From positions 1 to 64,000 of the forward strand of contig JAGTXO010000041.1 of NCBI GenBank assembly GCA_019448385.1: a stretch of DNA of 64,000 nt. The letters are read 5' to 3'. This DNA comes from Diacronema lutheri (Eukaryota; Haptophyta; Pavlovophyceae; Pavlovales; Pavlovaceae). The position numbers and the translations under genes are program-made. Shown here piece after piece: positions 1-64,000 of the stretch (positions are counted from its first letter, which is position 1; every line of letters starts with the position of its first letter). A model generated the notes under the pieces. It was not told the origin of the DNA. It saw nothing but the letters and a program-made list of their open reading frames with translations, and searched no databases.

Positions 1-565
1 TATAGATGGTCAAGCCAAATCCGATCAGGGGCACGATCGCGCCCCGAGTGCAGCGCGGGCCGTTCGGAAGGACGTCCTTGTGAGGGAGCTCTTCGCGTTT
101 GGCGAGCGGGGGAGCACGACGCGCAGCGTTGCTGCGGCGGCGTGCGGGCGGCGAGCAGCGGTCGGGCTGCTCGCGACGAGGCCGGAGCAGACGGCGCCGT
201 GGCCGCCGGCGCAGGTGACGCGCGCCGACGAGCCGTAGCGAGCGTCCGTGATCCGCACGGCGGTTGGAGCGGGCCGGCTGGTGCGGCGCGCTCGGCCACG
301 GGTGGCGGCGTGCACGGTCGTGCCGCGCGCGGCACGCGTCGCCAGCCGCGCGCGACCTGGGCAGAGCCCGCAAAGCGTCGACCGCTGCGCGGCTCGGCCG
401 TGCGTCAACGCCGGCCGCGCTTCGGCCCGCGCGCGCTGCCGCCGCCGGCACTGGCGCTGGCAGCTCCGCGGGCGGGGGTGCGGGCGCGAGAGCCGCCGCC
501 GCCACCGCCGCCGCGCCCGCCGCCGTCGTCGCCCACCGCCGTCGCCGCCGCCGCCTCCCCCGCCG
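1..565. other. Downstream flank of the Fanzor gene, low-complexity DNA
   Basis: The stretch from about 480 to 720 is made of GCC, GTC and TCG trinucleotide runs that, read on the minus strand, encode an Asp/Gly-rich tail of the upstream gene and then run past its stop at 566. The remaining roughly 470 bases contain only overlapping open frames typical of very GC-rich DNA. In Fanzor and TnpB loci the guide RNA normally lies next to the 3' end of the nuclease gene, so this flank is where a guide RNA would be sought. I see no diagnostic structure by eye. Confidence 0.4.
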
Positions 566-3110
566 TCATCGTCGTCGTCGGCCGCCGCCGCCTCCGTCGC
601 CGTCGCCGTCGCCGTCGCCCTCGCCGCCGCCGCCGTCGCCGCTGCCATCGTCGTCGTCGTCGTCGTCGCCCTCGTCGTCGCCGTCGCACTCGTCGTCGCA
701 GTCGTCGCCCTCGCCGTGCACCATGCGCTCCTCACGCTCCCACACCTCGCCGCGCGCCCACCAGGCGAGCACGAGGGCAAAGCGCTCAGGCGTCGACGTG
801 GTGTCGCGCCCGGCCGCGTGCGCCGCCATGTCGTGCACGTCGTAGAAGATGTTGCGCGCGGCGTTGTAGTCGCGGTGCACGGGCTTCTTGCCGCCGTTGC
901 ACGCCGGGCAGATGACGAGCGCGTGCACCGTGCGCGTGCCGCCCTTTGCCACGGGCAGGCGCGGGTTCTGCGCGAGCTCCGCGCCGCAGCGCTGCAGCCT
1001 GCCGCCCTTGGCGAGCCGCGGCATCGAGCAGTGCATCGACGTGTACGGCTCGGGCACGAAGACGGCCGCGACGCCGCGCCGCCGCAGCTCGCGCAGCAGC
1101 CCCACCTGGAAGGCGGGCGGCGCGCCCTTGGGCTGCGCGCCCTTGTGGTCGCGCAGCCACTTGCCCACGCACACGAGCAGCCGGTCGCGCGTCACGCCGT
1201 CGACACAGTGCGCCGCGATGAGCGCCTCGGCGACGCGCGCCGCGTTGGACCGCCCGCCGCTGTCGCGCCGCCAGCGCTCCTTCCGGCGCGCCGGCGCGTC
1301 GTACACGTGCTCGGCGGCGCGCTCGCGCACCCGCGCGCTCTCGCGGTGGAAGGCGTGGAACTCGCCCTCGCCGAGCACCTTGGCGCTGTGCGCCTCGCCA
1401 AGCCGCGCCTCGTCCGCCTCCACGCTGAACTCCTCGCCGCGCCCGTCCTTGCGCACAGCGCCGCCGCGCCGCGTTGGTCTTGGCCGTCTCGCGCGCAAAG
1501 CCCGCGGCGCGCGCGCGCGCGCGCCTGCGTGAACTGCCGCCAGACGGCCGCCCGCCCGACGTGCGCAGAGTAGGTGGTGATGTTGCCCATGTTCGGGTCG
1601 GCCGCGACGACGACCGCCGCCTCGACGTCGATCGCCCGCCGCAGCTCGGAGCCGAGCGCGACGGCGATGCGCCCGTCCGGCCGGCGCCAGCGGTGCAGGA
1701 CGCCCGAGCCGCCGGCCGGCGCCTGCGCCTTCGGCACGAGGACGGTCCCGACGGCGTGCACGGCGACGCCATCTGTCACCACCGACTTGACGGGCTGCCG
1801 GCCCGGGAGCGGCACGCGCGGCAGCGGCGCGAGGCCAACCCACGAGCGCCGCGCGTGCCACGGCAGATCGGCCGGCGGCCGCTCGCGCCCGGCGTAGTCG
1901 AAGACGCGGTTGGAGATGTCGAAGCGCGTCGCAAAGACCGCGTACCTGACGCGCACGTCCGACATCGGCGGGGTGTTGCCGTTTGTGCCTGTCCACTTGA
2001 TCGGCTCGCCATCGTGGTCGCGCAGGTCCAGCGCCTTGAGCCGCGCGCGCAGCTCCTTGCGCTCGTCATCCGAAAGCGTCACCCAGATGGCGCTCGCGGC
2101 GAGGCGCACGTTGCGCGGCACCTGCGCGCAGCGCGCGGCGCGCGAGCGCGCGGGCGCGTGACCAACCTGGCCGCGGGGCGGCGCGCACGGCGGCGGCGCG
2201 CGCGCTTGGGCGCTCGGCGGCGGCAGCGGCAGCCACGCCTCGCGCGCACATTGTGCGTGCGCAGCGGCGCCACATTGTACCGCGGCGGCCGTCCGGTCAG
2301 CTGCGTGTGGATGTGCGCGAGCCGGCAGAGCAGCGCCTGCCCCTCGGCCACGTGCTGCAGGGTGCGGATCTGCACGAGGAAGTAGCGCGTCGTGTGCCGG
2401 TCGTAGTTCCACCTTTTCGTGGGCGTGCACTTGTAGTCGATCTTGTGGAGGACCATGTCGGGCAGGTGGCGGTCGAGCGCGGCGGGGCAGCCGACGCGCG
2501 CGCCCTCCACGTCGCCGCGCAGCAGCCGCTCGCACAGCTCGCGCACGCGCGCGTTTCGCTGCATCTCGGGCAGCGCGACGAGCGCCTCGTCGCGCTCGAC
2601 TGCCGCGCGGACGACGTCGCGGAGCAGCCCGTTCACGACGCGCGATGGATGCATCAGGCACGCGGTGGACACCTGCGTCGCCTCCGCCTCGAGGATCTCC
2701 GTGAGGCCCACCGCGCAGACGGGCTGGACGCCCTCGGCCATCTCGCCGACGGCGCGCGCCGTCGCCGCCTTGGTCTGCGCGGCGGCTTGCTCGGCGGGCT
2801 TGCCTCGGGGCGCTGCACCGTACGTGCTCTCGTCCTTGTGCCAGCCGATGGCCGAGAAGATCGCACGGACGGTTCCCTTGTCCATCGTGGTCGACGTGTG
2901 CACGCTGGTCGACGGGCCGCCCGACGCCGCGCCGACGGCCTGCGCGCTCGCCACCGCAGCCTCGTCGCGCACCACCTTGTTGATGACGCGGTACGCCTGT
3001 GTCGTGAGCCTGTGCACGGCCGCCGCGATGCGCCGCAGCTCCTTCCGCGCACCGGGCTGCGCCGTCACCGCCTGCGGCCCCGCGTTGAGCGTCGAGCGCT
3101 TGACCACGAA
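566..3110 (-). CDS. Fanzor (eukaryotic TnpB-like) RNA-guided nuclease, C-terminal part of the giant gene
   Basis: The three RuvC signatures of the TnpB/Fanzor family appear in the right order. AADPNMGN at about 1581-1604 carries the first Asp. VPEPYTSMHC at about 1026-1060 matches the family's E-x-x-TS-x-x-C box with the second acidic residue. HRDYNAARNI at about 847-882 matches the RD-x-NAA-x-NI box with the last Asp. Between the last two boxes, pairs of Cys (CGAE, CPAC) suit the zinc finger inserted in this nuclease. The helical N-terminal part (3110-2250) and the segment after the intron (RYNVAPLRTHN followed by VPRNVRL) resemble the region before RuvC-I in Fanzor proteins. The tail is Asp/Gly-rich. 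The coding path shifts frame about twice in the RuvC half, so this copy is probably inactive unless the assembly is wrong there. Confidence 0.8.
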
Positions 3111-6100
3111 GCCCGGGAGCACGCTGACGCGCGTGCGCGCCGTCGCGCCGCCGGCGGCGCGCGCGCTCGGCGCAGCGGGCTCGTCCACGCGCGCGCGCTC
3201 GACGCCGCGCGCGCGGGGAACGCTCGGCGCGCGCGCGCCCGCGGCGTCGCGCGCGCTCGCGGCGGCACCCGCCGCGGCGCGCTTGCCCGCGGCGCCCGAC
3301 TCGCCGTGCGCGCGAAGCGGCGCCGACGCCAATGCCGACGCCGCGCCCGCGCCGCCGCTGCCGCTGCCCGATACGCCCGCGCGCCGCTTCTGCTCGTCGC
3401 GCGTCTTGCGGAACTGGGCGACGAGGTCGCTGCTCACGTTGGCCTCAGGCTCCCACGTGTCGGCGCTCTCGTCGTAGCCCCGCCACCTGATCCGGAACTG
3501 GAACGTCACCTTCTTGCCCGCCTTGCGGCGCTCGTCGACGACCGCCTCGACCTCGTACGTGCGCGCCTCCTCGTCGACGCTCGCGCCCGCCGCGCTCGCG
3601 CCCGTGTCCGGCCACCCAGCGACCGTGCCGCCCAGCCTCTCGGCGGCCGCGCGCAGCTGCCGCTCGCGCTGGGCGGCCGCGGCGCCTCGCGCGACCAGCG
3701 CGGGCAGCATGCCCGCGCCGCCCGCGAGGCCGTGCGCGCCGACGCTGGCGGTCATCAGCGCGTCGAGGCACGCGAACGTTGCGAGCGCACGCGCGCCATC
3801 GTCGCCGCCGCGCGGCTGCGAGCGCACGACGGGCGATGGCCGCGGCTCCCCCTCGGCCGCGAGCAGCGGCCAGATCGCACTGGCCAGCGCGACGGCATGC
3901 GCGCCGACCGCGACGGCCACGTCCGCGTCGAGCGGCGCAAAGTCGTAGCGCACGAGCGCGGCCGGGCGCGAGTCGTCCGTCGGCCGGTCGGCGACGAGCA
4001 GCCCGACCGGGCGCGGCGGCTCGCCGGACGGCGCGGCGACGGGCACGCAGAGGAGCACGACGAGCAGGCGCGGCGTGCCGCCGAGCAGCGCGCGCGCGGC
4101 ATCCGCCCCGTCGGCTCCGCCGCGCGCGGCCGCGGCGAGCAGCTCGGCCGCGCGCGTCGGGCCCAGCGCCGTGCGCGCGTCCTTGCGCGCGCGTGCGCGG
4201 GCCGTGTACGCGGCGCAGGCGTCGTCGAGCACCGCCGCGCTGGGCGCGGTGCCAGTCGTCGCCCACGCGCGCAGCGCGTCGCGCACCCGCGTGACGATCG
4301 CCTGGTCGACCGCCGCCTCGCCGGCAGCGTGCGCCGGCGCGCACGCCGGCGGTGCGGCGGCAGGCGCGAGCGCGGGCGCGCCGTCGGCGCCGTCAACGCC
4401 GACGGCGCCGTCGGCGCGCCGCCACGCGAGCTTCGCCTCGATCTGCTGCCGGACGGCGTGGCAGTGCCGGTCGATGCCGCGCGCGTCGTCGAGCGCGGCC
4501 AGCGCGTCCTCAGCGGCGGGACGGCCGCTCGCGTCCGCGACGGCCTGCAGGCAGAGCAGCGCGGCCGCACGCGCGTTGCACGCGCTCTGCGGCTCGGGCG
4601 CGAGCGCGAGCTCGAGCTCGAGCGGCGACGCGCCTCGCGCCGCGGCGATCGCGTCCATCAGCACGTCCAACCGCTGCACCAGCGCCCTGTGCGCGTCGCG
4701 CGGCGCGCCCGTCGACGGCGCGCGCGAGCGCGTCGCCACGAGCCCGAGCGCGCGCGCCGGCGCGCCCGCCGGCGTGTGCAGCACGAGCAGCGCCGCGCCC
4801 GCCAAGCTCGCGTTGCGCGTGACGAGCGCGAAGATGCGCGTCGCCTCGTGCGCGCCCACCGACGCCCAGATCGCAGCGCGATCGGCGTCCGTCTGCGCGT
4901 CGCACAGGTCGCGCACGTCGTCCGGCGCGAGCAGCGCGCCGCCGCCGGCGGAGCGCGCGACGATCGCCCGCGCCTCCGCCACGAAGACGGCCTGCGGCAG
5001 GTCGGCGTGGCGCGCGTCGACGATGGCGCGCGTCGCGTGCACGCCGAGCTCCACGCCGCGGTAGAAGGCGCGCGCGTTGGCCGCGCGCGCGTGCGCCGGC
5101 CGTCCGTCCGCGTTGCGCCTCGCGCGCGCCTGCTTGCTCGTGCGCGCGAGGCCGTCGCGTGGCGGTGGCGGCAGCGTGGCGAGGAAGCGCGCGGCGGGCG
5201 GCGGCGCGCGCACGCCGCGCTGCCGCCGTGCGATGGCCGCGAGCCGCCGGCCCGCCGCGCTGCCGCCCGCGCCGACGTGCTGCCGGCGGCCGAGCGCCGC
5301 CGGTGGCGGCGGCGGCGGCGGCGCGGCGGCGGGCGGCGGCGCGACGGCGGGCGGCGGCGCGGCGGCGGGCGGCGGCGCGGCGGTGGGCGGCGGCGCGGCG
5401 GCGGGCGGCGGCGCGGCGGCGGGCGGCAGCGGCGGCGGCGCGGCGGCGACGGCAGCACCAGTCGGCTTGTCCGCCCACGCACCCGAGACTCTGTCCCAGA
5501 CCTTGCCCCATGGCGCGCGCCCACGCGGCCGCGCGAACTGCCCCGGCTCGAGCGCCTGGCCGCGCTTGGCGGCGGCGGCGGCGGCAGGGGGCGGGCGGCC
5601 GGCGCGCCAGTCGAAGACAGGTGCAACCGTGGCGGCAGGCGCCGAGTGCCGCGCGTCGGTCACAGAGCGCGTGGTGCGCGCGGCGACCGTGGCACGCCTG
5701 GCGGGCGGGCGGTGAGCAGCGCCCGCCGGCGCGCCGGCGGGCGCGGCCGCCGCGGAGGCGCCGCGCTTGCGCTTGCGCGTGCCGCCGCGCGTGCGCCTGC
5801 GCGCGCGCCCGCCGCGCGCCCGTTCGGCCTGCGCGTCGCCAGCCGCGTCGCCGGCCGCGTCGCCGCGCCGCACGTAGACGACCGCGAACGCCTCCTCGCC
5901 GGTCCCGTCGACGCCGCCGCGCGCGCGGCGCAGGACCGACCGCCACTGCAGCCGCCGCGCGCGGCCGGGCTCGCACGCAAACCAGCGCCCACCGCGCCTG
6001 ACGACGGCCACAAAGTCGTCGTCGCGCCGCCCGCGCCGGCGCGTGCGCAGCAGCACGCACTGCACGTCGAGCCAGCCCTCGTGCCAGTCGGCCGTGCTGG

Positions 6101-9100
6101 GGGCGACGCGAATCGACTGCGGGAGCTCGACGCCAAAGCCGGCGAGGCGCACGATGTGCGCGACGATGACGCTCGAAATGGCGGGGGCGCTCGACGGGTC
6201 GCCCGCTGCAGCGAGCACCGCCCCGCCCCAGTGCTCACGCGTGACGCAATCCGCGTCCTCGACGTGCACGTGCGCCACGCTCGCGCCGAGCTGGTGCAGC
6301 AACGCGCAGATGTCGGCGTCGACCGTCCTCTCCTCCTCGGCCGCCTCGGCCGTGCAGCGGGCGGCGGCGTCGCCTGCCGGCTGCCCGAGGTACGCGATCG
6401 CCCGCTCGACGGCCGCGCGCTCCGCACGCGCTGCGCTGTCGATCGCCGCATTGCCGACGGGCGCGCGCAGCGCCGCGATCGCGTCTTGCAACGCCGTCGC
6501 GTCGCCCGTCGCCGCCGCCGCCGTCACCGCCGCCGCGCTCGCGGTGCCGTGCGCGACGGCGTGCAGCGCGGCGGCGCGCGCGGCGGGGATGCGCCCGTCC
6601 AGCGCGAGCACGAGCGGCGGCCCGGCCGGCGTCTGCTGCCGCCGGTGCCGCCGGCTCGCAGCCGGGTGGTCGGCGCGCGCGCGCTCGAGCCGCGCGCGCC
6701 GCTCGACGACGCGCGCCCAGAAGGCCTGCACCCTCGGCTGCGCGAATGCAAGCCAGCCGGCGCCGCGCGTCACGACGTGCACGACGATCCGGTCCTCGTG
6801 CCTGAGGTACTGCACGTAGAGCGCTTTGCTCACGCCGAGGACGTGCATGCCGAGCTGCAGCTGATCGCGGTGCGGCTGCGGCGGCCCGTCCTCGTGCGCC
6901 GTGGCGCCCGCCTTGGTGAGCGTCTTCACCTCGACGAGGACCTGCTCGTTGTTTTCGGGGAGGATGGCGAGCCCGTCCGGCGAGAAGGCGAACGGCGCGC
7001 TCTTGTCGTGCGGGTCCGCACGCACCATCGGCAGGTTGCACACGACGGTGATGCCGTACGCGGCCGCCAGCTTGCGCAGCGCGACGGCCTCGCCGAGGAT
7101 GCCCGCGGTCGTCGCCTTGGTCCGCACCTCGCGCCGCCGCCGGTGCACGTACTCGTCGGTGAGCGTCTCGTGCGCGACGCCGGCGTTGTCGTTCACGACG
7201 TCGCCAACCTTGCTGCCCGTGACCTCCTCCCATCGCTCGTCGTGCCAGCGCGGGCTGCGCTGCGCGGGCGCGCCCGCGCCGACGGCGTCGAGCACGCGGC
7301 GCAGCGCTGTGCCGTCGGGCGCAGCAGGCACGCGCGCGCGGTCCTGGGCCTCGCGAGCGTCGAGGACGCGGCCCGTAGTGGAATCTTGGGGTAGGTCGAG
7401 CTTGCTCGCCTCGCCGTAGCGGCTCTCCAGCTGGCGCGGTGCGTCGGCAGGGCCGCCGTCCGTGCGCGCACCCGACGCGCCCGCCAGTGCACGCGGCGCA
7501 GCGTCCGAGGCGCCCGCCGCGCCCGCGCCGCCGCCAATCGCGCCAGCGCACGCGCGCGCCGCGACCTGCGGACGGCCAGCCGCAGGGACCTCGTCCGCTC
7601 GGCCGGCCGCTGCGTCGGCCGTCCGCTTGGCCACCTCGCGCACGTCTCCGAGCGCGAGCGTGGCTGGCGCCGTCCAGCTCCCGTTGCGTTTGTCCCAACA
7701 TTTGAGCAGCCCGCCAAGGAAGGGCGTGCCCGTCGGGCGGTCCTCGGGCACCTCCGCCAGGATCGCGTCGACGCGCAGCGCGGCCGCCACATCGCAGAAC
7801 GCGCGCGCGGCGCGCGCCATCCGCTCGGCGCGCGCGCCGCCGTCGTCCGCCGCGCGGCGGATGGCGTGGCTCACGTGCGCGACGCGGAGCGAGACGACGG
7901 CGTGCGCCGGCGCGTCGGCGCCCGTGCCGAGCGTGTGCCGCCGGATGGCCAGCTGCCCATCGCCCATGCGCGGCGGCAGCGACGCGCACGCCGCGACGGT
8001 CGTCGTGCCGGCCGCGCTGTCGCACAGCCAGCTCGCCTCGCCGCCGCCCGCAAACTCAAAGGTCGCGAAGCCCTCGCGGCCGAAAAGCGCGACGAAGTGG
8101 TCGAGCACCGCCTTGTTGATCGCGCGCGCCGCCGGCCGCGTCGATGCGCCGCGGGCAGCGCCACCCGCCGCGCCGCGCGCATCGCTGCACGTCGCAGGGC
8201 AGGTGCAGCCGGACGCGCGCACGCCGTCCGACCGCGTCCGCGGCAGCTCGAGCTCGCGCACCTTGGGGCAGAACCAGAGCGGGTTGGACGCCTCGAGGCA
8301 CAGCACGACGAGCCGCCCGTCCGTGCCGGCCAGCGCGCGCGCGTCGCGCAGCAGCTCGACGGCGAGCTCGGACGTCGCCGCGTGCACCGCCGGCTCGCCC
8401 GTCGCGCGGTCGGGCGGGAAGAGGCCGCCGCCGACGAGCGGGCTGGGGCAGCGGCCGAGCATCACGAGAAGCGGCGGCGGCGGCGTCTGCGGCGCCTGCT
8501 GCCCGACCGCAGCCGCCGTCAGCCCGGCCAGGTCGGAGCTCGTGCGGAGGGCCTTGAGCGCGACGCGCGAGCCGGTGCCCGCCTGCTCGGAAAACGTGGC
8601 GAGCATGGCGCACGTGCTCGCCCTCGCGCCGCACTGCCAGCTGACGCGCGCGAGGAGGCCTTCCAGCGTGTCGTTTTCGCGCGGCCGCGTGACCGCGTCG
8701 AGCGCCGCCGGGCCGAGCTGGAGGCTGCCGGGCGTGACGCACAGCACCGCCTCGTGGTAGGCGCGCAGCAGCTCCCTCGGCAGCTGCTCGGCGGGCGTCG
8801 CCGCCTGCCCGCCCACCCACCGTGCACCGTGGCCGCCGTCGCCCGCGCCCGCGAGCCGGACCGCCGGCCCGCCCGTGATCGCCGAGGTCGGTGGCGTGCC
8901 GAGCGCGTCGACGAGCGCGCGCACGGGCGCGACACGCCTGCGCGCAGCGTCCGCGCCGACGGCGAGCGCGGCGATCTGAGCGCCGTCCCATGCGCGCTCC
9001 CTCGCGTCGTCCCGCGCGGCCGCCGGCGCGGCGCCCGGCCGCGCGCCGGGCGGCACCGCGCACGCCGCCGCGACGACCTCCGCGCGCGCGCCGGCGGCGT

Positions 9101-10956
9101 CGGGCGCGTGCAGCTGCGCGAGCGCGCCAAAGAGCGCGGCGGCCGAGCGGTAGCGGCCGTGCGCCGCGACGAGCGCGTAGAGCACGCGCAGCGCGGCCAC
9201 GCCCGCCTGGTCGGGCGCGTCGTCAGCGATTTGCTCGACCTCCCACGTGCGCGTGGGCGGCGGGCTGCCGTCGGCCGGGTCCGGACGCAGCGCCCACGCG
9301 CGCTCGACGATCGCGTTGAACACGTCGCGCGCGGCGCCCTCGTCAAACTCGGCGGCGCCCGCCGCGTGCGCGCACCACCCGTGCACGCGCGACGTGGGCG
9401 CGTCCACGGCGCGCTGCACGACGAGCACCGCCGGCCGGTCGACGCAGCCGAGGCTCACCGCCGCGTGCTTGCCCTCGAGCAGCGCCGCCGCCGCAGCCTC
9501 GACCAAGGCGTCATCAGGCGCGTCGCCGACGACGACGGCACAGCCGTCGCCGTACTCGGCCTGCATCGCGGCGACGCACGACGCGACAAAGTCGCCGCCC
9601 GCGGCCGCCGCGTGTCGCGCCGCCAGCATCCGGCGCGCGATGGCAAGCCAGACGTACTCGGCCGGCGCGCGCGCGGCGCGCGCGCGAGGCGCGCCGGCCG
9701 CGCCGCGTGCGCCCGCGCGTGCGCCTCCAGCGGCCGCAACGGCCGAGGCGGCTGGAGCGGCGGTGAGCGTGCGCCGCGCGCGCTTCGCCGGCCGCGTGAT
9801 GGGCGATGCACCCGCCATCGCACCGCCCGCAGCAGCCGGTGCGGCCGCCACAGCGCCCGCCGCAACGCCACTCGTCACGACGCCCGTGGCGGGCGGCGCG
9901 GCGTCGGACGCGGCCGCCTCGACGGGCGTCGCGCAACTACCGCCAGCGGTCGCGGACGCGCCCGGCGACGCGTCGGCGAGGAGGTGGCGCAGCACGCCGC
10001 GCGCGAGCGCGACTCGCACGGCGAGCGTCAGCGCGCGCAGGCGGTCGGAAGGCGAGGCGTCGCGCTCGGCGTCGGCGGACGTGGCGGCAGCAGGCGGGGC
10101 GGCGGGCGGCACGGCGGCGGGCTGGGCGGCCGCCGGCGCAACCTCGTCGGCCTTGGCCAGCCAGACGAGCCCGGCGACTGCGAGCACGACGCTGTACGCG
10201 CCGACATCGTCACCCGCAACGCGCGCCAGCCGGGCGTGGGCGTCGGCCTCGGACACGGCGACGTGGAAGAGCACGTCGTCGCGGGCAGCTTGCTCGGCAA
10301 ACTGACGCAGCTGCTTGGCCATCGTCACGCCGGCGACGCACGCCTCGCCCGCCTCTGCCTCGACCTGCTCGTCCTGGCCGATGGCGGACGCGCCGGCCTC
10401 GGCGCCAGCGTCGAGTGTCCGGCGGCGCTCGAGGGCAAAGCCACGCACACAGACGCGCTGGAGGCCGCCGAGCGCGCCCGCCTTCTCGTGCAGCGCGCAC
10501 GACAGCTCGACCACCGAGTCCACGCGCCTCGCGGCGGCGCCCCCCCGCTCGCCGCGCGTGGCCGCGCGCACGACGAACACCGTGAATTGCGCGCGCTTCG
10601 CCGCGCGCGCCGACGCGCACGCGTGCTTCAGGAGCCGGCAAAGCGCGGGCCTTTGCGCCGCTGCGCCCCGCGTGCACAGCAGCAGTTGGCCGCGCTCGTC
10701 GCCCAGCTCCTGCTCGACGGCGGCCTCGAGCGCGTCGTCCGTCAAATCGCCGTGCTCCGTCGAGGCGAGCGCGCGCGCAGCCGCGAGCGCCAGCTCGCCT
10801 GCGCCCGCGCGCCGCCGGCGGCGCGCACCGGCGGGCGCGTGCGGCGCCGACGCGTGTGACGACGCCGCCGCGTCCGCGCGCGCACACGCGGCGCGCAACG
10901 CCTCACGCGCCGAGGCGGCCGCGCGCGCCCTGGGCGCGAGCTTCAAGAACGTGCGC

Positions 10957-11024
<68 letters not shown>

Positions 11025-14000
11025 GCCGGCGGCGCCGGCCGGCGGCGGCGGTGGCGGCGGTGGCGGCGCGGCCACGGCGGCGGCAGCAGCGGCGGCGGCG
11101 GCGGTGGCGGCGGCGGCGGCGCCCAGCGCGGGCGGCGGCGGCGTGGCGGCGGCGGTGGCGGCGGCGGTGACGCCAGCGGCGGCCTTGGCGCCGCGCGTCT
11201 GCGGCGGCGTTTCGGCGCGATCGGGGCTGCCCCCGCCACGCACCGCGCTCGTGACCGCGCAGACGCCGCCCGGCGCACGATCGCTGGCCGCGCCGGTCAG
11301 CGCGACGCGGAGGCGCTCGCCGACAGCGTACATGTCCGCCACGCTGAACGTGCGCGGCGCGGACGAGCAGCCCGCCGCGGCGAGCGCGTCGTTGAGCGCG
11401 CCCACTATCGCGAGGCCGCACGTCGCGCCACGCTGCGCCGCCTCGTTGAGCAGCAGCGCGCGGCGCACGCGCGAAATGTCGAGACCCGCCGCGTGCAGCG
11501 TGGCAGTTATCGCCTTGGCGAGCATGAGCGCCTGCCTGCAGGGCGACGCGAGCGTGTCGACGAGCACCGCGTCGTAGCGATGCTCGCCCGCGCGCGCGAC
11601 GCGCACAAGGCGCAACGCGGTGAAATGGCCGGAGGCGAGCTGCGCGCCGTCGTCACCGCCCGCGCCGCCGCGCTCGTCCGACGGGCTCCACACGCCGATG
11701 ACAGCCTGCGTTGTCGCCTCGCTGCGCAGGCGGTGCAGCAGCGCGGCGCGCTCGGCGTCGTCCTGAAACACCGCGGGTTGCGCGGCGAGCGGCACGTGGC
11801 AGACATGCCCGCCGCCGGCCTGCCCGTGCACGCGCAGCACGACCTCGCAGCACGCGTCGACGGTTGAGGCGAGCATGTCGCCGCTGGCGATGCGCTCCAC
11901 CTCTGCCTGCGGGAGGCCGGCGCTCGCGGCGGCGGCGGCCAGCCGGCGCGCAGCCGCGTCGCCCGCCCACGCAAGCAGCGCCGAGTTGGCGGGTTGGAGG
12001 GGAAGCTCAAGGGCGGCTGGTTCGGTGGCGGTAGCCTCGTTGGCAACGGGCACGTTGGCGGTGCGCGCGTTGGCGGCGGGCGCGGCGGCGATGGCTGGTG
12101 GGGCGGAAGACGCGCCCGCGGCGGCAGGCGCGGACGCGGCAGCGGCAGCGGCTAGTGGGGCGGGGAAAACGCCGTCGGTGGCAGGCGCGGAGGCGAATGC
12201 AGGAGCAACTAGTGGGGCGGGAAAATCGGCGGCAGGCGCGAAGGCGGATGCAGCAGCGGCTAGTGCGGCGGGGAAAACACCGTCGGCGGCAGGCGCGAAG
12301 GCGGATGCAGGAGCGCCCAGCGGGGCGCAGAAAACACCGTCGGCGGCAGGCGCGAAGGCGACAGCAGCAGCGGCCAGTGGAGCGGAGGCGCAGGGCCACG
12401 CGCGCGCCAGCCGTGCAAGCCCAAGCCGCGCGCGAGCGACGCACGCGCCGATGGCCGAGGCGGCGGCGCAGGCCACGACGTGGCCTGGCACCGGTGTGGC
12501 CAGCCGCTCGCGGGTGTGCACGTCGAGCCGCGCCCCACGCCAAGAGCGGCGGCGCGCTGAACGGAGGCGCGCGACCCCGATCGATCCGCCCGCGCACGCG
12601 CGCGCCGGCTCAGTGTGGCCAACGCGCGCCGCTATGCAAGGCGCGCGCGCGATAACGGCGGCTGTCGGCCGTGGCGTGCGCGTGGCGGCGCCGCGGCGAC
12701 GGGCGCGGCACACGAGCCGCTCGGGCGCGCCGCCGCCGCGCGGCACGATGTCGAGCAGCACGGTCACGCCGCGCGCGCGCGCGACCGCCGTGCACGCGAG
12801 CCGCACGGGCAGCGGCGGCCCGTCCGGGCGCGCGAGCGCCGCCACCTCGGCGTCGGTGAGGCTGTGCAGCTCGCGGCGCGCGCGCGCGAACGCGGCGATG
12901 TCCGCGCGCAGCTCCGCGTCCGTGCCGAGCGCGGCACGCGCGTGCACGGGGAGCGACGCGCGCAGCGCGTGGAGCACGCCGCCGCGCGCGCCGCGCGGCG
13001 CCGGCGCGCGCTCGCGCTCAGCGCGCGCGGCGCGCGTGAGCTCGCGCACCGCGCGCGCGAGATTGCGCCGCGCGGCCGCGACGGGAGGGCTAGGTGCGCG
13101 CGCGCGCCGGTTGTAGCGCGGCCGCGCCGAGTCGAGGGGCGGCGGACGCGGTGCGTACGCCGCGGCGCGGCCCGCGCGCCAAAAGGCCGGCGGCGGGCGC
13201 AGCTCCGTCGCGTCGACCGCGGCCGCGAGCGCGCCGAGCGCGGCGTCGCTGTCGCCCGCCGCGTCGGCCGCGTCGACGAGCACGAAGAGCGCGCCGAGCG
13301 CGCGCGACGCGGCCGCCTGCGCGGCGGTGGGGCGGGCGCAGGCAGCGACGCATGCGGCCGCCATGCCGCGCGCCGCGGCGAACGCCGGTGACGTGACGGC
13401 CGCGCCGATGGCAACGGCGGCGGCGGCGACGGTGGAGGCGGCAGCGCCGGCGATGGAGGTGGCAGCGGCGGCGGCGCTTGCCATCGCGCGGCGCGCGAGA
13501 CGCGAGGCGCCACCGACCGCCGCCGCCGCAGCGCGCGCTGCGCGCGCGCCGGTGGCGCGCATCGTCGCCGCGCCAGGCGCCGCCGCGCCGACGCCGCCGG
13601 CGCCCGCGCCGTCGCCGCTCTCGGCCGTGCAGGGCTCCGATGGCGAACCCGGCGTGCGCTGGCGCGTGATGCGCGCGCCGAGGCGCGCGCTCCGCGCCGC
13701 GCGGCCGGCGACGTCGAGGAAGCGCCGTGCGCGCGCCGCGCGCAGGCCACGCGCGCGCGGCGGCGCACCGACAGGCGCCGAGCGCCGCGGCGCGCACGCC
13801 GGCGCGTCGCTGTCGGGTTGCGCAGCGCGCGCGCGGGAACTCGGCGCGGCGTGTGCGGGCGGCGGGCGCGCGCCCGCGCGGCGCAGAGGCGCGAGGCGCC
13901 GGCCGCAGACGAGGCGTGTGCGCAACCAGGACGGCGAGGGCCGCAGGGCGCCGTCGACGTCGCGCATCGGCGGGCCGCGAGCCCGCCGCGCAGCCGTGCG

Positions 14001-17000
14001 GCGCGCGCGAGGCGCTCGGCGGCGCGCGCGCCGCACGGCGCGCGCGGCGGCGCGCACGCCAGCGACGGCTGCGGCCACGCCGCGCGCCAACACGGCCGCG
14101 GCGTGCGCCATCGCACCGAGCACGGCGCGTGGCGCGCCGAGCAAGCGCAGCAAGCGCGACGCCGTCGCGCGCGCCGGCGCACCGTGTGCAGGGGCCTCGC
14201 CAGCGCCAGCACCGACGCCGCCATCGCCGCAGCCGCAGGTGGCGTCGCCGCCGCCGCAGGCGTCGCGACGGACGCCGCCGCCGCCGAAACAACCGCCGCA
14301 CACGTCGCCGCCGACGTTGCCACCCCAGCCGCCGTTGCGTGCGCAGGTGGCTGCGGCGCGTGCGTGCGGGAGGCGTGCCGTGCGGCGCGCATCACACGGG
14401 CTGCGCGACGCGAGCGACGCCGCCGGGGTCCCCGCTGCGCCAGGCGCGCCGTGCGCGCCAGCCTCGCCGGCCTCGCCGGCGCGCGGTCGCGCGCTCGCCT
14501 CGACGTGGCCGCCTCCGCCGCCATCGCCGCCGTCGAACCGGGCGGCGGAGGGCTGCCGCTCGAACCGCTCGTCGGCGTCGGCCGCCACCGCCGCCTCGCG
14601 CTCCGCCGCCGCGGCGGCCGCACGGCGCGCGTGGCGGAGCGCGCGGCCGCCGTCCGCTGCGCGGCGTGGCGGCGCGGGCGCGGGCTTCGGCGCGCGCGGC
14701 CCCTCGGCGCGCTCGCGGAGCACGGCGAGCGGCGTGCCCGTGGCGACGCTCGTGCAGACGCGCCGCAAGGCGGCGCTTACGCACGCGTGGACGACGCGCG
14801 CCGTCCGCTTGTCGGCGGCGCGCGCGGCGCGGCGCGCGGCCTTGGCGGCGGCCTTTTTGGCGCGCCTCTGCTCCGCCTGCTCCGACAGCGCGCGCGCCTG
14901 GCGCTCGGCTGCGAGCGCGTCCTCGGGCGAAACGGTCGGCCTCGGCGGCCGCGCGCGCGCGCTGCGACGCTGCGCGCTGCGGCGGTCGGACGGCGGCTGC
15001 CGCGGCGGCGAGGACGGCGAGCGCGAGCTCGGCGTGGGCGACCAATCGCCGCTGACGGTTGCGAGCGGCGCAAACGGGTTGTCGTCCCCGCGACCCGCGG
15101 CGTGCGACAGTGCACGCGGCGTCGGGCGCCGGCCGACCGCTGGCGGGCCCCACTCGGACGGCGGCTCCGAGGGCGAGCGCGCCGTCGGCGCCGCGCGTTG
15201 CGCGGCCGGCGGCGCCTCCCGGTCCAGCGCCGCCTGCTCTCTCGCCGCGGCCTGCTCGTCACCCTCCGGCACGCCACGCGGCGCGAGCACCGCGGTGGCG
15301 CAGCGCGTCGCGTTGAGCAACGCCGCCTCCATCTGCCGCACGCTGGCCTTGGCGCACGCCACACCCTGTCTCGCCCGGCGCAGCGCCTCGTGCGCGCGGC
15401 GCACATCCGCGTCGGCATCTTCGCGCATGCCAAAGTGCGCCTGTTGCAGCCGCAGGTCCGCAGGGCGCCCCTGCGCGCGAGGGGCACGGGCGCGGCGGCG
15501 CGCAGGTGACGGAGCTGGCGCGCCGTTCTGCGCTGCGCGCACGCCAATCGACGGGCGCGCGCGCGGCGGGGCGCGCGCGCGCGCGCGCGCGCGCGCTGCC
15601 TACCCAGCCGCCGGCCGGCTCGCGCGAGCGCGCCAGCTGCTCCGCCGCCTCGGCGTCGAGCACGCGCTGCTGCGCCTCCTCCTCGCCCAGTGCAGCGAGG
15701 TGCAGCCGGCGGGCTGCCTTGCGGCAGTTGCCCTCCGCCTTGCCCACGGCCTTGCGCGCCGCGTCGACGGGGTCGTCGTTGGCTCTGGCGCGCCTGCGCT
15801 TGCCCTTGTCGGCGGGCGGCGGCTTGGCGCGCTGCAGCGTGCCGAGCGCGTCGTCGGCTCCGCGCGCGGCCGCCCGCGGGCGGCGGGCCCCAAAAAGCGC
15901 ACCGGTCGCCGTGCGCGCCGCGCAAGCAACGACCAGCGCTGACATGCCGGCGAAGACCGCACCGCCCAGCGCCACGGTTGCCACGATGCGCAGCGTCCCG
16001 TGCGCAAGCTGCGCTGCCTCCGCCGCTTTGGCGGCCTCGCGCGCGCGCGCATCGGCGGCTCTCATCTCGTGCAGCAGCCCGGCCGCGCCGCTCGCGCCGT
16101 CGCGGCCGCGCGCGAGCTCGCACAGCACCGCCGCCGCGCGCCGCGTGGGCTCGCGCGCGAGCAGCTGCGCGCCGCCGTCGGGGCGCAGCTTCTCAACAAA
16201 CTCGACAAACGTCGCGTCGCGCCAGAGGGACATGCGGAAGGCCCTGTGCACCGCCCCCTCCTGCTCGCGCATCCGCCGTGCCGCCCGCCTGCCGTCGCGC
16301 GCGTGCGCGTGCGCGGCCGCGTCGAATCCCGCGACGCCGCGCTGCGCGTCGCGCGCGGCCGACGACGGCGCCGCCGCGCTGCCCGCCAAGGGCGCCGCAG
16401 CGGCGACGCGCGCGTGCGGAGCGACGGGATCGCCGGCGGCCGGCGGCTCGGCGCGCTGCGGCGTGCCGTTTGCTCCGCGCGCGGCCGTCCCGGGGGAGAT
16501 GGCCGCGATGGCGCCGCCAGCCGCGCCGCGCGCCAGCCACGCGCATAGGCTGCCGACGAGCTCGCCGAGACCCCCGACGGTCGCCGCGGCGGCGAGTGCG
16601 CCGGGCTTGCCGGCCGACAGCGGCTCGCGAGCGTCGTCGTCGCAGCCGCCGGCACCCGTCTTGGCGAGTGCGTCGCGCTCGCCCTCGACGCCCGCCACGA
16701 CCGCCGCCCCTCCGTCGTCCGCCGCGCCGGCCGCGCGCGCGGCCGGGCGCAGAGGAGGCGTGCCGGTGCAGCCGTCGCCGCTCGTCTTCGCCGTTTCCTC
16801 CACTTTGGTCACTTCGTCGCCACCTGCGCCATCTCCGACGCCGGGGCCCTTGGTCACGCTTGCCGCCATGCGCGCCGTGCCCGCCGGCCAGCCCGCCGAC
16901 TGCTCGAGCGCGGCGGCGAGCGGCGCGACGCGCGTCGACTCGGGCGCGCTCTCGTCATCGGGCTCGAGCGCGTTGTGCAGGCGCGCGAGCGCGCGCTCGA

Positions 17001-19278
17001 CGGCCGCGGCGCCACTGCCGGGGGCGCGGCTCGCCGCGCGCACCGCGCGCCGCCAGGCCGGCGCGAACATGAGCGCCGGCTCGAGCGCCGCGAGCGCGCG
17101 CGCCTCGCGCGCGTCGCTCGCGCCGAGGCGCGGCGGCACGCGCGCGGCTCCGCGCGGCGCGGTGCCTCGGAAGCGTGGGCTCAGCGTGTAGGCGAGGTGC
17201 TGCGGCACGCCGCGCGCCTCCGCGCGCGCGCGTCCGTCCTCGACCTCGCGCCGCGCCTTCGCGATCGCCGGCGTGGCGCGCGCGAGCCAGTCGGGGTCGG
17301 CGGGCAGGTGGATCACGACGAGAATCGGCGCCCAGTCCAGCCGCGGGTTCTTGTGACGGTCGGGCACGACCCACACGAGCAGCACCGTGCCCTCCGCGCC
17401 GCACGCCGCCTCGTAGATCCTGGGCTGCGAGCGCCAATCGGGCCTGACGCGCAGCGCCCGCGCGTGGTCGATGGCGGCGGCGCGGTCGCCATTGAAGTGA
17501 ACCGTCGTCACCTCGCCGATGACGGACCGGCCGGACCGCCAGCAGAACACCGCGTCCGCCGACCCGCCGGCGATGGCCGCGAGCGATTCGGGCGCGGCGA
17601 GCCGCGGCAAGCCCTCGAAGGCGGCAAAGTCCTCGTGCGCATTGTACACGCCGCCCCAGCCGTCGTGCGCGTACGCGCGCGCGGCCGCTCGTACCGCGCG
17701 CGGCTGGTTCTCCACGCCCGACGTCATGTGCCATGTCGTCCCCGCGAAGCCGGGCTCGCCCAGCTCGGCCCGCACGACGGTACCGTACCCCGCGCCCTGC
17801 GTCGGGGCGGCGAGGTGGTGCATGCCCGCGCCGGTCACGCCCTCCGTGCGCTGCCGCGTGACGATCGTGCCCGTCGCGTGCGCGAAAAGCGTGTCGACCA
17901 CGGCGGGCGCGCGCCCGCTGTTCGCCCGTAGCCGCGCCCTGCCCGCTTTTAGCTGCTCGGGGTCCTTGGCGTCGTACACGCGCGCGTCCGCGTCGCCCTC
18001 ATCAGGCGCAGTGTAGACGCAGCGGCGTTCGAGCGGCGCCGAGCCACCGCCGTCCGCCGCCGCCGGCGAGGTTGGCGCCGCGCCCGCCGCCACCGCGCTC
18101 GTCGCCGCCGTGCCCGTCGCCACCGCCGCAGCCGCCGCGCCCGCGGGGTCGTCGTCCCCGTCCTCCGCGCCCTCCCCGTCGTCAGCGGTGGTGGCGTCGC
18201 CATCGTCCCCGTCGCCCTCGCCCCCGCCGAGGCTGCTGAATGGTCGGGGCCCCCACGCCGAGGCGGCGCGCCGCTGCGGCGCACGCGGCGGTGGCGCTCG
18301 CGACGGCGGCCTTGGCGCCGCCGCGCCGCGCGGCCTGGCCGCCGTCGACAGCGCGCGGCCTGCAGCGCCCGTGAGCGCGTCGAGCGCGGCCGTGCGTGCG
18401 ATGCGGTCGTCGGGCGCGCGCAGCGCCGCCTCGACGGCCTGCAGCAGCCCGTCGGGCGCGGATCCGCCGACACTGGCATCGCACGCCTCGGCGAGCCGCG
18501 CGGCCTCGGCGAGCCGCGCGGCCTCGCGGGTGAACGGGCCGAAGCGCCTGGCGCGGTCGCCGAGCAGAGCGCCGATGGCGGCGCGGAGCGTGCGCGCGCG
18601 GGTCTCCTCGTACGCGGCCGTCGTGAGGCGCGCGAGGCGCGCGTCCAAAGCCTTCTTGATGTCGACAAGGACACTCGCGCGGCGGCCGTAGAGCGTCGAT
18701 GCGCTCGCCACGACCTCGGCCGCGACTGTTGCCGCGGCGAAGCAACACGCGGCCCCACTCTGCGGGGGCGCCTTGAAGGCATCGATGGGCGGCGCTGTTC
18801 TGCCGATGCGCTGCGCAAGCTTCTTGATGAGCACGCCGGCCGCCGTGGCGTACGCCGATTCGCCGTTGCCCAAGGTGCGCGAATCGGCGAGCAGGGCGAG
18901 CGCGGCGCCGGGCGGCGCGCCGCGCTGCGCGGGCGGCGCGAGGAGCAGGTACGCCGCCGTCCAGTGCACGAGGCCGCTGGACGCGCGGAGGCAGAGCGGT
19001 AGCACGACCACGAGCACCTGCCCAAACCGGTCCGCATCCGCGCATGCTTTGCGCAGGTTGCGCAGCGCCACCTTGAGCGCATGCTGCGAGCACCCCGTGT
19101 CGCCCACCCTAACCCTGCTCGTGCCGAAATCCGCGTAACGCAGCAGGGCGATGAGGCAAGTGGATGGGACCACGTGGGGGTGGGTATCTCCCGGCGACAG
19201 AATGGTGCTGAGGGCCAGCGAGAAACTGTCCGAGCCGCCCCGCCCGCCGGGCAAAGCGTCCTTCACGGAGTCCTCCAT
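566..19278 (-). CDS. Giant multidomain gene ending in a Fanzor nuclease
   Basis: The gene starts at 19278 and reads 15604-19278, 2250-15470, then from 2121 onward. Two GT-AG introns (15471-15603 and 2122-2249) join these segments in phase 0, and both joins keep domain sense. The open sequence exceeds 5,600 codons before the last part, where the catalytic Fanzor half continues in other frames after about two frame changes near a GC-dinucleotide run. Domains in order are a Ulp1-like peptidase, a degenerate YqaJ-like domain, a coiled coil, Ala/Pro-rich spacers, a second Ulp1-like peptidase, poly-Ala, YqaJ exonuclease, chromodomain and Fanzor. Such a protein would cut and resect DNA on chromatin and might be processed by its own peptidases, which is inference. 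Alternatively these are several genes in one GC-rich stretch without stops. A start further upstream is possible. Confidence 0.5.
3385..3565 (-). other. Chromodomain within the giant gene
   Basis: The translated segment has the chromodomain layout: YEVEAVVD, then a short basic loop, FRIRWRGYDES and DTWEPEANV, followed by a helix with FRKTRDEQ. The aromatic residues expected to hold a methylated lysine are present (Y of YEVE, W of RWRGY and W of DTWEP). Chromodomains in mobile elements commonly steer insertion or tether the protein to marked chromatin. Here it lies about 100 residues before the Fanzor part, an arrangement I do not know from described Fanzor proteins. Confidence 0.85.
5290..5450 (-). 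repeat. Pro/Ala-rich tandem repeat in the giant gene
   Basis: A 15-18 base unit rich in GGCGGC and GCGGCGGGC recurs about eight times. On the minus strand it encodes alternating PPP and AAA blocks, a flexible spacer. It lies between the YqaJ exonuclease domain and the region before the chromodomain. Confidence 0.8.
6690..7265 (-). other. YqaJ/lambda-exonuclease-type domain within the giant gene
   Basis: The segment shows the whole core of the YqaJ viral-recombinase family, a PD-(D/E)XK nuclease. It opens with W-x-x-x-R-W-x-x-VTGSK, continues with a Gly-x-x-x-Glu helix (GEAVALRKLAAAYG), then FSPDGLAI, then LVEVKTL with the E-x-K pair, and ends with HRDQLQLGMHVLG, the family's Gln-rich helix. 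The catalytic D, E and K positions are intact. Such enzymes chew one DNA strand from ends and support strand annealing in phages and mobile elements. Here the domain is embedded in a much larger protein. Confidence 0.85.
10955..11170 (-). repeat. Poly-alanine-coding GCG/GCC trinucleotide repeat
   Basis: About 200 bases are nearly pure GGC/GCG triplets with a few GCC interruptions. In the minus-strand frame they code for runs of Ala with Pro and Gly. The tract follows the second Ulp1-like domain and probably forms an unstructured linker. It is prone to slippage, so its length may vary. Confidence 0.9.
11400..11650 (-). other. Second Ulp1-like (C48) peptidase domain in the giant gene
   Basis: The triad spacing of Ulp1/SENP-type cysteine peptidases is visible. 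SGHFTALRLV gives the His, YDAVLVDTLAS the Asp, and AAQRGATCGLAIV the Gln and the nucleophilic Cys followed by Gly. Ulp1-like domains cut SUMO-type conjugates or polyproteins and are recurrent passengers in large DNA transposons. Whether this one trims the giant protein itself or strips host SUMO cannot be told from sequence. Confidence 0.75.
12140..12400 (-). repeat. About 60-bp coding minisatellite in the giant gene
   Basis: Four to five imperfect copies of a unit encoding roughly FAPAADGVFPAPLAAAAS lie head to tail. Copies differ by single substitutions and one is shortened. The repeat sits just before the second Ulp1-like domain and adds an Ala/Pro-rich spacer. Confidence 0.85.
17280..17800 (-). 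other. Degenerate YqaJ-like domain in the first exon of the giant gene
   Basis: The order of features echoes the YqaJ domain further downstream: a Glu-containing helix ending in AAARAYAH, then a strand with SADAVFCWR, then SVIGEVTTVHF, then a helix and VLLVWVVPD. The usual E-x-K is E-x-T here, so a catalytic Lys is missing. This suggests an inactive paralogue used for structure or binding. The similarity is weak, and a different fold is possible. Confidence 0.4.
18700..19000 (-). other. First Ulp1-like (C48) peptidase domain in the giant gene
   Basis: The segment GLVHWTAAYLLLAP supplies the His-Trp pair of Ulp1-type peptidases, ALLADSRTL supplies the Asp, and PPQSGAACCFAAATVA supplies the Gln and Cys. 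The residue after the Cys is not the usual Gly, so the site is less canonical than in the second copy. It lies within the first 200 residues of the predicted giant protein. Confidence 0.6.
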
Positions 19279-19794
19279 CTGCAGACTGTGGGCACGTCAG
19301 TGTCCGGATGGCGGCCCGGATGATACTTGGGAGAATTTACATGATGCCCTGGAGAATGCCCCGCTCTCCCACAACCAGGACCCGCCAGCGCGCCGAGCCT
19401 ACTCGTTTGCCCGCGCCGCCTCTCTTTGCGCGCCCGAGCGCGGCCTCCGAGCGCGGCCAACGTCCTCCGGGGGCGTGCATCGTGGCTGCTCGGAGGGGCT
19501 GCGACGCGGCGAAAGCTCGCTGCGCGGCCGCAACGTGAGCGCGCGCGCGCGGCCGCGCGCCGGCCTGCGCTGCTCTGCACGGCCGCGCGCCGGCCTGCGC
19601 AGCCTCGTCGCGCAGCGTGAGCGCGAGCGCGCGCGAGGTGAGCTCGGCGGATGGGTGCGCGGCGGCGTTGGCGGCGGGTGCGGCGGCAGGCTGGGCGGCG
19701 GGTTTGGACGGAGAGTGTCGGGGAAGAACGGGGCGCATCCTGGCTGGGAGTTGGACGGCGCCCACCACGCGCTGGCGGATCCTGGTTGCCACCA

Positions 19795-19820
19795 CCCCCC
19801 CCCCCCCCCCCCCCCCCCCC
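19795..19820. repeat. Poly-C run of 26
   Basis: An uninterrupted run of C follows the triplet ACC. It precedes GGAGACGAGGAC, a short sequence that also follows the poly-G run near 22.2 kb. Confidence 0.95.
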
Positions 19821-21188
19821 GGAGACGAGGACCAGGGGCATGGCCGACTCGCTGCGCCGCACAGCGCGCGGCGCGCGGCATGCTGCGCGACCTCAAGCAC
19901 ATCCAGCCGCGCTCCGCCCACGCAACGCGCGCAATGCCGCGTTGCACTGCAGGTGTGCACGTGCGGCTCTCACGCGCACTGTGTTGCACGAACGGCATCA
20001 CGCCACCGAGCTGCGTCCGGACCACGCGCCGCGCGCAGGCGACCACACAGGGGCGCGCCGCGCCGCGCGTGCGCGCCCTCGCAACCGTTGCAGCACGCTC
20101 TGCCTTGCACTGCGCCGAGCCGCCGCGCGCTGTGCGCGTGCATGCAGGGCGCACGCGTGCGACGAAGCGCGCGCGCGGCGAGGCGCGCGGGCGGCTCGCT
20201 GCGCGGGCGGCAACGCGCCCAGCTGCGCCCAGGCCAGGCGCGCGCCCGCGAGTGCCACCGGGACGCACTGCCCCCGCCGGGGTCGCCGCGCGCTCTGTGT
20301 GTGCGCTCGCGCGCTGCGAGCGCGGCGGAACGTTCGTGCATGGCGCGAAGAGCGCGGCACCCGAAGACGGCTGCCCCGAGCCCGCGCCGGGTGGCAGCGA
20401 GCGGCGGCACCTCCTCGGCGAGCCCGCCCCGCGCCTTCCCCTCCACGTGGCGTTTTGAGGCAGACGGACACGCGCCCACACTGCGACTGGGCACGCTGCT
20501 CGAGGCAGACACGCACCCAACGCGCGCGCACCACGCGCCCGCGTCGGCGGGCCGGTGTGAACGAGCGAGAGCTCGGTGTCGCCAACGGGGGCACGGGCGC
20601 GACTTCGGTCCGCCTCTCGACGGACGCAGGCGACGCTGCCGGGAACTTCCCCGACGCCTGCACATCCAGGGCTTCGAGGTACAGAGCTGGGCAACAGTGC
20701 CGCTCGTCACCGATGAGGCGGCCAAGCTCGCTATCCTTGCTGCCCTCGGCTCCACCAAACAGCCGGGCGACCCAACGGTTCGTGATCGCCTGGCCGCCAG
20801 GTGCGAACCGCGCCCGTGCAAGCGCTTCACCCGCATTCTCCGCCCCGCTGCGGACGTCCGCCTGCCGGCCGCGAACACGGCCGGTGCGCGTTGCCGCCTG
20901 GCCCAACACGAAAACCCGCCCGCCCCCGAGGCCGCAGGTCCTACCTGCCCAAGCGCAGCCCAACGGCACGCAGACAGCCCGCCTTGGCAACCGACTCGTG
21001 CGCGAGCGCTCCGCCCTCCACAAGAGCCTGCCCCACGCCACCGCCGACGCGGAGCCAGCGCAGCCGACGCCCCTCCGCGACGCTCGCGCCGCAAGGCGCA
21101 AGGGCCCCGGCGAGACGGCGTCAACCAAGCCCGCCGCTGGCACAGCGCCGGCACCCGGAGCCCACCCCAAGCCCCCGCGCACGCCTCG

Positions 21189-21226
<38 letters not shown>
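21189..21226. repeat. Poly-C run of about 38
   Basis: This is the longest homopolymer in the window, in the gene-poor stretch just upstream of the LINE-like segment. Runs of this length are hard to sequence, so the exact number is uncertain. Confidence 0.95.
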
Positions 21227-21227
<1 letters not shown>

Positions 21228-21339
21228 ATCGGCGGACCGATTGCGTTTTGGTGCGCCAGGCTCAATGCGCCATCGCAGTGGCGGGCCCGCAGACGCAGAC
21301 GCTGACATGCCCAACGCTGGGCACTGAGGCCGCAGGCCG

Positions 21340-21930
21340 GCCCTCCTGGACCTGGCGGGCGAGCTGCCCGCGCAGCGGCCACGCGAGCCTCGCACTGACC
21401 GTGGCGGTCGCTGCCACCGTGATAGCTGCGGGTGCGGCGGCCTTGGCCCCAACCCCATCATCCGTCTTCATCCCCGCCCTGCTCGCGCTCGCGGCCTACG
21501 TCGGCAATCCCTGCACCGGGATCCGCCCCGCGAAGTCCACACAAGACTTATCCGTGCTGCACGCCAGCCGCGCGCGCCGACGCGCGCCGCTCCCACACGC
21601 TCACCTCCGTTTCCGCGGGCGGCCCAACCCCCCCCCCCCCCCCCCCTCCCCCCCCCCCCCCGGCAGGCGGCCATCGAGCCGCATTAGCACACCCGCCCGG
21701 GGCCTCCCGCCGCACCCGCAGCGGCTCGGCGCCTTGAATCCTCCCGTCCCCCGGGGTGAGGCCTTCAACCCGGGCCCAGCGCGCTCCGACTGCCTCACGC
21801 GCGCCAGCGCCAACCTCGGCGGCATGGTAGACCCCGAGCGAAAAGCCGCACTTCTCGCCGTCCTCGTCAGGCGCAAGTACGTTATCCTGCTCCTACTGCC
21901 GACGCGGTTCCCGCGCGCGCGGACTACTAC
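21340..21930 (+). mobile_element. 5' fragment of a LINE-type retrotransposon
   Basis: A plus-strand segment encodes hydrophobic stretches, then RGEAFNPGPARSD, then SANLGGMVDPERKAALLAVL and VRRKYVILLL. An NPGP motif just before a strand opening S-x-N-x-GG and a helix leading to a hydrophobic strand is the usual start of the endonuclease (EEP) domain in LINE ORF2. The E-T box that should follow, and everything downstream including reverse transcriptase, is missing, so the copy is a short truncated scrap. Similarity is by eye only. Confidence 0.4.
21628..21661. repeat. Poly-C run of about 34 with one T
   Basis: The C run is broken once by a T near 21647. It lies inside the LINE-like segment, upstream of the NPGP motif. 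Confidence 0.95.
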
Positions 21931-22216
21931 GCCGGGCAGATCGCCGCAGACGCACGTGAGTGCACACGTGCGGACAAGGCGCACACGCTCGACGTCCAGT
22001 TAGCGCACGTGCACGTGCGCGCCACTGGTCACATTTGAGCGTCCGTGCTCGCCCACAGCGTCGCCATCCACAAGATGCGCGCTGGAGCCATCCAAGCAGG
22101 GCTCTGCCTGCTCGGCTTCCGCAAGGCAATTTGGGCCGCGGACAGCGGACAGCGGACGGCGTGCGCGTGCGAGGTGCGAAAGGAGGAAGAAGGTAGGGAG
22201 AGTTGTGTGTGTGTGT

Positions 22217-22249
<33 letters not shown>
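22217..22249. repeat. GT microsatellite followed by a poly-G run of 33
   Basis: A short GT dinucleotide repeat (about 22203-22216) runs directly into an uninterrupted G tract. Such G runs can form quadruplexes. Confidence 0.95.
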
Positions 22250-22254
<5 letters not shown>

Positions 22255-22655
22255 CGGCCGCCGGAGACGAGGACGCACTCACCGCTGTTGGCAATGCGCG
22301 CGTCACGGAGACAACTTGGCGGGCCTCGCACGCAGCTGGGCCGATCGCCGCCGTAGAGATGTCTGCAGCCGTCTCCGCGATGCCGATCGTCGCATCTGTT
22401 GGCACCGCTGCCATCTGCCGCACCCGCGGCCAGGCTGCCGGCAAGGTCGGCGCGTCGGGCTCCGAGCTCGGCCACGCAGGCGATGCGGCCGACGGCGGTG
22501 ACGCTGAGCCCAGCGCCGGGTCCAACGGCTCCACGTCGAGCCGGCTGTGAACGAGCATGCTCGCACCACTTGCCCACGCCAGCGCGTCGGACTCAGGCAC
22601 GTTGTAGATCTGCGCGGGCAACGCGCGTGCGTGCGGCAGGCGCGCGCGCGAGCTT

Positions 22656-23678
22656 TCAGGCCACGCGCGCGTGCCGCGCGGGAGGACGGGGCGGTCGCGG
22701 CTGCGCTCGACCGCCGGTCGCGGCACCGAGCGACCGTGCGCGCCGCCGCACGTTGTAGTCGTCGCACGGAAACCAAGCCTCGTTGCGGAGCACGATGGCG
22801 ACAAGGTGCCCGCTCATCGGCCCCTCGCCCACGTGCACCACGCCGGCGACGGGGAGGTGGTCGCGCCCGCCGAGCAGCAGCCGCGGCGCGCACACGAGCG
22901 CGCGGTTGTTCTTGCACTGCGAGCCATTGCCGCGCGTCGTGCGCGGCGCCTCGACAGCAATGCTGGCTGGCGTGAGCACGCCCGAGTGGCCCGCGTTCGT
23001 GTGGCGATCCCGCGGCGGCCCAGCGGCGCCCCCCAGAGCGTGTGCAAGCGCGCGCGCCGCATCGCCGCCGACGCTGACGAGTACGGCGATGCCCTCGCCG
23101 GCCTCTGAAGGCACGGCGATCTGCTCGAGCACTGGCCCGACGCGTGTGTCGGCTTCAAAGGCCGCAGCGAGCCCGGGCACTCGGCCGAGCAGCAACCGGA
23201 AGAACTCAGCGGCATCCTGCGGCGTCCTTCGCGCGCCACGGCCCGAGATGACGTCGATGACGGACACAAGACACAGCCGTGTCGGCGCCCTGGTGTCCTC
23301 GATCAGCGTGCCAAAGTCCCGAAAACGCGCCCTCTCGACGCTGTTGGCACGGCGCGAAGCGGAGCGAAGCATCGCACGGAGCATGTTCAGGGCGAAGAGC
23401 GATTGCATAAGGACGGTCGTGTAGCACGCGCTGCCCTCGTTTTTCGCGCCTGCGCCGCGCCGCGCAGCGCCGGGTGTGCGGGGTGCGCACGCACGGTTTG
23501 CGGCGGGATGGAGGGAGGCTGGCTGGGCGCGCGCCGAGCCCGGCAAGCCGTGCAGGCGCTCACCACGCGGCACGCCGGGCACTCTCACCGGCCACATCGG
23601 GCCGTCAAACGCGTCTTCCACAGGCTGCCGACCGACGACGTAAAACTTGCTCAAGGCGCCGCGCCGTGCACGCGCCAT
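22656..23678 (-). CDS. Ubiquitin-specific protease (USP, peptidase C19)
   Basis: This enzyme would remove ubiquitin from proteins. The Cys box reads NEGSACYTTVLMQSLF (about residue 83 holds the Cys) and matches the N-x-G-x-x-CY-x-x-x-x-x-Q pattern of USPs. The His box reads VVHVGEGPMSGHLVAIVL, followed by EAWFPCDDYNVRR, which matches the family's H-x-G-x-x-x-x-GHY and W-x-x-x-DD pattern (His near residue 290). At about 340 residues it is a minimal catalytic domain. A GT-AG intron probably removes the low-complexity stretch just before the Cys box (23455-23575), because KFYVVGRQPVEDAFDGPMW upstream looks genuine. The start at 23678 is a guess. It shares strand with the helicase and giant genes and may belong to the same element. 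A host origin cannot be excluded. Confidence 0.65.
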   Translation of the reverse strand: MARARRGALSKFYVVGRQPVEDAFDGPMWPVRVPGVPRGERLHGLPGSARAQPASLHPAANRACAPRTPGAARRGAGAKNEGSACYTTVLMQSLFALNMLRAMLRSASRRANSVERARFRDFGTLIEDTRAPTRLCLVSVIDVISGRGARRTPQDAAEFFRLLLGRVPGLAAAFEADTRVGPVLEQIAVPSEAGEGIAVLVSVGGDAARALAHALGGAAGPPRDRHTNAGHSGVLTPASIAVEAPRTTRGNGSQCKNNRALVCAPRLLLGGRDHLPVAGVVHVGEGPMSGHLVAIVLRNEAWFPCDDYNVRRRARSLGAATGGRAQPRPPRPPARHARVA

Positions 23679-24583
23679 GCGCGCGCTGTTGCGGGCTGCG
23701 CAGCAGGGACGACGGGGGAATTGGCGAGCGAGGGTTGGGCGCAGATCGGCGTGGTGGCGCGGCAAGACGAGCGCGCGCCGGGCGCCTGGCGCGGAGGCGC
23801 CCCGCGCGAGGACGCGAGCCGCTTCTCGCACCGGACGGGCGCCCACGCGCAAGCCGGCTTTCGAGGGCTGGTGGATGGTGGCAGATGCCGAAACGGACAC
23901 ATGGAATGATGCGTCGGCGGCGCGAGCGCGGGACGATCTTGCCCGGGCAATTTTGCGCACGCTGCCAGCGCGCGTATGCGTGCGCATGCAGCGGGCGGCG
24001 CGCACGTTGCGCGTGACGGGGCGCCGAGCGGCACACCGGCGGGGACGCGCTCGCCGCTGCCGTGGCATCGTACGCTGCCTGCGTGCTGGCCCGCACGCAC
24101 GTTGCCGGCGCGAGGGGACGGCGAGTGCGCCTCGGCCGAACAGGCGCGAACGTTACGCCCGAGCGCGTGGCCGGGCCCCGCCGACTGCACGCAGCGCCGG
24201 CCCAGGCGCGCATCCGCCCGACGCGGATTTGGACGACGCATCGACCGGCACGCCGAGCGTCTGCGCCCGCCTCGCGGCCGGTCGCGCCGGCCCCTCTTCG
24301 GCCCGAGGCCGCACGTCCGCCGCGCGCCGCTTTGGCGCGCGGCGCGGCGCTCCCGGAACGCGCATGGCACACGCGCGGTGCGCGGGCACGCCCGCAACGC
24401 GCCATTCCAGCGCGAGCAGTTCGGCAAGCTTGCAGCGCGCGAGCAGCCGGGCATGTGCCGCGGAAACACAGTTCGCTGTGTGCGCCGGCCGCGACGACAC
24501 GGCGTAGCGGCGCGAGGCTGGCCGCCGGGGCCACGGGCGTACTGCCGTGGCGCGACGCCATGGTATGAGCAATAATTTCATCG

Positions 24584-24609
24584 GGGGGTGGGGTGGGGGG
24601 GGGGGGGGG
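24584..24609. repeat. Poly-G run interrupted by T
   Basis: G-rich run with two T interruptions near its 5' end, directly after ATTTCATC. Confidence 0.9.
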
Positions 24610-24920
24610 CGCGTTGTGCGCACTTGGCGCGCGAGTAGTGCGAGTGGCGGGCGAGCCTCGTCGCCCACGGAGCCCGCCCCCGGCTCGGCGGCGCGCCGCC
24701 TGCTCGCCGGGTCGCGCACCGCCGTCGCCGCCGCTGCGCACTTGCCCAGCTTGCCGGCAGGCGGCAGGCGGCGGCGACGGCGGCGGCGGCGGCTGCGGCT
24801 GCGGCGCGAGCGCGACGCCGGGCGGCGGCAGCGCCGACGGCACGCGCGCAGCGGCGACCCACGCGGCGGCGGGCAGCGCGCCAGCGTGAGGCCCCTGCGC
24901 GCCGGCCGCATTGGCGCCGC

Positions 24921-24947
24921 CCTGCGCGCCCTAGAAGGGCGCGCAGG
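24921..24947. other. Perfect 12-bp hairpin downstream of the helicase remnant
   Basis: CCTGCGCGCCCT is followed by AGA and then its exact reverse complement. The stem is perfect with a three-base loop. It lies about 260 bases past the last recognisable helicase codons in that gene's direction. It could be a transcript 3' structure, a rolling-circle-type element end or chance. Confidence 0.7.
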
Positions 24948-25036
24948 TACGCGGGCCGGTCGCGCGGCGCGCGGTGCTGGCGAGCACCCGACGGCTGCGC
25001 GTCGGCGCGAGCGGCGCGGCGGGCGTCGCGCCGGCG

Positions 25037-25052
25037 GGTGCTGGCCAGCACC
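25037..25052. repeat. 16-bp palindrome, second copy of a pair
   Basis: GGTGCTGGCCAGCACC is a perfect palindrome. A near-identical copy with one mismatch (GGTGCTGGCGAGCACC) lies at 24973-24988. Both sit just past the helicase remnant. Confidence 0.7.
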
Positions 25053-25205
25053 GCGCGCCGGCGGCGCGCCCGCCGCCAGCGCGCCGCCCGCCGCCGGCGC
25101 CGCGCGCGCCGTCCGCGCCCGCCGCCACCGCGCGCCGCCGCCGCGCATTCGCGCGCGGCGGCGACGGCGGCCGCGGCGAGCGCCGCCGCCGCCGCCTCGC
25201 CACCG

Positions 25206-27577
25206 CTGACCGCGCGGAGCACCTCTTTGAAGACGACGCTGCGCGTCACGAGGTCCGCGCCGAGCGCAAAGCGGACGCGCGACGTGTGCCCGACGCGCGA
25301 AGCGGCCACGTGGAGCTGGCCGTGCGTGAAGCACGGCTCGGCGAGCCACACGCCCGCGCACCCGAGCGCTTGCCCCTGCGCCTCGTTACGCCGGCCGCAC
25401 CGGGGAACTGGCGGCGCATCCGCACAAGCGCGAACGTGCCGTCGTCGGGCGAGTGGTGGTCGACACGCGCGACGAGCACGGTGCTGTCGCGCCCGGCGGC
25501 CGCGCCGGGGCGTGCGCACTCGAGCAGCCGGCCGCCGGCGCGCACGCCGCGCACGATCAGCCGCGTGCCGCCGCACAGCCCCTCGCCGGGCGAGAGGTTG
25601 CGCGGCAGCATCACCACCATCCCGGGCTTCAGGTCGAGGACGCGGTGCGGCATCTGCGCGTGCTCGAGCGAGTCGAGGAATTCGACCGACGCCCGCGCAA
25701 TCTGCTTGCCCGCCCCGTCGTCGCGCCAGCTCGTCCGCCGACGCGCACCTCGCCGCCGCGCCCGGGAAGCGGCCGATCGCCAGCCAGTTGATCCGCGCCA
25801 CGTCCGTCTGCTTGGCGCAGAGCACCGCGCGGTCGCACAGCGAGCCGTCGTCGGTCCAACACGTCGCGCCGTGGACAAAGTCGTCACGAGCTCCGTCGGG
25901 TAGGCCGAGCCCACGCGGATGGGGACGCCGCCGACGGCCTCGGGCAGCTGCACGGGATCGAGCGGGAATGCGCCGGGCATGGCCCCGGCCGCCGGCACCG
26001 CCGCGGGAACGGCGCCGTCGCCGGGGCTGCGCAGCAGCTCCGCCCACTCGCCCGCGCCGAGCGCGTCGCCCGTGTCGCGCGCCGCGCTCGAGGCGCGAAC
26101 GTTCTCGACCAAGGCGTGCTGCCGATCGTGCTGCCACGGCGCCGAGTACTTGAGGCAGGAGCGCACGATCTGCGCGCGCGAGCCGCGCCGCACCACCGGC
26201 AAGCACTGGCGAAAGTCGCCGGCGAGCAGCAGCGTCTCGCCGCCGAAGCGCTCGTCGACGCCCGTCACGTCGCGCAAACACCGATCAGGCGAGTCGAGGT
26301 GGCACCGCGTCTGCATCGGCGCCTCGTCCCACACGACCAGCCGCCGCGGCGGCCAGGGAGCGCCCGCGCTCGGAGCGCGGCACGCCATTGAACGGCTTGC
26401 CCGTCGGAGTCGGCACCGCCGGGCACCTTGAAGGTCGAGTGGAAGGTGCGGCCGTCGGGCAGCAGCGTGGCGGCGACGCCCGAGGACGCGCCCACGACGA
26501 CCGCGTGCCCATCCGCGCGCACGGCGGCGATAATGGCGCGCTCGACGAACGTCTTGCCCGTTCCGCCCGGCGCGTCGCAAAGATGCAGCCGGTTGCCCAC
26601 GCCGCGCAGCGCCGATTTGACGACCGCGCCGTGGAGCGCGCACTGCTGGCCGCCCTCGGCCATCGCCGCGCGCGCCGCCGCCGCGCTCGCAGCCCGCTCG
26701 GCGCGATGGTAGCCCTGCGCGCGCGCGAGCTCGCGCCCGCCCGGCCCGGCCGGCGCGCGCGCCGTGCGCAGACCGGCCACCGCCGCGAGCGCCGCCGCGC
26801 GCTCGCGCTCGTCGGGCACGTACAGCCCCGTGGAGTCGAACGTGTCGGCCCAGGCGGGCACGCCGTACGAGGCGAAGGCGTCCGAGCCGGGCTGCGGCCG
26901 CTGCTCGGCGCGCTTCAGGAGCATGACCCCGCACACGTTCCACTTGGTGCCAAACATCGAGCCCGTGAGCCCCGTGTAGACGCGGTCGAGCTGCGTGGCG
27001 ATGGCGCAGACGTCCTCGTGCCGGATCTCGTCGACCGGTTCGCGCCGCGCGTCGACGAGCGGCACGACGCGCTCGGAGCCCGCCCACGTGAACGTGCGCG
27101 TCGACATGTTCAGCCGCGTGTGCGCGAGCGTGTCGTCCTCGTACTTGGGCTTGACGGCGGGCGAGAGCTTGCCGCGCACCTCCTCCTTCGAGAGGCCGCG
27201 CGTGTTGAGCAGCTCCTTCTGGCGCGCGTGCACCGTCTCGACGCGCTGATCGTCGATGGCGCGCAGGGCGCCAAAGTAGGCGTCCATCTGCGCGAGCGGC
27301 GCGCCTTCAATCGGCAGCTCCTTGTCGGTCACGCCGGCCGTGTACGCCGCCTTGTCGACGTCCGTCGGCCCGTACATGGTGCCAAAGTTGCCGTCGCCCG
27401 TGAGCTCGGGCCAGTCGACGACGCAGGGCGGCGAGACGAAGGCGAGCGCGCGGCGCGACGGCCCGTAGCTCAGCTTGTCGACCGTGCGCGCCTGCTCGCT
27501 CGGCTTGACCGGCCGCGTGCTCACGATCTCGCAGTTGACGAGCGCCGCGTCGAAGGCGCGCAGGTCGATGGCGGCCA
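25206..27577 (-). pseudogene. Decayed PIF1-like helicase gene with possible ssDNA-binding N-terminus
   Basis: Helicase motifs run in order along the minus strand: Walker A in APGGTGKTFVERAI (about 26545-26580), Walker B in VVWDEAPMQTRC (about 26305-26340), motif III in LLAGDFRQCLPV (about 26205-26240), the VMLPRNLSPGEGLCGGTRL strand near 25560-25620, and a final THGQLHVAASRVG box (about 25285-25330). These are hallmarks of PIF1-type SF1 helicases, including those of large transposons. About 330 residues precede Walker A, ending in GSMFGTKWNVCGVMLLK, and resemble phage-type ssDNA-binding proteins in pattern only. The coding path changes frame about five times with no matching splice sites, so the copy appears broken. 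The start MAAIDLRAF at 27577 is preferred. No HUH replication initiator was found. Confidence 0.75.
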
Positions 27578-27756
27578 TGGTCGTTGTGCGCGGGAGATCA
27601 CGCTGCAGGCGGCTCCACAGTAGGTTCGAGAAAAAAAAAAGCTGGGCCAACGGTCAGTCGAGCGCCACAAGCAATCCTCGGGAGCCGGTGGCCCAACCCA
27701 ACCCAACGATCTTCGTCGCCACCCTTCGCGCGTTTTCCGTTCGCGCCCAAGCAGAC

Positions 27757-28053
27757 AATGAGACCACAATCTCGGTGCTGCTCGGCGCGATGATGGGCCT
27801 CAGCGGCTCGGTGGCGATCGTGCTCTACGTGCGCGCGCGACGTCGCGAGGTGCAGCACGGGCGCGTGGCGACGCCGCGCATCATCCAGCGCCAGCTCGAG
27901 CTGCAGCTGCCGTGGGGCCGGCCGGACGAGGCATCCGTCGCCTCGCGTGCCGAAACGCCGGGCGTCGAGGCCGCGTCGCGCTCGGTGCGCGACGCGGCGC
28001 CCGAGCCGGACCCGGACGAGGGCTACGTGCGCGTGGCGAGCGCGGCGTTCTGA
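27757..28053 (+). CDS. Small single-pass membrane protein, 3' exon
   Basis: The frame encodes a hydrophobic segment (TTISVLLGAMMGLSG followed by SVAIVLYV), then RARRR, then an acidic, partly helical tail ending in EGYVRVASAAF. A typical acceptor (CCCAAGCAG) precedes it, so an upstream exon is likely and the true start is not resolved. Continuing the frame upstream would overlap the divergent helicase gene antisense, which argues against a single exon. The charge pattern suggests an N-out, C-cytosolic anchor. I do not recognise the family. Confidence 0.45.
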   Translation, partial: NETTISVLLGAMMGLSGSVAIVLYVRARRREVQHGRVATPRIIQRQLELQLPWGRPDEASVASRAETPGVEAASRSVRDAAPEPDPDEGYVRVASAAF

Positions 28054-28153
28054 GGCGCGCACGACGTCGCCCAGCCAGAGCAGCCCGGGGCGGGGCGAGT
28101 CCGGCTGCGCGGAGGTCCGGCTCGAGCGGGCGGGCGCCATGCTCTGAGGCGCC

Positions 28154-28466
28154 GCCGCTTTCTAAAAGGGTGTAGGGTGTAGGGTGTAGGATGCAAAACA
28201 AGCCCTCCCCACATCTGGGCCCGACGTCATTCCTTCTTTCGTCACAGCGTCATTCCTTCACTCCCTGTAGGACTTTCGTAACCGTACTTATCCTACACCC
28301 TACACTATGCAAATACCTAGAGAATAGATACATCCTACACTAAGTAAAAGTACTCGTATGTGAGTAACGTCACGGCTTCGAAGAAGGAATGACGTCGGGC
28401 CCAAATGTGGGGAGGGCTTGTTTTGCATCCTACACCCTACACCCTACACCCTTTTAGAAAGCGGCG
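28154..28466. mobile_element. 313-bp MITE with about 85-bp inverted repeats
   Basis: The ends GCCGCTTTCTAAAAGGGTG and its reverse complement begin arms of about 82-86 bases that match nearly perfectly, including GGGCCCGACGTCATTCCTTC near the inner edge. The flanks on both sides read GCC, a possible 3-bp target duplication, though a shared GGCGCC makes this ambiguous. Each arm carries three copies of a GTGTAGG heptamer. The interior is markedly AT-richer than the genome and has no coding capacity. The superfamily is not clear. Confidence 0.85.
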
Positions 28467-28593
28467 CCGAAGGTGGGAGGATGCCACCCGTATGCGCGCG
28501 TTTGAACGTGCGCGGACGGCCGTTGGCTTCGCGCCCTTTCGCCCACGGTTTGCGCGCCAACGGACCAGTCCTCCGCGGGCGCCGCGCATCGTC

Positions 28594-28797
28594 TCAGGGG
28601 CGGTCGGTGTGGTACGCCGCGCGCATCGTCAGCGCCGCGGCGTCGAGCTCGGCGAGCGAGGGCGCGTACGTGACGCCGCTCAGCACCTCGTCCGCGCCCG
28701 CCCTCGTCGCGCTCGCCGCCTCCGCAGTGCGCGCAGGCGGCTTCGTGACGGCACGCGAGGCCACGCCGCGCGCCGCAGGTGCCTTCGCGCGCTGCAT
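28594..28797 (-). CDS. Possible small protein of 67 residues
   Basis: A minus-strand frame starts with MQRAKAPAARG and ends with a more protein-like tail (LSGVTYAPSLAELDAAALTM). It lies head-to-head with the coiled-coil locus at 28884. No family is recognised, and it may be a shadow frame. Confidence 0.25.
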   Translation of the reverse strand: MQRAKAPAARGVASRAVTKPPARTAEAASATRAGADEVLSGVTYAPSLAELDAAALTMRAAYHTDRP

Positions 28798-28883
28798 CGT
28801 CTGTCTGCCGGTCCGACGCGCTCTGCTCTGAACGAACGGACGGCACGCCCGACGAGATCTCGTCGCGTGCACGCTCGCACAGC

Positions 28884-29716
28884 ATGTACCCCCAGAACGT
28901 CTCCGAGCTGCTGCCCGACGAGATCTTCGGCGACGAGCTGCTCGTCGACCGGCACTACCGCGTGCGCATCCTTCAGCGCGTCGCCCGCCGCCGCGATGCG
29001 GCCGAGGCCAACTTTTGGCTCGACGGCGGGCCCGCCGACTCGGTCGTCGGCGCGTGCATGTGCGGCCGAATCTACGCGCTCAAGTGCATGGGCCGGCTCG
29101 TCCGCGGCGCCCGGATCCTCGCGCTGCTGCGCAAAAATGTGGCGCTCGCCATGTGCCGCGCACACCTCATGGGCCACATGCTCCAGCGCATCGTCGGCGA
29201 CAGCGGCGTCGCGCGGCTGCTGCAGCTGGTTGCAGCTCGTTCGCGAGGATCACGACACGCTCAACGCCGAGCACCAGGCCTTGGAAGCACAGCATGACAC
29301 CGGCCAAGTCATGCGACGGCATGTGCGCGCGCGCCGACGCGCTCTCCAAGGACCTCGCACGGGCGCACGAGCACGCTCACAAGCTCGATGGCTATCTGGT
29401 GTGGTGCAGCGAGCGCCTCGGTGAGAGTGACTCTTTCAACGGAGCGCTCGAGAACCTGAACACGCGGTGCAGCATGAGATGTGCTGGCTCCACGCCGAGA
29501 TGTCGTCGCTCGTTGCGAGTTCGCCCGAGGCTTACGCGAACGACAGCGAGGCCACCGACTTCAAGGACCACGGCGTGTGCGTCGAGTTCGATGTCTTCAA
29601 CCGCGACGGGGTCGAGGGCGCGCCCGTGCCCGCGACCGCGCCCACGAAGGCAGAGCCGGGCATCGAGTCCGAGTGCATCGCGCCCGCACAGGCAGAGCCG
29701 GGCAGCGAGTCCGAAG

Positions 29717-29749
<33 letters not shown>

Positions 29750-29780
29750 GGCAGAGCCGCGCACCGAGCCCAAGTGAGCC
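28884..29780 (+). pseudogene. Decayed coiled-coil gene
   Basis: Protein-like sequence begins at MYPQNVSELLPDEIFGDEL and continues for about 120 residues with balanced composition. A helical segment (LVREDHDTLNAEHQALEAQ) then appears in another frame, KDLARAHEHAHKLDGYLVW in a third, and an acidic segment rich in Glu and Pro (near 29640-29710) after that. There are about three frame changes and no convincing splice sites at them, so the locus looks like a broken host gene. Two near-copies of CAGCTGGTTGCAGCT at the first change suggest a small duplication. I cannot name the family. Confidence 0.4.
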
Positions 29781-30374
29781 AACGTGCCGCCGAACTCGCC
29801 CAAGCTCTCGTCGGTCGACAGTCAGGCCACCGAGTACAAGACCTCCTACGCGAACTCACGTGCTCGCCACCTGCAACGCCTCGAGTTTACGCACGCGTTC
29901 GAGTCTGTGCAGGCCGAGGTCGCTTAGCCAAAGCGCGCCAAGGTTCCAGCCACCGGCGCATCCAGCCGCTGGCTGCGCAACACGGCGGTGCGCAACACCC
30001 GCAGCTCGGCCAACGGCAAGTAGCGCGCCGGCGCAGCGCACGGTATGCCGCGGCGAGCTCAGTCGCGAAGAGTGTCCGACTGGCCGCGCCCTCCACGGGG
30101 TGCACGCGCACTCGGCGCGGTCCGGTCAGTCAGGGGGCCTCAGCTTGCGCGATGCCAGTTGCGAGCCCCCCCGGAATCCGCCATTCTATTCTACTAGGCG
30201 TAAATCACCCAAGCCCTTCCGGTCGCCCGCATTCCGGGGTCGGACCCTCCGTCGGCCCGGCTCGGGCCCTCCGTCCGCCGCGCCCGCTCGACCCCGAATT
30301 CTACTCCAAATCGGCCGGTCAGGAGGGTGTCTCGGTCCTAGGCTCGTCATAAGCCTCGCCCCGACCCCTCGAGC
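29781..30374. other. Stretch without a supported gene
   Basis: No frame on either strand has recognisable features. The right half is less GC-rich and contains scattered TCTACT and CCGGTC words, leading into the promoter-like site. Confidence 0.5.
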
Positions 30375-30480
30375 GCTCATTGGCTGGCTTTTAACCCTTG
30401 ATTGTACGACCCGGGTCGTACTCTCAGCCTTACACTGGCCGGACCAGCCCGGACCGCGCCGTATATAGGGTTTTTTCATG
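30375..30480 (+). promoter_or_regulatory. Promoter-like site: ATTGG box, 18-bp palindrome, TATA box
   Basis: In plus orientation an ATTGG (reverse CCAAT) at about 30379 is followed by the perfect palindrome GTACGACCCGGGTCGTAC at 30404-30421 and by GTATATAGGG at 30461. A T-run leads to an ATG at 30478. The spacing suits an RNA polymerase II promoter. The only downstream open frame is antisense to the last exon of the SPX gene and is Arg-rich, so an antisense or non-coding transcript is as likely as a protein. Confidence 0.45.
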
Positions 30481-30510
30481 ACTGGTCAGGAGCGGACGGA
30501 TGACGGATGC

Positions 30511-33096
30511 TCACAACGAAGCGAGGTGGCACGTGCCGCCATGGGCGTAGCCGCGCTGCAACAGCGCCTCGTAGTCTGGACGACCTGCAATCACGACCGT
30601 GGGCGGCGTGCCAGACGCGCCCGCCGTGGGCTCGGCCGAGCCGAGCGCGAGCAGCGGCCGCGCGCCGCACGGCGGCAGCCGCGATGTGCGAAAGAAAGGG
30701 GCGAGCGCGGAGAGCGCGTGCGGCACATCAAATTGCGGCTGCCAGCACGCACGCTCCATGTGCGCGTCGTCTGTGCGTGCGGCCTTGAAGCCGTGCAGCG
30801 GCACGGGGCTCGCGCCCGCGGGCGGCTGCTGCGCTCGTTTGGTGCGTGCTGGCCGCTCCTGCGGCGGCCGCGGCGCGGGCGAGGGGCAGCGCGCGACGCG
30901 GCTCTGCTGTGTGCACGCACAGCAGGAGGAGGCGGGTGGCTGCAGCGCACGCGCTCGGGAGGGCAGAAGGGGGGGGGGGGGGGGGGAACGGCACGGCAGG
31001 ACAGGGCAGGGCAGGGCAGGGCAGGGCAGGGCAGGGCAGGGCAGGGCAGGGCAGGGCAGGGCAGGGCAGGGCAGGGCAGGGCAGGGCAGGGCAGGGCAGG
31101 GCAGAAAGGGGGAGACGCACCATGCACGGCTTGCGCAGCCGAATGCACCGTTGGCACGGGTGACTGTCGCAGGCTGTCTTCGCCTCGTGACAACTCCTGA
31201 TCTCCCAAAAGGAGGCGAGGCGGGGGGCGGGGGGGGGGGGGGGGGGGGGGGGGTGAAGACGCGTGCAAAGGGGGCAGGCGCGCGTTTCAAAGGCGCCGCG
31301 AGCGGTCGCGATGGCTGCGGCGAGCGGCGCGCGCGCGCGAGGCGGGCGACGCGCACGGCGCACGGCCGCGCACGGCGCGCTGAGCGCGCGCGTACACGCA
31401 TGCGCGCTTGCGCGGGCCCGCCTGCAGCGTGGCGGGGGGCGAAGTACACAGCTCGCTTGGCCCCGGCGGCTGCGTGCACACGATGGCTGCCGTCGGCCGC
31501 ACCGGCGTGCCCGACTGCATTGGCGAGCCCGGCTGCACCCCTCCACACGCGCCTGGGCTCGACTGCATTGGCGTGCCCGACTGCATTGGCGAGCCCGGCT
31601 GCAGCCCTCCACACGCGCCTGGCTGCGCGCCCGCTGCAGCCGCTGGCGCACACGGCGCGCATGGCTGCAGGCCGTGTGCGGGGGGTGCGCCGCCGTGTGC
31701 TGCGCTGTGCACGCTCGCACACGCAGCCAACATGCCGCTGGACGCGTCGACCCAGCCCACCGACGTTGCGCCCGGCTCGCGCGCGCCGTGGCACGCCGGC
31801 GCGTCCAGCGGCCATCGTTGCCAGCGGTGCACGGCGGGCGGGTGCACATCGACAATCACAACGCCGCGCGCGCATGTCTCCCCAAACGCGCGCGAGGCGG
31901 CGACGCGGGCAGCGCCGGCGTGCGCGCTCCACGCGCGCCGCGCATCGCCGCCGCACGGCGGCTCCGCCGGCTCCGCGCCCGCGCCGTCGGCGCCAGGGCC
32001 GAAGCGGAAGTGGCGCTCGCAAAACTCCGCGAGCCAAGCGTCCACGTCCGCTGGCCCGACCGGCGCGCGCGGGTTGACGTTGGCGGCGCACGATGGGCAG
32101 CAGCCGGGTGCGCGTGCGTTGGGCGCGAGGCAGCGCAAGCAGAAGGCGTGGCCGCACGAGAGCAGCACCGGCTCGCGCAGCGGCTGCGCGCACGCGCCGC
32201 ACGTGTACGAGCGGGCGCAGACGAGGCGGCCGTGCAACGCGGCGCCCACTTCATCAGCGAGGCATTGCGCGCGCGCGCGCAGCTGCGCGACAAGCACGGA
32301 TGCGAAGGGCTCGCCGAGGGCACGCTCGCCGAGCGGTGCGGCCAGCCGCTCGAAGCGCAGCGCCATCGTGTGCTTGTCGTGCTTCTTGAGGATCTTGCTC
32401 ACCGCCCGGCAGTTTAGCGCGCAGTACGTGTGCAACAGATCGAGCTCGTCGCGCACTGCCTCGAGAGAGGCAAGCGCCTCGGTGCGCCGGAGCTGCCGCG
32501 ATGAGAGCTCGGTAGCGTGCGCGCCCCCCGCCGACAGCGCAAGCAGCACCTCCGCGTTGAAGAGCACGTCGCCGTGCGGCGGCGCGGCCGCGCCGCGTGC
32601 GCGCCGGCAGAGCGCGTCGTCGGCCGCGGCGGCGCCTCGCTCGAGCCGGAGCTGGAGCGCGGCGCTCTCGCGCGTGTGAAATGCGCTCACCTTGGCGAGC
32701 TCGCGCAGCAGCGCGTCCACGAACGCGCCCTCCGTGTGCATGCGCAGCGCCGCGCGCTCGCGGTCGTCGTCGTCCGCATCGTCCGGATGTGCGCGCGCGC
32801 GAGACCGCGCGTGTTCACCGAGGACCCACTTGAGGACCTTCTTCAGGTCCTTGTACGCAAAATACTCATTGTGCCACGGCTCGTGCTCGAGCGCGCGCAT
32901 GCGCTGGCCCCTACCACCGCGCGCCCACGCAAGCGCAGGGCGTGCCGGGTGTCAGCGCGCCCGCGTGTCCGCGCGCAAATGATGGCATCGACGCGTGTCG
33001 CGCAGCGCTGAGCAATTAGCGCGGCTGCGTGCAGGCGCACGCGCGCGGCTCGCGCCGTCCGCGCGCGCGCGCGATCCGCGGCGAGTACCACTTCAT
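30511..33096 (-). CDS. SPX-RING-Zn2Cys6 fusion protein
   Basis: Four exons fit with matching phases (33089-33096, 31396-32910, 31121-31196, 30511-30939; 675 residues). The 8-base first exon gives MKW, so the protein opens MKWGQRMRALEHEPWHNEYF, the expected SPX start. KILKKHDK near residue 174 is the SPX helix that binds inositol pyrophosphates. A C3HC4 RING (CGACAQPL to CPSCA) spans about residues 238-280. A Pro/Gly-rich linker holds two copies of GGLQPGSPMQSGTP-like sequence. The second intron's donor GTACGC joins RKRACV to SCHEAKTAC and completes a six-Cys C-x2-C-x6-C-x4-C-x2-C-x6-C cluster (about 507-532) like fungal Zn2Cys6 DNA-binding domains. SPX-RING proteins are known phosphate-linked ubiquitin ligases. 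The added DNA-binding module suggests a phosphate-responsive regulator, which is inference. The last exon is not recognised. Confidence 0.7.
30969..30986. repeat. Poly-G run of 18 in intron 3 of the SPX gene
   Basis: The G run lies near the 3' end of the intron in the gene's direction, where it reads as poly-C and could act as an extended pyrimidine tract. Confidence 0.9.
31003..31103. repeat. GGGCA pentanucleotide microsatellite, about 20 units
   Basis: About 100 bases of perfect GGGCA repeats lie inside intron 3 of the SPX gene. The perfect units suggest recent expansion and likely length variation. Confidence 0.95.
31229..31253. repeat. Poly-G run of 25 in intron 2 of the SPX gene
   Basis: The run is preceded by CGGGGGGC. 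In the gene's direction it is poly-C, a short distance upstream of the acceptor GATCAG. Confidence 0.9.
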
Positions 33097-33800
33097 CGCG
33101 CGGCGCCTTGCGTGATGACACGCGGCGGCAGAAGCTCGGCGAGTTTTCCGCCGAGCAACCGAGTTTGAGAGTTTCGTTGCGGACTGTACCATAATAATTT
33201 TTGACAAGAACCGAGATTGAAAAAATCGCCCTATTAAACCTTCGCTTGCGACGGCTGCGCCCTCGCGCTCTGATGGCCGCGTTCCGCGCGCCCCGCCGCC
33301 CCTGCCCATCGACTGCGCCGGCACCGCGAACAACGTACTTTTCGCCCCGGTCGGTGGGTTTGGGGGTGGCGGGGCGCGCGTGCGCGGCCACGCGGCCAGC
33401 ATCGCGGCGCTTGCCACGCTGGCGGCGGGTGGCGGTGCGCTTCGCGGCGGCGGCAGGGGGCTGCGACGCGGCGGGGAGGGCGGCGGCTCGCTGGCGGCGG
33501 GCGTCGCGCTCTGCAGCGGCGGCGGGCGGCTTGGCGACGTGGCAGGCGGCGGCTCGGGGGTGGCGGTCGTCGCCGACGATCTTCGGGCCTCGGCGTGCGC
33601 GTGCGCGTCGGCCGGTGGTGTGATTGACGGCGGCCACCGGTGCGGCGGCGCGCGGGCGGCGGCGCGCGGTGGCTAGGCGCGTGTGGGCCTTTGGGCCTGC
33701 TCCGCCTGGCGCCTCGCTGCGCACTTCCTGACCCCATCTGTTGACCCGTCGGAAAGCGTCGTTAGTATTTATCCGCCGCCGGCCAGATTGCACCAATTGG
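33097..33800. other. Upstream region of the SPX gene, with an AT-rich island
   Basis: An AT-rich island at about 33180-33240 (ATAATAATTTTTGAC and nearby A/T runs) stands out against the GC-rich genome and probably contains the SPX gene's promoter. The rest, up to the stop of the next minus-strand gene, is GGC-rich. A Gly/Ala-rich plus-strand frame (33380-33676) is not convincing as a gene. Confidence 0.5.
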
Positions 33801-35003
33801 TCAAGCTGCAGCTTGGTCGTGCGCGAGGAAGACTGCGAGGCGGCCGCCGCGCGCGCAGAGGACGGCGTGGACCAACCGGAACGCCGCGAGCAGCGCCCCG
33901 CGCCCGAAGGTCTGCGCGCGCGCGAGCCGGCCGACGAGCGGGAGCGCGCGTTCAGCGACGCATCGTCCAACGCTCAGCTGCGCGGCGTGGGCGCGCGCGG
34001 CGTGCAGCGCGCGGCAGCGCGCCTCGAGCTCGCGCGCCGAGCGGTAGTGCACGCGGTCGCGCGCGCCCAGCGCCTCCGCCGCGCCGCTTACGCCCGCGTC
34101 GCGAGGCGCGGCGGCACGCGCGGCGGCGCGCGCGGTAGCCGCGTCCGCCGCCGGCTCGCGCGGCGCAAGGGCGGCGAGGCAGCGCGCGCGGTGGCGCGCC
34201 GCAGCCGCGCCGAGCCGCTCGAACTGCGCGCAGTCGGCAGCGGCGCGTAGCTCCTCGCCGTGCCGCAGCAGCAGCCGCGCGCACTGCGCGGCCACCTCGC
34301 GCGCCTCCGTGCGCTCGTCCTCGCTGTGTCCGCGCGCGCCGCGATCAAGCGCGCGTTCCACCGCCGCGCGGAGCGCACGGCTGTGCTCGACGCTTGCGCC
34401 GTGCGCCGCGCACAGTTCGCCGTAGGCGCGCGCGCCGCGTGCCGCGCTCCCGTCGCCGTCGGCGGCGGGAATGGCCGCCGCCGCTGCTGCCGCCGCGGCC
34501 GGCGGCGCGCCTTGCGTGCTCAAGAGCGCGCGCAGGAACGACATTTCGTCGGCGCTCGGGCTATCGCCGAGCTGCGCAGGCGCGCCGAGGCCGTACTCAG
34601 CGGCGCACCGCCCGAGCGCGGCGTGCAGCAGCTGCAGCCGTTGGCACGTCGCCGCGGCCGGCCGCGCGCGCGCGGGCGCCGGCGCGGTGGCGCGGCCCGG
34701 CGTTGGCGGCGCCGCGCTGCACGCGGCGCCCGCCTTGGATGCGACCACTCTGCCGCAGCGCCCGTCGAGCGCCGCTCGGCACGGCGCCGCGCCGGCGGCG
34801 GCAGGCGTGCCTGCGCCCGCGCGCGCATCGGGCGCGGCCGCCTCGCGCTCGAGTGAGCGGAGCGCGTCAGCGGCGTCGTCGCACGCGCCCTCGACAGCGG
34901 CCGTCTCGTGCGCTAGGTCAGCGTACAGCTCGCCCATGTGCACGATGATCTGGTCGAGCGCGCGCGCGACGTCGCCCGCGAGCTGCGAGCGCACCTCGCC
35001 CAT
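33801..35003 (-). CDS. Helical protein of 400 residues, unknown function
   Basis: An uninterrupted frame encodes an Ala- and Arg-rich, strongly helical protein. The first 50 residues (LAGDVARALDQIIVHMGELY and on) and several later stretches have heptad-like spacing that suggests coiled coils, separated by Ala/Pro linkers. There is no signal peptide or membrane segment. I do not recognise the family; a cytoskeletal or tethering role would be speculation. The start codon lies only 33 bases from the mariner-derived element, so its original promoter was separated from it or replaced by the element's arm. Confidence 0.6.
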   Translation of the reverse strand: MGEVRSQLAGDVARALDQIIVHMGELYADLAHETAAVEGACDDAADALRSLEREAAAPDARAGAGTPAAAGAAPCRAALDGRCGRVVASKAGAACSAAPPTPGRATAPAPARARPAAATCQRLQLLHAALGRCAAEYGLGAPAQLGDSPSADEMSFLRALLSTQGAPPAAAAAAAAAIPAADGDGSAARGARAYGELCAAHGASVEHSRALRAAVERALDRGARGHSEDERTEAREVAAQCARLLLRHGEELRAAADCAQFERLGAAAARHRARCLAALAPREPAADAATARAAARAAAPRDAGVSGAAEALGARDRVHYRSARELEARCRALHAARAHAAQLSVGRCVAERALPLVGRLARAQTFGRGALLAAFRLVHAVLCARGGRLAVFLAHDQAAA

Positions 35004-35037
35004 CCTCGCCGTTTCCCGCCCAGCCGTGGTATGAGTA

Positions 35038-35475
35038 CTGCCCGTTGGGTCTGAGTTCGCGGACGAAGGAATAGGAGAGACCCGCGCGCGAAAAAGCGAA
35101 AATGGCCGCGAGAGGTGCGCGCGCGCGTCGCGTCGGCCCCGCGGGAGGTGGCGCGGTGCGTGTCGCGCTATGCGTGTCGCCGCTGCGCGTGGGGGTTCCT
35201 GACATACCCGGGAACCCCGCTCTCATAACCGCGACACGTGCAGGCGGCGCGGCCGCAGCGCCGCGAGCGGCGTCATTATCGGCGTCGGTCGCGGGCACCG
35301 GCTCTCGGTCGAGGTCATGAAGATCATCCTGTGGCGGCTATTTTCTCGGCAGGAGCGCGGTGAGGATCGCGGATGACCTCCACACATCCACCGACACGCT
35401 CACGGAGTCGATCGTCCGCGCCACCATCGAGCGGTACGAGGCCACCGGCATCGTCGATTCCCAGCCGAACAAGCC
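35038..35475 (+). repeat. Left terminal inverted repeat of the mariner-derived element
   Basis: Matches 37356-37793 in reverse complement over the full 438 bases, with one mismatch near 35276. It includes a start of the transposase-like helix-turn-helix frame reading inward. Confidence 0.93.
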
Positions 35476-37075
35476 ACACGCTCGGTGAGCCGGCAGCGGA
35501 CGGCGGCGTCGCGGACGGTGTCGCCGTGCCGGCCCCGGGTTCCCAAGATGGCCAGGACCCCGCCGCCGCAGCTGCGACATCCGCCGCGCCCGGCCCGCCG
35601 GCCGGCGCAGGCGCGCTCGCGGCCCTCCGCTTGGACGCGGACGCCGGCGCGCGCGCTGGCGTTGGTCGCGTCAAGGTCGCGCGCGCCGGTCCGTTGGACA
35701 AGGCGATAGCCGACAAGATGACGCGAGCGAAGCGCAAGGCCGACCAAGACGAGGCCAATCGCGCGCGCGAGACCTCGGCGCCGGCTGGCGCGCGACCCCG
35801 CGTGCCGAGGGTTACCATGTACTCGCCTACAACAATTGGCGCGCTGCCGCAGCGCTCGTCTCGCAAGCCCAGCGCTGGCGCAACGAAGCCGCCCGAGAAA
35901 GCGGCTCCAGTGCGCGCCCTCGCCGGCGGCGGGGCCGGCGCGAAGGCCGGTAGCTCGAGCGCGCTGCCGGCGGCCGAGCCGGACGAGCACGAGCCGGACG
36001 AGCACGAGCCGGCGCGTGGGCTTGCGGCGGTGCCCGCGCAGGATTCGCTCAAGTCGTGGCGGACGACTCCGAGGAGGAGGGGAAGCCTTTGGAGACGCTG
36101 CGCGTGTACCTCGTGTCCTTTGACGCGTACGTTGATGCCCTCTACGTTGATGCCCTCAAGCCGGGCGAGCCATTGTGCGTCAAGCTGGGCGCCAACTCGG
36201 GGGACAACGATGCGATCACTCGCGTGCAAGCTTTAAAAAGGGCCAAGCTCCTCTTCAGTATAGCGCGGAGGCCGCGGAGCTCGCCAAGTCGGAGGCCGCG
36301 CGCACGCAGAGGAGAACAAGGTGCACTTTGCGCCTGCGCTCGGGGAGAAGGCGCAAGCGCAGGCCCGGTCGGCTGAGACGCGCGCCAACAAGGACGAGGC
36401 GGCCGCAAAGGCGGCGGAGATCAAAGCCGCGCAGCTTGAGGAGCGCACGGCGGAGACGAGCGATGTGTCGGCGCGCCGGCCCGGCGCGCGAGACGCGTCG
36501 CGCCGCTAATCGCGCTCGACCGGCGAAGACGGTGAGGATGACGAAGCAAGCGCTTCCGCGCCGCTACGCGCTCTCGTTGGTCTACAAGCAGCCGACGGCT
36601 TTTACGCGCTGGTCGAGAGCCGCGACGTGCTCACCGCGCTCCTACGCTCGACGCACGACTCGACTCACGGCAACCTGCCGCAGCCGCCTCACTCCCTTCG
36701 GCTCTACCGGATCGGCATCAGCGAGAGGTCGGCGCGCCCGCAGTGTTCGTCCGCCTGACGCTGATCACCGACGATGCCGACGTGGCGCGCAGGTTTTACG
36801 CGCCGAGCGGCGCGCAGCAGGACTTGGACATCTGCATTCTTTACCTTGTCGTCGAGGTGACGCCCCCGCCCAAGCACCCTGGCAAGGTCGGTGGCGGCGG
36901 CCTCGTGGCGTCGGGCGGCTGGGCCGGCGCGTTCGATGCCTACTCCGCGCCCGTGCCGGCGCCGCAGTCCATTGCTCCCACTATGCCGGCCGCTCAGAGC
37001 GTGGCGCTCGCGCAGCAGGTCGCGCAGGCGCTCGAGTTGTGCAAAGTTGGCTGGGATGCGACCGCGCAGGCGTGA
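35476..37075 (+). other. Coding-like cargo inside the mariner-derived element
   Basis: Three plus-strand frames look protein-like in turn. Around 35480-36055 is a Pro/Ala-rich, basic segment with KMTRAKRKADQDEANRARE and a duplicated PDEHE motif. Around 36056-36240 is an acidic start then LETLRVYLVSFDAYVDALYV and LCVKLGANSGDNDAITRVQ. Around 36743-37075 is FVRLTLITDDADVARRFYAP followed by a Gly/Ala/Pro-rich tail. A Lys/Glu/Ala helix (about 36321-36505) lies between. None matches a transposase. They may be pieces of a captured host gene or a defective accessory gene. Confidence 0.35.
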
Positions 37076-37355
37076 ATCAAGGCTGCTGAGCACATCAACA
37101 GCAGCGTCGAGCGCGCGCAGCTGTTCCTCAGCATGCCCGAGGTGTTCTTCTTCGTCGCGGGCCGCTTGGACGCGCTGCATCTTCTTGAGCGAGAGGCCGG
37201 CGGCGCAGAGGTTGTAGTGAATGTACTCGCGCGTGAACGCCTTGAGCGTGACGGCCTGCGGCTCGGCCGCAATCTCGCTTAAGTGAAGTCACGGTTGCTC
37301 CGCCATGATCGCGAGCATCAGCTCCTGGTCGAGCTCGCTCATGAGCTTCGCGCAC

Positions 37356-37793
37356 GGCTTGTTCGGCTGGGAATCGACGATGCCGGTGGCCTCGTACCGC
37401 TCGATGGTGGCGCGGACGATCGACTCCGTGAGCGTGTCGGTGGATGTGTGGAGGTCATCCGCGATCCTCACCGCGCTCCTGCCGAGAAAATAGCCGCCAC
37501 AGGATGATCTTCATGACCTCGACCGAGAGCCGGTGCCCGCGACCGACGCCGATGATGACGCCGCTCGCGGCGCTGCGGCCGCGCCGCCTGCACGTGTCGC
37601 GGTTATGAGAGCGGGGTTCCCGGGTATGTCAGGAACCCCCACGCGCAGCGGCGACACGCATAGCGCGACACGCACCGCGCCACCTCCCGCGGGGCCGACG
37701 CGACGCGCGCGCGCACCTCTCGCGGCCATTTTCGCTTTTTCGCGCGCGGGTCTCTCCTATTCCTTCGTCCGCGAACTCAGACCCAACGGGCAG
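37356..37793 (-). repeat. Right terminal inverted repeat of the mariner-derived element
   Basis: Mirror of the left arm. From here the transposase-like frame continues leftward into the element interior. The arm ends 19 bases before the start codon of the next plus-strand gene. Confidence 0.93.
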
Positions 37794-37812
37794 TACTAGT
37801 CTCACCGATAAA

Positions 37813-39042
37813 ATGGCGCCGTACTCACTTTCGATGCGGTGGATTCTTCTCGCCTGCGCGCTGGCCGCGACGAGCGCCTCGGCGTTGCGCGCGGGCGCGT
37901 CGCGCGTCGCGCCGCGCGCGGCTGCGCGCGCTCGCATTGCGCTCGGCTCGGCCAACGCGCTCGCCGGCCTCGTCCTCGCGCCGCGACGCGAGGCGGGCTT
38001 CGACGACAAGGTGATCGGCTCGGCGTGCGTCCGGCGCTTCGTGAACGACGACGGCGAGCAGTGGCTGATGTGGTACTCGGCGCGCGGCCGCGACTTTGAT
38101 CCGGACGTGCTATCTATTGCGACTGGCCGCATTGGCCTCGCGACGAGCACCGACGGCGTCTCGTGGACGCGCGAGGGCGCGGTGCTCTCCGAGAACCGCG
38201 ACGAATGGTTCTTCTTCGACACGGCGCACGTCGGCGTCGGCGACGTTCAGGTGATGAGCTCGCAGAGTCAGCGGACGGGCGGCGTCGCGATGTACTGGTG
38301 CTACTACTTTGGCGGCGACCTCGCCCGCACGGCCGAGACGGCGCCAAAGGGGGCGTCCATGTCGATCGGCCTCGCGATGAGCTCCAACGGGCGCAACTGG
38401 GGCCGCGTCGAGGGCGAGCACGCGAACGGCGCGATCCTCACGCCGAGCGACGACCCGGCCGCCTTCGACGCCGCCTTCGTCGGCTGGCCGCAGGTGGTGA
38501 TGCGCCGTCCGGAGGACTACGTTTTGTACTACCACACGATCGTTGCACGCACCGGCAACTACGTCGTCGCGGCCGCGCGCGGTACGGACGGGGTCAAATT
38601 CAACAAGGTTGGGCCCATCTTGAGCGCCGGCCCACCCGGCTCCTTCGACGAGCGCGGCGCGGGCGCGCGGCATGTGATCGAGGTGAAGCAGCAGGATGGC
38701 GTGCGGCAGCCGCGCTTCTTGATGGCGTACGAGGCGATCGACGGCGCTGGCACGCACTCGATCGGCCTCGCGCGGAGCGACGACGGACTCGCGTGGACGA
38801 AGAGCGGCGATGGGCCCATCTTCGCGCCGAGCGCCGCGCAAGGCGCGTGGGACGGCGGTGCGGTCGGGCGGCCAAACCTCGTGCCGCTCGACGGCGGCCG
38901 CTACCGCCTCTTCTACTACGGGCAGAGCGGCAAGGGCGCGGCATCTGAACAGGAATGGAGTGGCATCGGCGTGGCCGAGTGCGACGGCACCGACTGGTCG
39001 GCGTGGACGCGCGTCGGCTCGACGCACGATGCGCGCGCCTAA
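37813..39042 (+). CDS. GH43/GH32-like five-bladed propeller protein, secreted or organelle-targeted
   Basis: The protein has 409 residues and starts with a hydrophobic leader (MRWILLACALAATSASALRA), a secretion signal or the first part of a bipartite plastid signal. The mature part has repeated propeller strands ending in aromatic/Asp-rich turns: DGEQWLMWYSARG, STDGVSWTREG, EDYVLYYHTIVA, SDDGLAWTKSGDG and GGRYRLFYYGQSG. This is the pattern of the glycosyl-hydrolase five-bladed superfamily, which acts on arabinan, fructan or sucrose-type sugars. Close plant and cyanobacterial relatives are uncharacterised. Without a clear catalytic trio the substrate cannot be named. It is divergent to the 33801-35003 gene, with a transposon filling the gap. 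Confidence 0.72.
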   Translation: MAPYSLSMRWILLACALAATSASALRAGASRVAPRAAARARIALGSANALAGLVLAPRREAGFDDKVIGSACVRRFVNDDGEQWLMWYSARGRDFDPDVLSIATGRIGLATSTDGVSWTREGAVLSENRDEWFFFDTAHVGVGDVQVMSSQSQRTGGVAMYWCYYFGGDLARTAETAPKGASMSIGLAMSSNGRNWGRVEGEHANGAILTPSDDPAAFDAAFVGWPQVVMRRPEDYVLYYHTIVARTGNYVVAAARGTDGVKFNKVGPILSAGPPGSFDERGAGARHVIEVKQQDGVRQPRFLMAYEAIDGAGTHSIGLARSDDGLAWTKSGDGPIFAPSAAQGAWDGGAVGRPNLVPLDGGRYRLFYYGQSGKGAASEQEWSGIGVAECDGTDWSAWTRVGSTHDARA

Positions 39043-39161
39043 AAGCGTCGTATATCTCACGGCTGTCGCTGACCCGAGCGCGATGGCGAGCGAGCGTCAG
39101 ACGCGCGCCTCGGGTCGCGCCTGCACCTCCCGCGTGCTCAGAAGCCGAGCGACCCGCGTGC

Positions 39162-39539
39162 TCAGAAGCCGAGCGACTCGAGGTAGGCGACCACCTTCTC
39201 TTTGTGCAGGCCCTTGATCTCAATCCGTCCGGTGCGAACCTCAACCTTGGGCTGTGCGCACACGCGCGCAAGCTCGCGGCAGAGCTCTTCCGCATCCCCG
39301 ACGTACTTGCGCACGAGCGTGAGCCGGCGTGTTCTCCCATTGCGGTAGTCGTGGTACACGGGCAGCTCGTTGTAATTGGAGCGGAAGACGCGGAATCCGG
39401 GTGTCGCCGCGGGCGCGGGTGGAGTGACAGGCGGGTTCGTAACCTCGCCGCTCGCGCACGCGCGCACGGCCGATGTGCGCAGCAGCCTGTGCAGCGGCGA
39501 GAACACGCTGGAGATGCGTCGCGCGAAGGAGGACGCCAT
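39162..39539 (-). CDS. MRPL49: Mitochondrial ribosomal protein mL49 (IMG2 family)
   Basis: This small protein of the mitochondrial large ribosomal subunit has 125 residues. An Arg/Ser-rich N-terminus (MASSFARRISSVFSPLHRLL) is a good mitochondrial presequence. The conserved core follows: FRVFRSNYNELPVYHDYRNG, then RTRRLTLVRKYVGDAEEL, then a strand pair VEVRTGRIEIKGLHKEKV ending LESLGF at the C-terminus, as in the mL49/IMG2 family. An in-frame ATG 75 bases upstream would prepend residues that spoil the presequence, so the start at 39539 is preferred. It converges with the propeller gene. Confidence 0.85.
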   Translation of the reverse strand: MASSFARRISSVFSPLHRLLRTSAVRACASGEVTNPPVTPPAPAATPGFRVFRSNYNELPVYHDYRNGRTRRLTLVRKYVGDAEELCRELARVCAQPKVEVRTGRIEIKGLHKEKVVAYLESLGF

Positions 39540-39670
39540 GGCGGCTCGAGCCCTAGGGTCGAGGGCAACTTTAAACTTTCGAGTATGGAGGTTCACGGAA
39601 CGGAAGAAGAGCACGGATCAGGATGACGCGCGCGCCACGCCGACTCGGCGCGCGGGGGCGCAGCCGTGAC

Positions 39671-40225
39671 TCAATCGTACAGGAATATTCTGGACGCAAT
39701 ATCCGCGACCATCCAGTCGACGCCCGCGACGAGCCCCTCGCCCGTAACCGCCGAGCACGAGCAGATGCACCAGTGCCGCCTGGTGATGGCGTCCAGCCCG
39801 AGGACCTGCTGGATCTCTTCGGGGCTGAGCGCGCCCACAATGTCCTGCTTGTTCGCGAATACGAGCAATGACGCGCCGGCGAGCCGCTCCTCGACGAGGA
39901 GCTTCTCGAGCTCGGCCTTGCAGTCGAGCAGCCGCCGCTTGTCCGCGCTGTCGACGACCCAGATGAGCCCGTCGGTCTGCTCGAAGTAGTTGCGCCAATA
40001 TGAGCGGAGCGAGGTCTGCCCGCCAATGTCCCACAGGTTGAGCTTGTACTCCTTGTACTCGAGCGTCTTGATGTTGAAGCCGAGCGTCGGTGCGATCGTG
40101 TCAATGTCCTCGCCGTTGAACTTCTTCACGATCGTCGTCTTGCCCGCGTTGTCGAGGCCGAGGACGAGCAGCCGCAGCTCGCGCTCCTTCTGCTTTACCT
40201 TCTTCAGGATGGTGAGCAGGCCCAT
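39671..40225 (-). CDS. ARL2: ADP-ribosylation factor-like protein 2 (ARL2)
   Basis: This small GTPase acts in tubulin cofactor folding and as release factor for lipidated cargo. The length of 184 residues equals that of animal ARL2. It opens [20 protein letters not shown], close to ARL2 rather than ARF. Nucleotide-binding motifs are intact: GLDNAGKTT (P-loop), the switch I segment [18 protein letters not shown] (switch II), and NKQD. Ser/Ala (CSAVTGEG) closes the pocket. The gene is intronless. Its start lies 70 bases from that of the divergent MORN gene, so the two must share a promoter region. Confidence 0.95.
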
Positions 40226-40295
40226 AGCCGCAGCGCGCAATGCCCTGCGCCGAGGCCTCGCCTGCGCAGCACGCCACACGGGTTGCGGATGACCG

Positions 40296-42242
40296 TTGGA
40301 CAACCACCCCACAATGGCGTGGCGGTCTAGCTGCGCGTGGAAGCCCGGCGCGGACATCTCCGCCGGGCCTGTACCGCCGCCCGCACCGGCGGCGCGGCCG
40401 CAGCCGGCCGTCGAGGTATTGTCAAACCAGGCCATCGTCGCGCTTCGCCTCGCGTTCAACCAGGCCGCGTCCGAGCGGCACGTGGACGAGGCGGAGTTTG
40501 CCGCGTGGGTCGCCAAGCAGCGGCCCGCCGCCGGCGAACGGCGGGGTGCAAGCGCGCGCCCGGCGGAGAGCGAGCAGCGCGGCGCGCGCGCGCCGCTGCC
40601 GTCAGCTGGCGCGCCGCGGCGAGCTGCGCGTTCGCCCACCTCGGGCGCCTCGTTGCGCAAGCCGGCGGCAACGGCCGCGCGCGCGCCGCCGGCCGCGCTG
40701 CTCGCCGCCGCGCCGCGCGCCGCGCCCGCGGGTCTCGACGAGGCGCGTGTCTCGGTGCGCGCCCTCGTGCGCAAGCTGCACGCCGCGCACACCGTGACGA
40801 GCAGCGGCGGACGACTGCTCGGCGCGCCGCACGTGCACGCGCCATCGCCGGCAGCGCGCGACCGCGACCGGCCACGTCTCGTTCTTCCGCGCGCCCTCGT
40901 CGGCGCGCTCAACTCGATGGCGCCCGCGACCGTGCTCGCGTGGGAGGACGTGCTCGCGCCCAAGGGCGAGCGCGCGCGTGCGGAGGACACGGCCGCGGCC
41001 AAGATCCAGGCGCGCGCGCGCGGCAAGGCGTCGCGGCGCGCGCGCGGTCGGAAGGCGGTCGCGGCGACGGCGTTGCAGCGGCATGCGCGCGGCCGTGCGG
41101 TCCGCGTCAGGGCGGCGACGCGCGCCAAGGCGGCGACGGGCGAGCGCGGCGCAAAGGCGGAGGGCAGAGCCGCGCTGCCCACCGGTCCGCCGCTCGGAGC
41201 TGCGCGCGGTCCGCTCGTGGGTGCAGCCGCCGCCGGCGCGAACGGCGTCGACGCACCGGACGCACCGGACTCGGCAAGCGACGCGCGCGACGCGCGGCGC
41301 GACACGGCCGCTGCAGCCATCCAGCGGCACGCGCGCGCTCGCGCTCGCGCGCCGACGGCGGCAAGATTGGGGGCTTTGTCGCCACCTCCGCCGTCGCGCG
41401 AGCCGCCGCCGCCGCCGCCGTCCGCGCACGCCGGCGCAGTGCCGCCCGCCGCGCGCGCGGCGGGCGGCACTGCGGTCGCGCTTGGCGACGTCGCGCCGTG
41501 CGCGCCGCCCTCGGCCGCGGCCGCGCGGCCCGGGTTGCACTGGCCTTTGAATTTGAGCGCGGGTTCGTGGGCCTTTGTGACGATCTTGCTGCGCGAGGCG
41601 AGTGTAGAGGGGGCAGACGGGGGGGCAGGAGGCGCGCAGGCGCGTGGCGGGCAGCGCGCGCGGCTCGACGGCGCGCACCTCCCGCTGCGGATTGCGCTGC
41701 GCTCGCCGCATGCCGTCACGCGCTCCGGTGCGCTGCCCGAGCTGCTCGTCGGGCCGGCGGGCGGCGCGAGGCCCACGGCCATTCGCTGGCTCTGCCGTTC
41801 GGTGCGCGCCGAGGGCTGGTCGCGCGCCGCGGCGGGCGATGGCGGCGTGTGGAGCGGCTGGAGCACCTCCGTTCGGCTCGTCGCGCCCAGCCACGCGCGC
41901 GCCGCGCCTGCGCGCGCGGAGGGCGGCGCGGCTTGCGCGGATTCGTCGCGCGTGGGCGAGGCGACACCTGGTCTCTTCACGGTTGGGGTGCACGTGCCCA
42001 CGGGCGCCAAGGAGGGCGCAGGTCGCGGCCTCGTGCTCAGCGTGACCGCGCTTGGCACGAGCGTGGCCGTCGCGCTCGGCGCGGGCGTGGCTGAAGCGCA
42101 GGGCGGCGCGCACGCGCGCGCGCCGGTGCGCGCGGGCGGGCCCGAGGTGCGCGAGACGCAGCGTGTGCTCGCGCAGCCGCGCGCGCCGCTCGCCGCGCCC
42201 GCAGCACCGCCTGCCCCAGGCGCCGCCGCCGCCGCCGCCGTT

Positions 42243-42283
<41 letters not shown>

Positions 42284-45067
42284 TGGCTCGGCTGAAGACG
42301 CACGTGCAGCCGATCGCTCAGGGGGTGGAGGCGCGTTTGCTTTGCCTGAGGGCATGGTTGCGTATGCGGGCCATCTCGTCGAGGGCTTGCCGACCGGTTC
42401 TCAGGGCGAATGCGTATATGCTGACGGCTCGCGGTATGCGGGTGGCTTCTGGTACGGCAGGCGGAGCGGCACGGGCACGTTCACGACGGCAGACGGGCGC
42501 GGCAGCGTGAGCGGCAGCTGGGCGGAGGACAGCGTGCTTGACGGCTGTGCACACGGCGACGGTGGTTTCGTCTCCAATGACGCCGGCAGCGGCGTGCGGC
42601 AGGTGGGCGGCGGGCGGTGGGTCGCCGAAGTGTGGCACGCGGGCGCACTGCGAGGCGTCTGCGCGCACGGAGCAGTAGTGGAAGCCGCCAACGCGGCTGG
42701 CGAGCTCGCAGAGCCCGCGGCGGCGCGGTGTGCCGCGCTGTGCCTCTTCGGCACTGAAGATGCGGCGCGCGCTGCGTACGGCGCGCAGGCGGCACAACTC
42801 TGCTTCTCGCACCGCGGGCGCATACTGCACGGCAGGCGGCACGGCTTCGGTACCTCGTCGTATCGGGTGAGTCGCTGCGCTGCCCGCCCGCCCGCCCGCC
42901 CGCGCCCCGCCGGCGCGGTCCGGGCCGTGGCCTCCGCGCGCGCGGTCCGGGCCGTGCCCACCGCGCGCGCGGTCCGGGCCGTGGCCTCCGCGCGCGCGCT
43001 TGGGCTCGAGGCCACCGGCTCTGAGCGCCCCGCCTCCGTCGCCCTCTCGCTGCGTAGGACGGCTGCTTTCTCGAAGGGCATTGGCTGGCTGACGCGCTCT
43101 CGCACGGCGGCACGGGCCGCATCCCACTGCAGCTCGGCATGTACGAGGGCGAGCTCGCGCCCGCGCCGCCCGCAGACACGCGCGCGCGCGGCCCGGCGGC
43201 CAGCCCGCGCACTGTACCCGACGGGTGGGGCGCGTACACGCAGGGCCCGTCGCCGATGCACGCGGAGCTCGACGCGCGCGCCCGGCTGACGCCGCTCGTG
43301 GGCGCGCGACTGGGCGCTGTGCTGGAGGGCGGCAGTTACGCCTCGGTTTCGTCGTCGTCGGCACTACAGCTCGCACACACCTGGCGGGCGGTGCAGGCAC
43401 GCGCGGACGGGCGCGCGGACGGCGTGCACGGCGACGGTGCCAACGCGCCGTCGCCGCCGCAGCCGCCGCAGCCGCCGGGCAGAGCGCCCACCGACCCGAC
43501 CGCCGACGCCGACGCCGCCCGCCTGCCGCGCGCGCCCGACGCCGCGCGCGCTCGATCCGACGGAAACGGCGGCGGCGCCGGTGGTTCGCCGCCGCGCGCG
43601 CCGCCTGCCGTGCCGACGGGCGGGTCGCAGCTTGTGGGCGAGTGGCGCGCGGGCAGGCCGTTCAGCGCAGACGGCGGCGGCGAGGGCGGCTCGAGCTGGT
43701 GGCAATGCACGCCCTGTGCGTCGCTCGAGTGGTGGTACAGAGGAGGCTGGCTGGGCGGGCTGCGGCATGGCGAGGGGACGTGCGTCTACTACGAGCGCGC
43801 GCTGCTCGAGCGCGCCGCGCGCGCCGACGTGCCGGGCAGCGCGCCATCCGTCGAGCCGCTCGCCGTCTTCTCGGGAGAGTGGAGGCATGGCCGGTGGGAC
43901 GGAAACGGCACGCTACGCACGTCGCAGCCCGCGCGCACGCTCGTCGGCCAGTTTCGCGGCGGGCTGCGCGCCGCGGCGGTGCGCGTGCAGCTCAGCCCAG
44001 ACGGCGCGCTCTACACTGGCGAGATGGCCAACGGCGTGCGCGCGGGCGTTGGAATGAGCGTCGAGCCGCCGCCGCCGCACGCGTCGAGCACTGATGTCCC
44101 CGTCGAGTACCTTGGCGAATGGTTCGACGATTTGCCGCACGGCCTGGGCAAGCGGACGGACAGCGCGGGTGAGTTCGAGGGCGCATTTGAACGAGGCGTG
44201 CCGCATGGCGCCGGTGTGCTGCGCAAGCGGACGGGTGCCGTTTTCCGAGGCACGTGGGTCTTAGGGGTGATGGAGGGGCGAGGCCGCGCGCTGCCCGCCG
44301 ACGGCGCGCGCGCGGACGGCGCGCGCGCGGGCGGCGCGCGCCGCTGGACAGAGGGCGTGTGGGTGCACGGCGCGCTCGACTTCGCCTCGGTCGATCGCGG
44401 CACCGCGCGCGTCGACGGCGACGGCGCGTACGAGGGCTCGCTGCGCAGCGGCGAGCCCCACGGCGCGGGCAGAGCACACTGGGCCAACGGCGACACGATC
44501 GACGGCGTGTGGGCGCACGGCGAGCTCGACACGGAGCAGCCGGGCATGTGCGTGCGCACCGCGCCCAACGGCGACCGGTTCGTAGGCGAGTGCCGGGGCG
44601 GCACGGCCGCGTTCCCGCGCCCGCACGGCTTTGGCGCGCTCATGACGGCCAGCGGCGACCGGTGCGAGGGCTCGTGGGTGGACGGGATGCCGCAGGACTG
44701 CGACGGCGTGCTGACGCTCGACGGGCAGCGCTACGAGGGCGCGTGGCGCGGCGGCGTGCGCACGGGCCGCGGCAAGCTCTCGTGGCCCTCGGGCGATGAG
44801 TACGAGGGCCATTTCGTGGAGGGGCTGCCGCATGGGCGTGGCGAGCAGCGATATGAGGATGGCTCGATCTATCGCGGGCTCTGGCGGAGGGGCGTGCCGC
44901 ATGGCCGAGGGCAGCTCATCGAGCCCAGTGGCCGCGCCACCGACGCCCAATGGGCCGACGGCAAGCAGGTGGGCGCGCCGGTCGAGCCGACTCCTCGCCC
45001 GTCGGTGCGCATTCATGCGGACGGTTTCTCCGCTTGGCCTAAGGCTGCCCATGTGGACACGTCCTGA
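40296..45067 (+). CDS. Large IQ- and MORN-repeat protein
   Basis: Two exons (40296-42866 and 43058-45067) join in phase 0 over a GTGAGT...GTAG intron, giving 1,526 residues. The first third has basic IQ-like helices ([48 protein letters not shown]) able to bind calmodulin. A middle part reads like a beta-sandwich ([13 protein letters not shown] region with WSGWSTSV). From about residue 690 on there are a dozen or more MORN repeats such as [50 protein letters not shown] and [16 protein letters not shown]. The splice restores one ([16 protein letters not shown]). MORN arrays bind lipids or scaffold membranes and cytoskeleton. The intron holds a GCCC microsatellite and three copies of a GGTCCGGGCCGTG-containing unit. 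An ATG at 40314 is an alternative start. Confidence 0.88.
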
Positions 45068-45168
45068 AGGCATGTGCGTGCCCGTTCCATGCCAAGCCAC
45101 CTTGCCGGGCGCGTCGATGACGAGGCGTCGTCCCCCCCCCCCCCCCCCCCCCCTCATCAGCTCAACTT
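45068..45168. other. Convergent 3' gap with a poly-C run
   Basis: Only about 100 bases separate the stops of the MORN and potassium-channel genes. A C run of about 20 lies at 45134-45153. No standard AATAAA signal is seen. Confidence 0.7.
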
Positions 45169-47841
45169 TCACACGCGCTCACCCGTGTCCGCCGCATCAA
45201 TTGCGGTGGCGTCGGCCGCGACTCGCCGCACGAGTCGCGCCTCGGGCGGTGGCGCCGGCATCGCGCCGTCGCGCGACGAGCACAGCAGCGCCGCCGGCGC
45301 GGGCGTCGCGCCATCCCTGGCGCAGGGCCGTGCGCTCACGCGCGAGGGCGAGCTCTCTGCGCACGTCGGGTCGACCGACGGCGCGTGGCCGCCGGCTTTG
45401 TGCAGCGCGCTCAGCTTGCCTGCGCGCAGCGCGCGCGCCGCCGCCGCATCGCCGTTGAACGAGCCAAAGGCCACCTCGCGCTTGATCGTGCCGCGCCACG
45501 CCGAGGCCTGCACGACTCGCGTCTGCGCGGCGCGGTCGTCGAGCGCGCCCTCGAGCGACACGCCGTGTTTGACGAGCTGGGTGCGCAGCGTGGCGAGCAC
45601 GGCCGCGAGCTGCTCTTGCTGCTCGCTCAGCTGCTCCTGCACCTGGCCGAGCATCAAATCCACGTTCGTGCGCTGCACGGCAAGGACAGATCGGACGAGA
45701 TGGAGCGTTGAGCCCGGCCTGCATGCGCCGCCGCCGTAGCGCGCCTGCAGGCGGAGGAGCGTGTGGTTGCGCCTCTCAATCTCCATCACCTTGAGCTCCT
45801 CGTCAAAGTTTGCACCGATGATCGTGATGGGCAGCGAGATGGTGAGCAGGCCGCTCACCATGCACAGCGCTGCAATCGCCTTGCCCTCGCGTGTCACGAC
45901 AGTGCGCTCGCCGTACCCTACCGTCGTCATTGTGACCAGCGCGAACCAGCCGGAGGAGAATATGTCCTCAAAGGGCGACTGCGAGCCGTCCTCGCGCAAG
46001 AAGCACTGGCAGCTGGCGTGGTACGTTCCCTGCTCTGCGAAGAACATGAGCGCCGCGAAGAGGACCACGCCGAGCCCGACGACAAACAGCAGCCTGCGGA
46101 CCGGACAGCGGACCGGACGGCAGCGGACGCGAGGCGCCGCGGGGAGGTCGGCAGCGGGTGAGGCGCGCCGGGTGAGCGCCGCGCGAGATGGCAGCGGTAG
46201 CCGGCGACGAGCGCGCCGCCCCCGGTCCGGGAGACGGCGGCGTGCCGCCCCCGGTCCGGGAGGCGGCGGCGTGCCGCACCCGGTCCGGGGGGCGGCGGTG
46301 GCGTGCGAAGACGGTGCGAGCAGGGCCGGCGCACGAGGTGAAACCGTCGAAAAGGCAGCGTTCGCGAGCCCGCGCGCACATTAGAATAGCGTTGAGCGAG
46401 CGCGCGAGCGTGCGCATGAGCACGACGACGCCCTTGAACGATTTGCTCAACTTTAAAACGCGCAGCACGCGTACGAGCCGCAGGATGCGGATCACCGCGA
46501 GGCGGCCCAGTTGCGATTCGCTGCTCGCCGCCATGTCGGAGGCGCTCCGCACAAGCAGCTCGATGTAGAAGGGCGCGATCGAGCACAGGTCGACCACGTT
46601 GAGTGGTGCGCGCAAGAAGGCACCGCGTGACGGGACTCGGCCGGCAGCGTCGCGGTCGCCTGTGCGCGACCGAGCGGCGCCGTGCGGCGCGGCGCGCGCA
46701 CGCGGCGCTCGGCGCTGTCAACAGCGCTGCCGAGCCCACGCCTCGTGCCCGCGCTTCGAAGCGAACACGCGGTGGACTGGGCCGGGGCCGGGGGCGGGGG
46801 CGGGGGCGGGGGCACGGACGAGCGCGCGCGCGCGCGCGCGCTTGGCCACTCACCCGCCACGAGAAAGCGCGCGACAAAGTCGGCGGTGAAGATGATGATG
46901 CACGCGAGCTCGGTGGAGGCCCACGGCTCGGCATAGCCCAACGGGCTGCACACCCGGCGCAGCTGCGGCGAGTCAAGCTCGACGGCCGCGCGCGCGTAGT
47001 CGGCGCCGCGCGGCGCTGAGACCCAGCGGCAGTCGCGGTCGGACGAGGCGACAAAGCCAAGCACTGAGAGGCAGATGACGCACAGCATGAACACCGAGTG
47101 CACGCGCGCCTACGCGGGAGCGCGAGACGTTGCGCGGCGCGGCGCGGCACGGTGCGGCGCGGCACACGGCACCCGCACGGCAGCGCACGGCGGCGCGTGG
47201 CTCGAGGGGTGGAGAGGCAGCACCGCATTTCTCCGCGCCCAAATGTGCGCACGCGCGTGCGCGGGCTCGCGTCCGGCGCACACCAGCATGGAAAAGGTGG
47301 GATCATCCAGCGTGAACCACACCCGCTGACGTAGCGTCGCCTTCCGCCGCATCGCCTGCTCCTCGCGCGCGAGCTCCTGCTCAATGTCTTCAAACCGCCC
47401 GCCGTTGGTGCTCTCGCCGCGCTGCAGGGCACGCTCAGCGTGCGGTGCGATCGAGCGGAGGGCGCTGCGCGAGACCTCGGCGGCGGCCGCTGGAGCGTCG
47501 CCCGCACCGCCGGCGAGCCCGCGCGTAGACGCGCCGCTCAGCGACAGAGGTGTTCGTGCGCCGCACTCGCGCGCCAAGCCCGCGCCCCGCGACGCGAGTG
47601 GCGGCGTCGCGTCCGCGTCCGTCGTCGACAACGATGGCGCCACGGCGGGCATGGGTTCCACGGCGGGCATAGGCTCCGTGGGGATATCTCCCCGCGAGCA
47701 GCTGTGCCCGTGCACGGCGCCCGCTTGGCGCCCCAGCGTGTCCGCCGAGAGGAGCTGCACGACCAGCAGTCCCCTCCCTCCCCCGTTAGTACTGTGCTCG
47801 CAACAGTTGGGTACTTGTAACTCCATACCGCCATACGCCAC
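45169..47841 (-). CDS. Voltage-gated potassium channel (Kv type, six TM segments)
   Basis: Four exons (47284-47841, 46854-47109, 46380-46635, 45169-46093) fit with phases 0, 1 and 2 and give 664 residues. The splices rebuild the channel: S1 VHSVFMLCVICLSVLGF, S2 ELACIIIFTADFVARFLV, the S2-S3 link AVPSRGAFLRAPLNVVDL, S4 with Arg/Lys at every third position (RILRLVRVLRVLKLSK), S5 LLFVVGLGVVLFAALMFF, the pore TMTTVGYGE and S6 GLLTISLPITIIGANF. TVGYG is the potassium filter. LPI replaces the usual PVP hinge in S6. No T1 domain is evident in the 186-residue N-terminus. The C-terminal 200 residues begin with a coiled coil (VQEQLSEQQEQLAAVL). Introns 2 and 3 hold GGGGGC and GGTCCGGGA-type repeats. 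Its start lies 11 bases from that of DHODH. Confidence 0.92.
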
Positions 47842-47852
47842 AAGAATTTATA

Positions 47853-49088
47853 ATGTCCTCCCGACGCGTGGCGCTGGTGGGCGCGGGCATCGGCGGCGCG
47901 TGCGGCGCGTACTTCGCCTACTCGCGCACGCGACGCGGCGAGCTGTACGCAATGGTGAAGCCGGCGCTCGACCTGGCCGACGCCGAGCGCGTCCACCGCC
48001 TCGGCATTCACGTCGGCGCGCGCCCGTGGCTCGTGCGGCTGCTCGGCTTTGGCGACGCACGGCCCGACGCGCCGAGCCTGCGCAGCGTTGTGTGGGGCAT
48101 CGAGTTTGCAAACCCGATAGGGCTCGCGGCGGGGTACGATAAGAATGGTGAGTCGATGGCCGGCCTCGCCGCGATGGGCTTCGGCTTCGTTGAGGTGGGC
48201 AGCGTGACGCCCGAGCCGCAGCCCGGCAACGCAAAGCCGCGCGTCTTCCGCTTGGCGGCCGACCGCGCGGTCATCAATCGGTACGGCTTCAACTCGGACG
48301 GGATGGAGGCCGTCGCCCGGCGCACCGACGCCTGGCACGCCGCGCGCGACAAGGGCTTCCCGCCCGGTGGCCGCGGCTGCGTGCTGGGCATCAACTTGGG
48401 CAAGAACAAGGCGACCGAAGATTCCGCCGCCGACTACGAGGCTGCCATGGCGCGGCTGGGCGGCGGCGCGGACTACATCGTGGTGAACGTATCGTCGCCC
48501 AACACACCCGGCCTGCGCGCGCTCCAGGCGCGCGCTGAGCTCGAGGCGCTGCTCGGCCGCATGGTGAAGGCGCGCGACGCGCTTCCCCCGGCCGCGCCGT
48601 CGCGCGCGTCGCCTTGCGGTCGTCCAGGCGCGCCAGCCGCAGGGAGGCGGCCATTACTGCTCAAGATTGCACCTGACCTCACCGACGCCGAGCTGCAGGA
48701 CATTGCGGCCGTCGCGCTCCGCGTGCAGATCGACGGCTTGATCGTCTCGAACACGATGACCGCGCGCCCGCCGACGCTCAGCTCGCCGGCGGCCGGCGAG
48801 GCGGGCGGCCTCTCCGGCCAGCCGCTCTTCGACAAGTCGACCGCCGTGCTCTCGCGCATGTACGAGCTGACGGGCGGCAAAGTGCCGCTCATCGGCGTCG
48901 GCGGCGTCGGCGATGCGGGCCAGGCATACAACAAGATTCGCGCGGGCGCGAGCCTCGTCCAGGTGTACACAGCGTTCGCGTACGACGGGCCTCCGCTCGT
49001 GCGCGCGCTCAAGGACGGACTCACCGCGCGCCTCGCCGCTGACGGCTTCGCGTCGGTAGCGGACGCGGTAGGCGCGGACCACAGGTGA
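47853..49088 (+). CDS. DHODH: Dihydroorotate dehydrogenase, class 2 (mitochondrial)
   Basis: The enzyme oxidises dihydroorotate to orotate in pyrimidine synthesis and passes electrons to ubiquinone at the inner mitochondrial membrane. The single frame encodes 411 residues. An N-terminal hydrophobic segment (VALVGAGIGGACGAYFAY) anchors it, as in class 2 enzymes. Family motifs follow: FANPIGLAAGYDKNGE, FVEVGSVTPEPQPGN, INRYGFNSDG, VVNVSSPNTPGLR with the class 2 catalytic Ser, LIVSNTM, and GGVGDAGQAYNKIRAGASLV for FMN phosphate. A short insert rich in Ala and Pro precedes LLLKIAPDLTD. An AT-rich AAGAATTTATA directly precedes the start. It is head-to-head with the potassium channel gene. Confidence 0.97.
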   Translation: MSSRRVALVGAGIGGACGAYFAYSRTRRGELYAMVKPALDLADAERVHRLGIHVGARPWLVRLLGFGDARPDAPSLRSVVWGIEFANPIGLAAGYDKNGESMAGLAAMGFGFVEVGSVTPEPQPGNAKPRVFRLAADRAVINRYGFNSDGMEAVARRTDAWHAARDKGFPPGGRGCVLGINLGKNKATEDSAADYEAAMARLGGGADYIVVNVSSPNTPGLRALQARAELEALLGRMVKARDALPPAAPSRASPCGRPGAPAAGRRPLLLKIAPDLTDAELQDIAAVALRVQIDGLIVSNTMTARPPTLSSPAAGEAGGLSGQPLFDKSTAVLSRMYELTGGKVPLIGVGGVGDAGQAYNKIRAGASLVQVYTAFAYDGPPLVRALKDGLTARLAADGFASVADAVGADHR

Positions 49089-49264
49089 AGACCCCGGATG
49101 AATGAAGTGGGCAATCCGAGACCTGGGCACAGCTTACTAGCCCTGGGCGCGCAAGTGGCCCCCTCCCCCAACGCCTCGCTCGTTACAAAATGATGGTCTG
49201 GGGAGCTGCCTCACCTCAGTGCGAACTCACCCGTTCCCGCCTTGCGCCCTTCGCCCAGTCCCTG

Positions 49265-51163
49265 TCACTGAGCAGCTGGGCGCCCAGAGAGCGTTGACGC
49301 CGGGCCTGACGAGCCGTCAGGACCGTCGGCGCCGGACGAGGCAGGCCGGCGCGCGCTGCTCGCGCTCATGGCCGCGTTCGCCGCCTTGAGCTTCGCGGCC
49401 GCCTCGCTGTGCGCCCATTTGCCGAGGCTGCCAAACGTGCGCGGCGCGGTGCCGTGCGAGTTGGTGCGCACGTGGGTGCCTTTGACCGGCGTCTCGTTGC
49501 CCGGCCCCTCCGCGCCAGCCGGGTGCGACGCGGCAGCTCCCGACGAGAGGTTCATCATGCTCTCGAGCGCGCCGCCCACCGAGCCGCTGCGTGTGAGCTC
49601 GCCGCCACGCGCATCGTCAAACGCCTTGATCACGTCGTCACGCTCCTGCACGCGCACGCGCGCGCGCGCGCGCGGCGCGCGTCGGCTGACGGTTGGGCAC
49701 GCGCAGGTCGGGCGCGCGGGTGCGCGCTCGTGCACGCGCGGCGGAGCGCGCGGCGGTTGTTGCGTGCGCGCGTGCCTTCTTCTTGAGCGGCATCAGGTTG
49801 ACTAAGGAGAGGAGCTGCTTTGCTGAGTAGGCTGAATGTTCGATGCCCCACTCGACCAGCTCGCCCGGCGGCTTGTAAAAGGCCTTCACGTACTCATCCG
49901 CGTGCGCGAGGGATACGGAGCAGCGGAGCACCGACGTGAGCTCAGCCTGCGCCGTGCTCACGTCGATGGACATTTGCGCGCGCCCCTCCTGCGAGCACTT
50001 GCGCGCGGCCGCATATCCCTGCCACGCGCGGCGCAACGGGCGGTGCAACGGCAGCGCGCCGCGTGAACGCCGCCGGCGCGGCGCGACGCGGCGCGGCGCG
50101 GCGCGGCGCGTCGAGGCTCCGCGCGCGTACCTCGACGAGCGCGGCACCGACCGCATCTCCGATCATCGCGTGCAGCCGCGCGGCTGTGAGCGCGGAGAGC
50201 GGCAGGAGCGAAATATGCGTCGACGCGGTGTGCGCAGCGCCCACGAGTTGGTGCACGTACGCCGACTCGCTCGTGCCAATCTCGCGCAGGTCCCACTTGA
50301 CCGCAGCGATGGCGGCGGTCGCTGCCGAGAGGTCAAGCGTCTTTCGCACGAGCGCGCGCAGCAGCGCGTCGTGCAGGTGCGGGATCGCGTCGACGACCTG
50401 TGCGAAGAATGAGGCGACGAGCGCGAGCTGCGGCTGCGCGGCGGCGCCGAGTGCAGTGCAGAGGCGCTGCTCGAAATGCGGTCGTGCTGACTCCAAGACG
50501 GCGGCGAGGAAGGTGAGCGAGTCAGCCGCGCACACGCACTCCTGCGGCCCTAGGCGCGCGCCGAGCGCCGCCGGCTGCGACGGCGGGTGCAGCGTCGCGA
50601 CGAGGCGCTGAGCCGCCTTGCGCATCGCCGACGAGGTCTCGAGCGCGTGCGCGGGCAAGAGCTGCTGCTCGGCCGCGTCCGCCTGCCCCTCGATCAGAAC
50701 ATGGTGCAGCCGTAGGAGGGTCCCCTTGAGACGTGGCGCAAGATGCTCGCCGAGCGGACCTTCGTCCCACCCGGCCGCGCCCACGCGCGCGCCGCCCCAG
50801 AACTGCGTGAAGAGCGCAAGGACGAGCATCTCAAAGAGCGCGCAGATGCCGCTGCACGCGTCCGCCGCGATGGGCTGCAGCGTCGACATGACGTGCGCGT
50901 AGCTGTGGACCATCTTCGCAAAGTTGAGCGCCGTGCCGCTCACGCACAGCGGCCGCCCGTCGTCGCCTGTCGGCGCGGCGGGCGCCGCGGCGGGCTCGGA
51001 CGCCGGCGCGGCGTCGGCGCGCGCGGCGAGCGCGGCCGCGGCGGTGTCCTCGTCGTCCGCAATGCGCCGCAGCTCGCACCACCGCACCCATAGGCCGCGC
51101 ACCGGCGCGGCCGCGCCGCCGCCGCCGACAGCCGCTGCGCCGCGCGCGCCTCGCGCCGCGCTG

Positions 51164-51194
<31 letters not shown>

Positions 51195-53238
51195 GTGCGC
51201 CGGGCGCGCGGCCGTGGCCGTTCGCGCCGGTGCAGCCGCCGCGAGCGGTGCCGCTCGGCGCGCTTTCAAGGTCCGCGTCGAAGAGCGGGTGGAGCGGCGA
51301 GTAGCTCGCCGGAAAGAGCAAGGTCGCGCCGCCCGCGGGCAGCACGATGTCGCTCCCCACGCCCTCGACCGAGGCGCTGTGCGAGGGCGGCGGCGGGGGT
51401 GCGCGCGCGGCGTCGGGCGAGGGCGCGGCGAACATGGCAGAGCGCAGCGCGTCGTGACGCAACGGCAGCCGCTGCCACAGCTCACTCTCCAGCCGCATCC
51501 GCAGCTCGTCGACCCTCTCGCGGTGGAAGGCGGCGTAGAAGGCGGCGGACTTTGTCCGAACGGACGCGCGCAGCACGGTGGCGGGCTCGCCAGAGAAGGC
51601 ATGACCGAGGCGCATGAAACTGTCGACCTGTTTGACAAGTCTGAGCATCTGCTCGACGGAGAAGGTGGCCGTCGGCAGCAGCACGAGCAGCACGGCCAGC
51701 TGCCGCTGCATCTCCACCCATACCGCGCCCCTGCTGAGCGCCAAACCTCGCGCGAGCGTTTCGTGAGCGGCGCGAGGCACTTCCATGCCAGCGGCCGGCG
51801 CGGGCTCCGCGCTGGCGAGCGCGGTGCCGCGCGCCTTGGCGCCGCCTGCCGCACCGCCGCCGCCGCCGTCGGCCGCCTCGCCGGGCGCGCGTCGGCCGCC
51901 GTGCACGCCGTCCGCGTGCGAGAGGGTGTCCGCGTGGAGTATGACCATCGCGTGATGCGCGCTCAGCGCTTCGCATAGCGCGCGGAGGAGCGCGTTGAGC
52001 GTGCCGCCGACGCGGTCCTCGTGCACCATCGCGACGAGCTCCTTGAGGCTCGCTGCGTGCACGCGCTGCCGCTGCGTGGCCGCCGCCGTCTGCTTGAGCG
52101 ACGATGCGATCGCGGCGGCGTCAGCGGACGTGGCGGGCATGGTCGCGCCGCGCTCGGGTGGCGTGCGCGCGCCCGACGCGGCGATGGGCGCGGGCGCGAG
52201 GCCGGGCTGGGACGGCGCGGCGGGCGAGAGGCCAAGCTGCTCGAAGACGCATCGCCGCGCCGCCTCGTGCAGCGCGCGCGAGATGGCAGCGGCGAAGGCG
52301 TCTGGCGTCGACGCGACCAGATCGTCGATGCATCTGAGCGCGAGCGCACACTGCAGCACGCACCGGTAGGCGTCTGGCTCGAAGGCGGCGCAGAGGCGAC
52401 GGCGCGCGTCGTCGAGCAGCGCGAGCAGCCGCGCCTGCACCGTCTCCAGCTCGGCGATCACCGACAGCCGCTGCAGCAGCGAGCCGTCGCCCGCCGTCTC
52501 CCTCGCCGTCACGCACGTCGCGAGCAAGCGGCAACCGTCGAGCAGTTGAGGCAGCGGCGGTGCGTCGGTCGCCTTGTCGCTGAGCTCGGCGGCGAGTAGG
52601 GCCTGTAGCCGGTTCGCTGCTTGCACAGCCCCCGTGATCCCCTCAAGCCGCGCCGCAATCGCGCGCATCGCCGCCCTCCTGCGCAGCTTGCCAATGATGC
52701 TGAGGCCCGTGCGCGGCAGCGCGCTGTCCGCCGCGCGCAGGTGGCGGCGCGCGGCTTTGCAGCGCATGCCGGTGACGATGAGGTCGCTGCCGAGCTCAGA
52801 GATCTGCGACATCCCGTTTACGAACGTGCCGTAATTGGCCATCACGTTGGCCGACAGCTCGTGCGTCACGCGGTCGAGCGCCGAGTCGTAGCGCACGATC
52901 TCCTCGCTCATGTGCTTGGCAAAGCGCGCGGACGCGCCCGGCTCGTCCGAGTCAGGCGGGAGCGACTCGAGAAGGTGGCGCACGGGGTCAAAGTCCTTCT
53001 CAAAATAACCCTCCGCGATCACGCTCCGCAGCTCCTCCTCCGCCTGCTCCGTCTCGGCCGCCGGCTTTGGGAGCCGCTGGAACGCCTCGACGCGCGTCGG
53101 CTCGGGCGCGTTGCCGAGCAGGTGCGAGAATGAGCCGTGCGACGGGTCGAAATCGCCCACGCCGCGCTTGGCGGCGGCCATCACCCCCTTTGTCGCGTCC
53201 GCCATCCCCTCGATCCCCTCCCCCAGCCGCCGCAGCAT
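49265..53238 (-). CDS. VPS50: VPS50 (syndetin), EARP tethering complex subunit
   Basis: VPS50 is the specific subunit of the EARP complex that tethers recycling endosome vesicles. Three exons (50131-53238, 49776-49988, 49265-49645) join in phase 0 and give 1,233 residues. The N-terminal part carries the VPS54/VPS50 signature: EGYFEKDFDPVRHLLESLP, YGTFVNGMSQISELGSDL, CKAARRHLRAADSAL and the helices that follow. The C-terminal part has LNFAKMVHSYAHVMSTL and, after the first splice, FYKPPGELVEWGIEHSAY, equivalent to the end of plant and animal VPS50. The second intron appears to start with GC (AAG then GCACGC) and ends GTGCAG. The last exon is a poorly conserved Ser/Gly-rich tail. Its start lies 65 bases from a divergent small gene. 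Confidence 0.87.
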
Positions 53239-53303
53239 CTTGGCACCCGGGGTTGGCAAACACGACGGCCAGCTTCGCCGAGGCCTTTGTGCGCCCACCA
53301 ACA

Positions 53304-53759
53304 ATGGAGCAAGAACTTCTCGGGGCGAGAGGTGCGGTCGGACGGCGCGAACCACCGTCGCGGCTGTGTGTCGTGGCGGTCGTCCTGGCCTTCGCCTTGC
53401 AGCCTGGTGTGCTCCTCACGTGGGAGGGCCTCGCTCCACGCGCGGCTCAGCCGCGCAACGTCGGCGCTCTCGCCCTGCTACTCATCGCGCTGTGCACGTA
53501 CCACGCCTTCGAGGCGCGCGCGGCGAGCACTAAGGGCGTTGAGCCCGACGCTCGGCCGGCTGCCAACGAGTCCGAGTGCCGCCTCCTCCGGCAAGTCCTC
53601 GTCGAGCTGGCGGAGGTGAGGGCGCAGCTGCAAGTCATCTCCGCGGCGAAGAGCGCACCGGCCGCGCCTGCGACCGCCGGTGCCAAGGCCCCAGGCGCCG
53701 CAAAGTCTGCGCTCTGCTCGCCGAACGTATGCGACGTCCACAGGTCTATGCACCGGTGA
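53304..53759 (+). CDS. Small protein with two membrane segments
   Basis: The frame encodes 151 residues with hydrophobic helices at SRLCVVAVVLAFALQPGVLL and VGALALLLIALCTYHAF, linked by a short loop. A helical, charged stretch follows (LRQVLVELAEVRAQLQVI), then an Ala/Pro-rich linker and a Cys-containing end. The start at ATGGAGCAAGAA is preferred because an upstream extension would be antisense to the VPS50 gene. I do not recognise the family. It shares its promoter region with VPS50. Confidence 0.55.
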   Translation: MEQELLGARGAVGRREPPSRLCVVAVVLAFALQPGVLLTWEGLAPRAAQPRNVGALALLLIALCTYHAFEARAASTKGVEPDARPAANESECRLLRQVLVELAEVRAQLQVISAAKSAPAAPATAGAKAPGAAKSALCSPNVCDVHRSMHR

Positions 53760-54044
53760 GCGCTAAATGAAACAGAGCAGCGTCAGCCGGCGCGGCTGTC
53801 AGAGCGCGCGAGGAGCTCGTCCGGGCCCACGACACCGTGAAGCCGAAGGCGGAGTAGCCCGCACGCTCTCGGCTCGTCAAGCAGCTGGCGCAACGGTCAC
53901 GCCGCGCGCGCGCTTGCATCGCGGCATCACACGGTGGGCTTGGTGACCTGTACAAACGCTGAAACGGTGCCCCCCCCCCCCCCCCCCACGCGCCCCTTGG
54001 GCCTGGCGCGTGGCGCTCGCCACGCCAGGTGCGGCGGCCGTGCG
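53760..54044. other. Convergent 3' region with a poly-C run
   Basis: The 285 bases between the small membrane protein and the ARF gene hold no gene. A run of about 18 C lies at 53971-53988. Confidence 0.65.
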
Positions 54045-54590
54045 TCATAGGGGCTTTGCGTGGCTGTGCACCCACTCGAGCGCCTCGGCCAGCCCTTGGC
54101 CGGTGCGGGCGCACGTGCGGAGGACTTTCCAGTCCACGTCGCGGAGTGCGTCGAGGCGCATCCGCCGGGTCAGCTCCTTGACACTTACGGCGTACGGCAA
54201 GTCGCACTTGTTCGCGAGCACGAGGAGACACGCGTGCCGCAGCTCGCGGTTAGCCATCATCGCGTGGAGCTCCTCGGCGCTCTTTGCTAGGCGCTCGCCG
54301 TCGTTGCTGTCCACGACATAGATGACGACCTGCGTGCCCGTGTAGTGGTGCCTCCAAAACACGCGCAGGTTGTCCTGCCCACCGACGTCCCACATCCCAA
54401 AACGAGCGCTCTTGTAGTCGACGACCTCCGCATTGAAGCTGAGCGTTGGCATCGTCGTGACCATCACGTCGGCCTTCTCGACGCCGATCTTGAGTTTGTG
54501 CAGGATGGTGGTCTTCCCCGCGGAGTCGAGGCCGGCAAAGAGCACCTTGATCGGCACTCGCCTCCGGAAGATGCTCGCTATGCCTCCCAT
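54045..54590 (-). CDS. ARF-family small GTPase
   Basis: The product has 181 residues, the standard ARF length. It opens [20 protein letters not shown]; Gly2 suits N-myristoylation and membrane binding. The P-loop GLDSAGKTT, switch region [18 protein letters not shown] and the C-terminal CARTGQGL box are present. The guanine box reads NKCD where ARFs have NKQD, a mild change. Switch I ([10 protein letters not shown]) also departs from the ARF1 PTIGFNVETV, so this is a divergent ARF or ARL rather than ARF1. A frame open further upstream would add 32 residues and hide the myristoylation site, so the inner start is chosen. Confidence 0.92.
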
Positions 54591-54754
54591 CTGCGCCGAA
54601 CCGCCGCGCGAGCGCCTGCCCGAGCCTGAGCAGCCCGACGCTGGATTTCGCGGCCTGCCGCCGTCCTTGATCGGCAGTCGCTTCACGAGTGAAGCGCACG
54701 ATGGCGGAGGTGCGAAGGAGAGAATATCGGCGTTGGCGTGGGCAGCCGTGACGC

Positions 54755-55000
54755 GTGCCCAACGTGAAGCGCGTCAAGGAGGAGCTCAAGGCGCAGGGCA
54801 TGCTCGTCGCCGCCACGCTCATGTCGCGACTGGCCGGCCAGGACGGAGTGGCCATCCCGCTCAGGGACGGCGTGGCCGTCGCACAGGCGCGCCCAGCTGG
54901 GCGCGCCTCTTTGACCCTGTGCGCGACGTGTGGCGCGTGCCGCTGCAGTGCAAGGCAGCGCCGGCGCCGAGCGGCTTGGCGTGCGGTCAGAGCTGACTGA
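54755..55000 (+). CDS. Possible small protein of 81 residues
   Basis: A plus-strand frame begins [18 protein letters not shown] and then [19 protein letters not shown], which has balanced composition for about 50 residues before turning Arg/Ala-rich. It lies in the 465-base gap between the ARF gene and the F-box/WD40 gene. It could be a real small exon or a shadow frame. No family is recognised. Confidence 0.3.
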
Positions 55001-55055
55001 AGCCAGAAATGCACACGCTGTCTGTGGGCCCGCGCTGTTTGCCGTTTCGCGCACG

Positions 55056-57274
55056 TCAGCGCTTGCGTGGCCGAGTGCCAGAGTTGGACGCGCCCGCGCT
55101 GGGCACCCACTGCTGCAGCGCCGTGGCGGGCAGCTGGGCCGCAACCGCAGACGTCGCGCCCGCCGGCGCGTGCGCGGTGCTGACGAGCCCCTGCTGCTCG
55201 AGCGGGCAGTGGCTGCTGAAGCCGAGCGTGCTCAAGAAACTGTGGATCATCCCCGTGGAGCACGAGCGCATCGCGTGCACCGCCTCGTCGCTCAGGTTAA
55301 CAGGAGGCAGCGACGGCGCGCGCGGCGCGGGCGCGGGCTCGCGCGGCGCGGCGAGCGGCTCGGGCGCGCCCGCGGGCAGCACGGGTACGACGCACGCGGG
55401 GAGCGCCTCTTCCACCTCCTCGCCTTCGCCCTCGCGCTGCGCGTCGTGCGCGCGCAGTGAATCAAAGTCCCAGATTCGAATGACAGAGTCCTCCGACGCG
55501 GAGATCACGCAGTCGTCCGAAACGACCATCGAGCCGACCGGGCCGACATGCCCTTCAAGCAGGTAGCGCAAGCGGCCGTCGCACGCGTCGCGCACCTCGA
55601 TCGTGCCGCGCTCGCAGCCGTTGACCAGGAAGCGCTCGTTGTAGTCGAAGCCCCAGATCTCATCGCGCACGTGCGAGTGCTGCACGACGTTCTGTTCCCA
55701 GAATTTGAGGCTCCCGTCCTGCGCGCGGCGGGCAGTGCGCGCCGGTGCCCGACGGCCGGCGCGGCGCCACCGCCGTGAGACACGGGTGGCGTGCGCCCCG
55801 CACGTCGCGCGGCGCGGCGCGGCGCGGCCATGCGCGCACCTCGCTCGACGAGATGAGCTCAGAGCCCCTCCGGCGGAGGCACGTGACCGGATCCGTGTGG
55901 AACGAGCGTATGTCCACGCAGCTCATCGTCCGCAGGTCCCACTGGCGGATCTGCGAGTCGCCCGACGCGCTGAGCAGCTCGACGCCGCCGGGCAATGAGA
56001 GCAGGCAGGAGACGTATGACGAGTGGCCGCGCATCGCGCCGCTCACCAGGCCCGTGCGCAGGTCGAGCAGCCGGATCGTCTTGTCCATGGAGCCCACCAG
56101 CATGGACCGCTCGTCGAACGGCTGCATCGTCAAGATGTACCGCTGCCCGCCCGGCGCGCCGTCCGTGTCAACCGAGCCGTGCACCGCGCACGCGCCCTCA
56201 AAGTCGATTGTCTGACTTTGCTGCCGGCGCTCCAGGTCCCAAAAGCGGATCGTGCCGTCGTGCCCTGCACGCGCGCGCGCGCAAACAAGGCGGCGGGCAC
56301 GGCGGCGCCGATGGGGTTGGTCGGTCGGCTGCCGCCCGTCGCGAGGCTCTCGCGCGCACCCGCCGCGCGCGCGAATCGGCCGTGGTGCCGCGGCGTGCGG
56401 CACGTGCTGGCGGAGGAGGGCGGGGTCCACGAAGCGGACGCCAGGCGCGCCTGCCGCGCCGTGCAGACGGTAGCCACGCGCCGTGCGCGCGGGCGCAGCC
56501 GTCGCGCCGCGCAGGCGTGTGCGCGCACCTCCTGAGCAGATCGAATTGGCGTGCAGCTCGTCTGCACACAGGCAGCTGACCCAGCTCGTGTGGCGCGTCC
56601 AGCAGTCGAGCTGCGCACCGGAGTGCACGTCCCACAGCCGAATCGTCGAGTCCTGCGAGCCGCTCAGCAGCAGCGGGCCCTTTCGCAACAGGCAGAAGAC
56701 CTGCGTCGGGCCGGCCACGCGTCGGTTGGCGCGCCCCCACGCGTCGGCACGAGGTGAAGAGCGCGCGCGCAAAGCGGTACCGCGGGTCAATGGCGAGCAA
56801 ATCGGCGCGCGGGCGCGAGAGATATAGAGCGATGGCGCTCGGCGGCGCGTTGCGCACCTCGTCCGTGTGACCTGTCAGAAGGCGCGAGCGGTGGCGGCCC
56901 GTGCGCCAGTTGCGCAGCATTGCGCCGTCCTGCGCGCTCCGCCGGCGGCACGCGCCGTACCACGAATTAAGGCCATGGTGCGCGAGGATGCCGTCCGGTT
57001 CCATATCGCAGCCACGCGTGTCGAGGATGTCGCGCAGCCGACGGCCGGCCCACTGCTCCACGTACCGCTGCAGCCACATCTGGTCGGCGCGGCGCACAAT
57101 GTCGCGCAGCTGCCGGTTGGTCTGCGCGAGGCTGAGCAGCGCAGGCTCGTCGAGGAAGCTCAGCATGCCCTCGATGATCTCGCGCGGGAGGGCGCACAAC
57201 CCACTTAGCGACGGGCGCCACGTCGCGGCGCGCATCGAGCGCGTTACGCGCGTCGAGCCGTCGTGAGTGGCCAT
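55056..57274 (-). CDS. F-box/WD40 repeat protein (SCF ligase substrate receptor)
   Basis: Four exons (56858-57274, 56529-56700, 55840-56264, 55056-55718) join in phases 0, 1 and 0 and give 558 residues. An F-box (LPREIIEGMLSFLDEPALLSLAQ) occupies about residues 25-65 and would bind SKP1. WD40 blades follow, several with GH and WD ends: LLSGSQDSTIRLWDVHSG, GHDGTIRFWDLE across the second splice, MLVGSMDKTIRLLDL, LLSASGDSQIRQWDL, DGSLKFWEQ across the third splice, and VISASEDSVIRIWDFD. Exon borders fall inside the propeller without breaking a blade. The C-terminal 90 residues are Ala/Pro-rich. The substrate is unknown. The gene is head-to-head with prefoldin subunit 1. Confidence 0.9.
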
Positions 57275-57392
57275 GGCGCAAAAAGGCTCGGTGTAAAAGG
57301 GACAACAGAGAGGGGGAAGATTTTTCATATCAATTTTATAATTTTCATAAGAATATTATTCTGAAAAAATAATACAAAAGGCCGCAACCGCC
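57275..57392. promoter_or_regulatory. AT-rich bidirectional promoter
   Basis: The 118 bases between the F-box/WD40 and prefoldin start codons contain about 60 bases of nearly pure A/T (TTTTCATATCAATTTTATAA and on), in a genome that is otherwise extremely GC-rich. The position makes a shared promoter the obvious reading. Confidence 0.6.
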
Positions 57393-57950
57393 ATGAGTCA
57401 GATCGCGATGGACCAGGCGGTGCGCGCCGGAGCCGGCCGCACGCGCTGACAAGCCTCCCGCCGTGTCTGCCGTGGCCATCCGTCTTACGCCCGCCCGCAC
57501 ATGCTCGCACGCACGTGCGTCCTTCGCTCCCTACATGTGTTCGTGCGCGTCGCACCGCGCGCCGGCGCGCCGCAGGAATACGCCACGTTCCAGGAGCTGC
57601 AGAGCAACGTGACAAACGTGATGCGTGACCTGCAGCTGGCGGGCGGTCGGCTCAACGGGCGGACACGCGAGAAGCAGCTCGGCGAGATCACGCTCAAGGG
57701 GCTCAACGAGCTTCCGGCTGAAACGCGGGTGCACACTCAGCTCGGCAAAGCGTTCCTCACGCAGCCGCTTGCCGACGTGAAGGCGAGCCTTCAGGCAAGG
57801 ACGGAGGAGGCGAGCAGGGAGGCGGCGGCGCTCGCGGAGAAAAAGGCCCACCTCGAGGCCAAGGTGAAGCAGGCGGAGCAGGAGGCGCAAGAGTTCTTCC
57901 AAGCGCATGTGAAAACCGTCGACCCCGCGGCGGCCGCCTCGGGTTCTTGA
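57393..57950 (+). CDS. PFDN1: Prefoldin subunit 1 (beta-type)
   Basis: This is a subunit of the hexameric chaperone that hands unfolded actin and tubulin to CCT. A 27-base first exon (57393-57419, MSQIAMDQA) joins in phase 0 to 57576-57950 across a GTGCGC...CGCAG intron, giving 133 residues. The order is that of beta-type prefoldins: helix EYATFQELQSNVTNVMRDL, hairpin LGEITLKGLNELPAETRV and QLGKAFLTQPLADVKASL, then helix EKKAHLEAKVKQAEQEAQEF. Length matches the family. Without the short exon the helix would start with a poor Arg-rich leader. Confidence 0.88.
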
Positions 57951-58084
57951 CGGCCACGCGCGACAGGGAGAGAGTTGACCGGCGGGGAGGGAGTCCGGCA
58001 CCGAGTGCGCCTTTCTCTGCTCAGACCCAGCGCCGCGAACTCTTGTCAGCGCAGCTGCAGTTGACCATTGGCCTCGGCTTCGAG

Positions 58085-59470
58085 TCAACCGTGCGCCACG
58101 GGAGCCGCACCGGCGTCGTCGGCGTCCGCCTGCCCCGCCTCTTCGACCGCCGGCGGCTGGAAGGGCTGAACGTGCACCCAGTGTGCATCCCATGGCCCGG
58201 CGGGCAAGCTGTCGCACACGCACTCGCGGAAGCCGCAGACCGACTCAGACCGACTCGCGCGCTCCGCATCCGTCTCGCGCGCGGGCGTGCCAAAGAGCGC
58301 GACGGCGCAGCCGAACTGGTGCGAGAATGGCATCGGCTCGGCGGGCCCGCGCGGGCCGATCTCCCCCTGCGAGAAGAAGCCAGTGAGCGTGGGCGCGCAC
58401 GGAGCGAGCGCGGCGAGGAGAGCGCGCGACTCGCAGTTGGCTGCGCCGCCGTGGAAGTTGCGCCCGCGGCCGACGCACGAGACGATGAACGCGGCGTGCA
58501 CCACCTCGAGCGGCGGGCCGTACGCCAGCAACCTGTGCGCGAAGTGCTCGCACGGCTGCGCGCGCGCGAACGCGCGCATCGCGACGGCGTGCGCGGCCGC
58601 GCCCGCGCCCCATTCCTCGCAGACAACGCACGTACGCATCGCGCACGCGGCGGAGCGGAGGACGACGAACATCGTGTGCGTGCGCGCGCCCACCGAGAGC
58701 AGCCCGCCGCGCCGGCCATTGTACAGGTAGACGCGCGCGGACGAGCCGCTCGCGTGTCCTCCGCAGATGGGCAAATCGTAACCGTCGAGCCAGTCGTTCA
58801 CGCGCTGCACGTCGTCGTCGCGCTGCGCGGCGGTGAAGACGAAAAGGCCGCCGCCGCCCGTCGCGCCGGGCATCGCGTCTTTGTGAATCTGGTCCATCCA
58901 GTGGTTGAAGAGCGACTGCCCATCCGCCCTGCCCGAGCGCGTGCGCCGCACGGCCAGCTCGACGTCGACAATCGGTGCGCCCATGTCACGCATCGCGAAA
59001 AAGTGGACGGACGTCGCGGGGAGCTGCTGCACGTGCAGGCTAATTGACGCGCCGTTCTCCCGCTCGACCGGCTCGCACGAGCCCGCGGCAGCCGGGCCGA
59101 GCGCGCCCAGGCAGCTCGTGCCGACGAGCACTAGGTCGGGCGGGAGCGACGCGCCGACGGCCGCGACGATCTCGTCGCGGTGCCGCGTCGTGAAGGTGCT
59201 CGAGATCGTGATGATCCCGAGGTTCGGCCTGAACGCGAGCTTGCCCACGAACGCGAGCAGCTCTGCGATCGCCACGGCCTTACCAGGCTTGGTGCACAGG
59301 CACGCCGAGCTTTGCGGCGTCGCGGCATGAGCCCAATGCGACATCGCCTCGATGGAGAGCGCGCGCCACGCGCGGCAAGTGCGCCGGCACGCGGCGAGCG
59401 CGCCAACGTCGAGCTGGCCAAAGACGAGCCTCATCTCCTCATCGCCGAGGGATTGCGCAAACGACGCCAT
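58085..59470 (-). CDS. F-box/FIST-domain protein, FBXO22-like
   Basis: The intronless product has 461 residues. An F-box-like helix set (LGDEEMRLVFGQLDVGALAA and CRRTCRAWRAL) is followed by a FIST domain: an N-part with VLVGTSCLGALG and a strand-rich middle, then a C-part with CVGRGRNFHGGAANCESRAL and LTGFFSQGEIGP before PFSHQFGCAVALFG. FIST domains are ligand-sensing modules, and FBXO22 combines one with an F-box as a ubiquitin ligase receptor. The start MASFAQSLGDEEM is chosen since the frame upstream overlaps low-complexity sequence. It lies 148 bases upstream, in transcription terms, of nothing shared: the next gene on the same strand ends just beyond its start. Confidence 0.85.
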   Translation of the reverse strand: MASFAQSLGDEEMRLVFGQLDVGALAACRRTCRAWRALSIEAMSHWAHAATPQSSACLCTKPGKAVAIAELLAFVGKLAFRPNLGIITISSTFTTRHRDEIVAAVGASLPPDLVLVGTSCLGALGPAAAGSCEPVERENGASISLHVQQLPATSVHFFAMRDMGAPIVDVELAVRRTRSGRADGQSLFNHWMDQIHKDAMPGATGGGGLFVFTAAQRDDDVQRVNDWLDGYDLPICGGHASGSSARVYLYNGRRGGLLSVGARTHTMFVVLRSAACAMRTCVVCEEWGAGAAAHAVAMRAFARAQPCEHFAHRLLAYGPPLEVVHAAFIVSCVGRGRNFHGGAANCESRALLAALAPCAPTLTGFFSQGEIGPRGPAEPMPFSHQFGCAVALFGTPARETDAERASRSESVCGFRECVCDSLPAGPWDAHWVHVQPFQPPAVEEAGQADADDAGAAPVAHG

Positions 59471-59618
59471 CGTGGTACGACTCCCGAGTCTCGACGGTAA
59501 GTCGCATGCGGCAAAGGACCACTGGCCCGGCGAGCCCGGCCACCCTCCCTCGCCCCTCGCTTCAACGCTCGCCCTCACCTCAACTGCATAACGCCAGCCT
59601 GGCCTCCTGTTCGTGATC

Positions 59619-60758
59619 CTACACCTGCGCAGCCGGGGTCCAGTCGAGAACGACCTCGCCGTGCGTGAGCATCAGCCGCTTGATGTGCTGGCGCGCCGTC
59701 GCGTACATGTACCCGAGGTAGTGCAACACGCCAATCATCGCAAAGAGCCGCAGGATCCGAAAGCCGTTGGCCGCGCACGAGAGCATCACACAGCGCAGGC
59801 ACGCGTCGCGCGAGATCTGGTCGCGCTTGAGCAGCTCGTGCAGGTGCTCAGCGAGGCCGGCGTGCGCGACGACAAGCAGGCCGCGCACAATGCGCAGCGC
59901 CCACCCTCGCCGCGCAAGCCAGTCCCACGGCCGCCAGTCGACGAGGCGGAAGAAGCAACGCTCGACTGGCAGCGGCAGCATTGCAAAGACAAGCACGGTG
60001 CAGGCCGTGCAGAGCAGCGTGCACGCGTGAAGCACCGCGCGGCTGCGGAGGTGCGGCGCGAGCGACGTCGTGCGCACCGCGTACCTCGCGCGGCACTGGT
60101 CGCAGTGCGTGAAGCTGCTCGTGCCGACCGCGCGCAGCCGCCACTCGGCGAGGCAGCGCGCGTGCACGAGGCGCATCGAGCCGGAGCAGCGGCACGGTGC
60201 GAGGAGGCGGTTGAAGCGGCTGCTCCCACCATCAAAGCAGATGCGGCACATGCGCTCGTCCTCCGCCGCCGCCGCCCCCTCGTCGCCATCGATCGTGCCG
60301 CGCGCGCCGCGCGCGCCCTCGTCCTCCGCCGTCGCCGCCCCCTCGTCGCCATCGATCGTGCCGCGCGCGCCGCGCGCGCCCGCTGAGCTGGCGGGCGCGC
60401 CCGCGCTGGACGCGCGCGCCACCGGCGTCTGCTCGGGCACAGGGGTGGCGTGCGCCGCCGCTGGTTCAGCGTCTGAGCCGTACAGGCTGCGCGCCCTGCC
60501 GGGCAGCGCGACGGCGACGACGCTCGGATGGACGTCAAGGCCGGCGCGCGAGAGGCTCGCCGCATCGTCGGCGAGCACGGCGCCTCGGTGGCAAATCGCG
60601 AGAGGGACGGCGGGACCAAAGCCAGCGTCATTTCGGATGCGAGCACGCAGCCAGCCGACCGTCGCGTCGGCGGGCGCAATCATGATCGACGGCGGGCTGC
60701 CGGCGCGTCTCACGGAGATCGAGACGTCGTCATTATTCGCCCCTTCCCTGGCTGCCAT
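59619..60758 (-). CDS. RING-CH (MARCH-type) membrane ubiquitin ligase
   Basis: The product has 379 residues. The N-terminal 85 residues look ubiquitin-like (VSISVRRAGSPPSIMI to VVAVALPG). A duplicated acidic linker follows, then a RING-CH domain: MCRICFDGG, APCRCSGSMRLVHARCLAEW and HCDQCRARY, with the C4HC3 order typical of MARCH ligases. Hydrophobic segments follow (LHACTLLCTACTVLVFAML and LRLFAMIGVLHYLGYMY), so the enzyme is probably membrane-bound and ubiquitinates membrane proteins. The linker holds two tandem copies of GARGARGTIDGDEGAA. The fusion to a ubiquitin-like domain is unusual. Confidence 0.87.
   Translation of the reverse strand: MAAREGANNDDVSISVRRAGSPPSIMIAPADATVGWLRARIRNDAGFGPAVPLAICHRGAVLADDAASLSRAGLDVHPSVVAVALPGRARSLYGSDAEPAAAHATPVPEQTPVARASSAGAPASSAGARGARGTIDGDEGAATAEDEGARGARGTIDGDEGAAAAEDERMCRICFDGGSSRFNRLLAPCRCSGSMRLVHARCLAEWRLRAVGTSSFTHCDQCRARYAVRTTSLAPHLRSRAVLHACTLLCTACTVLVFAMLPLPVERCFFRLVDWRPWDWLARRGWALRIVRGLLVVAHAGLAEHLHELLKRDQISRDACLRCVMLSCAANGFRILRLFAMIGVLHYLGYMYATARQHIKRLMLTHGEVVLDWTPAAQV
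60255..60390 (-). repeat. 66-bp tandem duplication in the RING-CH gene
   Basis: Two nearly identical copies of a unit containing GCCATCGATCGTGCCGCGCG lie head to tail and encode the duplicated acidic linker. The high identity shows the duplication is young. Confidence 0.85.
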
Positions 60759-61028
60759 TTTTTTTTTCTCACTTGATCAATTTTGAATTTTCTCATTTTC
60801 CCGTACTGTGAACGACCGGAGCCCACAACTTGGCCGAGCACGTGCAGGTAGGATTCGCGAGCGCGCGCGTCCCCTCGCCGAGCGGCGGCGCTGTCCACGC
60901 CTGGCCACGCGGCTGACGCCTTTGCCGGCGTGGGGGGTTGGGGGCATGCGCTGCGCTCATCCGTGCCTCCGCTCCGTTCGCCGCGCCCCGCCCGCCGTCG
61001 CGCCGAGCAGCACGCGCGGGCGCGCGCC
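60759..61028. promoter_or_regulatory. Divergent promoter region with AT-rich island
   Basis: Between the RING-CH and RNA-binding protein starts, bases 60765-60812 are strongly AT-rich (T-run, then TGATCAATTTTGAATTTTCT). The rest is GC-rich leader of the RNA-binding protein gene. Confidence 0.55.
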
Positions 61029-63871
61029 ATGGACCAGACGGATTTGAGCTCGTTGCTCGGCGAGATGGAGCTGGCCGGCGGCTCGATCGGCGGGCAGCAC
61101 ATGGGCATGGCCGGCGGCTACCCGGCGCAGGAATGCCCGCCTTACCCGCAATCCGCGGGCATGGGCCATTCGATGTCCGCCGCGGGCGCGCAGGCGCGCG
61201 TGGACGCGCGGCTCGTGCGGCAGGGCGTGCCGCCCGGCGCAACGGGCGGCGCGATGCTCGGCGGGCAGCAGCCACAGCAGGGCGGGCTGGCTGGCGGCGT
61301 GCACGGCGGACACGGCGCGCACGGCCAGCGCCATCTGCTCGGCGCCGACGCGGGCATGATGGGCGGCGTGGGGCTCGGCTATGGTGGCGCGGCCGGCGTG
61401 GCCGGCAATGCGCATATCGGTGGCGTCGGGCTGATGGCGGACGGCAGCTTCACGCCCACGCAGGTGCAACAGCTCCTCGCCAATCCAACTCTGCTCGCGC
61501 GCAATCCGGCGCTCATGCAACTCGTCGCGAGCAGCGGCGCTTACGGCGCACAGTCCCAACTCGGCGCAGGCAGAGCGGCTGCCGTCGGTATCTACGGCGG
61601 TAGCGAGCGGCCGATGGGCGTGAGCGGTGTGGGCGCGCACGGTGGCGGCGCGGCTGCGCAGCTGGCCATGCCCGCCGGCTTCGACACCGTCGGTGCCGGC
61701 TACTACGCGGCGGGCGGCGCAAGCGCGGCTGGCGCTGCGCAGCTTCATACCGACTTTGTCGGACGGGGGGTCGGCCACCTGGCGCACATGGGCGGAATGG
61801 GCGGCGAGCGCGGGCAGCTGCCACTCGGCGCGGCCCAGCTGATGGCCGAGAGCGGGATGGGCGCGCCGCAGCTGCGCGCGCGCTCGAGCGAGCGGTGCAT
61901 CGCAATTCGCGAACTACACCCGCACGCCACCTTTGAGGAGATCGCCAATGAGGTGGGGCTGTACGGGCCAATCGAGTCGATCCAGATCGATGCGGCCAAG
62001 GGTCTGGCGCAGGTGCACTTCATCGACCCGCACTCCGCCGCGACGCTCTGCGCCGAGCGCTCGCTGCTCCAGTTCCGCGGCCTCCTGTCGGCGGTGACCC
62101 TTGAGCGCAGTCGGCCGATGGCGGCCGACGTAGCCGCCGCGGTGATGGCGGGCGCGACGCGCAACCTCTACATCAATTTGGGCTCGTCGGGCTCGCGGCT
62201 CGTCGAGCGGCTCACACCCGACATCTTGCGCGACGCCTTTGGCCAGCACGGCACGGTCGAGTCTGTGCGCGTGCTCGCCAAGCAGGCCATCGCGTTCGTC
62301 AATTTTACGACCGTCCTCGCGGCCGTGCGCGCCAAGGCCGCGCTGCACGGCACGACGCTCGCGCTGCCGCCGCTGCCGCCGACGGGCGGCGCAGCGGAGC
62401 CGGGCAGCACCGCGCCCGCGCCCGCCGCCGCCGACGCGCCCGCCGAGGCGGGCGACGAAGTCGAGCCGCCGGGCGCGCGGGGCGGCGCGCCCGGCGCGCC
62501 CGGCGCGCCCGGCGCGGACGTGGCGCCGGCCGGCGCGGGCGCGCCGACGGGGGCGGCGGTCAAGGAGGAGGAGGAGACGCTGATGACGCGCGAGCTGCAC
62601 ATCTCGTTCACCAGCGCACAGCAGAACTGCCGCAAGAATCTCGAGCTGCTCACCGGCGCGCTGCAGCTTCCGATGGCGCGCTACGGCGGCGGGCGCGCGC
62701 GCGGGCACGGCGCAGGGCGCGGCGGCGGGCGCGGCGTGCACGCGCACGGCGGCCGGCGTGGTGGCGGGCGCGACGGCGGTCTGGTGCGTCCGGCGGAGGA
62801 GCTCACGCAGTCGCGCTCCGTCTACGTGGGCAATCTGCCCCTCTCCGCGAGCTACGCCGACCTGTGCGCGCTCGCCTCACCGCATGGCGCGTTCGAGAGC
62901 GTGCGGATCGTGCCGAGCACGCGCTACGCGTTCGTCAACTTTGTGCACGAAGAGGCGGCGGCGCGCTTCCACGCCAAGGGGACGGCAGAGGGCGAGCGCG
63001 GCTTTGTGCTGCGCAGCCAGCGCCTGCTGCTCAACTGGGCCAAGGCACCGCCTCTCTCCGACGAGCTGGCGTCGCACATTGCCAACGGCGCCACGCGCCA
63101 CCTCCACCTCGTGGGCATCGACCAGACCGTCACATACGAGATGCTCCAGGCAGAGTTTGGCGGGTATGGCGAGATTGAGTCGATGCGCCTGCTGCCGGTG
63201 CGCGCGCGCGCCCGCGCCCCGCCGCCGCACGCCGCGGCAGTAGCGCGCCGCTCACCGTGCCGCTCGCCGGCGCTTGCTCGCGCGCGCGCGCGCGCGCACG
63301 CGCGCGCACTGGCCGCTTGCGCTGCCGCAGCTCAAGGGGACAAGTGCCTTTATCAACTTCACGTCGATCGCGAGCGCGATCGCGGCCAAAGAGGCGCTCA
63401 ACGGCGTGCCATTCAAGCACAAGACGCTGCTTTTGGAATACGCCCAAGTGAGGGGAGGGCGCGCAGAGCTCGCCACACCCGCGCAACAGTCACGCGCGGC
63501 TCGCTGCAGTCACAGTCACAGTCACGCGCGGCTCGCCGCGCTGGGCTCTGCGCGGGCCGCTGCTGACATGCCTGGGCCGCGCCGCGCCGCGCCGCGCCGA
63601 TGCGCAGGGCCCCGGCCAAAAGGAGAGGGGCGCGCGCCGCGGCAAGGAGGGCGCAGCCGTCACGCAGTATCCCGTCAGGATGGCGCCTCCGGGCGACGAG
63701 GCGGCAAACGCGGCGGCTGACGCCGTGGCGGCCGCGGCCGCGGGCGAAGCTGCGGCGGGCGAGGCGAGCGCGGCAGCGTCCATCGCGGGCTGTGCAGCCG
63801 CGGCTGCCGCTGCGGCCGCGCAGGCGGAGACGGCCGCCATTGATTCGTTCGCGAGTGGCGAGGCTGCGTAA
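61029..63871 (+). CDS. RNA-binding protein with four RRM domains
   Basis: Three exons (61029-63197, 63331-63447, 63668-63871) join in phase 0 and give 829 residues. About 285 Gly/Ala/Met-rich residues precede four RRMs: residues about 287-365 (RCIAIRELHP), 376-455 (RNLYINLGSS, AIAFVNFTT), 595-675 (SRSVYVGNLPL, RYAFVNFVHEE) and 688-762 (RHLHLVGIDQ, SAFINFTSIAS). The last RRM is completed only by the first splice. An RGG/Gly-His-rich stretch (about 555-585) lies before RRM3. The layout recalls fission yeast Nrd1/Msa2-type regulators that bind mRNA. The Ala-rich C-terminus comes from the last exon. The start MDQTDLSSLLGEMELAGG is preferred over an upstream ATG in the leader. Confidence 0.88.
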
Positions 63872-64000
63872 GCGCCACCCAAAGCTCCGCTGCGCTGCGC
63901 TCCCGCGCCGTCCGGGCGCCAGTGGCGCTGATGCGAGCGCGAGTGCGCGGGCGCAGGTCGCCTCGCGCACCGGCGCACCGGAGGTGCCGCCCTGCGCTCC
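63872..64000. other. 3' flank, nothing recognised
   Basis: The last 129 bases follow the stop of the RNA-binding protein gene and hold no supported feature. Confidence 0.5.

Follow-up and report, generated by a model that had tools for sequence, protein, structure and literature searches.

A giant reading frame at the start of a contig

The stretch of DNA analyzed here, referred to as the window, comprises 64,000 nucleotides at the start of contig C92 of the Diacronema lutheri assembly (43.49 Mb, 103 contigs). The genome of strain NIVA-4/92 has been described as 43.503 Mb in 103 contigs, with 73.25% GC and 22.9% repeats (PMC8379373). The minus strand of the window carries a coding path (19278-566) that leads through two Ulp1-like triads to a YqaJ-type nuclease, a chromodomain and finally a nuclease of the TnpB/Fanzor type. 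The proposed gene and its parts are the following.

15604..19278, minus strand: proposed exon 1 of the giant gene, with an ATG start (open frame, GC phase, intron candidates)
18742..18975, minus strand: Ulp1-like triad 1, H...D...Q....C (motif order only)
15471..15603, minus strand: proposed intron 1, 133 bp, phase 0, TGG/GTAGGC...GCGCAG/GGG, with a (GC)n run inside
2250..15470, minus strand: proposed exon 2 of the giant gene (4,506-codon open frame, GC phase)
11415..11630, minus strand: Ulp1-like triad 2, H...D...Q....C (motif order only)
6696..7271, minus strand: YqaJ/RecE/lambda-exonuclease-type nuclease (phrog_434, 5.1e-15; TIGR03033, 2.9e-5)
3405..3557, minus strand: chromodomain (PF00385, Chromo, 7.5e-12)
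2250..3116, minus strand: N-terminal part of the Fanzor, in the same frame as the chromodomain and, by position, presumably REC/WED-like
2122..2249, minus strand: proposed intron 2, 128 bp, phase 0, AAT/GTGCGC...GCGCAG/GTG, with a switch of GC phase
566..2121, minus strand: proposed exon 3, the C-terminal half of the Fanzor (PF07282, 1.9e-6; RuvC motifs)
1599-1582, 1051-1028 and 877-848, minus strand: motifs RuvC-I, RuvC-II and, after a zinc region, RuvC-III

The path is made up of minus-strand open frames of 1,345 codons (19296-15259) and 4,506 codons (15599-2079), after which come the Fanzor frames. By arithmetic from the proposed coordinates, with the length of exon 3 taken from intact copies, the spliced reading would come to ~6,200 codons. 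The 4,506-codon frame compares with a mean of 864 codons and a maximum of 1,572 in 200 dinucleotide shuffles. When GC content was followed by codon position in steps of 450 bases, position 3 was highest in exon 1 from 19.7 to 15.6 kb, and position 3 of the giant frame was highest in 27 of the 29 steps of exon 2 from 15168 to 2119, the exceptions being 14268-13819 and 12468-12019. The contrast is weak (≤0.11) in five of the 29 steps, including a Pro-rich linker at 5718-5269. Downstream of exon 2 the GC phase switches to the frame of Fanzor exon 3.

A young, high-copy mobile element

The giant gene forms the 3′ portion of a repeat of ~30.47 kb (window 30468-1), a young, high-copy DNA mobile element of ~30.5 kb in the haptophyte D. 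lutheri. In the available portion of the genome description (PMC8379373), no such element is mentioned. Its extent and further features are listed below.

1..30468, minus strand: whole element, with 5′ terminus CTATATACGG at 30468 and 3′ terminus ...CCATCTATA at 1
30404..30421, minus strand: perfect 18-bp palindrome GTACGACCCGGGTCGTAC, at bases 48-65 counted from the 5′ end
28749..29297, plus strand: uncertain opposite-strand gene, an open frame near the 5′ end (no family match)
25552..27578, minus strand: Pif1-like helicase gene (PF05970, 1.7e-15 and 1.8e-24; Pif1_2B, 6.2e-13)
26573-26550 and 26337-26317, minus strand: two motifs of the Pif1-like gene, which we take to be Walker A and Walker B
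23184..23450, minus strand: ubiquitin C-terminal hydrolase (UCH)-like domain (PF00443, 4.3e-8)
1..405, minus strand: 3′ non-coding end; its hairpin GGGGCGCGATCGTGCCCC occupies 45-28 and stops 27 bases short of window base 1

The sequence-only reading had recognized a Fanzor within a giant frame, which holds, and had overlooked the element around it, its copies, the Pif1-like gene and the UCH-like domain. The number of copies is at least 150, as judged from RuvC matches (388 candidates). The first Ulp1-like region also gave at least 150 matches (187 candidates), the N terminus of the Pif1-like protein at least 126 (232 candidates) and the 5′ end at least 40 (274 candidates). The main DNA matches of 18 fetched copies are 98.2-99.7% identical to the window over part of their length, and a copy on contig C71 is colinear with window 30469-1 at 99.4-99.7% identity, differing by an extra inverted copy of 28135-28466 (a local inverted duplication). 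At the protein level, the 150 RuvC matches listed are 98-100% identical. Some matches are more diverged, namely 16 of the 150 listed for the first Ulp1-like region (93-97%) and 7 of 126 for Pif1 (94-97%), and older subfamilies therefore exist. Internally deleted copies also occur, as illustrated by L035 and by shorter distances between the 5′ end and RuvC among the listed matches. Copy L035 (C28) had been taken to be truncated at the 5′ side and appears instead to have an internal deletion that joins the Pif1 region to the YqaJ region, and L028 (C13) breaks off at window position ~4020, where it adjoins host genes. A related element suspected beside the C28 copy (L086) has no convincing similarity, and a scan of viral contigs with the Fanzor, YqaJ and Pif1 N-terminal queries found no diverged homologue.

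Both ends were read in 20 copies, chosen from 40 listed 5′-end matches because a RuvC match lay at the right distance, a choice that favors intact ends. The left end, a C followed by TATATACGG, is exact in 22 of 22 cases (the 20 copies, the C71 copy and the window). The right end, CCATCTATA followed by C, was found in 19 of the 20 copies and in all 15 of another set examined with flank; the exception, L067, lacked the expected terminus in the fetched stretch. Wherever the terminus was found a C follows it (31/31 distinct right ends), and in the window this base falls just beyond the contig. The C is in turn followed by G in 21 of the 31 (14/18 in the both-end set, 8/15 in the flank set), and a pyrimidine precedes the left-end C in 17 of 22. 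Beyond this YC the left flanks share no strong motif, and thus hold nothing that would clearly serve a guide-directed nuclease as a target-adjacent motif. All 19 pairs of flanks lack a direct repeat beyond the C itself, or beyond 2 bases when the C is assigned to the element. The first 60 bases of the element have no inverted match of at least 7 bases in its last 150, and head-to-tail junctions are absent within 30 bases. The terminal C may be part of the element or of a CC target; junctions with host repeats (L056, L060 and L064 on the left, L084 on the right) favor the former, although these repeats end there or nearby.

At the 5′ end, the DNA fold of the first 100 bases has a z-score of -1.91 and that of the first 60 bases +0.74. 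At the 3′ end, the last 180 bases show a modest structure signal when folded as RNA (z -2.23), and all 405 bases have z -1.33; as DNA, the last 60 and 100 bases fold in an ordinary way (z -0.27 and 0.02). The 3′ non-coding end is a candidate scaffold for a guide RNA.

The domains of the giant frame

The boxes that had been read as RuvC motifs of the TnpB/Fanzor family lie where they were reported, and the profile search proposed as a check on them placed the region in Pfam Cas12f1-like_TNB (PF07282; 28.4 bits, cut-off 26.3). In copy L023, where the frame is intact (1015 aa), the same profile scores 27.3 bits. The motif described for TnpB and Fanzor proteins, D-X(125,275)-[TS][TS]-XX-C4-X(5,50)-RD (Bao & Jurka 2013, PMC3627910), is present in all four intact copies tested, with a D-to-TS spacing of 184, four Cys residues and RD. 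Other searches gave less: the NCBIfam profile guided_TnpB matched at 0.014 and 0.085, far under its cut-off; a PDB sequence search with the RuvC part ranked Cas12f (0.064) no better than an unrelated protein (0.073) and, with the Fanzor part, matched no Fanzor; and PADLOC returned weak Cas12f-like matches, the best at 0.0055 and named Csx1. The Fanzor frame is unbroken in most copies, with 108 of the 150 RuvC matches listed lying in frames that are 1,000 codons or longer. Its sequence motifs and profile match support assignment of the C-terminal nuclease of the giant frame to the TnpB/Fanzor type.

The YqaJ part is best matched in PHROGs, as a RecE-like exonuclease (5.1e-15). NCBIfam places it in the lambda-exonuclease family at 2.9e-5, under the curated cut-off, and Pfam gives 0.031, also under the cut-off; a genome-wide search with PF09588 passed once, for the C71 copy (28.2 bits; 1 match among 150 scored candidates). 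The motifs SPDG (at 6983) and EVK (at 6938), presumably catalytic, are present.

The Ulp1 (C48) peptidases have a His-Asp-Gln-Cys order within a cysteine-peptidase fold. The two Ulp1-like triads take their label from this residue order, which a hand count shows to be spaced identically in both from D to Q (41) and from Q to C (5). Neither part matched a Pfam peptidase at E≤1. The first is predicted to have a weak alpha-beta core in a low-confidence model (pLDDT 50); searched against PDB folds, this model gave nothing at E≤0.001, and the best 50 rows include no Ulp1. A loose form of the motif is no commoner than in shuffled sequence (2 against a mean of 1.06), and a strict form was written after both sites had been seen, which makes its shuffle control circular. 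An array of further Ulp1-like repeats, also considered, was dropped because blastp and phmmer detected no similarity between the segments. Of the multi-enzyme path originally proposed, the Fanzor-type C terminus is supported, with the chromodomain and YqaJ nuclease in one frame, and the Ulp1 label reflects motif order.

Introns and frame changes

The proposal that two GT-AG introns join the segments in phase is borne out as a possibility, with both candidates (15603-15471 and 2249-2122) in phase 0. Intron 1 was chosen, for its good donor and the fitting phase switch, from 103 donor-acceptor pairs that keep the frame, and its exact ends are uncertain.

Comparison between copies, over an 8.7-kb alignment of the window with 15 others (L025, L028 and L035, rearranged or deleted, were left out), bears on the frame changes. 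A 2-bp length difference at 2206, within intron 2, is found in five of the 15. The window has 1-bp differences at ~1525, ~1457, 581 and 534 that are absent from all 15, and they are therefore private to its copy (or errors at the contig end); those near 1525 and 1457 break its Fanzor exon-3 frame. Of the "about two frame changes" noticed earlier in the Fanzor half, one corresponds to intron 2 and the others to the private differences near 1525 and 1457. In 18 of 19 sequences (18 copies and the window) the three RuvC motifs share one frame, the window being the exception. The YqaJ nuclease and chromodomain lie in one frame that reaches the intron in 16 of the 19, the exceptions being L024 (frame break), L025 (internal inversion) and L028 (truncated).

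One protein or several

The continuity of the frame suggests that the giant gene probably encodes a single protein of ~6,200 residues. A chromodomain search found at least 146 copies, its first four rows having been set aside as judged to be other genes; among the 146 listed, the frame that contains the chromodomain reaches 4,000 codons or more in 102 and 5,000 or more in seven, and falls short of 4,000 in 44. No Met occurs from the chromodomain to 2885, i.e. up to the N terminus of the Fanzor. Seven indels fall within the aligned part of the giant frame: four are divisible by three (9, 24, 24 and 18), a pair in L037 (29 and 4) adds up to 33, and the last (8, in L024) breaks the frame.

The pattern of substitutions is less informative. 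Variable sites among the 16 aligned copies number 36, 29 and 38 at codon positions 1, 2 and 3, with no bias, and selection on the giant frame is therefore not demonstrated; this is as expected of young copies that are not themselves evolving under selection. Between L037 and three other copies, among which there is little variation, nonsynonymous changes are fewer in the YqaJ stretch (pN 0.003-0.008, pS 0.009-0.017), and the two rates are about equal in the linker and the Fanzor N terminus. In the first Ulp1-like region, the window and a diverged copy differ by 18.5 nonsynonymous and 1.5 synonymous changes, which we count against the explanation favored below.

A rather unlikely alternative is that of two or more overlapping genes, in which an upstream Ulp1-like/YqaJ protein would be accompanied by a separate chromodomain-Fanzor protein, started from an internal Met (3755 or 3710) and belonging to an ordinary Fanzor transposon. 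In-frame Met codons at 4658, 3755 and 3710 would permit such a gene, coding periodicity is weak in the Pro-rich repeat linker at 5.3-5.7 kb, and described Fanzors are usually about 500-800 residues long (PMC3627910, PMC10711439). The frame nevertheless runs on without a break, and its GC phase is the same on either side; the preponderance of indels in multiples of three and the lack of a stop across at least 4,000 codons in the 102 listed copies argue in the same direction. It is highly improbable that the giant frame arose as a side effect of ~80% GC, with coding confined to the Fanzor and a few domains, for although a GC content of 76-83% across 2-15 kb favors long open frames (one of 1,784 codons is present antisense), 4,506 codons far exceed the longest shuffled frame, the three-base GC periodicity keeps one phase almost throughout and recognizable domains are found along the frame.

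Other genes of the element and how it might move

The Pif1-like gene has an N-terminal region of ~300 residues without a known family, and its coding is spread over several frames, through introns or frame breaks. A suspected resemblance of the N-terminal region to a single-strand-binding protein of giant viruses found no support from any tool, and the predicted fold of the region is poor (pLDDT 35).

Known transposases were sought by Pfam, in six frames over 19.3-30.5 kb and, over 1-19.3 kb, in the minus-strand coding frames and one plus-strand frame, and none was found, with the proviso that a split or very diverged enzyme could be missed. Helitrons have a Rep (HUH) domain fused to a Pif1-like helicase; in this element Pif1 is present and Helitron_like_N was not matched. 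Likewise, no serine recombinase was matched in the six frames of 19.3-30.5 kb or the coding frames of 1-19.3 kb. Polinton and virus-like elements carry a capsid, a protein-primed polymerase and a packaging ATPase, none of which was found in the frames scanned; the same holds for reverse transcriptase and integrase.

The functions of the families represented here are suggestive. Enzymes of the YqaJ/RecE type resect 5′ ends, and break-induced copying over long tracts is promoted by Pif1 helicases. Chromodomains are readers that bind to methylated tails of histones, and Ulp1 and UCH enzymes cut SUMO or ubiquitin. Fanzors are RNA-guided, with an RNA that comes from the end of the element and a guide from its flank (PMC10432273, PMC10711439), a scheme with which the position of the Fanzor at the 3′ end, and of a hairpin 27 bases before that end, is consistent.

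Starting from the observed element, with its ends, its minimum number of copies, its domains and its continuous frame, the explanation that we favor on balance is a young element in which the Fanzor would form the C terminus of a ~6,200-residue protein, with Pif1 and UCH-like parts encoded upstream, and in which mobility would be directed by a guide. The Fanzor part would take its guide RNA from the 3′ end of the element, with flanking DNA as the guide, and would cut matching empty sites. The YqaJ part would then resect the break, and Pif1 would support copying of the 30-kb element, as a long tract, into the gap. The chromodomain may hold the complex on marked chromatin, and the peptidases may process the chain or strip SUMO or ubiquitin. 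We infer RNA-guided homing into empty sites from the family functions of the parts, and homing alone does not account for the spread to unrelated, non-homologous sites. In the strongest form of the idea, one ~6,200-residue polypeptide would unite RNA-guided cutting, end resection, chromatin docking and proteolytic control and, together with the Pif1 helicase of the element, would drive copying of the 30 kb into sites cut by the guide, making the element self-contained in RNA-guided copying and homing, with no conventional transposase; this form appears quite unlikely.

Less probable than the favored explanation, and still a serious competitor, is that the element is a non-autonomous passenger of a Helitron-like (rolling-circle) or IS607-like transposase that acts in trans, with the giant gene as cargo. 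The ends would suit such a passenger, since they have no terminal inverted repeats of 7 bases or more, no flanking duplication beyond 2 bases and a hairpin near the 3′ side, and the C fixed on both flanks resembles the fixed nucleotide after the right end of IS607 (PMC10711439). Fanzor1 is known from non-autonomous Helitron2 elements of Chlamydomonas (PMC3627910), and there is one Helitron_like_N match elsewhere in the D. lutheri genome (C63). Against this, neither a Rep/HUH domain nor a serine recombinase emerged from the six-frame scan of 19.3-30.5 kb, the 3′ end reads CTATAC rather than CTRR, head-to-tail junctions are absent within the distance given above and many copies are full or near-full size.

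A family of at least 150 copies, in which the nuclease would be joined to an exonuclease and a chromatin reader, is a natural test of what Fanzors do for their elements: a single element supplies the guides, in its flanks, the targets, as empty sites, and the repair enzymes, in an alga that can be cultured. If the frame does encode a single protein, it would be an unusually large protein proposed to hold an RNA-guided nuclease, and the fusion would be a new packaging of a Fanzor with DNA-repair and chromatin-binding parts.

Comparison with known systems

Helitrons end in CTRR at the 3′ side, and IS607-type elements have no terminal inverted repeats and no long target-site duplications. The D. 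lutheri element shares the latter features with the IS607 type; its own 3′ end, CCATCTATA(C), is not CTRR. Fanzors have been known inside transposons since 2013 (Bao & Jurka; PMC3627910). What would be new here is a Fanzor built into a giant multi-enzyme reading frame, for which we found no prior description: a literature search with incomplete journal coverage returned none of a Fanzor fused with YqaJ, Ulp1 or a chromodomain.

The Fanzor1 elements SPu-1 and CRe-1/2/3 (PMC3627910) resemble the present one in encoding a TnpB homologue with the D...TS..C4..RD motif within a repeated mobile element. Those with stated lengths are ~2-9 kb and carry the Fanzor as a separate gene (PMC3627910), whereas here it would lie at the C terminus of a ~6,200-residue path, and the 30-kb element around it also has Pif1, YqaJ, chromodomain and peptidase-like parts. 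The Helitron2 elements of Chlamydomonas with Fanzor1 likewise show no target-site duplication in copies with an exact 5′ end, a 3′ hairpin and a base preference in the flank; the D. lutheri element differs in having no detected Rep, other terminal sequences and a much larger size. IS607-type elements with TnpB or Fanzor2 share a fixed nucleotide after the right end (PMC10711439), and differ from the present element, in which no serine recombinase was detected.

The chromodomain has its own parallel, as an accessory of mobile-element polyproteins in the chromodomain LTR retrotransposons (PMC6338049), and the joint mention of Fanzor and chromodomain in that source concerns such retrotransposon polyproteins. 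There the likeness ends, for in the D. lutheri element, with no integrase or reverse transcriptase in the scanned frames, the enzyme that partners the chromodomain is a Fanzor.

Contig edges and insertion sites

The 3' terminus of the element forms the start of 14 contigs (C1, C2, C5, C6, C10, C12, C26, C29, C79, C80, C83, C90, C91 and C92) and the end of four others (C3, C13, C32 and C71), among the matches listed for Ulp1-1, the first Ulp1-like part of the giant gene. As placed by the Ulp1-1 match, 12 of the 14 begin within ~80 bases of this terminus, and C2 and C79 begin ~500 bases inside it. These edges are either assembly breaks at the border of a 30-kb repeat or chromosome ends. The read N50 given for the D. 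lutheri assembly is 23 kb (PMC8379373), compared with the 30 kb of the repeat; no TTAGGG array was found in the 64-kb window.

Several insertions of the element are located in or close to a short repeat of the host (GTAAGCGYCGTTAGT). This repeat occurs in the flanks of loci L056, L060, L064, L078, L077, L037 and L027, and its last bases contain three left junctions of the element.

Rearranged and diverged copies

Repeats and variant copies

Window 28153-28238 and 28381-28466: 86-bp inverted repeat pair, inside the element
C9:420500-430490 (L025): element copy with a 4.2-kb internal inversion
G000:C31:101114-101785 (L087): diverged copy of Ulp1-like part 1
Window 35034-35475 and 37797-37356: two 442-bp arms in inverted orientation with 99.8% identity, located outside the element

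In the element copy on C71, a 332-bp segment holding the 86-bp pair occurs in one extra, inverted copy. L087 differs from the window in Ulp1-like part 1 by 18.5 nonsynonymous and 1.5 synonymous changes and retains the triad residues. The 442-bp pair is perhaps another mobile element. Helitron_like_N has a sole match in the genome, at G000:C63:35738-36019 (L042; 8.3e-23).

Other Fanzor families

The genome profile search gave 148 matches to PF07282, of which 31 have higher scores than the Fanzor of the element itself (for example C9:378667, C69:650235, C71:952894, C85:60775 and C89:783182), some of them within open frames of 1,300-1,800 codons. These higher-scoring matches are other Fanzor families. 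Three of them sit 7.5-12.6 kb downstream of 96-99% relatives of Pif1 (C71:940311, C75:1061472 and C78:92396), an arrangement that suggests related elements carrying a different Fanzor.
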